From: a virus | IMG/VR virus record: IMGVR_UViG_3300042465_002875 | Span: 1 to 29,426 of that record | Reading direction: 5' to 3' (one strand) | DNA length: 29,426 nt | Part shown: piece after piece, positions 1-29,426 of the stretch | How positions within the stretch are numbered: position 1 is the stretch's first letter | How the letters are laid out: the number at the start of each line of letters is the position of its first letter | Made by a program: the position numbers and the translations under genes | The notes under the pieces: model-generated | The model's input: the letters and a program-made list of their open reading frames with translations, nothing else | Told to the model about the DNA's origin: nothing | Databases searched by the model: none

Positions 1-1
1 G

Positions 2-310
2 AAGCACATTGTAGGACTTACTACCATTAAAACAAAGATAGTTCGCCAAAACGTACCAATGGAGGTAATTCGATATGATACAGTTACACACATAAGGGAG
101 TTGGCATACTTGGATTCATGCTTCACAGTTTCGGTGGTTGATACTACACTGTCAATCCAATTCAACGACACAATCGAAATCGTTAATTACTTGGGCAAAC
201 GATCAAAGAAATTTCTGTTTTTCAGATATGGCAAAAGGCACGAACACATCAAGGCATTTAGCAAATGCGGACAGATTGAGATCGGTAGTGTTAAGGTAGT
301 TCAAGAGTAA
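2..310 (+). CDS. 3' end of an unrecognised protein, cut by the left edge
   Basis: The frame is open from base 2 to a TAA at 308-310 with no stop, so the ATG at 59 may be internal and the gene probably starts outside the window. About 102 residues are visible. They are basic and rich in beta-prone segments, with no signal peptide or membrane helix. I do not recognise the family. It lies 30 bp upstream of the lysozyme on the same strand and could be the end of a virion or lysis-module protein. Starting at the ATG at 59 would give a stand-alone 83-residue protein; the sequence does not decide between the two. Confidence 0.6.
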   Translation, partial: KHIVGLTTIKTKIVRQNVPMEVIRYDTVTHIRELAYLDSCFTVSVVDTTLSIQFNDTIEIVNYLGKRSKKFLFFRYGKRHEHIKAFSKCGQIEIGSVKVVQE

Positions 311-340
311 CCAATCAGATTTAAGTTCGTAAAATAAAGA

Positions 341-775
341 ATGAAAATAGCAATTGACATAATTAAGAAATTCGAAGGGTGCAAATTAACAAGTTACAAA
401 TGCCAAGCAGGCATCTATACAATCGGATATGGTTCGACTTACTACGAGAATGGCAACAAGGTTAATTCGGGAGATGCAATCAGTCAGCAGCGAGCAGAAT
501 CACTTTTATTGACCACAGTAACCAAGTTTTCATCGGAAGTAAATAAGATCGTTAAATCGAATGTAAACGAGAATCAGAGATCCGCATTAATATCATTTGC
601 CTTTAATCTCGGAGTTGGTGCATTGAAAAAATCAACTCTGCTGAAATTAGTGAACGCAAATCCGAATGATCCCCAGATTGCACATGAGTTTATGAAGTGG
701 GTGAATGCAGGAGGCAAACCATCGAATGGATTAATCAATCGCAGGAGAGCAGAATTGCATCTATATTTTAGCTGA
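341..775 (+). CDS. Endolysin, GH24 (T4/P22-type) lysozyme
   Basis: This 144-residue protein should cleave the MurNAc-GlcNAc bond of peptidoglycan to release phage at the end of infection. The N-terminus has the family signature: Glu12 in KKFEG, Cys21, then Thr27 in GIYTIGYGS. This fits the E-x8-(D/C)-x5-T catalytic spacing of phage lysozymes, in the Cys variant. Further family features are NQRSALISFAFNLG (about 97-110) and a C-terminal NRRRAEL motif. The length is that of a single-domain GH24 enzyme with no cell-wall binding domain. No cleavable signal peptide is seen; the N-terminal residues are the first helix of the fold. It is followed two bases later by a small membrane protein, the usual endolysin-holin pairing. 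Confidence 0.93.
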   Translation: MKIAIDIIKKFEGCKLTSYKCQAGIYTIGYGSTYYENGNKVNSGDAISQQRAESLLLTTVTKFSSEVNKIVKSNVNENQRSALISFAFNLGVGALKKSTLLKLVNANPNDPQIAHEFMKWVNAGGKPSNGLINRRRAELHLYFS

Positions 776-777
776 TC

Positions 778-993
778 ATGCCAGTACGAAAAAAATGGTT
801 TGAAAAATATTTAACTTGGTCAAATGCAGCATTGTTTCTGATCATGCCAATACTTTTTTATTTCGGATTCGGATTACTTACCGGGCGAATGAAATCAGAA
901 ACAGCAGCCGCAGGAATGATTACATGGAGTGGAGTTGGTACTGGTCTTGCTCTTATGATACAACAATTTAAAAAGAAACCTGATGGGGAGTGA
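778..993 (+). CDS. Small two-helix membrane protein, candidate holin
   Basis: This 71-residue protein has a basic, aromatic N-terminus, a strong hydrophobic segment at about residues 17-35 and a second, weaker one at about 43-62 after a short polar turn. It ends in the charged tail QQFKKKPDGE. Size, topology and position directly after the lysozyme suggest a holin or antiholin that lets the endolysin reach the cell wall. No named holin family is recognised, so the role rests on context. Its 3' end overlaps the next gene by 11 bp in another frame. Confidence 0.6.
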   Translation: MPVRKKWFEKYLTWSNAALFLIMPILFYFGFGLLTGRMKSETAAAGMITWSGVGTGLALMIQQFKKKPDGE

Positions 994-1336
994 TACTGTA
1001 ATATATTATGGTTGGTCAGAAAATCCTAGACAATTTCCTGATACAATGCCTGATGGTCGGGTGTTTATTTCGCAGGATATAATCGGAGTTGATACGTTCA
1101 ATTATTACACGTGGTTGCCAATTCCAAAACCGACTATCTTTCAACCTATGGAAATTAAAACTACTGAACATCATGTATCTGCTCCCAAACATCACATTGA
1201 AATATATTCGCATCCTGCTGTTGCAAAGCCTTTAGAATGGGAACAGTCAGGTTCAATGCTATCCTATTGCGGTTTATCGCTTGGTGTTGCAATTTGGTTG
1301 GGGTGTCTTGCAGTTAAGATATTTCAACCTTCATAA
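983..1336 (+). CDS. Unknown protein with a C-terminal membrane anchor
   Basis: This protein of 117 residues has a polar N-terminal region of about 90 residues, rich in Pro, His and aromatic residues, then one hydrophobic segment (about 91-113, including GLSLGVAIWLGCLAV) and a short basic tail. It would be a tail-anchored inner-membrane protein. It follows the lysozyme and candidate holin, so a lysis-accessory role such as a spanin-like component is possible, but no lipobox or coiled coil is seen. Its last 13 bp overlap the 3' end of a minus-strand gene, so transcription converges here. Function unknown. Confidence 0.5.
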   Translation: MGSDTVIYYGWSENPRQFPDTMPDGRVFISQDIIGVDTFNYYTWLPIPKPTIFQPMEIKTTEHHVSAPKHHIEIYSHPAVAKPLEWEQSGSMLSYCGLSLGVAIWLGCLAVKIFQPS

Positions 1337-1446
1337 AACTCATCACTATCGTTATTTTCACTCCTCTTTCGTGATCTCTTTGAGGTTAGAATCGAAATCA
1401 TTGCAGCCCAAAAGATAAGGATGCCAATTACTATGAGGTCTTTCAT
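1324..1446 (-). CDS. 40-residue membrane peptide coupled to the XRE regulator
   Basis: A short minus-strand frame starts with an ATG whose ATGA overlaps the TGA of the upstream regulator gene (4-bp overlap). The product begins MKDLIVIGILIFWAAMIS, a single membrane helix at about residues 3-20, followed by the very basic stretch TSKRSRKRS and an acidic C-terminus. Helix plus positive patch predicts a type II or tail-in orientation with the basic part in the cytoplasm. The exact overlap, clean hydrophobic-basic pattern and co-orientation support a real gene. Its role is unknown: it could act with the repressor, for example as a superinfection-exclusion or toxin-like peptide. Confidence 0.55.
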   Translation of the reverse strand: MKDLIVIGILIFWAAMISILTSKRSRKRSENNDSDEFYEG

Positions 1447-1664
1447 CGTGCTTTAATTTTAAGTTGGTTCGCCTTGTAGCAGTCCTTTATTGCCTGCAAA
1501 AGTTCAAATGCTAATTTAGGAGTTATATTCTCTCTGCCTGTTTCTATTTGCGATATAAACGAGGCATTGGCATATCCCATCGCATCGGCAATCTGTTGCT
1601 GTGTTACTCCTTTAAGTTTTCGCAGCTTCCAAATTTGGAGGGAAAATGGTTCTTTTGATTTCAT
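1443..1664 (-). CDS. XRE/Cro-CI family transcriptional regulator
   Basis: This is a compact helix-turn-helix protein of 73 residues from the start chosen here (MKSKEPF). The HTH is seen in LKGVTQQQIADAMGYANASF and ISQIETGRENITP, the classic XRE pattern, filling nearly the whole protein with no dimerisation or peptidase domain. An in-frame ATG at 1682 would add six residues. It lies upstream of the -7 promoter box at 1677-1670, so the transcript would probably not contain it, and the ATG at 1664 is preferred. The gene is divergent from the recombination operon across a palindromic operator, fitting a repressor of that operon and of itself. The downstream membrane-peptide gene overlaps its stop. 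Confidence 0.85.
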   Translation of the reverse strand: MKSKEPFSLQIWKLRKLKGVTQQQIADAMGYANASFISQIETGRENITPKLAFELLQAIKDCYKANQLKIKAR

Positions 1665-1669
1665 GCCGA

Positions 1670-1700
1670 CAAAGATAAACATATTTTCCTAATAAAAAAA
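1670..1700 (-). promoter_or_regulatory. Minus-strand promoter for the XRE regulator
   Basis: Read on the minus strand, TATCTTTG (1677-1670) matches the Bacteroidota -7 consensus TAnnTTTG exactly, with TTTT (1700-1697) 19 bases upstream as a 3-of-4 match to the -33 TTTG. The expected transcript start falls within a base or two of the ATG at 1664, implying a leaderless or nearly leaderless message. Confidence 0.55.
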
Positions 1701-1721
1701 TTAGGTTTATTGAATATGTTT
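1677..1721. promoter_or_regulatory. Palindromic operator between the divergent promoters
   Basis: Two nested inverted repeats lie between the two -7 boxes. The inner arms are CCTAAT (1688-1693) and ATTAGG (1700-1705) around six A. The outer arms are AAACATATT (1677-1685) and AATATGTTT (1713-1721). The inner palindrome covers both -33 regions, so a bound XRE dimer could block both promoters at once. Operator function is inferred from symmetry and position. Confidence 0.6.
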
Positions 1722-1733
1722 GCTTTATCTTTG
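1701..1733 (+). promoter_or_regulatory. Plus-strand promoter for the small-peptide/recombination operon
   Basis: TATCTTTG at 1726-1733 fits TAnnTTTG exactly, and TTAG at 1701-1704 lies 21 bases upstream as a 3-of-4 match to TTTG. The start would be near 1738, leaving a short A-rich leader before the ATG at 1755. It probably drives genes from 1755 through recT and the exonuclease. Confidence 0.6.
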
Positions 1734-1754
1734 CCGAAACAAAAAAACTAAACC

Positions 1755-1871
1755 ATGAAACAAATTCAACCAACCAATCTACAAGTATTCGCAATGGGCT
1801 TATCAGCTATCATTGCAGGATCGTTCTTATGCTCCTTTATGTGGGCTATTATTGATTTACTAATTAAATAA
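1755..1871 (+). CDS. 38-residue single-helix membrane peptide
   Basis: This is the first frame after the plus-strand promoter, ending in TAA. The product has a polar N-terminus (MKQIQPTNLQ) and then one hydrophobic stretch at about residues 11-37, including GLSAIIAGSFL and MWAIIDLLI. It is a plausible single-pass inner-membrane peptide, expressed first from the repressed operon and placed 8 bp before the next gene. It has no recognisable family. The leading position and clean helix support a real gene, but at this length the evidence is modest. Confidence 0.5.
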   Translation: MKQIQPTNLQVFAMGLSAIIAGSFLCSFMWAIIDLLIK

Positions 1872-1879
1872 CAACTAAC

Positions 1880-2155
1880 ATGGGACTACCAAAAGGAAGG
1901 TCTAACAATTTAAACGGGAGACCTATTGGATCAGTAAATAAAGACAAGGCTTTGGTCACATCTTTTTTAGACTATTTAGTAGATAGCGGTTTTGAAAAAT
2001 TCGAGATTGAGATGAACAAACTAAAAGGAAAGGACTACATAAAAATATTTTTATCTATCGCAAAAATAATGTCTCACGATAGAAGCCACGTACAAGCAAA
2101 TGAAAAGTTAATTCAATTTTTTAACCAAAAAATAAAACAAGATGGGACTAATTAG
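1880..2155 (+). CDS. Small basic phage protein with an NGRP N-terminal motif
   Basis: This 91-residue protein begins with a basic segment, MGLPKGRSNNLNGRPIGS. It resembles the N-terminal KGxxxNxNGRPxGS motif of DUF5681-like and small-terminase-like phage proteins, which is AT-hook-like and may contact DNA. The remainder is predicted helical and rich in Lys, Phe and Ile. It belongs to the recombination operon behind the divergent promoter, overlapping the next gene by 14 bp. A DNA-binding accessory role is possible; the family is not firmly recognised. Confidence 0.6.
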   Translation: MGLPKGRSNNLNGRPIGSVNKDKALVTSFLDYLVDSGFEKFEIEMNKLKGKDYIKIFLSIAKIMSHDRSHVQANEKLIQFFNQKIKQDGTN

Positions 2156-2363
2156 CAAAGAAAAGGCAAGTAGTAAAGCAATATTTGATCATTTGTGTGA
2201 TCAGATGCACAAGTTAAGCGCAAAGTTAATCAGCGTTGAAGATGCAAAGGCACAAGCAAACCTCGCAAAACAAGCAAATAATGTTATGAAGTATGAACTT
2301 GACAGGGGAATTGCTTATGCAAAGTTTGGAGATAAGATGCATATTTTTGAACTGGACCGTTAA
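2142..2363 (+). CDS. Conserved-type small early protein upstream of recT
   Basis: This 73-residue, all-helical, soluble protein contains the segment EDAKAQANLAKQANNVMKYELDRG (about residues 34-57). The same kind of sequence occurs in small early proteins of many phages, often near replication or recombination genes, with no established biochemical role. It starts 14 bp inside the previous gene and ends 33 bp before recT, so it is part of the same operon. Function unknown. Confidence 0.6.
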   Translation: MGLISKEKASSKAIFDHLCDQMHKLSAKLISVEDAKAQANLAKQANNVMKYELDRGIAYAKFGDKMHIFELDR

Positions 2364-2396
2364 AATTTAATTTTACTAATTAACAACTAAACAATC

Positions 2397-3257
2397 ATGG
2401 AAACTACACCCGTAAAACAAACCAATTCAATCAAGTCATTCTTTGAGCAAGACTCGGTAAAGAATAGATTTCAAGAGATGCTTGGAAAGAAAGCAACTCC
2501 ATTCCTAGCTTCGATCGTTCAGATTACAGCTAACAATTCAATGTTAAAGAATGCCGATCCGATCAGTATTTACAATTCAGCATTGATGGCTGCAACTTTA
2601 GATTTGCCGATCAATCAGAACTTAGGATTTGCGTACATTGTACCTTATGGCAAGGCAGCTCAGTTTCAAATTGGATGGAAAGGAATGGTTCAACTTGCTC
2701 AAAGATCAGGTCAGTACACAGCTATTAACGTGATCGAAGTTTACGAGAATCAATTTGAATCCTTTAATACGCTAACCGAAGAAATGAAAGCGGATTTCTC
2801 AATACCGGGAGATGGAAAGGTAGTTGGATATGTAGCTTATTTTAGATTGATCAACGGCTTTGAAAAGACTTCATTCTGGACGATTGACAAAGTAACCAAA
2901 CATGGCAAGAAATATTCCAAGTCATTCAATGGTAGTTCATCCCCATGGCAATCTTCATTTGATGAAATGGCAAAGAAGACCGTTCTAAAGTCTACCTTAT
3001 CAAAGTGGGGTATATTATCAATTGAGATGCAAACTGCTGTGAGAGTTGATCAGGCAGTTATTAAGGATGATCTAGGAAACGAGGTTGAGTATATTGATCA
3101 CGAGGAAATGAAACCCGATCCAAAGATTGAACGCATGAAAGCCTTAATCGAATCAGCAACTTCAACTATTGAACTTGATGGGTATTCTGCGGATGTTCCT
3201 GCTGAATTGCAAGAGGAATTTCAAGATAAGTACATGAGTTTACTTGATGCGAAATGA
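2397..3257 (+). CDS. recT: RecT-family single-strand annealing recombinase
   Basis: This 286-residue protein should anneal complementary single strands after exonuclease resection, as in the RecET and lambda Red systems. The conserved RecT core is visible: MAATLDLPINQNLGFAYIVP (about 57-76), YGKAAQFQIGWKGMVQLAQRSGQY (77-100) and the later MAKKTVLKSTLSKWG region (about 191-205). The acidic C-terminal tail is typical of annealases, and the length is close to E. coli RecT (269). The stop overlaps the start of the exonuclease gene (ATGA), pairing the two partners translationally. The recombinase probably serves concatemer formation and repair of the replicating phage genome. Confidence 0.93.
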   Translation: METTPVKQTNSIKSFFEQDSVKNRFQEMLGKKATPFLASIVQITANNSMLKNADPISIYNSALMAATLDLPINQNLGFAYIVPYGKAAQFQIGWKGMVQLAQRSGQYTAINVIEVYENQFESFNTLTEEMKADFSIPGDGKVVGYVAYFRLINGFEKTSFWTIDKVTKHGKKYSKSFNGSSSPWQSSFDEMAKKTVLKSTLSKWGILSIEMQTAVRVDQAVIKDDLGNEVEYIDHEEMKPDPKIERMKALIESATSTIELDGYSADVPAELQEEFQDKYMSLLDAK

Positions 3258-3946
3258 TGGACTTTAGCAAAGTATTATTCAGGTGTAGTTCACTAGGCAA
3301 AATTATGACAGACCCTCGGAGTAAATCCGAGGTTCTTTCCTCAACCTGCATAGATGAACTTATAAAGGTGTACGCAAAGGTGAAATATGGTCGCAGTCGA
3401 GATATTACTTCTAAGTACTTGGAAAAAGGAATTGCGATGGAAGAAGAAGCTATTACGCTATATTCTAAATTTAAACGTGATTATTTCGTAAATAACAAAG
3501 CGAGGATGAGCAATGATTTCATCACAGGTGAATGGGACATCTTAAAGAGCGAGGTTGTAACCGATACAAAATGCAGTTGGGATCTGATTACATTCTTAAA
3601 GGCTTCCAAAGGTGAAATCAACAAAGACTACTTCTATCAATTGCATGGCTACATGGCATTGACTGGAGCAAAGTCTGCTGTTGTTGCCTATTGTTTGGTG
3701 AACACTCCTGAGAATCTCGTTCAATCTGAGATCAAATCGACTTGGTATAAGATGGGATGTCCTGATGAATCGTCTGATGAATGGCAAAATGTTGTTCAAG
3801 AAATTCAAATGTTGGGAAAATACGACGATATCCCGGTATCAGAACGTGTATTTGAGTTCAATATTGAGCGAGATGAGGCAATAATTGAGAAAATAAACAG
3901 TCGTGTAACTCAATGTAGGCAATGGATGCAAGATAATTTTAAATAA
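3254..3946 (+). CDS. YqaJ/lambda-exonuclease-type recombination nuclease
   Basis: This 230-residue protein has the PD-(D/E)xK exonuclease core: an acidic helix EKGIAMEEEAITLY (57-70), Asp95 in GEWDI, then Asp104-Thr-Lys106 in VVTDTKCSW, and downstream YFYQLHGYMALTG (about 125-137), the conserved Gln helix. This is the arrangement of the YqaJ family, which degrades one strand of duplex DNA to feed the RecT annealase. Length fits lambda exonuclease (226). The start overlaps the recT stop; a second ATG at 3257 is equally possible. A GC-rich hairpin lies about 60 bases into the frame. The last residues are helical and polar. Confidence 0.88.
   Translation: MMDFSKVLFRCSSLGKIMTDPRSKSEVLSSTCIDELIKVYAKVKYGRSRDITSKYLEKGIAMEEEAITLYSKFKRDYFVNNKARMSNDFITGEWDILKSEVVTDTKCSWDLITFLKASKGEINKDYFYQLHGYMALTGAKSAVVAYCLVNTPENLVQSEIKSTWYKMGCPDESSDEWQNVVQEIQMLGKYDDIPVSERVFEFNIERDEAIIEKINSRVTQCRQWMQDNFK
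3314..3332 (+). other. GC-rich hairpin within the exonuclease start region
   Basis: CCTCGGA (3314-3320) and TCCGAGG (3326-3332) form a perfect 7-bp stem with loop GTAAA, followed by TTCTTT. In an AT-rich genome this is conspicuous. It could slow ribosomes or weakly attenuate transcription between recT and the end of the nuclease gene. The U-tract is interrupted, so a true terminator is doubtful. Confidence 0.35.
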
Positions 3947-3959
3947 TTCTTTGAAATAG

Positions 3960-3991
3960 TTTGCAGAATAGAAATAAAAGAGTTTACTTTG
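3960..3991 (+). promoter_or_regulatory. Promoter of the small early gene operon
   Basis: TTTG at 3960-3963 lies 20 bases before TTACTTTG (3984-3991), which matches TAnnTTTG except for one base. Spacing is within the usual 19-21. The transcript would begin near 3996 and reach the ATG at 4023 after about 27 A-rich bases. It sits in the 76-bp gap after the exonuclease gene. Confidence 0.6.
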
Positions 3992-4022
3992 ACAAATCAA
4001 ACAGCAACTAAAAACAGAAAAC

Positions 4023-4292
4023 ATGACAACAGCAACTTTAAATATCTCGCAAGTTTTAACAGTAATAACTTCAAATTGTGTGTACACTACTAAGCTATCT
4101 AATTTAGTAAGTGAAGCAAATAAGTTTAATCAAGTTAATATTAACGGTCTTGCTAAAGTTGAAAAGCTTAATAAATATCTAGGTGTATTAAATGCTAATG
4201 GTTATTCTGTTATCTGCGAAAATTGGAATCAGCCTAGCGAAATACTTGAGGGAATAAATAATTTTTCAATCGAACTATGCAAAAACAAATAA
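4023..4292 (+). CDS. Unknown 89-residue early protein
   Basis: This is the first gene behind the promoter at 3960-3991. The protein is soluble, rich in Asn and Leu, with predicted helices at about 25-60 (SNLVSEANKFNQVNINGLAKVEKLNKYLGVL) and no motif I recognise. It starts with MTTATLNISQ and ends with the basic tail ELCKNK. It overlaps the following RHH-like gene by 16 bp. As a first early gene it may be host-directed, but the sequence gives no function. Confidence 0.55.
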   Translation: MTTATLNISQVLTVITSNCVYTTKLSNLVSEANKFNQVNINGLAKVEKLNKYLGVLNANGYSVICENWNQPSEILEGINNFSIELCKNK

Positions 4293-4444
4293 AACCAACC
4301 AGAGGAGGCACTCGCAAAGGGGCAGGTGCAAAACCTAAATACAACGAACCGACCACAACTATTGCATTCAGAGTACCGATAAGCAAAGTTGAAGAAATCA
4401 AATCACTTGTAAAATCCAAACTAATTAAATACTTGAAATCATGA
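4277..4444 (+). CDS. 55-residue basic protein, probable ribbon-helix-helix type
   Basis: A short frame starts inside the previous gene and ends with ATGA overlap to the next. The product has a Gly/Arg/Lys-rich N-terminus (RGGTRKGAGAKPKY), then a strand-like segment TTTIAFRVPI and a helix KVEEIKSLVKSKLIKYL. The order strand, Arg-Val-Pro turn, helix is that of ribbon-helix-helix DNA-binding proteins and of short GAGRKPK-type phage proteins. It might regulate early genes or bind DNA non-specifically. Only one full helix is present, so the fold would need dimerisation or is partial. Confidence 0.6.
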   Translation: MQKQIKPTRGGTRKGAGAKPKYNEPTTTIAFRVPISKVEEIKSLVKSKLIKYLKS

Positions 4445-4644
4445 CAATCGAAGAATTTGAAAAACTGACCATTGAGCAGTTAGAACTTGAAGAATTTGAA
4501 TGCAAATCATTCATAGTAGGAATTGAAAAGACAAAAGGCAAAAGCCCTGAGTATAACGTCTATCTGATCACAGATGAAAAGAACCTTGTCGGATCACATT
4601 CAGATCCATTAAAAGCAATTCTAAGGGCAATATTTAAGGGATGA
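4441..4644 (+). CDS. Unknown acidic 67-residue protein
   Basis: This small protein has an acidic N-terminus with many Glu residues (MTIEEFEKLTIEQLELEEFE) and a compact C-terminal part containing YNVYLITDEKNLVGSHSDPLKAILRAIF. It looks like a small alpha/beta protein. Both ends overlap neighbours by four bases (ATGA), placing it firmly in the coupled early operon. The acidity would suit a protein inhibitor or DNA mimic, but that is only a guess; no family is recognised. Confidence 0.6.
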   Translation: MTIEEFEKLTIEQLELEEFECKSFIVGIEKTKGKSPEYNVYLITDEKNLVGSHSDPLKAILRAIFKG

Positions 4645-4826
4645 GCGCACAATCAGAACGAGCGCATGAACAGGCTAGGAAGTTTGTCCATCAGCATCAC
4701 TACATGTACGCAACCGACATCGACTATTGGGTGCAGATTATCGCAATTCAATTACTGAACTTCTATCAAGAAGAAACAAGAGAACAAACTGAAACAATTG
4801 AACGAGAAATAAGCAAGTACTTATGA
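4641..4826 (+). CDS. Unknown 61-residue helical early protein
   Basis: This short protein is predicted almost entirely helical, with a His-rich N-terminal half (RKFVHQHHYMYATD) and a C-terminal charged helix (YQEETREQTETIEREISKYL) that could form a coiled coil. It has no membrane segment. Its start and stop overlap the neighbouring genes in ATGA, so it should be translated together with them. No known family or function is evident. Confidence 0.55.
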   Translation: MSAQSERAHEQARKFVHQHHYMYATDIDYWVQIIAIQLLNFYQEETREQTETIEREISKYL

Positions 4827-5053
4827 CACCGAAAGAGAAAGCAGAACAGTTGGCAGATTCATTTTTAACGGCATCATTTGGAAAAATGCAAGAATATGTG
4901 CCCGTTCCTTATGAATTTGCAAAACAATGCGCTCTAATCGCAGTTAATCAAATAATTTTAGCCAATCCACATTCTAATCCATTAAATACATTTGATACTT
5001 TTTCAACTATGCATTATTGGAAAAAAGTAAAACAAGAAATAGAGAAGTTATGA
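4823..5053 (+). CDS. Small early phage protein, MTPKEKA type
   Basis: This 76-residue protein has the layout of a small family found in many Bacteroidota phages: N-terminal MTPKEKAEQLADSF, a central helix AKQCALIAVNQIILANP, and a C-terminal YWKKVKQEIEKL. The family has no known biochemical role. Here it is coupled at both ends by ATGA overlaps and is followed by a second family member-like gene with a similar Ala/Gln-rich helix. Identification is from general resemblance of these three segments. Confidence 0.7.
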   Translation: MTPKEKAEQLADSFLTASFGKMQEYVPVPYEFAKQCALIAVNQIILANPHSNPLNTFDTFSTMHYWKKVKQEIEKL

Positions 5054-5262
5054 AAAATCAAACAGCAATTGAGTATTTAATTGATGCCTTATCACCCGTA
5101 ATTGCTATAAGGTTAAGTGAAATCTATATTAAAGAACTAACCGAACAAGCCCTCGCAATGGAAAAGCAGCAGATCATTGAGGCTTATTCAAATAACGGAT
5201 GGAATGATAACGACCAAAAAGCAGATGCAGAACTATACTACAAACAAACCTACAAACTATGA
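5050..5262 (+). CDS. Small early phage protein, EKQQIIEAY type
   Basis: The start chosen is the ATG at 5050, which overlaps the previous stop as ATGA and gives 70 residues beginning MKNQTAIEYL. An in-frame ATG at 5017 inside the previous gene would add 11 basic residues with no support. The core ALAMEKQQIIEAYSNNGWND followed by AELYYKQTYKL matches a small protein type that in Bacteroidota phages accompanies MTPKEKA proteins. It is soluble and helical; its function is unknown. Confidence 0.68.
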   Translation: MKNQTAIEYLIDALSPVIAIRLSEIYIKELTEQALAMEKQQIIEAYSNNGWNDNDQKADAELYYKQTYKL

Positions 5263-5486
5263 AAGCAACACCGAAAAGATACAGAGATACAAGAGTGGTT
5301 CAATTACAAGGCAACGTCTATGAAGTTGAATGCGATGTTTATCCGGGCGAACCTGAGACGAGAGATTATCCCGGCAGCGGTGATGAGATCGTAATCCTTT
5401 CAATCACTTTAGACGATGAGGAAGTAATGGACTCACTTACAATTAGCGAAATAGTACAAATCGAAGAACTAGCTTTGGGATTATGA
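5259..5486 (+). CDS. Unknown acidic 75-residue protein
   Basis: The protein has a short basic start (MKATPKRYRDTR), a beta-rich middle (VVQLQGNVYEVECDVYPGEPE) and a strongly acidic C-terminal half (TLDDEEVMDSLTISEIVQIEEL). The acidic second half might mimic nucleic acid or bind a basic partner, but no family is recognised. It is joined to both neighbours by ATGA overlaps within the early operon. Confidence 0.55.
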   Translation: MKATPKRYRDTRVVQLQGNVYEVECDVYPGEPETRDYPGSGDEIVILSITLDDEEVMDSLTISEIVQIEELALGL

Positions 5487-5686
5487 CAAACCTAACTATT
5501 TATAAAAGGGCGCATGAATTGACCTTTGTTCAGTTCTGTCGGTGGATGAACTCACGTAGAATCCGTAATTCCAATAACGCAAGAACTTTGCCTTCCTCCG
5601 TTGTCGAATGTAATGAGGTTGGCAGCTCGATAACAATAGTAACAAAATTAAAAGGCGCATTGCCTATTTACGAAGATGTGGATTAA
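5483..5686 (+). CDS. Unknown 67-residue protein, last gene of the early operon
   Basis: This small basic protein has an aromatic N-terminal region (FVQFCRWMNSRRIRNSNNAR) and a C-terminal beta-hairpin-like part (SITIVTKLKGALPIYED). Arg and Asn density suggests possible nucleic-acid contact, though no motif is recognised. It starts in ATGA overlap with its neighbour. The -33 part of the next promoter lies inside its last codons, marking the end of this operon. Confidence 0.5.
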   Translation: MTNLTIYKRAHELTFVQFCRWMNSRRIRNSNNARTLPSSVVECNEVGSSITIVTKLKGALPIYEDVD

Positions 5687-5699
5687 ATAGTTATATTTG
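5667..5699 (+). promoter_or_regulatory. Promoter of the helicase leader RNA
   Basis: TATATTTG (5692-5699) is a perfect TAnnTTTG -7 element. TTTA (5667-5670) lies 21 bases upstream as a 3-of-4 match to the -33 TTTG. Expected initiation is near 5704-5706, so the transcript begins with the structured region and reaches the helicase ATG only after the terminator-like hairpin. Confidence 0.65.
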
Positions 5700-5703
5700 C
5701 AAA

Positions 5704-5822
5704 GTCCAAACGGACAATCAAGCAGGCTGGAATCTGATTGATAGAGAAACTTAAACATCCCTGTCAGGGAGCAGAGCCAACAGAAATGTTGATTCCAACT
5801 GCAAACTGACAGGGATTTTTTT
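5704..5822 (+). ncRNA. Structured leader or small RNA upstream of the helicase
   Basis: About 119 bases from the predicted transcript start to the T-tract fold into nested helices. Hairpin 1 is GTCC/GGAC (5704-5707/5712-5715). Hairpin 2 is CAATCA/TGATTG (5715-5720/5735-5740, sharing base 5715 with hairpin 1). A long arm is built from an 11-bp stem (5757-5767/5806-5816), GCAG/CTGC (5771-5774/5799-5802) and CAACA/TGTTG closed by a GAAA tetraloop (5778-5791). The loop of hairpin 2 has TGGAATC (5728-5734), complementary to GATTCCA (5791-5797) inside the long arm. This would be a possible 7-bp loop-loop or pseudoknot contact, competing with the last base pair of the GAAA arm. It may be an attenuator controlling the replication operon or a free phage sRNA. 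It matches no RNA class I know. Confidence 0.6.
5757..5822 (+). terminator. Terminator-like hairpin immediately before the helicase
   Basis: ATCCCTGTCAG (5757-5767) pairs perfectly with CTGACAGGGAT (5806-5816), followed by a T-run ending at 5822, three bases before the helicase ATG. The 5' arm contains CCCTGTCAGGG (5759-5769), itself a short palindrome, so the arm could fold alone and free the terminator stem. Such mutually exclusive pairing is typical of attenuators. Confidence 0.6.
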
Positions 5823-5825
5823 ATT

Positions 5826-7364
5826 ATGGAATTACGAGAATACCAAGAGCGATTTGTTGAGAACATTGCTAGATCGCTAAAGGACAACAGGCGAATCATT
5901 GCCCAACTTGCTACGGGTGGAGGCAAGACAGTTACATTCAGCGCAATTGCTAAACGATTCAATGAGAAATCAAAGCAAAGGGTTCTGATCCTTGTCCATC
6001 GGATGGAGTTGCTTAATCAGGCTGTTAAGACTATTGAACGCAACACAGGATTGAAAGCTGTTGGAATCGTTGCAGGGATGAAATCAATTCCGGATGCACA
6101 GGTTTACGTGGCAATGGTTGAAACAACGCACAGGCGATTGGACAAATTGCCTGACTTTGGATTGATTATAATTGATGAGGCGCACATCGGGAACTTTACA
6201 AAACTTATTGAACATTTTAACGATAAGTTCATTATCGGGTTTACAGCTACTCCGATCGCATCGAAAAAGGATAAGCCTTTGAAGAATTATTTTAAAGACA
6301 TCGTTTGTGGGGTTTCGATTGGTGAACTTATTAATGATGGACATCTTTGCAAGGCTTATACTTTTGGAGTTGAACAGGAGATTGATCGCGCGAAATTAAA
6401 AATGGTTAAGGGCGATTTCGATATTCAGCAAATGGCTATGATGATGTCAGCTAACAAGTACATCGAATCGGTCGTTAATAATTACGCGAAACTTGCAATC
6501 AATCAAAAAACATTAATCTTCAATTGCAACGTAGAACATTCGAAAATAGTAACTAAGGCATTTACAGATCGGAATTACAATGCGCGACATCTTGATGGGG
6601 AAATGACAGTTCAGCAGCGCGAGGAGATTATGAAATGGTTTAACGATACACCAGACGCAATACTCTGCAATATCGGAATCGCAACAACCGGGTTTGATCA
6701 ACCTGACATTAAATGTATAATCGTTAATCGCGCGACAGCTTCAATGCCTCTATGGTTACAGATGTGCGGACGTGGATCTCGTCCTTCTAATGGCAAACAT
6801 TTTTTTACAATCATTGATTTTGGAGGCAACACGACAACTCATGGAGATTGGCAAGACGATCGGGATTGGAACTACTTATTTCACAATCCTGCTAAAAAAG
6901 GAAACGGGGTTGCTCCAATGAAGAAATGTCCGAAATGTAGTGGATATGTTCACACACGCATTATGGTTTGCCCGATGCCATCACCAGTTCAAACGATTGA
7001 CTTGTTCTCTGATTCTTATTCCGATTTAACTTGCGGTTATAAATGGGAGGTAAAAGAAATTACCGAACTTGAACCTGCTGAAATTGTTTCATTAACTAAG
7101 GGTGTTGATGTTCAGCATTTTATTGACTTTGTTCAGAACGAAGGGAGCAAAGAATATAGAGGTTTGTTCATGTCATTAGATAAATATATTTACATTGCAG
7201 CTTCCAAAAGCATTCCTTTAAATACTGCAAAACGTGAAGTTATTATCTCAGGTTGCGAGAAATTAGCACGTGAATGGTCGCAAAAGGTAGGTCATAAAAC
7301 TGCTAGGGCTGCTTTATTTGTCGCAAGAAAACACACCGAAAAAGAACTAATTAAACTTTTATAA
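5826..7364 (+). CDS. Superfamily 2 DEAD/DEAH-box helicase
   Basis: This 512-residue ATP-dependent helicase has all main SF2 motifs: Walker A ATGGGKT (about 29-35), DEAH Walker B in IIIDEAH (about 113-119), motif III FTATP, motif V IATTGFDQPDI and motif VI QMCGRGSRP. The two RecA-like domains span roughly 1-175 and 190-350. After them comes a zinc-finger-like stretch (CPKCSGYVHTRIMVCP) and a helical C-terminal region. This layout resembles the phage helicases related to type III restriction Res subunits and UvrB. It opens the replication operon directly after a structured leader RNA and lies two bases before the primase-helicase gene, so it probably unwinds DNA in phage replication or recombination. 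Only its partners set the exact role. Confidence 0.92.
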   Translation: MELREYQERFVENIARSLKDNRRIIAQLATGGGKTVTFSAIAKRFNEKSKQRVLILVHRMELLNQAVKTIERNTGLKAVGIVAGMKSIPDAQVYVAMVETTHRRLDKLPDFGLIIIDEAHIGNFTKLIEHFNDKFIIGFTATPIASKKDKPLKNYFKDIVCGVSIGELINDGHLCKAYTFGVEQEIDRAKLKMVKGDFDIQQMAMMMSANKYIESVVNNYAKLAINQKTLIFNCNVEHSKIVTKAFTDRNYNARHLDGEMTVQQREEIMKWFNDTPDAILCNIGIATTGFDQPDIKCIIVNRATASMPLWLQMCGRGSRPSNGKHFFTIIDFGGNTTTHGDWQDDRDWNYLFHNPAKKGNGVAPMKKCPKCSGYVHTRIMVCPMPSPVQTIDLFSDSYSDLTCGYKWEVKEITELEPAEIVSLTKGVDVQHFIDFVQNEGSKEYRGLFMSLDKYIYIAASKSIPLNTAKREVIISGCEKLAREWSQKVGHKTARAALFVARKHTEKELIKLL

Positions 7365-7366
7365 TC

Positions 7367-9517
7367 ATGGAAAAAATATACATCAGCAGCTACACTAGCG
7401 TAACCGACAAGCAAGATAAAGACATTGAAATTCACGATTTCCTGCGAGGAATAAAGAACGGCACATGGCAGGATCAGGTTCTTTATGTTCGAACTATTAA
7501 AGATAAGAAAGCAAGATCCGCTGAGAAACAGAAATGTCCTTTGGTTACTGTTTCAGGATCATTCACCGAGCGAAAAGATGCAGCCATTAGGAAACATTCT
7601 GGATTCATTGCCATTGATATTGACAACATTGAAAACTCTGAAACTGTAAAGGACTTGGTTAAGTCAGATCCTTACGTTTATTCGATCTTTGTTTCCATAT
7701 CAGGAAACGGGCTTTGCCTACTAATCCGAATTGATGGAACGCGACATGCGGATGCTTTCGAAGGGTTGGCATCATACCTTTATGAGAATTATCAGTTAAT
7801 CGTTGATCAGTCAGGAAAGAACATAAGCCGGGCAAGATTCATAAGTTATGATCCTGATCTTTACTTAAACGAAAAAGCACAGGTATTTAAAAAATATCCA
7901 AAGAAAGAAAAACAGCAGAAAGTTAATCGCGTGGTATTTGTGAAGTCTGACTTTGATTCAATGATTAAGCAGATGTATGATAGAGGTGTGAACATTTGCG
8001 AGGATTACTCTGAATGGGTTAGTGCTGCTTATTCGATTATTTCAGAGTTTGGAGATGGTGGTCGGGATTACTTTCACACGCTAAGTTCGGTCAGTTCTAA
8101 ATATAATTCAGCAGATACAGATCGCCAGTTCGATGCTTGTTTGCGAAATGGAGGTAGTGAACGAGGAAAGAAAGCTACTATTGCATCTATTTACTTTCAC
8201 GCTAAACAGGCAGGAATTGAAATATATTCAGACAGAACGAAAGAAGTAGTCAGGTCGGCAGCATCGCAAAAACGGGCAGGAGTTAAAGCAGAAGGAGTTG
8301 AAAAGACATTGCATGAATTTGCAGGGATAAGTCCAGAAGAGAGTAGAGAAATAATTAACCAGGTATTCGGAAAGGATATTAAGCATAAATCAGATAATCT
8401 AGTTGATGATGTGATTTCATTTCTAAAGCCTTACAAACTAAAAAAGAACTTAATCTCTAGGGCAGTTGAACTTAAAGGCAAACCTATTGACGATAGCGAT
8501 ATCAATTCACTTTATCTTGACTCTAAGATTGCATTCGAACCAGTTACTAAGGATCTTATTTGCTCAATACTTTTTAGTAACCGAATCGATCAATATAATC
8601 CGATTCATACATTCTTTGCAGGTCGGCAAATAGTTCAAGATCAATGCCCAAATTTATCGCTGCTTATTTCATCCATCGTAACTGATACTCCAAACGCTGA
8701 TAAATGGATTATCAAATGGCTCGTTTCTGCGGTTGCTTCTGCTTATGGGAAACACAGTCCACTTGTGTTGGTTCTTTCAGGCGAGGTGCAAGGAACAGGT
8801 AAAACGCATTGGTTTCGTTACTTGTTACCTCAACAGCTTCAAAGTCTTTTCGCTGAATCAAAGATGGATGCAGGGAAGGATGATGAAATTCTGATGACAA
8901 AGAAGTGGATTATTTTAGATGATGAGTATGGAGGTAAATCCAAACGTGAAGAAAAACGATTGAAAGAAATAACATCGAAGCAATGGATTAACGTAAGAGA
9001 GCCATACGGACGTGTTTCAGTTGATTTAAAGCGTTTATCTGTGTTCTGTGGAACATCCAATGAAACGCAGATATTAAACGATCCTACGGGGAACAGGCGA
9101 ATAATTCCCATACATGTAATCGGGATTGATCAGACGCATTATAACAACTGCGATAAAGAACAGTTATGGGTTGAGATTTATTCGATGTATAAAGCAGGAT
9201 TTGATTATACAGTACTTGCAGAGGAAATAAAACAACTAAATGCAAATACTGAGGATTTCAAACAGTCATCACCAGAGGAAGAACTGATTGCGGTTAAACT
9301 TTGTACAGATGGATTTGCTCCCGAATGGATGAACATCACTCAAATCATTCAATACCTAATCTCAGACACCAAGTACAACAACTTAGCGAATAATCGTGTA
9401 GGAACAATACTGTCTAATCTTGGTTTTGAAAAGAAACGAATGAAAATGGGAGGATCAACAGTTACTGCATACAAGGTAAACAAGCTAAGCAATGGGCAGC
9501 CTAACCCATTCGCATAG
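7367..9517 (+). CDS. BT4734/VirE-type primase-helicase
   Basis: This protein of 716 residues is the likely replication initiator. The N-terminal part (about 45-180) fits the BT4734/VirE N-terminal, primase-polymerase-like domain, with SGFIAIDIDNIEN and ISGNGLCLLIRI. A PriCT-2-like linker follows (about 200-285; SEWVSAAYSIISEFGDGG and RGKKATIASIYFHAK). The C-terminal virulence-associated E/SF3-like ATPase (about 400-650) has Walker A GEVQGTGKT (471-479), Walker B WIILDDEY and CGTSNETQILNDPTGNRR, a sensor-type segment. A helical, possibly winged-helix tail ends the protein. It is followed by a 312-bp non-coding iteron cluster, a plausible binding site for it. VirE-type primase-helicases are typical of Bacteroidota phages and mobile elements. 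Confidence 0.9.
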   Translation: MEKIYISSYTSVTDKQDKDIEIHDFLRGIKNGTWQDQVLYVRTIKDKKARSAEKQKCPLVTVSGSFTERKDAAIRKHSGFIAIDIDNIENSETVKDLVKSDPYVYSIFVSISGNGLCLLIRIDGTRHADAFEGLASYLYENYQLIVDQSGKNISRARFISYDPDLYLNEKAQVFKKYPKKEKQQKVNRVVFVKSDFDSMIKQMYDRGVNICEDYSEWVSAAYSIISEFGDGGRDYFHTLSSVSSKYNSADTDRQFDACLRNGGSERGKKATIASIYFHAKQAGIEIYSDRTKEVVRSAASQKRAGVKAEGVEKTLHEFAGISPEESREIINQVFGKDIKHKSDNLVDDVISFLKPYKLKKNLISRAVELKGKPIDDSDINSLYLDSKIAFEPVTKDLICSILFSNRIDQYNPIHTFFAGRQIVQDQCPNLSLLISSIVTDTPNADKWIIKWLVSAVASAYGKHSPLVLVLSGEVQGTGKTHWFRYLLPQQLQSLFAESKMDAGKDDEILMTKKWIILDDEYGGKSKREEKRLKEITSKQWINVREPYGRVSVDLKRLSVFCGTSNETQILNDPTGNRRIIPIHVIGIDQTHYNNCDKEQLWVEIYSMYKAGFDYTVLAEEIKQLNANTEDFKQSSPEEELIAVKLCTDGFAPEWMNITQIIQYLISDTKYNNLANNRVGTILSNLGFEKKRMKMGGSTVTAYKVNKLSNGQPNPFA

Positions 9518-9518
9518 C

Positions 9519-9818
9519 GGTTGCAGGTTGCAGGTCGGTTGCAGGTTTAAAAATACAAGGGTGCAACCTCTCAAACCCTACTCTATCAACACATAGATGA
9601 TATAGTTGCAACCACAAAAAAAAATATGGTAATAAAGTATAGATAACATGCACACACACACACATACACACATACACGCACACATTATGATATATTTATA
9701 TTTGTTCTGGGTACTATCGAAAATGTGTGATTTAACCTGCAACCCTGCAACCGAACCGCTGAATACCTACATAGACGTGGTTATAAGCGGTTGCATACTT
9801 ATTCATCAACCTGCAACC
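9519..9818 (+). repeat. Iteron cluster, candidate replication origin
   Basis: The 312-bp gene-free stretch between the primase-helicase and HNH genes holds GGTTGCAGG at 9519-9527, 9526-9534 and 9537-9545, and its complement CCTGCAACC at 9736-9744, 9744-9752 and 9810-9818. There are partial copies at 9562-9568, 9606-9613 and 9789-9795. The two clusters, AGCGG-flanked on both sides (9516-9550 and 9731-9760), form an imperfect inverted repeat of about 30 bp around a purine-pyrimidine tract and an AT-rich block (9684-9703). Iterons plus an AT-rich melting region next to a replication initiator gene are the hallmarks of an origin. The function is inferred; an alternative is a regulatory repeat region. 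Confidence 0.65.
9646..9685. repeat. CA-rich alternating purine-pyrimidine tract
   Basis: Forty bases alternate purine and pyrimidine without a break, including seven CA units in a row (9651-9664) and further CA groups interrupted by TA and CG steps. Such tracts can adopt Z-DNA under negative supercoiling and are prone to slippage, so their length may vary among relatives. It lies between the two iteron clusters. Confidence 0.85.
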
Positions 9819-9829
9819 TTTTCGAGATT

Positions 9830-10210
9830 ATGACCGAAACGCCAATTTGTAGATTCGTTGGTTGTGATAATAAGCAGCCATTGATAAACATAAGACAAAA
9901 CCCGAACTTATCAACTCAATTCGGAGGTAATTGCCCAAGTTGCGGTAAGTTTAGTTGGATACCTTTGGAAAAAAATGAGAATAAAAGACCGGCATCACAA
10001 AAGAACAATAAATCATTTATTGAAAAACATAATCATACTAGGTGTGTTTTTTGCGGAATTGAAAAACATAAACTTCCTGATGGTAACGCTTTAGAGTGCG
10101 CTCACATTATTGATTATGCTGAGGGTGGAGAGTTTGACGAAAAGAATATAATTGTACTTTGCACTAGATGCCATAAGTTACAGCATCATTTAAGACATTG
10201 GTGGCTATGA
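9830..10210 (+). CDS. HNH endonuclease
   Basis: The ATG at 9830 (MTETPICRF) is chosen because frames upstream run through iteron repeats. The protein has 126 residues. It has an N-terminal zinc knuckle (CPSC, 35-38), then the HNH region: CVFC (72-75), LECAHIIDYAEGG with His92, DEKNIIVLC with Asn106, and CTRCHKLQHH with His115. The Cys pairs 72/75 and 111/114 bind the structural zinc. HNH proteins near terminase genes often assist packaging cleavage, and this gene lies two genes plus one small ORF before terS; a homing or recombination nuclease is the alternative. Its stop overlaps the VRR-NUC start (ATGA). Confidence 0.85.
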   Translation: MTETPICRFVGCDNKQPLINIRQNPNLSTQFGGNCPSCGKFSWIPLEKNENKRPASQKNNKSFIEKHNHTRCVFCGIEKHKLPDGNALECAHIIDYAEGGEFDEKNIIVLCTRCHKLQHHLRHWWL

Positions 10211-10527
10211 CCGAAATACAACTACAATCGCGTGCATTCATTAATTTGTGGAATAATAGACCTGATTTGCGAGGTCGGGTATTTGCCATCAACAATAATT
10301 CACAAAACGCAATCAAGGGAGCAATGAACAGAGCGATGGGAGTTATTGCCGGGGTAGCTGATATGTGCTACTTGGTTGAAGGGGGTGTTATTTGGATCGA
10401 ATGGAAAACAGAAACAGGCAAACAATCACCAGATCAAAAGAAGTTTGAGGCATTGGTCAAATCACTAGGACATCAGTACCACATCGTAAGAAATGAAATC
10501 GAATTTTTAACACTCATAAATAAATAA
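10207..10527 (+). CDS. VRR-NUC domain nuclease
   Basis: The ATG at 10207 overlaps the HNH stop (ATGA) and is preferred over one at 10198. The 106-residue protein is essentially a single VRR-NUC domain: NRAMGVIAGVADMCYLVEGG with Asp52, then IEWKTETGKQSPDQ with the Glu65-x-Lys67 pair, and a final HIVRNEIEF strand. The PD-(D/E)xK-type active site D...ExK is complete. Stand-alone viral VRR-NUC proteins are thought to act as structure-specific nucleases, such as Holliday junction resolvases. Between replication and packaging genes, it could resolve branched DNA before packaging. Confidence 0.88.
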   Translation: MTEIQLQSRAFINLWNNRPDLRGRVFAINNNSQNAIKGAMNRAMGVIAGVADMCYLVEGGVIWIEWKTETGKQSPDQKKFEALVKSLGHQYHIVRNEIEFLTLINK

Positions 10528-10531
10528 AAAC

Positions 10532-10864
10532 ATGGCACAAACATTCACAGTAGAACACTTTAGAAATAGATTTCCTGATCGTTATCAGCGAGTAGGGGCA
10601 ATGATAGAAGATTACGTATGCTATCAATTATCGGATCAAGCCTTGTCAAATAAACATAATCTGTCTTTGTACACGATTAACTTTTTCGTCAAACAATACT
10701 TTGGCAAGCCTCGTGAACCATTTATTGTTGACATAAAAGTTGATGTTCCGAAACAAAAGCCGATCCCGATCAAACTAACTAAGCTATATCGGGAATATCT
10801 TGACACTTGCGAAAAGGTTGATCAGCTCAGGCAAGCAATCGAAAAATTCGAAAAGAAACTTTGA
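10532..10864 (+). CDS. Unknown helical protein, possible HTH regulator
   Basis: This 110-residue protein has a central segment LSDQALSNKHNLSLYTINFFVKQYFG (about 33-58) that reads like a helix-turn-helix. A proline-rich linker (VDVPKQKPIPIK) and a C-terminal coiled-coil helix (YLDTCEKVDQLRQAIEKFEKKL) follow. DNA binding plus oligomerisation would suit a regulator. It is the last gene before a promoter-like element and terS, where late-gene activators often sit. The HTH call is by eye only, and it could instead be a small structural or packaging protein. Confidence 0.5.
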   Translation: MAQTFTVEHFRNRFPDRYQRVGAMIEDYVCYQLSDQALSNKHNLSLYTINFFVKQYFGKPREPFIVDIKVDVPKQKPIPIKLTKLYREYLDTCEKVDQLRQAIEKFEKKL

Positions 10865-10877
10865 TTCTAATTTTGCG

Positions 10878-10885
10878 TAACTTTG
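10878..10885 (+). promoter_or_regulatory. -7 box before terS, possible late promoter
   Basis: TAACTTTG is a perfect TAnnTTTG match in the 37-bp gap between the previous gene and terS. No TTTG lies at the proper 19-21 base spacing; the nearest (10860-10863) is only 14 bases upstream. If used, the start would be near 10890 with about a 12-base leader. A phage activator could replace the missing -33 element. Confidence 0.45.
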
Positions 10886-10901
10886 TTTATAAATTTAAAT
10901 T

Positions 10902-11312
10902 ATGGCAGGTCATCCAACAGACTATAGACCAGAATACGCTGATCAAGTTTACAGACTTTGTTTACTTGGGTTAACAAATCAAGAATTAGCTGTTTTCTTT
11001 GATGTTTCAGACACTACGATTGAAAATTGGAGGAAAGCACATCCTGAATTCTTTGGTGCGTTCACACGTGGGAAGCTAGAAGCAGATGCAAAAGTTGCTC
11101 AATCATTGCATAAAAGAGCATGCGGATTAATTGTTAGCGAACAAGCATTAACAAGAGATGGGGCGGTTGTTACTTTACAAAAGGAATTGCCTCCAGATAC
11201 TTCAGCAGCTAAACATTGGCTTGCGAATCGTCAACCTAATAAATGGAGAGAACAATCTGAAGTTAAGCATGAGTTTGTGAATCGTCCTCCTTGGCTAGAT
11301 GCAGCTAAATAA
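10902..11312 (+). CDS. terS: Terminase small subunit
   Basis: This 136-residue protein has an N-terminal HTH (NQELAVFFDVSDTTIENWRKAHPEF, about 26-50) that recognises phage DNA, a central helical oligomerisation region (FTRGKLEADAKVAQSLHKRA) and the typical C-terminal signature LPPDTSAAKHWLANRQP with NKWRE, found in many small terminase subunits. It should select the packaging site and hand DNA to TerL. It overlaps terL by 14 bp. The length is typical for the family. Confidence 0.9.
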   Translation: MAGHPTDYRPEYADQVYRLCLLGLTNQELAVFFDVSDTTIENWRKAHPEFFGAFTRGKLEADAKVAQSLHKRACGLIVSEQALTRDGAVVTLQKELPPDTSAAKHWLANRQPNKWREQSEVKHEFVNRPPWLDAAK

Positions 11313-12441
11313 AAACTTTCAGTTCTTAGTTGACAATGTTCCAAAATATCGAATTGTAGGTTTACAAGGTGGAACTAGATCGGGTAAGTCTTACGCAGTC
11401 GTTCAATACCTAATCAGTCTTGCATCGAATTACAAGATCGGAGTGATATCCATTTGCCGTGAAAGTTACAATGCGTTAAAAGCAACTGTGCTTCGTGACT
11501 TTATTGATATACTTATTTCAGCAGGCTTGTTTCGGGATGAGGATTACAACCGAACTGATCACACCTATATTCTGAACGGCAATGTGTTTGAGTTCTTCGG
11601 GATGGATTCGCCAGGTAAGGTGCAAGGAAGGAAGCGAAACATTCTGTTCGTTAACGAGGTGATGGAAACAAATCAGAATGTTTACAGGCAGTTGGCATTA
11701 AGGACTGAAAATCGAATCATAATGGACTTTAACCCGACATCAATTGAGCATTGGGTGTATAACGAACTAAGCAGATCAGACTCAGCAACAGTTGTTACAA
11801 CCTACCTTGATAATTTGGATAATCTAAACGCTGATACAATTGCTGAAATCGAATATCTAAAGGATGCTGATCCTGATTTGTGGAAAGTATTTGGCGAGGG
11901 TATGCCATCATCTGTCAGGAATCAAATTTACAATCATCAAAAGGTTTTGGAATACCAAGCACCTTCTGACTTTTGTTATGGTTTGGACTTTGGTTACAAT
12001 CACCCAACAGCACTTGTCGAGGTAGGTCATCTTGATAGGTCAATTCAATGGCATGAAATCATCTATCAATCACATTTAACACCATCAAACCTTATTGACT
12101 TAATGATCCAAAAGGGAGTAAGGAAAACAATTCAAATCTATGCAGATGGAGCAAGACCTGAAGCAATTGCGGAAATTCAAAAGGCAGGATTCAGAATCAA
12201 GGCAGTTGAGAAATATCCGGGATCTGTTAAGGAGCAAATTATTAAGGTGAAATCAAGACCTCTTGTTATTTCGTCAGAAAGTGTAAATTTGCTACGTGAA
12301 ATCAAAAGCTATAAATGGTCGGAGAATAATCCCGATGAACCAATTAAAGCCTTTGATGATGGGATGGACGCAGGCAGGTATGGAACACATGGTTTAATTA
12401 AAGGAAAAAGAGGTAACCCATTGATATCATTTACAACTTAG
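11299..12441 (+). CDS. terL: Terminase large subunit
   Basis: This 380-residue packaging motor has an N-terminal ATPase with Walker A GGTRSGKS (24-31), Walker B NILFVNE (114-120; Glu120 catalytic, with Asn in place of the usual Asp) and coupling motif DFNPTS. Its C-terminal RNase H-like nuclease carries Asp231 in GLDFGYN, Asp283 in YADGARPE and Asp353/Asp354/Asp357 in FDDGMDAGRYG. It is of the Terminase_3/PBSX type, and the length is at the short end for TerL. It pumps DNA through the portal and cuts concatemers. It overlaps terS by 14 bp and is five bases from the frameshift gene downstream. Confidence 0.95.
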   Translation: MQLNKNFQFLVDNVPKYRIVGLQGGTRSGKSYAVVQYLISLASNYKIGVISICRESYNALKATVLRDFIDILISAGLFRDEDYNRTDHTYILNGNVFEFFGMDSPGKVQGRKRNILFVNEVMETNQNVYRQLALRTENRIIMDFNPTSIEHWVYNELSRSDSATVVTTYLDNLDNLNADTIAEIEYLKDADPDLWKVFGEGMPSSVRNQIYNHQKVLEYQAPSDFCYGLDFGYNHPTALVEVGHLDRSIQWHEIIYQSHLTPSNLIDLMIQKGVRKTIQIYADGARPEAIAEIQKAGFRIKAVEKYPGSVKEQIIKVKSRPLVISSESVNLLREIKSYKWSENNPDEPIKAFDDGMDAGRYGTHGLIKGKRGNPLISFTT

Positions 12442-12446
12442 GTAAC

Positions 12447-13234
12447 ATGCAGAATTATAAATTAGGAGAACACAGCGTACAGATTCCACAGGACTGGGAA
12501 GAAATTACATTAAGACAGGCAATCGCATTATCAAAGTCAGGAGATGATGTTTCTGAAATCATGGCTGCGATTACTGGCATACCTTCTGAAATAACTAAAA
12601 GAATTAAGGCAATTGACGTTGAGGTGGTTTTTGGTTCGGTTCTCAACTTTTTAAAAATCAAACCTGACCTTGATAAGATGTATGCCGTTAAAGCACCTGA
12701 AACATTTACTCTTGGTGATCAGACTTTTTCACGTTATTACAAGCCAGGTGAGATGACTTGGGCGCAACACTTGAACTTTGATGCTGTTGCAGGAAATAAA
12801 GACCTTAGTGATCTTGAAAAGGTTGCTCCTGTGATTGCTATCTGCTGTCAACAACCTGATAAGTACAATGAAGAAACACAAAAGGAACTAGAACAGTTTG
12901 CTCTTGATTTACCATTGAATATCTCAACTGCGATCTGTGGCTTTTTTTTTCGTCAATTGCTGAATTTCAACGAGCAACGGCTTTTAAAAATGAAATTGAG
13001 TACACTTCAGATCAAGTCAAAGCAGGCATTCATAACTTTAAAAGGTTCGGGGCGCTTAATTCCATCGACTCTCTTGCTGGCGGTGATATTAGCAAGTGGA
13101 ATTTGGTTGTTATGTTACCTATGCAAGATGTGGTTATGAAGCTGAAAATGAATCAGGAATCTAACAAGTATCAACTTGCAATGGAAAAGATTGCAAAAGA
13201 ACGAAATGATAGATTAAACAAACGAAGATCATGA
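12447..13234 (+). CDS. Putative tail-assembly-chaperone-like protein, needs -1 frameshift
   Basis: The 5' frame starts MQNYKLGEHSVQIP and runs to a TAA-type end at 13139 (230 residues). However, its part after the T9 tract at 12942-12950 is an odd hydrophobic tail. Reading base 12950 twice (-1) instead gives 94 coherent, polar residues beginning SSIAEFQRATAFKNEIEY and ending AKERNDRLNKRRS, for a total of 262. The stop at 13232-13234 overlaps the next ATG by ATGA, as most genes here do. Thus the true product probably crosses the frame. The N-terminal part (about 10-165) resembles proteins of Bacteroidota phages with a TFxQxxxxD core that may be tail assembly chaperones, which in lambda (G/GT) are also made by -1 shift. 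A missing T in the assembly would mimic this. Confidence 0.65.
12944..12977 (+). other. Candidate -1 frameshift signal
   Basis: In the reading frame the T9 tract offers the heptamer T_TTT_TTT (12944-12950), an X_XXY_YYZ slippery site. Six bases downstream TTGCT (12957-12961) can pair with AGCAA (12973-12977) around an 11-base loop, a weak but properly spaced stimulator. Polymerase slippage on nine T is an equally good mechanism. Confidence 0.5.
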
Positions 13235-13464
13235 AAAGACTAAAACAATTCTTTCAATTTACTTGGGCATTCATGCAGAATAAGCCTGTTAAGTTTGTTC
13301 CTGAAAAATCAAAGGTGGATTTTGAAAAGGAGCGAATCGAATTACTAAGAAAAGAGGCAATCAGGATCAAAGAAAAGAAATCACAATTCACATCTCGTGA
13401 ACGTGCTAAGATTATGGACATTTATAATTTATTGGTAAAAGAGGGCAAAGCAGAAGCAGTATGA
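13231..13464 (+). CDS. Small basic helical protein, unknown
   Basis: This 77-residue, strongly basic protein has an aromatic N-terminus (MKRLKQFFQFTWAFM) and a long charged helix (EKERIELLRKEAIRIKEKKSQF). It starts in ATGA overlap with the end of the frameshifted gene and ends in ATGA overlap with the next one. The position, among neck/tail genes, suggests a small morphogenesis or chaperone-associated protein. No family recognised. Confidence 0.55.
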   Translation: MKRLKQFFQFTWAFMQNKPVKFVPEKSKVDFEKERIELLRKEAIRIKEKKSQFTSRERAKIMDIYNLLVKEGKAEAV

Positions 13465-13646
13465 TTATAACTGATGAATTGAACCACAAGATTCTGAATT
13501 TGGAAATGGGAGCAAGACTTTATGTTCATGCTTCAATTTCTGTGTTGAGAATTAAAGGAGGTTGGATTTATGAGTATTGGACTAAGAATGGAAGTGATAC
13601 CTTTGTAACGGCAACTTGTTATGTTCCAAACACTATCAAACTATGA
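13461..13646 (+). CDS. Unknown 61-residue protein in the structural operon
   Basis: This short beta-rich protein (LYVHASISVLRIKGGWIYEYWT and FVTATCYVPNTIKL) has aromatic residues suggesting a small beta-sandwich or virion-associated domain. It overlaps both neighbours by ATGA. Lack of any known motif leaves the function open; a minor neck or tail component is the simplest guess from position. Confidence 0.5.
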   Translation: MIITDELNHKILNLEMGARLYVHASISVLRIKGGWIYEYWTKNGSDTFVTATCYVPNTIKL

Positions 13647-14101
13647 GGATCGTTAATGTAATTCGGGATTGCTTTGATACGATGACTGTTTTAAAGTCAT
13701 TTATTAACGAACCAAGAGGTGCAGCAAATCAGTTAACTGATAACACCGAACTGCCATTCTTAATCTTAAACAGACCAATTGAAATGCCTTATGAATATTT
13801 GGCGAATAATGTTCAAGAGGTGTATGATGTTCTTTTGATTTACGGACATAAAAATGCAAATACTGATCTTGGTCAATCTCAGGACTCAAACGATGTAGAA
13901 ATTGAGATAATGAGGCAACAGGCAAAGATTATGATATTGAACCTTGATCGTCATGTTGATGTTCGTGAGGTTCGTGTTACTCAACCTGTCAAAGATTACA
14001 TTGATGGATTCGATGTTAACGCAGCAGGAGTATTTCAATATCTGAGAATCACATTGCTTCCTCCATCTCCTGATGTCTGTGCAACACTTCCAGTTCCATG
14101 A
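13643..14101 (+). CDS. Putative tail terminator or neck protein
   Basis: The start at 13643 (MRIVNVIRDCFD) overlaps the previous stop by ATGA and gives 152 residues; an ATG at 13616 lies deeper in the neighbour. The protein is alpha/beta with a C-terminal pattern FDVNAAGVFQYLRITLLPPSPDVC, resembling the closing strands of tail-terminator or tail-completion proteins of siphophages. It sits directly before an HK97 gp10-like gene, the usual order for such connectors. The family assignment is by layout, not by a diagnostic motif. Confidence 0.5.
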   Translation: MRIVNVIRDCFDTMTVLKSFINEPRGAANQLTDNTELPFLILNRPIEMPYEYLANNVQEVYDVLLIYGHKNANTDLGQSQDSNDVEIEIMRQQAKIMILNLDRHVDVREVRVTQPVKDYIDGFDVNAAGVFQYLRITLLPPSPDVCATLPVP

Positions 14102-14592
14102 TAGCCTTCGATCCCGAAATACTTAAATCATTTGCTGATAAGACTGTTTTCGACATTAGACAGTCAATGGATGTTTCGGGAGTGACTGCATCTGGTAAAT
14201 TTAACCGATCCTTAGAATCAACAGTAAGTTCAAATGAAGTTGTAATTACTGGATTGAAATACGCAGGTGCAATTGAATCAGGACGTAAACCATCGTCAGG
14301 TGGTACAGGAATACTTCGGGCATTGATTCGTTCTTGGATAGATGATAAGGGGATAGTTCCAACAGGAGGCATAAGCAAAGATTCATTGGCTTTTTTAATT
14401 ACTCGCAAGATTCATCAGGATGGGACAAGGCTTTATCGTGGAACTGATTATTATGGCAGATCCAAACCATCACGAGTAATTGAAGGAGTTGTTAAGGATG
14501 GAAGGATTGAACAACTAGGATCAGACCTTATTTTATCATTTGTTAAACAAGTTAAATCAGAAATCTTCAATGGCAATAATTCAAACAGTTGA
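14098..14592 (+). CDS. HK97 gp10-like head-tail connector/tail completion protein
   Basis: This 164-residue protein has the typical central motif of gp10-like proteins, LKYAGAIESGRKPSSGGTG (about 53-71), in which an aromatic-Ala pair is followed by a glycine/arginine loop. A conserved-looking second half follows, with IRSWIDDKGI and LITRKIHQDGTRLYRG. It is small and soluble, with an acidic/helical N-terminus. Proteins of this type join the head completion ring to the tail tube. It overlaps the previous gene by ATGA and the next by 23 bp. Confidence 0.65.
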   Translation: MIAFDPEILKSFADKTVFDIRQSMDVSGVTASGKFNRSLESTVSSNEVVITGLKYAGAIESGRKPSSGGTGILRALIRSWIDDKGIVPTGGISKDSLAFLITRKIHQDGTRLYRGTDYYGRSKPSRVIEGVVKDGRIEQLGSDLILSFVKQVKSEIFNGNNSNS

Positions 14593-15994
14593 TCTTTTAC
14601 AACTCGTAACTGATGAGGTAAGTCCTGCAATCGAATCGTCATGGGTTGCAGTTAACAATCCTGTTTACGTTGAATACCTGAGAAAGGATTTCACATTCAC
14701 AAACGCATCATATTCTGGTGGTTCATTTTTGAGAATGATCTTTGCATCAGCACCAATTGGAGTTGCTGTTGGTCATTCTGTTTATATTGGATTTGAAGGA
14801 GTATATGAAGGTGCAGCAATTGTTACTGATGTTAGCGGAACAGACGTAACAGTTGATGTTGAAGTTGATTTGACAGGAGTTATTGGCATTGATGCCTACA
14901 TGAATGATAATACTTTGCGCGAGAATTATTTTATCGATTTGAATATTTCTGAACCAACAAATACAACTGTACTTGCAACATTAAAAGCATCCCCAAATAC
15001 AGCAGGAGTTATTGGAATTGATATTTCTTCAGCACTTCAAACCTTTGTCAGCAATATTGATGCACTTGTTTTGGAAGTTGCTGATACTTCCGTTCAAGAT
15101 AGCAACTCAACTATTGCATTTGTTTATTCAGTTAAGGAGAATTGGAATGGTTCAAGTAATTCATTTGTTTTATTGAGTGATACACATTATGGTGTTAATG
15201 GAGCATTTCAATTACAAGCTGAGTACAATGGAAATTATGCAGAATATTATTTGGATATTTACAATGAAAACAAAAAGATTCCACGTGATTTCGTAAGACC
15301 AAAATATTTCGTAAGCTATCCTTTTGATATTTCATTCATCTTTCCTACTGATCTTGATCTTGTTCCAATGACATCGGAGGCAGAACATTTTGCAGGTGAT
15401 GTTTCGATAGGTACTGACACTTCAACTGTTACTGCTACAAACAAAGGTTCATTGTGCAGGATTTATCCAAACATTGATGTTAACATTTCGCTAGGTGATA
15501 CTGTAACCTATGTTGCCCACAAACTTATGTCTAACGATGCACAAGTAAGCGAGGATTTATTTATTGACATTGTTTATCCTGATCAATCGGGCTGCAATGG
15601 AATTTACATCGAATGGCTTGGTAAGTTAGGCAATCGTTCTTATTACCTATTCAATGATAAATCAGAAGAATCATTGTTGGTTAATGGAGGTGATACATTT
15701 GAATATGCATTCAATCGAATTTCTGATCTTGAACAAAGGTCTGATTTCTTTAGTAAAGATGCCACACAGCTATTCAAATGTGGAGTAAGCGCAATTTCAC
15801 GAAACGACATTGAAGGTCTTAAATCACTTCTTACATCGGTTAAGGTATCGGTAATAACTGCTGATGGTTTGGGATGGAAAAGAACAGGAATACTTATTGC
15901 TCCCGGTACATTTGTGATTGGTAAATTGGCAGACAATACTTTCAATCTTGAATTTGCATTCAGTTATTCCAGACAATTTAACCAATCAGCATGA
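14570..15994 (+). CDS. Large beta-rich tail protein, unassigned
   Basis: The start at ATG 14570 (MAIIQTVDLLQLVTDE) is chosen; an ATG at 14540 would add ten basic residues from within the neighbour's coding frame. The 474-residue product is acidic, Thr/Ser/Val-rich and beta-strand dominated, with no catalytic motif, signal peptide or membrane helix. Examples are VTDVSGTDVTVDVEVDLTGV and the C-terminal LADNTFNLEFAFSYSRQF. Position before another large structural gene and the tape measure suggests a tail tube, tail-tip or baseplate component. No specific family is recognised. It overlaps the next gene by ATGA. Confidence 0.6.
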   Translation: MAIIQTVDLLQLVTDEVSPAIESSWVAVNNPVYVEYLRKDFTFTNASYSGGSFLRMIFASAPIGVAVGHSVYIGFEGVYEGAAIVTDVSGTDVTVDVEVDLTGVIGIDAYMNDNTLRENYFIDLNISEPTNTTVLATLKASPNTAGVIGIDISSALQTFVSNIDALVLEVADTSVQDSNSTIAFVYSVKENWNGSSNSFVLLSDTHYGVNGAFQLQAEYNGNYAEYYLDIYNENKKIPRDFVRPKYFVSYPFDISFIFPTDLDLVPMTSEAEHFAGDVSIGTDTSTVTATNKGSLCRIYPNIDVNISLGDTVTYVAHKLMSNDAQVSEDLFIDIVYPDQSGCNGIYIEWLGKLGNRSYYLFNDKSEESLLVNGGDTFEYAFNRISDLEQRSDFFSKDATQLFKCGVSAISRNDIEGLKSLLTSVKVSVITADGLGWKRTGILIAPGTFVIGKLADNTFNLEFAFSYSRQFNQSA

Positions 15995-17922
15995 TAAAAG
16001 TAATTGTAAATGATTATGAGATTGAATTGTTTTCAGATACTGTTGTGGCTTTATCAAAGAAATGTGCTACAATTGGAAATCTTCAAAACAGATATAGTTC
16101 ATTTACTAATAAGTTTAATGTTCCTAAAACAAGATTAAATAGGTCTGCTCTTGGCATAACTCAGTTCCAAGATAATTCAGGAGCACCTTATTCACCATTA
16201 AATGGAAAGATTATTTCTGATGGAATCGAAATTGCTTCGAATGTAACAGTCATTATTGAATCAGTATCAGATAGTATTTCGCTTTCAATTCGTGCAGGTA
16301 ATGGAAGTTTATTTGATAGATTTAATACCACTTACCTAAGTGATGTTGATACTTCTGATTTGGATAGATATTGGAACAGAGCAAGCATTTTAAATGCAGT
16401 TACGAATGATTGGACTGATGGAATAATATTCCCAATTTGTCAAACAGGAAATCAAAGTTTAATTTTTAATACGATTCAGATTAAAGGCATGATACCTTTT
16501 GTATTCTGCAAAAATCTATTTGAGCGCATAGCTTTAATGTTCGGGTACACTTGGACAGGATCAACTTACACAAACGATCAGTTTGAAAAGTTAATGATTG
16601 CAATATCAAGTTTGAATATTTCACAAAGATTTGCGGATCAATTTAAGACTACTGCTAGTGCAGATCCTGCAACATACGTTTCAATCGGTGGTGGTAATGA
16701 TACGGAGCAGTATGTTGGATTAACTTCTATTTATGATCCGTGGTCTTTGCTTAATACAACGAATCTTCCACCAAATGTTGATAGTTATAAGATTCCTGTT
16801 CCTGGAACTTATCTACTTCAGTTTGATTATGATATTACTGTTGAGCATTTAAATTCAGTTGGGGCAGCATTTCTTGATTTTACAGCAGCAGCAACAGGAA
16901 CTATTGCTGCAATAACAACTGTTGATTTAACTCCAACACTTCCTGATGTACCTCAGAATTTCACAGGAACATTAAGCATTGAATTTACATTTGATACTAT
17001 TCTTGATAATAATTCAATTTTAACAGCGAATGCTTTTTCTTATTTGTCTTATTTATCAGGTGCTGATGCAGGTTCAACATTTACATTAAACTCAGGTCAA
17101 TTCAGAGTTCAAGAAATTGCAGCACCTGAAACACATTTTAACAGACCACTATCAATTGCCGACCATTTACCTGAATGGACTATTGGGAAATTCGTAAAAG
17201 AGGTTGGAAATATATTCGGAGCAATATACGATGTTGATGAATACACTAAAGAAATTGAGATTACAAGACTTGATGAAATTTCAACAAATAAAAATGAAGC
17301 ATTAGATTGGAGTGATAAACTTGACCTATCAAAAGAAATACTGGTTACATTTATTGCATCAGGTATTGGTCAAACAACTACACTTCAATGGAGTGAGTTC
17401 TTACTGTACTCATACAATCTAAATGTTGCAAATGATCAGTTGCCCGATAATACAACTTACATAAAATCAGAGGCGGATTATTCCATTTCAGCAATATTAG
17501 GACAGCAAACAATTCCTGTTATGAGTTTTGATGTTTGGGATTTTGACAATAGTAGAATTGTAATGGATGACGCAGCACGATTTGGAATTCTTGGCAGTAA
17601 TCCCGGTACATCAATTATTGGAAACGCATTCGTAGGAACAACAAGCCCATTTCCATTTGCTTACTTTGATTACTCAGGATCAGAACATTCATTGGATTGG
17701 GGTGTATTGTTTTCAAGATATTTTGATTCATTGTTAATTCCAATGACTGATAAGATTCAACGAGTTACTTGCTACGTTAGATTGAACGATGTGGACATTC
17801 AGAAGTTTAAATTCAAATATCCAATATTCATTCAGCATTTTAATCGTTATTTTTACGTGGACGAAATAAGTGAATATACAGGCAAGAATCAATCTACTAA
17901 AATCGTGTTAATGGGTATCTGA
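15991..17922 (+). CDS. Large tail/baseplate-type protein, unassigned
   Basis: This 643-residue protein has an N-terminus of a type seen in Bacteroidota phage structural proteins: a short beta domain (MIKVIVNDYEIELF) and the conserved-looking SSFTNKFNVPKTRLNRSALG (about 40-59). The rest is beta-rich with aromatic and Asn-rich segments (TYLLQFDYDITVEHL), ending in a strand pair NRYFYVDEISEYTG. It has no catalytic motif. It is directly before the tape measure (TGATG overlap), so it is probably part of the tail tip or distal tail complex rather than the head. Confidence 0.6.
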   Translation: MIKVIVNDYEIELFSDTVVALSKKCATIGNLQNRYSSFTNKFNVPKTRLNRSALGITQFQDNSGAPYSPLNGKIISDGIEIASNVTVIIESVSDSISLSIRAGNGSLFDRFNTTYLSDVDTSDLDRYWNRASILNAVTNDWTDGIIFPICQTGNQSLIFNTIQIKGMIPFVFCKNLFERIALMFGYTWTGSTYTNDQFEKLMIAISSLNISQRFADQFKTTASADPATYVSIGGGNDTEQYVGLTSIYDPWSLLNTTNLPPNVDSYKIPVPGTYLLQFDYDITVEHLNSVGAAFLDFTAAATGTIAAITTVDLTPTLPDVPQNFTGTLSIEFTFDTILDNNSILTANAFSYLSYLSGADAGSTFTLNSGQFRVQEIAAPETHFNRPLSIADHLPEWTIGKFVKEVGNIFGAIYDVDEYTKEIEITRLDEISTNKNEALDWSDKLDLSKEILVTFIASGIGQTTTLQWSEFLLYSYNLNVANDQLPDNTTYIKSEADYSISAILGQQTIPVMSFDVWDFDNSRIVMDDAARFGILGSNPGTSIIGNAFVGTTSPFPFAYFDYSGSEHSLDWGVLFSRYFDSLLIPMTDKIQRVTCYVRLNDVDIQKFKFKYPIFIQHFNRYFYVDEISEYTGKNQSTKIVLMGI

Positions 17923-20699
17923 TGGCAAACGAAACTACTGAAATTCTAAGGCTTGTACTGGATGCAGATCAAGCAATCAAGAAAACTGCTGACCTTAAAA
18001 AGCAGCGAGATTCACTTGCTGATACTAACAAGGTTCTGACTATAACTGAAGGAAAGAATTCAGAGGCTGTATTGAAAAATGATGCAGCAATTAAGATTCT
18101 GAATCAAGAAATTGCCAAACAGACAAAGGAAACAAATAATCTTGTTAAGGCTCAACTTGCTGCTGAAGGTTCGAATGATCAATTAAAGGCTCAACTGTCA
18201 ATCCTTACTGCTCAATACAATGCACTAAGCAAGGCAGAACGTGAAACATCTGTTGTTGGTCAGGCATACGCAGATCAGATAAATGTTATTACCGAAGAAC
18301 TAAAAGGAACAGAAGGGGCAATCGGTAATTTCAGAAGGAATGTAGGTGATTACGAAGGGGCAATTAAAAGAGCAGGCACATCATTAACAGATCTCAAAAC
18401 TAGACTTGCAGAAGTTCAGAAAGTTGCTCAGACAACTGATATTAATACGCAAGAATTTAAAGATGCTAGGGATGAGGCAGCAAACTTAGGGCTTCAGATC
18501 GGGCAGTTAGAAGGCAAGTTAGATGAGTTCGGAAATCGTGAACCAAAGAATCCTGCAAAGAAAGCATTTGAAGACACTGTCAATACTGCTGTAACATTAG
18601 GTTCAACACTTGAACTTGTAAATCTTGCATTTGGTGAGAATGAAGATGTTCAAGCAGCAACAGCTAAATCATTAAAAGCAATTGCGATTGCTCAAACTTT
18701 GGCGAATATCGCAAAAGAAGCAGGAGCAGTTATTGATACAATTGCACTAGCTAAATCAGCAGCACTTACAGCAGGCAATTTTATATTAGCAGGCTCAACA
18801 ACTGTATTAACGGGAATCACAACTGCATTTGGTGTGGCATCTGGAATAGCTTGGGCAATCGCAACACTAGGAGTTGCTGCATTGATAGCAGGTATTGTTT
18901 TGCTTGTTGCAAACTTTGACAAGGTGTTGAATGCAGTAACTGATTTTCTTGGTTTGACATCGGAACAAGAACGGGCAACAAATAAACTGAATGAATCCTA
19001 TGCTGCTCAACTTGTTACTTTGAATGATTTAATTGAGAAAGAGAAAGCTAGAGGTGAAGTGGTTAAGACTGTCTTTGATAGGCAGATTAAATTACAACAG
19101 TCATTAGGTAGAGATACAATTGCACTTGAAAAAGAAAAAGAAAAAGCATATCAACAAACATTAATTGCTCAAAATGCTGCTGCCCAAAAGTCTGCTGATA
19201 TTATTAAAAAATCAAATAATGGAACTGCTAAACAGTATGGTGAATTATTAAAAACAATTCAAGAAAATAACAAGGCAATTCAAGAATCAAAAGACAATAT
19301 TACTATTGCAGAAAATGAGGCGAATCAGAAAAGAATTGAGGAGCAAAAAAAGACAGATGAAAAATTGTCTGCTGCACAAAAATCAGCAAATGATAAATTG
19401 AAAGAAGCACAAAAGAAATATCAGGAAGATATCAAAAGTCTTAACGAAGAATTTCTTTTAAATGATAGACAACGACTTGAAAAATCATTTACAGATAAAC
19501 TTGCTGTAGTTAAAGGTAATGGTGAAGAAGAAGTAAAACTACGTGCAGCAATTGAAAAGGCAAAAAAAGAAGCATTAGACGTATTTGATGCTGAATCTGC
19601 TGCTTCTCAATTAGCAAGAGAACAGAAGAAAAAAGATGATATACTAGCAGTTCAATCAGGTTTAATCAATGATCAAATTGCTTTGAATGATACTTTACAG
19701 CAAAACGAATTGTCAGCCGTTGATAATTCAGTTGATTCGGAAAGAGATAAGGTAAGCAAAAAGGCTGAAATAAATTTAAAGTTTCTTCAAACTCAGTTAG
19801 ACCTTGCACAAAAGTTAGCTGATGTTGATGGTATAGTAACCGAACAAGAACTGGCAAACATTGAAAAAGTAAAGCAAGCAATAATTGGAGCGCAAAATGC
19901 AATTACACAGGCTCAACTTGAAAACCCACCAAAAACACTTGGTGAACTTTTTGGAACAAGTCCAGAAGAAAGTGCAAAAATTGATGCTGCAATTGAATTT
20001 ACTAAAGAATCTCTTGCCAATGTAAGTTCACTAGTTAACGAAAGATTTCAAAGGGAAATTGATGGAATAAATCAAGTTGCGGATGCTGAAATTGAAGCAG
20101 TTGATCGCAGTGCTTTGAGCGAAGAAGAAAAAGAAAAAAAGAAAATTGAGATAAATAAAAAAGCAGCAAAGCAGGCATACGCAATTCAACTAAAACAGTT
20201 CAATGCAGACAAGGCTTTGAATTTAATAACTGCTGTAATAAATGGAGCGCAAGCAGTTTTGAAATCAATCGCACTACTCGGACCAGTTGCAGGAGTTATA
20301 GCAGCAGGAATAAGCCTTGCCTCAATAAGTTTAATTGCACAACAACAACCACCACCACCACCATCATTTGCAGGCGGAGTAGTTGGCATGATGGGAGAAG
20401 GAAATGGAACAAGTGATTCAATACCTGCTTACTTATCAAGAGGCGAATCCGTAATTACCGAACGAGGTACAAACCTATCAGAACAAATTAATCCCGGTTA
20501 TCTTGCGTGGTTGAATAAACCAAATAAATTCGCAACAGGACTTGATCCAATTCAAAGTAGTTTTATCCCACCTCAATCGGTTGATGTAGGTCAGCAGATA
20601 CGTGAGGCAATTGCAGGACTCACCATTGTAACTAAAGTAACTGACATTGATAAGGCTCAAATTGATAGAAGGCAAGTAAGAGATGTATCTGTGATATAA
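17922..20699 (+). CDS. Tail tape measure protein
   Basis: This 925-residue protein sets tail length and may help DNA entry. It is largely coiled coil, with long Lys/Glu/Gln/Ala-rich helices (about 10-230 and 345-760; for example EKEKEKAYQQTLIAQNAAAQ). There are two hydrophobic helical regions, about 268-335 (GVASGIAWAIATLGVAALIAGIVLL) and 760-808 (LLGPVAGVIAAGISLASISL). A run of five prolines (about 809-814) leads into the Gly-rich FAGGVVGMMGEGNGTSDSIP segment and SRGESVITERGTN, a common C-terminal pattern of tape measure proteins. It is the largest gene in the window and overlaps its neighbours by one base on each side. Confidence 0.92.
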   Translation: MANETTEILRLVLDADQAIKKTADLKKQRDSLADTNKVLTITEGKNSEAVLKNDAAIKILNQEIAKQTKETNNLVKAQLAAEGSNDQLKAQLSILTAQYNALSKAERETSVVGQAYADQINVITEELKGTEGAIGNFRRNVGDYEGAIKRAGTSLTDLKTRLAEVQKVAQTTDINTQEFKDARDEAANLGLQIGQLEGKLDEFGNREPKNPAKKAFEDTVNTAVTLGSTLELVNLAFGENEDVQAATAKSLKAIAIAQTLANIAKEAGAVIDTIALAKSAALTAGNFILAGSTTVLTGITTAFGVASGIAWAIATLGVAALIAGIVLLVANFDKVLNAVTDFLGLTSEQERATNKLNESYAAQLVTLNDLIEKEKARGEVVKTVFDRQIKLQQSLGRDTIALEKEKEKAYQQTLIAQNAAAQKSADIIKKSNNGTAKQYGELLKTIQENNKAIQESKDNITIAENEANQKRIEEQKKTDEKLSAAQKSANDKLKEAQKKYQEDIKSLNEEFLLNDRQRLEKSFTDKLAVVKGNGEEEVKLRAAIEKAKKEALDVFDAESAASQLAREQKKKDDILAVQSGLINDQIALNDTLQQNELSAVDNSVDSERDKVSKKAEINLKFLQTQLDLAQKLADVDGIVTEQELANIEKVKQAIIGAQNAITQAQLENPPKTLGELFGTSPEESAKIDAAIEFTKESLANVSSLVNERFQREIDGINQVADAEIEAVDRSALSEEEKEKKKIEINKKAAKQAYAIQLKQFNADKALNLITAVINGAQAVLKSIALLGPVAGVIAAGISLASISLIAQQQPPPPPSFAGGVVGMMGEGNGTSDSIPAYLSRGESVITERGTNLSEQINPGYLAWLNKPNKFATGLDPIQSSFIPPQSVDVGQQIREAIAGLTIVTKVTDIDKAQIDRRQVRDVSVI

Positions 20700-20929
20700 T
20701 GGGCAGACTTGAACAAATTACCGAACTAACTAAATCAGGTCAATTAACTGACTTATTTAGAAATGGATTAATTGGATATAAAACATTACTTTACAGAGAT
20801 ATTTATTTTTCCGTTGAGGTAAACATTGCACTTGGATTTTCGCAAGTTCAATCTGTTTCCAATGTTGCTGATGAATTTGGAGTTTCAGAACGTACAATCT
20901 GGAGAGCAATTAAATTTATGAAAGAATGA
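20699..20929 (+). CDS. Small HTH protein at the head of the glycan cassette
   Basis: This 76-residue protein has a C-terminal helix-turn-helix, SVSNVADEFGVSERTIWRAIKFMK (about 52-75), of the sigma-4/Mor-like or AsiA-independent simple type. The N-terminal half (LTKSGQLTDLFRNGLIGYKTLLYRD) is helical and aromatic. It overlaps the tape measure by one base (TAATG) and the glycosyltransferase by ATGA, so it is expressed with the tail genes. It could regulate the cassette or act on late transcription; a DNA-binding role is inferred from the HTH alone. Confidence 0.65.
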   Translation: MGRLEQITELTKSGQLTDLFRNGLIGYKTLLYRDIYFSVEVNIALGFSQVQSVSNVADEFGVSERTIWRAIKFMKE

Positions 20930-22296
20930 CAATCGGAGTTATAACACCTCATCAAGATTCGAAGCGCAAAATGTTCTTGGATAGATTAACCTTTTATATT
21001 CAACGTCAAACACTCAGACCTGACCATTGGATTATAGTTGATCACAAAGAAGACGTGTTGGCAAAAGACCTAACAAAGCGAATCAGAATAGGATGCGAAG
21101 AGGCAATTGAACTTGGATGTGATGTGGTGTTGATTATGGAGGATGATGATTGGTATTCTCCTAACTACATTAAATCAATGATTGAGTTTTGGGAGATACA
21201 AGGCAAGCCCGAAATATTTGGATGCGATAAGACTACTTATTACCATATTAAGCAAGGGCAATTTGTTGAGTTAGATCACCCCAATAGGGCAAGTTTAATG
21301 CACACTCTAATTTCAGCAGAAGGAATTAAAAAGATTGTTTTTCCTGAAGATTCATTTGTGTTTCTTGACATCGAATTATGGAAGCAATTAAAGGGTAAAA
21401 CATTCAGAACATTACCAACGATCGCAGTTGGAATTAAACACGGGATCGGATCAACAGGTGGCAAAGGACACTTGGAAACATTCAAAGGTTATCAACCTGA
21501 TCCTGAATACAAAAAACTCAGACAACTGATTGGTGATGATTCTGATTTTTACATTAACATTTTCCATCCTGAAGTTAAGAAAAGAAAAACAATTGCGATT
21601 GTTACGGGAGTTTGGAAACGTCCAGAGGTGTTTGAAATGTTTGCAAAGGGTATTGATCATTTAATTAAGAACTCAGATTTTAATTATTATGTGATTGTTG
21701 CAGGATCGGAAGGTGAACGATCACGAAAGATGGTTGAATCAAAAGGTTATATTTATTTGGAAGTGCCGAACACACCACTTGCAGCTAAGATGAATGCAAC
21801 AACTATCAAGGCAGGACAATTAGGTTGCGATTACGTTCTTTGTCTTGGTTCTGATGATGTGATTTCACCTGAGTTGATGAATGTTTATTCAAAAGAAATT
21901 GAAAAGGGAACTGACTTTATCGGATTAACTGATTTTTATTTTTACGATACGACAACTAACAGGGCTGCATATTGGGGAGGTTATATTGATGCTAGAAGAT
22001 TAATGCATACAGCAGGAGCAGGTAGATTGATTTCAGCTAGATTAATGGTAAAATGGAACTGGCAGCCGTGGGAAAACAAACACAGTCATATCTTGGATAA
22101 TTCAGTTCAAGAAAAGTTAAAGTTAACACCTCATTCATCTGCTTCGATTTCATTGAAAAAGAATAATGTTTTTGCACTAGACATTAAATCTTCTGAAAAT
22201 ATGACACCATTCCAACTTTGGGAAAACACTCATTACATAGATTTAAACGTAATAAAAAAAGCAATGCCTTATGTGTGGGATAGCAGGGATATTTAG
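20926..22296 (+). CDS. Tandem GT-A glycosyltransferase
   Basis: This 456-residue protein appears to hold two GT-A (GT2-like) domains. The first (about 1-215) begins MTIGVITPHQDSKRK and has the acidic metal-binding motif MEDDDWY (about 71-77). The second (about 222-456) begins TIAIVTGVWKRPEVFEMF and has LGSDDVIS (307-314). Each motif sits at the end of a hydrophobic strand, as in DxD-bearing glycosyltransferases. They should transfer sugars from nucleotide-sugar donors, perhaps one after the other. The gene heads a coupled set with amidotransferase, acyltransferase and another transferase, so it probably builds or decorates a surface or virion glycan. It overlaps the next gene by 26 bp. Confidence 0.75.
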   Translation: MTIGVITPHQDSKRKMFLDRLTFYIQRQTLRPDHWIIVDHKEDVLAKDLTKRIRIGCEEAIELGCDVVLIMEDDDWYSPNYIKSMIEFWEIQGKPEIFGCDKTTYYHIKQGQFVELDHPNRASLMHTLISAEGIKKIVFPEDSFVFLDIELWKQLKGKTFRTLPTIAVGIKHGIGSTGGKGHLETFKGYQPDPEYKKLRQLIGDDSDFYINIFHPEVKKRKTIAIVTGVWKRPEVFEMFAKGIDHLIKNSDFNYYVIVAGSEGERSRKMVESKGYIYLEVPNTPLAAKMNATTIKAGQLGCDYVLCLGSDDVISPELMNVYSKEIEKGTDFIGLTDFYFYDTTTNRAAYWGGYIDARRLMHTAGAGRLISARLMVKWNWQPWENKHSHILDNSVQEKLKLTPHSSASISLKKNNVFALDIKSSENMTPFQLWENTHYIDLNVIKKAMPYVWDSRDI

Positions 22297-23725
22297 CAAA
22301 TCACTTAAACCTGAATTATATCATAAGGACATAGCAACTCTTATGATGGACAAACAAGTTCACAGGGGGCAAGATCATTTTAGCGTTAAGATTCATGGTG
22401 CTGTAACTGTTGCATTTAATAGACTTGCTTTAACCGATATTGATAAACAGCAGCCATCCGATAACAGTTGGATTGTTTATTTGAATGGTGAAATTTATAA
22501 TTACAAAACATTTGGATATACAGGATCTGAGGTTGAGGTTATCGCAAAAGGATTACGGGATTACGGATTGAATTTCATCAATGAACTCAATGGTATGTTC
22601 GTGATTGTCGCAATAAAAGGTGATCAAGTATACATCATACGTGATCGTTTCGGAATTAAACCTATCTACTATTGGGAGAGGCATGAAACAATTGTTTTCG
22701 CTTCAGAATGCAAAGCAATAGTTGGTCATCCTGAATACATCACATCATTAAATAATAATGTAGCAAGGCAATGGTTAGTATTTAACAATGTGTTGACAAA
22801 TGAAACTTTATTTTCAGGAATTAAAAAACTTGAAAAGGGTACGATTTGGCATTTAAATAGTGGGAATAAAAAGAAATATTGGAGTTGGAATTTCGAACCT
22901 ACTCAAATGGATTTTAATGAGGCAAAAAATACAGTCCTAAATTTATTGAATGAATCAATGGTCGAAAAATACAGATCAGATGAAGCAGGTATATTTGTTT
23001 CGGGTGGTGTTGATTCAAACATTATTAGAAATCTATTTAGTGAATTACCAACTTATACTGCTTGCTTTGATTCGGGTGATGAAAGCGAATTGGCTCGTTT
23101 GTTGGCAAATGATAAACACACGGAAATTTACTTTGATGGAATTTATAAACTAGATAAGACCATTTATCATCTTGAGGATTTACGAGTTGGAGCAAGTTTT
23201 TCAAATTATGGGCTTTACGAATATGCTTCCAAAACAGGATGCAAAGTAATTTATGATGGAACGGGATCAGATGAATTATTCGGTGGTTATCCATGGAGGT
23301 ATTCAATTTCGGATTATTATTCAGTAGTTAATCGAACTGGTGTTGAGGATGAATATTGCAGAGGGCTTTTCAATGAGTTATTTCCTGAAGATACTTTGGA
23401 AAATCGGTTTAAATTTGATGCCGAATATTTCTTGGAAGGTGTTTTGCTCGTTGGTGATAAACTTGGAATGGCTCACACAATTGAAGGTAGATATCCATTT
23501 CTTGATAATGATCTTGTTGATTTTTGTTTGAAATTACCTAATGAGTTTAAGAATAATAAATTACTTTTGAAAGAGGCATTTCGTTCTATCATTCCAAATG
23601 AGATTCTTGATGGAAAGAAAAAAGGTTTTAGTTCTCCAGATTATTTTGAAGGTGAAGGAAACCAAGCAAGAAAATGGAGCAATGCAGCATTAACTAAATG
23701 GAAAGAAATTTATGAACCATCCTGA
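22271..23725 (+). CDS. AsnB-like glutamine amidotransferase (asparagine synthetase family)
   Basis: This 484-residue protein has both AsnB domains. The N-terminal class II glutaminase has nucleophile Cys2 (MCGIAGIF), HRGQD (31-35), NRLAL and NGEIYNY (about 72-78). The C-terminal ATP-PPase has the P-loop SGGVDS (244-249), GTGSDELFGG (about 331-340) and EGRYPFLDNDLVDF. It is shorter than E. coli AsnB (554). AsnB relatives in surface-polysaccharide clusters (such as the WbpS type) amidate uronic-acid sugars with glutamine nitrogen; within this glycan cassette that role is more likely than asparagine supply, though substrate is not shown. HRGQD replaces the usual HRGPD. It overlaps the previous gene by 26 bp and the next by 14. 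Confidence 0.88.
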   Translation: MCGIAGIFSKSLKPELYHKDIATLMMDKQVHRGQDHFSVKIHGAVTVAFNRLALTDIDKQQPSDNSWIVYLNGEIYNYKTFGYTGSEVEVIAKGLRDYGLNFINELNGMFVIVAIKGDQVYIIRDRFGIKPIYYWERHETIVFASECKAIVGHPEYITSLNNNVARQWLVFNNVLTNETLFSGIKKLEKGTIWHLNSGNKKKYWSWNFEPTQMDFNEAKNTVLNLLNESMVEKYRSDEAGIFVSGGVDSNIIRNLFSELPTYTACFDSGDESELARLLANDKHTEIYFDGIYKLDKTIYHLEDLRVGASFSNYGLYEYASKTGCKVIYDGTGSDELFGGYPWRYSISDYYSVVNRTGVEDEYCRGLFNELFPEDTLENRFKFDAEYFLEGVLLVGDKLGMAHTIEGRYPFLDNDLVDFCLKLPNEFKNNKLLLKEAFRSIIPNEILDGKKKGFSSPDYFEGEGNQARKWSNAALTKWKEIYEPS

Positions 23726-24233
23726 TCATTCAATCTACGAGCAAAGTTTTGATTTTGACGAATCAAATAAGATTCACCCAACTGCAATTATTTATCCAAA
23801 TGTAACGATTGGACAAAATAATATCATCGGTGCATATTGCGTGATTGGCTCAAATGGTGAAATAAGAGGCATGCAAGAATTTGAAGGTCGTGTTGAGATT
23901 GGAAGTGGAAATACTATTTCAGAACTTGTTACGATTCAAAGACCTGCTGCTGCTGATAAGAAAACAATTATCGGTAATGATAACATTATAATGGCTCACA
24001 CTCATATCGGGCATGATGCTGTGATAGGTAACAACTGCGAACTATCAACAGGAACAATTGTCGGAGGTTATTGCCATATTAATGATGGTGCAAAAATCAA
24101 ACTAGGTGTAACGATTCGAAACAGAAAGATTATTGGTCGGGAGGCTGTTGTTGGAATGGGAGCAGTAGTAACTAAGGATGTTGAACCAGGTTTAACTGTT
24201 GTGGGAAATCCTGCTAAAATATTAATCAAATGA
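23712..24233 (+). CDS. LpxA-like left-handed beta-helix acyltransferase
   Basis: This 173-residue protein consists of hexapeptide repeats ((I/V)G-x4) giving a left-handed parallel beta helix: TAIIYPNVTIG, VEIGSGNTIS, TIIGNDNII, AVIGNNCEL, KIIGREAVVGMGAVVTKDV, VVGNPAK. The segment ELVTIQRP...NIIMAHTHIGHD aligns by eye with E. coli LpxA, placing His101-Asp102 at the catalytic His125-Asp126 and His98 at His122. LpxA has an extra C-terminal helical domain (about 262 residues in total) that is lacking here, so the enzyme is a shortened form. It should acylate a nucleotide-linked sugar, for example on an amino sugar. It is coupled (ATGA) to the next glycosyltransferase-like gene. Confidence 0.85.
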   Translation: MNHPDHSIYEQSFDFDESNKIHPTAIIYPNVTIGQNNIIGAYCVIGSNGEIRGMQEFEGRVEIGSGNTISELVTIQRPAAADKKTIIGNDNIIMAHTHIGHDAVIGNNCELSTGTIVGGYCHINDGAKIKLGVTIRNRKIIGREAVVGMGAVVTKDVEPGLTVVGNPAKILIK

Positions 24234-24991
24234 AACTATGTTTCGCTTACACAGTCTTTAACGGATTTGAATTATTGCAAGGCAGCATTAACCAAATTAA
24301 AGATCATGTTGATGAAATAGTAATTTGCTTTCAAGACATTTCGAATCGTGGAAACTTTAATGCAGACATTGAAAATCAAATTGATCAACTTGAAGGTGTT
24401 TCAATTATCAAGTTTGTTCCTGATTTAAAAGCGGACACGAAAACAAACGAATTAAATAAACATAATTTAATGATTGATGCTGCAAGACATTTGCATTGTA
24501 CGCATATTATTGTCAGCGCAACAGATCACTATTATAAATCAGATGAGTTTATTCAAGCAATTGGATTGGGGCAGAATTACGATTGCACCTTTACATCCAT
24601 GTACACTTATTACAAGAATCCAACTTGGCAATTATTACCTATTGAAGATTACAAGATGCCGTTTATAATGAAGATTTATCCTGAGAGTAAATTTGTGAAA
24701 TCAGTTCGATATCCTGTTCTTGTTGATCCTTCTGTAAAAATTAATACTGTTGGAAGATTTCATGTGTTTTCAGAATCTCAAATAATGATGCATCATTATT
24801 CGATGGTCAGAAATAACATTGAAGAAAAGTTTGTGAATGCAGCAAGTCCGACAATGGCTCAAATAAAGTCAGCAGGCTATATTGATGAGTTTGAGAATTA
24901 CAATGCCGAATCAGATAATGGAATTAAATATTTTCAAGGGCGGAAGATTAAAGAAGTGCCGAACTATTTTGGGATAGATGTTCGTTTATAG
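24230..24991 (+). CDS. GT-A-like glycosyltransferase-type protein
   Basis: This 253-residue protein has an N-terminal Rossmann-like start (MKLCFAYTVFNGFELLQGSI, then HVDEIVICFQD) of GT2-type transferases. A metal-site candidate SATDHYY at about residues 99-105 follows HIIV, and a late His-rich motif IMMHHYSMVRNNIEEKF resembles the C-terminal His motif of some GT-A enzymes. The nucleotide-sugar and acceptor are unknown. It starts in ATGA overlap with the acyltransferase and ends convergently inside the minus-strand gene (44-bp overlap). Its role as glycosyltransferase is likely but not certain from motifs alone. Confidence 0.65.
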   Translation: MKLCFAYTVFNGFELLQGSINQIKDHVDEIVICFQDISNRGNFNADIENQIDQLEGVSIIKFVPDLKADTKTNELNKHNLMIDAARHLHCTHIIVSATDHYYKSDEFIQAIGLGQNYDCTFTSMYTYYKNPTWQLLPIEDYKMPFIMKIYPESKFVKSVRYPVLVDPSVKINTVGRFHVFSESQIMMHHYSMVRNNIEEKFVNAASPTMAQIKSAGYIDEFENYNAESDNGIKYFQGRKIKEVPNYFGIDVRL

Positions 24992-25346
24992 ATACTGTTG
25001 TGTAAAGTGAACCATTTTCATCAACCTTGCTTTTAAAAATTACTGCATCATGTCGGAATAATGCGTCTTGGTCAAACATGTACATATCAAGCTGATATGC
25101 TTTTAAATAAAATTTTTGTATTTCAACTCTTAACTTTCCGAACATCCTTTCAATGGCTTTGAAATGTGCTTTATGTTCGGCTGGGTTGCTTATCGGAATC
25201 AATCCCCAGTAACATTTGCCTATTGAAGTCTCATAAGAATTAATATATCTTACATTTTTAATTCTAAAAATCATTTGTTTAAGATCTTCATAATTAGTTA
25301 TGTTCTTATTTTTGCCGTTCGGCTTTATGTAAAATCCAATGTGCAT
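24948..25346 (-). CDS. Unknown 132-residue protein on the minus strand
   Basis: This is a soluble protein with an aromatic and basic N-terminal half (MHIGFYIKPNGKNKNITNYED) and a helical middle (FKAIERMFGKLRVEIQKFYLKAYQLDMYMF). It has no membrane helix or known motif. It follows the minus-strand gene at 25357-25881 by 10 bp and probably shares its transcript. Its last 44 bases overlap the plus-strand glycosyltransferase-like gene tail to tail. It is probably part of the glycan cargo by association; function unknown. Confidence 0.6.
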   Translation of the reverse strand: MHIGFYIKPNGKNKNITNYEDLKQMIFRIKNVRYINSYETSIGKCYWGLIPISNPAEHKAHFKAIERMFGKLRVEIQKFYLKAYQLDMYMFDQDALFRHDAVIFKSKVDENGSLYTTVSINEHLSQNSSALL

Positions 25347-25356
25347 AGTCTAATTT

Positions 25357-25881
25357 TTAATATTCAAATATAGGAATAATCCCAAGCAAAGCACAATCAG
25401 GATTAAACTTCAGTAGCTTTAATTCACAACCATTCTTTTTCAATTCAAGGTGCAAGGCTCTGAAATCTTTTCTGATTCTTTCAATCATAAAGTCTTTACC
25501 TAAGTTTGGATGACCAGTTATGTCAACTCCTGCCAAATGTATTTCTGTTGCTCCCATGTAGAATGCATGAACTACGGCAATAAATGGAGAGCAGATTGAA
25601 TGACAATAAAAATCTCTTCTGCTTAGTTGATTAACACTTGATCTTTGAGTTGTAAATCGAATTAATTGTGCAGGTCGCAATTGCCTCCATGAATCAAGTT
25701 GAGTAAATAGTTTTGCCTTGTGATTAATTATGGTTTGCTTTCTGACACTTAAAAATACAGAAGGATTATCGCAGACAATTAAATGGTCAACGGGGAATGG
25801 GCAATCGTTTACTCCAACAGTTAAATCATAACTATCAGAGTAAAACTTTGAATCACTTAATCCTGTTACTAAGGCTGTCAT
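25357..25881 (-). CDS. Rossmann-type protein, DUF115/GT42-like
   Basis: This 174-residue protein has the pattern of DUF115/MptE-like and GT42 sialyltransferase-like enzymes: an early strand-loop DLTVGVNDCPFPVDHLIVCDNPSVFL (about 19-44), then HAFYMGATEIHLAGVDITGHP (about 110-130), where hydrophobic strand, GVD and following loop resemble the nucleotide-sugar site region. The short length means perhaps only the core fold is present. It would fit the neighbouring glycan genes, though transcribed in the opposite direction. I am moderately sure of the fold and unsure of the reaction. Confidence 0.5.
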   Translation of the reverse strand: MTALVTGLSDSKFYSDSYDLTVGVNDCPFPVDHLIVCDNPSVFLSVRKQTIINHKAKLFTQLDSWRQLRPAQLIRFTTQRSSVNQLSRRDFYCHSICSPFIAVVHAFYMGATEIHLAGVDITGHPNLGKDFMIERIRKDFRALHLELKKNGCELKLLKFNPDCALLGIIPIFEY

Positions 25882-25892
25882 TTTGCTGTCAG

Positions 25893-25900
25893 CAAATGTA
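25893..25900 (-). promoter_or_regulatory. -7 box for the minus-strand pair
   Basis: On the minus strand TACATTTG (25900-25893) is a perfect TAnnTTTG, 11 bases before the ATG at 25881. No TTTG is found 19-21 bases upstream. If used, the transcript has a leader of only a few bases. A short leader again resembles the near-leaderless arrangement seen for the XRE gene. Confidence 0.4.
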
Positions 25901-25927
25901 GTAAATCAATAATGAACTTTGTCCCCG

Positions 25928-26998
25928 ATGGCAGAGATACACGTTAATATCTTCGGGGAAATTGGATGGGAGAATAATCTTCAATCCGTATCTGCTCAAA
26001 CCAAGTCAGCAACTAAGGATGATTACATTGTACTTCATATTCATTCACCAGGCGGTGAAGTAAATGAAGGCTTTGCAATTTATGATCATTTGGTAGGTCT
26101 TGGGATTGATGGTGAAACTCGCATAGAAGGACATTGTGCATCTATTGCAACTGTTCCTGCGATGGCTTACAAGAAAAGAACCATCACCGAAAATTCAAAT
26201 TTCTTTGTTCATAATCCGTGGACAATGGCAGAAGGTGATGCTAGTGCATTAATAGATACAGCAGAGCAATTAAAGGCAATTGAAAATAGGATTGCAACAT
26301 TTTACTCACGGGTAACAGGAAAATCAGTTGATGATATGCTTGCGCTAATGGCAATTGCAAATGAAATTAAGCCAACACAAGCGAAAGAACTTGGATTTGT
26401 TACCGACATTATCAAGCCTGTAATGGCAATGGCTTCACTTAAATCAAACAATCAAATAAACCAAATAACAACTGAAACAATTATGGACTTTTTAGCAAAA
26501 ATGAAATCCGACATGAACAACCTATTCAAAGGTGTTAAAAATCAACTACCTGAAAATGCAGTTCTAAATTCAATTACTGCAACTCTTACCGATGGAAATG
26601 AAATTGAAATCATTACTGACTCTGATATGCCTGCTGTTGGTGATGCAGTTGTAATGGTTGCATCTGGTGAGGCTGCTCCAAACGGCGATCACACACTTGA
26701 AGGAGGTACAATAGTTACTACATCGGAAGGAATCATTACTGCAATCGTTGAAGCAGTTGTTGAAGCAGAAGATTTACAAGTTGAAAATTCAGCTTTGAAA
26801 TCTGAACTAGAATCTGTTAAAGCAGAACTTTTAGAAACTCAAAATTTGTTTACTGAATTCAAAAACAAACTTGAAGGAAAGCAAATGGTTTACAATCGTA
26901 CACAGCGCACATCATTTTCCGACAAAAACGTAAAAACTGCAAATCGTCTTTCAGGATTAAATCTGCTTGACAAAACTAAATACCAAATTAAAAAGTAA
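25928..26998 (+). CDS. ClpP-type prohead protease fused to a scaffold-like tail
   Basis: The start is ATG 25928 (MAEIHVNIFGEIG); a TTG at 25919 would add three residues. Of 356 residues, about 1-165 are a ClpP/S49-like protease: HSPGGEV (39-45), nucleophile Ser72 in GHCASIA, His95 in FFVHNPW. The second part holds a beta-rich module (ITATLTDGNEIEIITDSDMP and GTIVTTSEGIITAI) often seen in Bacteroidota phage head proteins, then a coiled coil (ENSALKSELESVKAELLETQ). A fusion of protease and scaffold is a known solution for making the prohead; self-cleavage would free the scaffold. It lies directly before the major capsid gene. Confidence 0.88.
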   Translation: MAEIHVNIFGEIGWENNLQSVSAQTKSATKDDYIVLHIHSPGGEVNEGFAIYDHLVGLGIDGETRIEGHCASIATVPAMAYKKRTITENSNFFVHNPWTMAEGDASALIDTAEQLKAIENRIATFYSRVTGKSVDDMLALMAIANEIKPTQAKELGFVTDIIKPVMAMASLKSNNQINQITTETIMDFLAKMKSDMNNLFKGVKNQLPENAVLNSITATLTDGNEIEIITDSDMPAVGDAVVMVASGEAAPNGDHTLEGGTIVTTSEGIITAIVEAVVEAEDLQVENSALKSELESVKAELLETQNLFTEFKNKLEGKQMVYNRTQRTSFSDKNVKTANRLSGLNLLDKTKYQIKK

Positions 26999-27029
26999 TC
27001 AAACCCCAAAACCAAATAACAGACAAACA

Positions 27030-28079
27030 ATGGCAATTCTAAATCCTTCAGACCTGACTTTTAACGGAGAGGAAATCCGTTCGATCCGTGATGCGATCAT
27101 GGAAGCGGTTTACAACAAACCTGCTGTAACCGATTTTCATACGATTTATCAGGATATTGTAACAAAAAAACAAATTGTCTTTCTTGGAAGACTTGGTAAA
27201 ATTAGCCGTGTTGATGCAGGATGTGGATCTTCTCCTTTGAATGCAAACATCACAATGACTCAGAAATTCTGGGAACCAGTTCGTTTTGAAATTTGGTTGT
27301 CTGAATGTTACACCAATTTAGAAGATACTTTCTTTGTTTGGTCAAAACAACGTGGAATTAACGAGCCTGACTTAGTTGGAACAGACTTTGCAAGTTTCTT
27401 GATTGAGCGTATGACTGATGCAATGAGCGAAGATGTACTTCGTATGGCTTGGTTAGATGATACAACTGCTGAATCAGTTGATTCAACTCCATCAGGTATT
27501 CTTTCATCGGGTGTTAATCCTGCTGACTACAATGCATTCGATGGCTTTTGGAAGCAATTATTCACAATCGGAACTCCACGCTATGTAATACCTGAAAATT
27601 CAGGAGTGAGTTACACAGCGCAAGATGCATTAGCAACTGATCGTGCATTACTTGTATTCAGAAGTCTTGAACAAAATGCTGATTATCGTTTGAAATCTGC
27701 AACAGATAAAGTTATTATTGCAACACAATCTCTTGTAGACAACTACGCAACTTATCTTGAAACACAAGGTAACGATGCATCATTTATTCGTATCGAAGAA
27801 GGCTTCAGCGTACTACGTTATCGTAACCAAGTAATCTACGGATTTGATTTGTTAGATCGTTACATTCGTGCTGATTTTGATAATGGTGTAACTTGGGATA
27901 TTCCACATCGTGCAGTTCTTACAACCAAATCAAACTTGGCTGTTGGTGTTGATGCTGCTTCTGGACTTACAGACCTTGACAATTGGTTTGAGCGTAAAGA
28001 CAAAACAACTAACTTCCGTGGCGGTTACAAATTGGATGTGAAAGTTCTTGAAGATTACATGGTTTCACTTGCTTATTAA
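27030..28079 (+). CDS. Major capsid protein, HK97-fold type
   Basis: The ATG at 27030 (MAILNPSDLTFNGEE) is chosen over one at 26967 that would lie inside the protease gene; this gives 349 residues. The protein has the pattern of Bacteroidota phage capsid proteins: a helical N-terminus (RSIRDAIMEAVYNKP), a central region (WEPVRFEIWLSECYTNLED), ERMTDAMSEDVLRMAW, and a C-terminal half with YRNQVIYGFDLLDRYIRADF and GGYKLDVKVLEDYMVSLAY. Its position after a protease-scaffold supports a capsid. No signal or membrane segment is present. It should be the most abundant protein of the virion. A short A-rich gap precedes the next gene. Confidence 0.85.
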   Translation: MAILNPSDLTFNGEEIRSIRDAIMEAVYNKPAVTDFHTIYQDIVTKKQIVFLGRLGKISRVDAGCGSSPLNANITMTQKFWEPVRFEIWLSECYTNLEDTFFVWSKQRGINEPDLVGTDFASFLIERMTDAMSEDVLRMAWLDDTTAESVDSTPSGILSSGVNPADYNAFDGFWKQLFTIGTPRYVIPENSGVSYTAQDALATDRALLVFRSLEQNADYRLKSATDKVIIATQSLVDNYATYLETQGNDASFIRIEEGFSVLRYRNQVIYGFDLLDRYIRADFDNGVTWDIPHRAVLTTKSNLAVGVDAASGLTDLDNWFERKDKTTNFRGGYKLDVKVLEDYMVSLAY

Positions 28080-28100
28080 TAATTTAAAAAATAAAAAACT

Positions 28101-28685
28101 ATGCCAACAGCATGTAGTGGAATAACCGAAAATGTACTAAACAACTGCGAGAATCCGATAGTGGGTGGAGCGAATGATTTAGTTTGGCTTGTAAATAAAG
28201 CAGATATTGCTTCTTATACTCCTGATCCTTCAAATCCTTATTTGGTAACAGGATTAACTTTGAACACAGGCGCATTCTTATACGCTTACGAAGGACAAAA
28301 CAATTCAGTTGATCTTCGTGCAGCATTGGTTCGTCAGCGTTATGTTAGCGTATACGATCACGAGGCTATTATCAAAGTATTTGACAACACTCCAGAAGTA
28401 AAGAAGCAACTTGCCTACCTTCAATCAGGTGTAGTTGTTGCAATTGTTCAAAAGAACTTCAAAGCATCTGATGGACTTGGAGCATTTGAATTGTATGGTC
28501 TTGATGCAGGATTGATCTTGAATGCATCTGAATCAAACGCATCTGATGCAGACACTCAGGGAGCATGGAACTTAACACTTTCAACTTCTGAGCAAGCAAA
28601 AGAACCTGGACCTCCAAAAACATTATTGATTGGTGGTACTTATCTTGCAACTAGAACAGCATTAGAAGCGTTACAAGCACCTTAA
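28101..28685 (+). CDS. Structural protein after the capsid gene
   Basis: This 194-residue protein with Cys-Gly/Asn-rich start (MPTACSGITENVLNNCENPIVGGANDLVW) and a beta-rich body belongs to a type often found next to the capsid gene in Bacteroidota phages, for example as a major tail tube or a head-decoration protein. The C-terminal part contains the loops SNASDADTQGAW and GTYLATRTALEAL. A tail tube would be unusual here since other tail genes are upstream. No catalytic motif. Identification as a virion protein rests on context. Confidence 0.6.
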   Translation: MPTACSGITENVLNNCENPIVGGANDLVWLVNKADIASYTPDPSNPYLVTGLTLNTGAFLYAYEGQNNSVDLRAALVRQRYVSVYDHEAIIKVFDNTPEVKKQLAYLQSGVVVAIVQKNFKASDGLGAFELYGLDAGLILNASESNASDADTQGAWNLTLSTSEQAKEPGPPKTLLIGGTYLATRTALEALQAP

Positions 28686-28689
28686 TACA

Positions 28690-29178
28690 ATGACAGGAAT
28701 CGAATTAAAAGCGATTCTCGACACGTACAAGAAACCACCGACTCATGAGAATAAGGCGGTGGTTTTTTCGCTTTATACGAGAATAACAGGAAAGAATCCT
28801 GATCGCAACTGCATAAATTGTGCAATCGAATGCTTCTTAGAAATGAGGTCATTAGCTAAAGAATTTCAAGAAAAAGAAATACCTTTGATTGTAACAAATA
28901 AAAACACAAGGATGAAAATTCAAACAATCAACAAAGGATTAATCCAGTATAGAATCAAAGAGCCATTCCGTGCATTTGGCAATCCCAAAGTTCAAACAAA
29001 TGAAAACACAACAGATGCAGAAGTTGAAATGTTAATCAACTCTAATCGTGCATTGAGAGGACATTTTGAGCGTATTGACGGACAAGACATAATGTTGTTT
29101 CAACAAGTGACTAAAATCAATATTGTTAAAACTTCGGAAAATCCAAAAAAAGTAACAAAGAAAAAAGCAGTTAAGTAA
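28690..29178 (+). CDS. Unknown 162-residue protein between capsid and portal
   Basis: This soluble, basic protein has a helical N-terminal region with CINCAIECFLEMRSLAKEF (about 40-58) and a Lys-rich C-terminal tail (NPKKVTKKKAVK). Family not recognised; between capsid and portal genes a connector or head-assembly role is possible. Its first 80 bases contain a 9-bp terminator-like hairpin (28732-28768), so its expression may be reduced relative to the capsid. It ends in TAATG overlap with the portal gene. Confidence 0.55.
   Translation: MTGIELKAILDTYKKPPTHENKAVVFSLYTRITGKNPDRNCINCAIECFLEMRSLAKEFQEKEIPLIVTNKNTRMKIQTINKGLIQYRIKEPFRAFGNPKVQTNENTTDAEVEMLINSNRALRGHFERIDGQDIMLFQQVTKINIVKTSENPKKVTKKKAVK
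28732..28768 (+). terminator. Terminator-like hairpin inside a coding region
   Basis: AAACCACCG (28732-28740) pairs perfectly with CGGTGGTTT (28757-28765), and the T-run continues to 28768. The loop of 16 holds the palindrome CTCATGAG. It has the form of an intrinsic terminator but lies 42 bases inside the gene at 28690, with capsid genes upstream and portal downstream. Confidence 0.5.
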
Positions 29179-29426
29179 TGGCTAAGATCATAAATGGCAA
29201 TACTCGTAAACGGATCTTAATTCGTGATCTCAACCAAGAGAAGGTGTATGCCTATGGTTATGACAATAGCTATCCGCAGCAAGTTTATGATTTGATTAAT
29301 TCATCAGGAACTGCCAAGTCATCTACCAATCTATTCATTAAATATGTGATGGGTGGAGGGATATCTGATCCATTGCTGTACAAAAAAGTAGTTAACTCAT
29401 CTGGAATGACGTTGGATAAATTAATG
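29178..29426 (+). CDS. Portal protein, N-terminal part (cut by the right edge)
   Basis: Eighty-three residues are visible before the window ends with the frame open. The start overlaps the previous stop as TAATG. The segment KVYAYGYDNSYPQQVYDLINSSGTAKSSTNLFIKYVMGGG (about 22-61) is characteristic of Bacteroidota phage portal proteins, in which a Tyr-Pro pair is followed by a SGTAKS segment. It would form the dodecameric ring through which TerL packages DNA. It is placed after the capsid gene rather than before it. Confidence 0.75.
   Translation, partial: MAKIINGNTRKRILIRDLNQEKVYAYGYDNSYPQQVYDLINSSGTAKSSTNLFIKYVMGGGISDPLLYKKVVNSSGMTLDKLM

Follow-up and report, generated by a model that had tools for sequence, protein, structure and literature searches.

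A conserved T run joins two reading frames of the gene after terL in tailed phages and very probably yields short and long versions of the same protein

The window analyzed here (the whole 29,426-nt stretch of viral DNA) carries, directly after the terminase large subunit gene (terL), a gene whose reading frame appears to change at a run of nine T (T9) at 12942 to 12950. Read from the ATG at 12447, the codons of the 0 frame around the tract are GGC TTT TTT TTT CGT, and the open reading frame (ORF) continues to a stop at 13137 to 13139, giving a product of 230 amino acids (aa). The -1 frame contains a stop at 12905 to 12907 and is open from there as far as the TGA at 13232 to 13234; a slip at the tract would thus give a fused product of 262 aa. 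A T_TTT_TTT heptamer (pattern X_XXY_YYZ) lies in phase within T9. The first-pass annotation of this DNA had given the same coordinates for the tract and for the ends of both frames, the same heptamer phase, and an ATGA overlap between the -1 stop and the next ORF at 13231, all of which agree with the sequence and with the 0-frame reading of the tract. T9 is the only run of at least 8 T in the window. The sole other A or T homopolymer of this length is an A9 at 9616 to 9624, past a primase/helicase gene (end at 9517) and ahead of an ORF at 9648. The features of the locus, with those of two ORFs downstream, are as follows.

11299 to 12441, + strand: terL, directly upstream of the gene (phrog_2 match, E 7.5e-37)
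12447 to 13139, + strand: 0-frame ORF, 230 aa; homologs found; predicted structure with pLDDT 88
Residues 1 to 168 of the 0-frame ORF, + strand: conserved N-terminal domain; the remaining residues form a tail that would be read only without slippage
12942 to 12950, + strand: T9 run, the putative frame-change site; T9 or T10 in 168/170 homologous loci
12944 to 13234, + strand: -1 extension, about 94 codons past the site; homologs detected by hidden Markov models (HMMs), -1-synonymous substitutions in close relatives
12951 to 13139, + strand: overlap of the 0-frame tail and the -1 extension; no visible constraint on the 0-frame tail
12957 to 12977, + strand: weak 5-bp stem (TTGCT/AGCAA); downstream structure not enriched in 59 relatives
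13231 to 13464, + strand: next ORF, whose start overlaps the -1 stop (ATGA)
17922 to 20699, + strand: likely tape measure protein, 925 aa, judged by eye from a coiled coil, a hydrophobic stretch, and a TSDSIPAYLSRGESVI motif

The only family matched by the 925-aa protein was phrog_37298, whose function is unknown. The gene order from 10902 to 28079 is unusual, with terS and terL followed by the presumed tail genes, a head maturation protease gene (25919 to 26998), and a likely capsid gene. A glycosyltransferase-like gene (PF00535) and, after it, an asparagine synthase-like gene (TIGR01536, E 1.2e-82) occupy 20926 to 23725, between the presumed tail genes and the protease gene.

In close relatives, the constraint on the sequence moves from one frame to the other at the tract. 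The gene is present at 97 to 99% and 93% protein identity in three contigs from other metagenomes, all with T9. Upstream of the tract, 31/41 substitutions in relative L004 fall on third positions of the 0 frame. Downstream, changes fall on third positions of the -1 frame in all cases in L002 (2/2) and L003 (3/3) and in most cases in L004 (9/11); every one of these -1 third-position changes is synonymous in the -1 frame and nonsynonymous in the 0 frame, and two L004 changes introduce earlier stops in the 0 frame. The substitution pattern of L002 to L004 thus switches frame at the tract and shows purifying selection on the -1 frame. Such a pattern cannot arise from a base missing in a single assembly.

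Profile searches of genome contigs with alignments of the fused protein and of terL returned no relatives, and a tblastn search of named phages with the window protein returned nothing. More distant relatives were reached with terL as the anchor, by reading the gene after it in ever more distant contigs, and then by iterated profile searches with separate HMMs for the two domains. The HMM seeds came only from loci with T8 to T11, so a very different homolog without T9 could be missed. Both domains were present in 170 loci, in the gene directly after terL, down to <30% protein identity; these represent about 130 distinct site sequences and 113 nonredundant -1 peptides, as one contig may give several loci. 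Sorted by frame and longest T run, 153 loci are in the -1 arrangement with T9 and 15 in the -1 arrangement with T10, while one is in the -1 arrangement with the site deleted and one is a single frame. The first-pass annotation had suggested comparing the tract in related phages; the comparison found T9 or T10 kept in 168/170 loci, the same fraction in which the gene layout predicts two products sharing an N-terminal domain, with selection on the -1 frame.

Among the tract-bearing loci, the run is 9 or 10 T and never fewer across all three codon phases, and nine remains the minimum at 59 clusters (<70% identity), 39 clusters (<50%), and 23 clusters (<40%). Relatives with terL at 65 to 68% identity have GG-T9-A or T10 with the same -1 extension, and those at 38 to 40% have T9 in another codon phase. 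Three loci that matched only by the 0-frame part (L193, L208, and L213) also have T9 plus a -1 ORF. The cultured Nonlabens phages P12024L and P12024S, reached only through intermediate relatives, have CTT TTT TTT TAT with a -1 ORF; their annotation gives two genes, gp40 and gp41, the latter from an inner ATG. By comparison, about 1.8 Mb of related loci contain 18 other T runs of at least nine on the gene strand, and a T run at essentially every copy of the gene is far beyond chance. Conserved residues begin at the tract (FF[L/F]...), followed in most relatives by a WGWY...LA.GD... block. Counting against the explanation given below, similarity over the first 16 aa past the tract differs little between the two frames across distant relatives.

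Two loci depart from this arrangement. L261 (2718 to 3410) encodes a single uninterrupted 231-aa version after terL, with the T run absent. We regard it, on its sequence, as a natural fused form; it shows both parts combined in a one-frame protein, and a gene that needs no shift lacking the T run. The first-pass annotation had named an uninterrupted frame without a slippery sequence in relatives as evidence against a frame change. L261 is the one instance, a lone distant exception. In L225 (4196 to 4803), the T run and about 45 codons are lost through a deletion that may be genuine or an assembly artifact, and the -1 relation is retained.

Some look-alikes were set aside. Phages of Bacteroides, Phocaeicola, and Parabacteroides (L106, L107, and L108; terL at 33 to 36% identity) have another gene next to terL, encoding about 200 aa in a single frame and without a T run; by eye, its C terminus (LL..VQ.TAELF...F..A...NYSDA..AI.KR..EIEKEK) resembles the -1 domain. 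Flavobacterium phage 6H gp10 (L267, 10047 to 10939, minus strand), a weak structural match, stops close to T_TTT_TTC, with an unannotated -1 ORF of 105 codons behind it. It was left uncounted because a shift at T_TTT_TTC would meet an intervening TAG in the -1 frame, and it may represent another recoding arrangement.

These observations bear on three explanations that involve no programmed frame change. Homopolymers are error prone and the observation began with one metagenomic contig, and the first-pass annotation held that a T missing from the assembly, with the gene truly one 262-aa frame, would explain the data equally well. This parity was not borne out: the same T9 occurs in independent assemblies, including the three close relatives from other metagenomes, about 130 distinct sites, and the two cultured RefSeq genomes. 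The 21 multimember clusters show zero disagreement in run length, and the T10 relatives are likewise in the -1 arrangement. We consider an assembly or sequencing error extremely improbable. Equally improbable is that the -1 ORF is a separate gene translated alone from an internal start, as the separate GenBank entries for gp40 and gp41 of the Nonlabens phages would have it, given that 22/59 -1 ORFs lack any ATG and only 2/59 have one at ≤25 codons from the tract. In addition, residue conservation starts at the tract, and L261 has both parts in one frame. Poly-T runs this long are mutable, and replication slippage could in principle toggle the long form between individual phages as a phase-variable switch; however, no in-frame T-run allele was found among the 168 loci and run length does not vary within clusters of close relatives, making such a switch very unlikely. 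Conservation strongly supports the earlier proposal of a programmed frame change giving 230-aa and 262-aa products. As judged from these comparisons, the gene at 12447 to 13234 is one gene in two frames, and the phage very probably relies on slippage at the T run to produce the same protein in a short and a long form.

In the proposed mechanism, most transcripts and ribosomes would stay in the 0 frame and yield the 230-aa protein, while a fraction of products would switch to the -1 frame at T9 and yield the 262-aa protein, with the conserved -1 domain as its C terminus. We think it fairly probable that the switch is made by RNA polymerase slippage (U9 to U10). The host RNA polymerase would slip back one base on T9 and add a tenth U to some transcripts, and the extra U would shift translation into the -1 frame. 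Slippage of the polymerase on A/T runs is mainly single-base insertion and rises with run length (PMC5574713), and one inserted U gives the -1 frame. A/T runs are avoided from length nine in many bacterial genomes, owing to polymerase slippage (PMC1088944). As expected of a slippage gene, an uninterrupted T run of at least nine was found in 59/59 clusters and in three phases. The alternative, on the model of lambda G/GT, is that ribosomes undergo a programmed -1 frameshift at T_TTT_TTT while the mRNA keeps U9. Tail assembly chaperones shift by this means as a rule (PMC5009743), and the in-phase heptamer is present in every relative; any U9 holds a valid U_UUU_UUU, and the ribosome alone could suffice. 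In the commonest phase, much of T9 is accounted for by the FF codons and by amino acid constraint in the [V/L/I]FF[L/F] context. In phase 3, the full T9 yields two overlapping heptamers, and its last T doubles as the second position of a 0-frame Leu codon, a role that may constrain this base.

The length of the run nevertheless argues against the ribosome. Depending on the lineage, the first T of the run occupies codon position 1, 2, or 3 and the heptamer minimum differs, yet the run is never <9 in any phase, although U_UUU_UUC would serve the ribosome. E. coli ribosomes find U_UU.C as slippery as U_UU.U or more, and H_HH.U_UU.Y is among the efficient heptamers (PMC4066793); thus, ribosomal frameshifting offers no obvious ground for excluding C. 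In 28 clusters, T-to-C at the seventh heptamer base would be doubly synonymous and give U_UUU_UUC, and in 17 clusters T-to-C at the last T would be synonymous in the -1 frame and leave U_UUU_UUU whole. Neither change was ever seen, so that run-shortening T-to-C changes are absent in 45/45 clusters. Under a conservative model with pooled codon use, the joint P is 9e-6 (59 clusters), 2.6e-4 (39 clusters), and 0.009 (23 clusters), and with lineage-specific pyrimidine use it is 1e-8, 1e-6, and 2e-4, respectively; these values treat lineages as independent and are optimistic, as the clusters share ancestry. An earlier codon test on Leu codon use alone gave a smaller P and was superseded by these more conservative tests. 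The base above nine, by comparison, varies as codon use predicts (T10:T9C = 8:3).

Elements that stimulate ribosomal frameshifting, which are common at such sites but not strictly required, were not enriched around the tract. The first-pass annotation had pointed to the 5-bp stem six bases past T9; the stem is present, but as evidence for a stimulator it does not stand, as folding downstream of the window tract is weak (Z -1.0), and we regard the stem as probably not functional. Across 59 relatives, downstream structure has a mean Z of -0.45, versus -0.29 and -0.16 in control stretches. Upstream Shine-Dalgarno-like sequences show no clear excess (12/59 versus 13% in control stretches), and the 59 clusters have no slippery heptamer other than the T run. 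A run longer than the heptamer needs, together with the lack of enriched stimulators, thus favors polymerase slippage, and we judge ribosomal frameshifting possible but less likely.

The N-terminal domain (168 aa) has a predicted fold that is small beta plus mostly helical (pLDDT 88) and has matches to dozens of unnamed proteins from Caudovirales, among them I6R9M9 of P12024S, which corresponds to gp40 of P12024L. A PDB search with a first, weaker model gave no match below E 2, and matches in a viral structure library were mostly unannotated, with one named chaperone at a low TM score. Searches of Pfam, PHROGs, and NCBIfam returned no significant named family, Phage_TAC included. For Phage_TAC_7 (PF10109; Mu/P2-type tail assembly chaperones) there was a weak, nonsignificant hint (2/33 members, best E 0.17). 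Ribosomal shifting in P2 gene E takes place on T_TTT_TTG.

Ribosomal frameshifting in phages has its classic example in the tail assembly chaperones. In the lambda gpG/gpGT pair and in the window gene alike, a single gene close to the start of the presumed tail genes encodes a short and a -1-extended product, with a helical N-terminal domain and a site near the end of the first domain (PMC5009743). They differ in the site itself, which is G_GGA_AAG in lambda and T9 or T10 here, in the absence of a detectable sequence match or a clear fold match, and in that the polymerase rather than the ribosome is the likely agent. The window gene lies directly after terL, on the same strand as the likely tape measure gene and separated from it by several genes. 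The parallel with G/GT drawn by the first-pass annotation therefore fits in architecture and position, while membership in a named chaperone family was not found. Given the two predicted products, a place directly downstream of terL and before the likely tape measure gene, and the documented frameshifting of such genes (PMC5009743), the protein is likely a helper in tail building, and we think it fairly probable that it works like the G/GT pair. If so, the short and long forms would most likely act like gpG and gpGT, with the N-terminal domain coating the tape measure protein and the C-terminal domain bringing in tail tube subunits, and the slippage rate would set the short-to-long ratio.

The mechanism that we favor, polymerase slippage, has precedents in Shigella mxiE and spa13, Thermus dnaX (A9), and insertion sequence (IS) elements with 9A or 9T, where about nine A or T join two frames, RNA structure is not needed, and an extended product can result (PMC5009743, PMC1088944). 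Those cases are bacterial genes and IS elements, whereas the window gene belongs to a phage and its run is conserved over deep divergence. We found no report in the open-license literature of a frameshift in the gene after terL. The kind of gene, a recoded phage tail gene, is known; new here are the site (nine or more T in all phases), the probable mechanism, and the family.

PHROGs 32199 and 38404, to which Nonlabens gp40 and gp41 belong, are the two halves of this one gene family; databases now keep them as two unrelated families of unknown function, and the frame change is noted in neither. In related phages, an ORF after terL that ends near T9 or T10 should be joined to the -1 ORF. We advance, tentatively and as somewhat short of probable, that polymerase slippage on T9, rather than the ribosome, sets the short-to-long ratio of a tail assembly protein throughout a large group of tailed phages, most of them uncultured. 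The mechanism can be tested directly in the cultured Nonlabens phages. If it is correct, the polymerase can set at transcription the same product ratio that is otherwise set by the ribosome, and this ratio would depend on the host enzyme.

Follow-up and report, generated by a model that had tools for sequence, protein, structure and literature searches.

O-antigen conversion by gtrABC relies on a phage cassette of glycosyltransferase (GT) genes with a membrane flippase (GtrA) and membrane GTs. Glycans have been reported on the capsid and tail tube of mycobacteriophages (PMC12619734, citing Freeman et al. 2023), which encode GTs themselves, and Cellulophaga phage phi18:1 carries one GT gene (gp41) in its structural module (PMC11946311). 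Maf proteins act on flagellin, the glycosylation of which is cytoplasmic (PMC7591256). Few cases of phage virion glycosylation were present in the literature searched, which yielded no description of a cassette such as the one analyzed here or of a Maf-like phage protein.

Here, we analyzed a 29,426-base virus record (the whole stretch is called the window), in which phage GT genes were found within or beside structural genes, as in phage virion-glycosylation systems. As in the mycobacteriophages, the GTs are phage-encoded and the proposed glycan is placed on capsid or tail proteins. Unlike the system that the mycobacteriophage source describes, the present one has several enzymes (putatively for amidation, acylation, methylation or oxidation), is exchangeable as a block, and includes a Maf-like protein. 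Like phi18:1 gp41, its GT genes lie inside the structural module of a likely Bacteroidota phage, although a single GT is reported for phi18:1, and GenBank phages gave no match to C2 or C7 of the window or to C2N or C7 of a related locus (L083).

Organization of the locus

The original prediction had placed a glycan-building set between the tail and head modules (20699–25881). All seven ORFs, five in one chain (HTH and C2–C5) and two antisense, were confirmed together with their family matches and the borders of the set (Table 1). The plus-strand genes from the tape measure gene to C5 overlap by 1 base (tape measure/HTH), 4 bases (HTH/GT), 26 bases (GT/AsnB), 14 bases (AsnB/LpxA-like), and 4 bases (LpxA-like/C5), and the simplest reading is that the cassette is transcribed together with the tail genes. 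These overlaps bear out the predicted coupling of the HTH, double GT-A, AsnB-like, LpxA-like, and GT-like proteins in one chain, except that the HTH gene is part of the backbone rather than of the cassette. A role of the HTH protein as a cassette regulator was ruled out, since it occurs in cassette-less slots too. Matches to a Bacteroidota-type promoter pattern were no commoner than chance expects, sigma-70 promoter and terminator scans gave counts at or under those of shuffled sequence, and Rfam and tRNA scans returned nothing.

Table 1. Coordinates of the cassette genes and the flanking genes in the window
Feature	Coordinates	Strand	Remarks
Tape measure protein gene	17922..20699	+	upstream border; phrog_37298 9.5e-12 (family without named function); named from size, repeats, and position
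C1, HTH protein, 76 aa	20699..20929	+	backbone gene; occurs also without cassette
C2, double GT-A protein	20926..22296	+	N half, C2N; C half, C2C
C3, AsnB-type glutamine-dependent amidotransferase	22271..23725	+	Cys nucleophile, NGEIYN, SGGVDS, GTGSDELFGG
C4, short LpxA-like left-handed beta-helix transferase	23712..24233	+	HIGHD aligns with LpxA; 173 aa
C5, GT-A glycosyltransferase	24230..24991	+	predicted model
C6, antisense ORF, 132 aa	24948..25346	-	lies in an insertion absent from L003 and L005
C7, antisense Maf/GT42/MptE-fold protein (predicted), 174 aa	25357..25881	-	in every complete cassette of the window's backbone
ClpP-type head maturation protease	25919..26998	+	downstream border
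Major capsid protein	26967..28079	+	related to gp3 of Bacteroides phage BS-TP3; translation probably starts at the ATG near 27030, like that of L005

The late position of these genes also bears on DNA hypermodification, a reading in which the GTs and transferases would act on modified bases in the phage DNA to decorate them. Virus GTs that hypermodify DNA are known (PMC12619734), but this reading is very improbable here given that position and the lack of a thymidylate-synthase-like gene (the family of hydroxymethyl-pyrimidine synthases) in all 14 phage records searched (all possibly incomplete; the control was positive in 9 of 14 genomes).

A hydropathy scan detected no membrane segment in C1–C7, none of which had a 19-residue mean above 1.36, whereas two other proteins of the window, g3 and g4, reached 2.12 and 1.96. 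Among seven proteins of other cassettes, only a 192-aa protein of L013 had a hydrophobic stretch (1.78). The cassette genes of the window thus form a phage GT set like gtrABC, but one without membrane proteins and within a structural gene chain. The main rival to virion glycosylation is that the enzymes act at the cytoplasmic face on the host's lipid-linked O-antigen or capsule repeat, and that the phage or its competitors consequently no longer bind to infected cells or to the debris released from them. In its favor, AsnB-, LpxA-, and WbuX-like enzymes, which are typical of O-antigen loci, are present in the cassettes, and peripheral GTs are able to act on lipid-linked glycans. We nevertheless consider host-surface modification unlikely, as the window's cassette proteins lack membrane segments and the gene chain overlaps tail genes. 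The earlier label of a "miniature O-antigen locus" is a loose one, as family searches of the window's cassette recognized no gene for a flippase, a polymerase, a lipid-linked transferase, or the synthesis of sugar nucleotides.

Occupancy and contents of the slot in related phages

A capsid alignment (A1) was used as the query to collect the best 80 of 97 viral loci and 8 loci from genomes. Both slot flanks were in view in 56 loci including the window, or 53 after removal of three duplicates. Thirteen of the 53 slots were filled with a cassette carrying both C2N and C7, and 25 were empty, with at most 100 bases from the HTH (or tape measure) gene to the protease gene. C7 was absent from 12 slots of 100–1000 bases and from three of more than 1 kb (L073, L087, and L097). 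C2N together with C7 was found in 13/13 filled slots and 0/40 others. The L073 slot contained a methyltransferase-like gene and a GT gene but neither C2N nor C7, and L088 carried GT genes on the opposite side of the HTH gene. On a capsid tree with 61 rows, the cassette label needs five changes, at least four of them forced by well supported branches; sequence comparison thus indicates that the cassette was gained or lost at least four to five times on this tree. The slot was also in view in five relatives from bacterial assemblies (L110, L111, L112, L114, and L117), which we infer to be prophages. None of the five had a cassette, which argues against host-surface modification because lysogenic conversion would pay in such relatives.

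In the nearest relatives, L003 and L005, C1, C2, C3, C4, C5, and C7 were present at 85–100% identity and C6 was missing, and L008 carried C1–C5 at about 46–76% identity up to the point where its sequence ends. The dN/dS values against L005 were 0.13 (C2), 0.07 (C3), 0.07 (C4), 0.06 (C5), and 0.08 (C7); on the same comparison, the capsid protein had a value of 0.05 and the tape measure protein one of 0.23. Together with the recurrence of the gene order in relatives, these values indicate that C2–C5 and C7 are not chance ORFs.

The middle genes varied among the 13 cassettes. The window type has AsnB and LpxA-like genes, whereas L012/L014 carry an antisense gene for a WbuX-like N-acetyl sugar amidotransferase (TIGR03573, 1e-48; 166.5 bits, under the cut-off of 203.2) and two more antisense genes, one of which resembles C2C. 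L013, L015, L017, and L037 combine a GT with a 2OG-Fe(II) oxygenase (7e-17 in L013), and L067 and L078 have GTs with a methyltransferase (9e-17 in L067). L069 has a 410-aa protein without a family match and two LpxA-like genes, and L082 and L083 have only a 461–469-aa protein (phrog_16509 in L082), a 123-aa protein, C2N, and C7. Rather than forming a block identical in every relative, the finding that the original prediction had named as evidence against itself, the set is thus missing from many slots and differs in content among the others. A 239-aa GT of L168 weakly resembled the GtrB enzymes of O-antigen conversion (8e-5), a point in favor of host-surface modification.

Predicted functions of the cassette enzymes

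The second half of C2 matched Glycos_transf_2 (2.5e-6). Its GT-A N half, C2N, is constant in cassettes of the window's backbone, and C2C is a stand-alone gene in other phages. C3 matched Asn_synthase (2.2e-43) and GATase_7, kept the catalytic motifs, and scored 278.6 bits against TIGR01536 (asn_synth_AEB), above the cut-off of 267.1. The cysteine motif of AsnB was retained in 16/16 homologues (MCGI; MCGL in L135) and the SGGxDS loop in 15/16. The score above the asparagine synthase cut-off, together with the many cassettes that lack AsnB, would fit a metabolic or mixed cargo, in which AsnB serves asparagine synthesis and the rest of the set is miscellaneous late cargo at a hot spot for insertion. 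We regard this as improbable, since AsnB is found again with these GTs and the LpxA-like gene in backbones that are unrelated, and three of the four distant AsnB members scanned (L009, L133, and L010) fall under that cut-off, with L122 passing it.

C4 matched Hexapep (1.4e-20) and scored 106 bits against the curated LpxA model TIGR01852, under the cut-off of 231.05; the protein is shorter than LpxA. The HxxH motif that aligns with LpxA was present in 20/21 LpxA-like proteins (NIGHN in L069), and we take its second His to be the LpxA catalytic base. C5 alone gave no family match. Its predicted model (pLDDT 95.5) has a GT-A fold, in line with the earlier call of a GT-like protein, and the nearest solved folds were ThuS (Z 14.3) and SunS (Z 13.3), glycocin S-glycosyltransferases that act on peptides; GT-A folds crowd its match list. 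For C5 and for C7 (see below), a predicted fold shared with known proteins does not establish function. The dN/dS values indicate, at the sequence level, that the window's cassette enzymes, which are predicted to be soluble, are under purifying selection, and their catalytic motifs are retained.

The antisense genes

The original prediction had two antisense genes alongside the chain, of which C7 is conserved. C6 had no confident family match, no relative was found for it, and it is possibly not a real gene. Wherever the survey detected C7, it was antisense. Its model (pLDDT 95.9, built from a 17-row alignment) was compared with solved structures using VIA-align, which gave Z 12.8 for Maf of Magnetospirillum (rmsd 3.0 over 159 aligned residues), 10.3 for the MptE-type pterin kinase of Methanocaldococcus, and 10.1 for the CstII sialyltransferase (Foldseek E 1.7e-4); the nearest viral model was an uncharacterized phage protein. 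The predicted fold of C7 thus resembles the core of both the Maf flagellin glycosyltransferases and the GT42 sialyltransferases, in agreement with the earlier DUF115/GT42-like call, and cytoplasmic glycosylation of a soluble protein by Maf offers an analogy. This predicted fold belongs to transferases that act on proteins or add terminal sugars, which speaks against host-surface modification. Unlike Maf, C7 is phage-borne and comprises the core only (174 residues versus 632 in the full-length multi-domain Maf chain 5mu5).

By sequence, family searches of the window gave no confident match for C7, and its profile matched no solved chain, Maf included, at E up to 1. The MptE-like family PF01973 was matched weakly by 5/17 C7 members (best 4e-4). 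NeuB, an enzyme of nonulosonate synthesis, was encoded in 2/5 host genomes of relatives, so C7 might use a nonulosonate donor. Across 13 loci, C7 correlated with the capsid protein at r 0.45 and C5 did so at r 0.24; the closer tracking by C7 is suggestive only, as the bootstrap interval includes zero.

The same module in other phage backbones

The best 80 of 172 C5 relatives in the viral collection were fetched and collapsed to 58 representatives, 41 of which fell into three backbones. The window's backbone accounted for 11 (12 with L121, included in the 41 on its tape measure and HTH proteins), contractile-tail backbone B (sheath phrog_165, terminase phrog_15) for 19, and backbone C (portal phrog_11226) for 10. 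The remaining 17 were mostly long contigs without other cassette genes. An LpxA-like gene lay immediately 5′ of C5 in 28/58 representatives.

In backbone B, the cassette was located between the terminase and tail sheath genes in 10/10 loci with both flanks in view, and in backbone C it ended 24–107 bp before the portal gene in 9/9 loci with that side in view. Two further backbones therefore carry the C2C/AsnB/LpxA/C5 module, each at a fixed site among the structural genes. Relative to the structural genes, the cassette was parallel in three and antiparallel in seven of the 10 backbone-B loci; co-transcription with structural genes is thus not universal, which fits host-surface modification. 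BLAST detected C7 in 11/11 loci of the window's backbone, 0/29 of the other two backbones, and 1/18 loci that the script left outside.

A proposed model of virion glycosylation

We consider it fairly probable that the locus serves to glycosylate the virion in the cytoplasm, combining a constant GT pair with glycan-building genes that can be exchanged. The original argument that a late position favors decoration of the virion is strengthened by the tape measure overlap, the fixed structural sites in backbones B and C, the lack of membrane segments, and the predicted fold of C7, that of a cytoplasmic protein glycosyltransferase. The empty and filled slots, the exchangeable contents around constant C2N and C7, the low dN/dS values (0.06–0.13), and the mycobacteriophage precedent point the same way, as does a search of 201 genomes from the family of one prophage host, which detected neither C5 nor C7 (viral records known or expected to carry them were positive, 8/8 and 9/9). 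Against it stand the antiparallel backbone-B cassettes and antisense C7, the match of C7 to MptE and to no solved chain by sequence, the GtrB-like GT of L168 (weak), the hydrophobic stretch of the L013 protein, and the slight, non-significant advantage of C7 over C5 in correlation with the capsid. In addition, AsnB on its own could merely make asparagine, and Ser/Thr-rich stretches, a possible sign of acceptors, did not differ between four carriers and six empty relatives; in L005, Ser/Thr-rich proteins are encoded downstream of the portal gene (14611–17109).

In virion glycosylation, the phage enzymes would build a short modified glycan in the cytoplasm from host sugar nucleotides late in infection, and one of the particle proteins would receive this glycan prior to assembly or in the course of it. 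The protein C7, C2N, or both would perform the constant steps, perhaps placing the first sugar on protein; this constant pair is a natural candidate for steps near the acceptor, as are the exchangeable ones for determining the outer sugar. C2C and C5 would lengthen the glycan. From family knowledge, we infer that AsnB may amidate a carboxyl sugar and that the LpxA-like enzyme may acylate or acetylate an amino sugar. A WbuX-like amidotransferase, 2OG oxygenase, or methyltransferase in place of AsnB/LpxA-like would alter the outer sugar and thereby give related phages different surface chemistries.

More tentatively, the slot might be a phage "serotype" locus, in which a backbone-bound Maf-like transferase and a GT fix the start of the glycan on the particle and different backbones trade ready-made glycan-building modules. 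If so, the surface sugar of the particle would be switched by gene exchange, as in bacterial O-antigen switching. A compact exchangeable cassette that occupies fixed structural sites in three backbones, one of which also has a conserved Maf-like protein, provides a defined gene set for testing, and natural pairs of relatives with and without it could be used to test the role of particle sugars in protection from decoys or debris, in binding, and in recognition by grazers or the immune system.

Host and database relatives

Among GenBank phages, C5 matched only 15 Lak phage records, at about 25%, and every AsnB and LpxA-like match was below 60% identity. TerL relatives were mostly phages of Bacteroides, Flavobacterium, and Phocaeicola, with Enterococcus in 32/258 records. 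Capsid relatives in bacterial genomes carried the labels Sphingobacteriaceae, Pedobacter, Mucilaginibacter, Lutibacter, Leeuwenhoekiella, and Aquimarina, and two of the eight were labeled Methylophaga and Gammaproteobacteria. Judged from these sequence relatives, the labels for TerL and capsid point to a member of the Bacteroidota as the likely host.

Cassette genes and their surroundings

In the related locus L032, the AsnB-type and LpxA-like proteins are fused in a single 664-aa ORF (8001-9995), which supports the notion that the two would act in a joint pathway. The 461-469-aa protein accompanying C2N (the N half of the double GT-A protein) and C7 (the antisense protein of predicted Maf/GT42 fold) in loci L082 and L083 is a possible glycan acceptor.

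Among close relatives, only the window has the insertion holding the antisense ORF C6, and a search for relatives of this ORF found none. A self search of the window detected an imperfect palindrome of 58 bases (24762-24819) within the glycosyltransferase gene C5, with 76% agreement between the stretch and its reverse complement.

Additional cassette proteins and the antisense ORF
Feature	Position	Strand	Setting	Match
C6, 132-aa ORF	24948-25346	antisense	in insertion
461-469-aa protein	L082:5907-7289; L083:5884-7293		within minimal cassette, beside C2N and C7	phrog_16509 (L082)
123-aa cassette protein	L015:10618-10989		amid GT genes	SufE-like, 5.9e-6, just under cut-off

In Bacteroides phage BS-TP3 (L198:5-1264), a gene annotated as RagB/SusD-like lies immediately 5' of the Clp protease, at the slot position. 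The capsid gene as listed starts at TTG and carries 21 extra residues (26967-27029) that the L005 counterpart does not have; a later ATG is probably the true start. Elsewhere, a CA/TG-rich, microsatellite-like stretch (9500-9690) immediately ahead of an HNH-like gene yields ORFs with alternating H/T or V/C.
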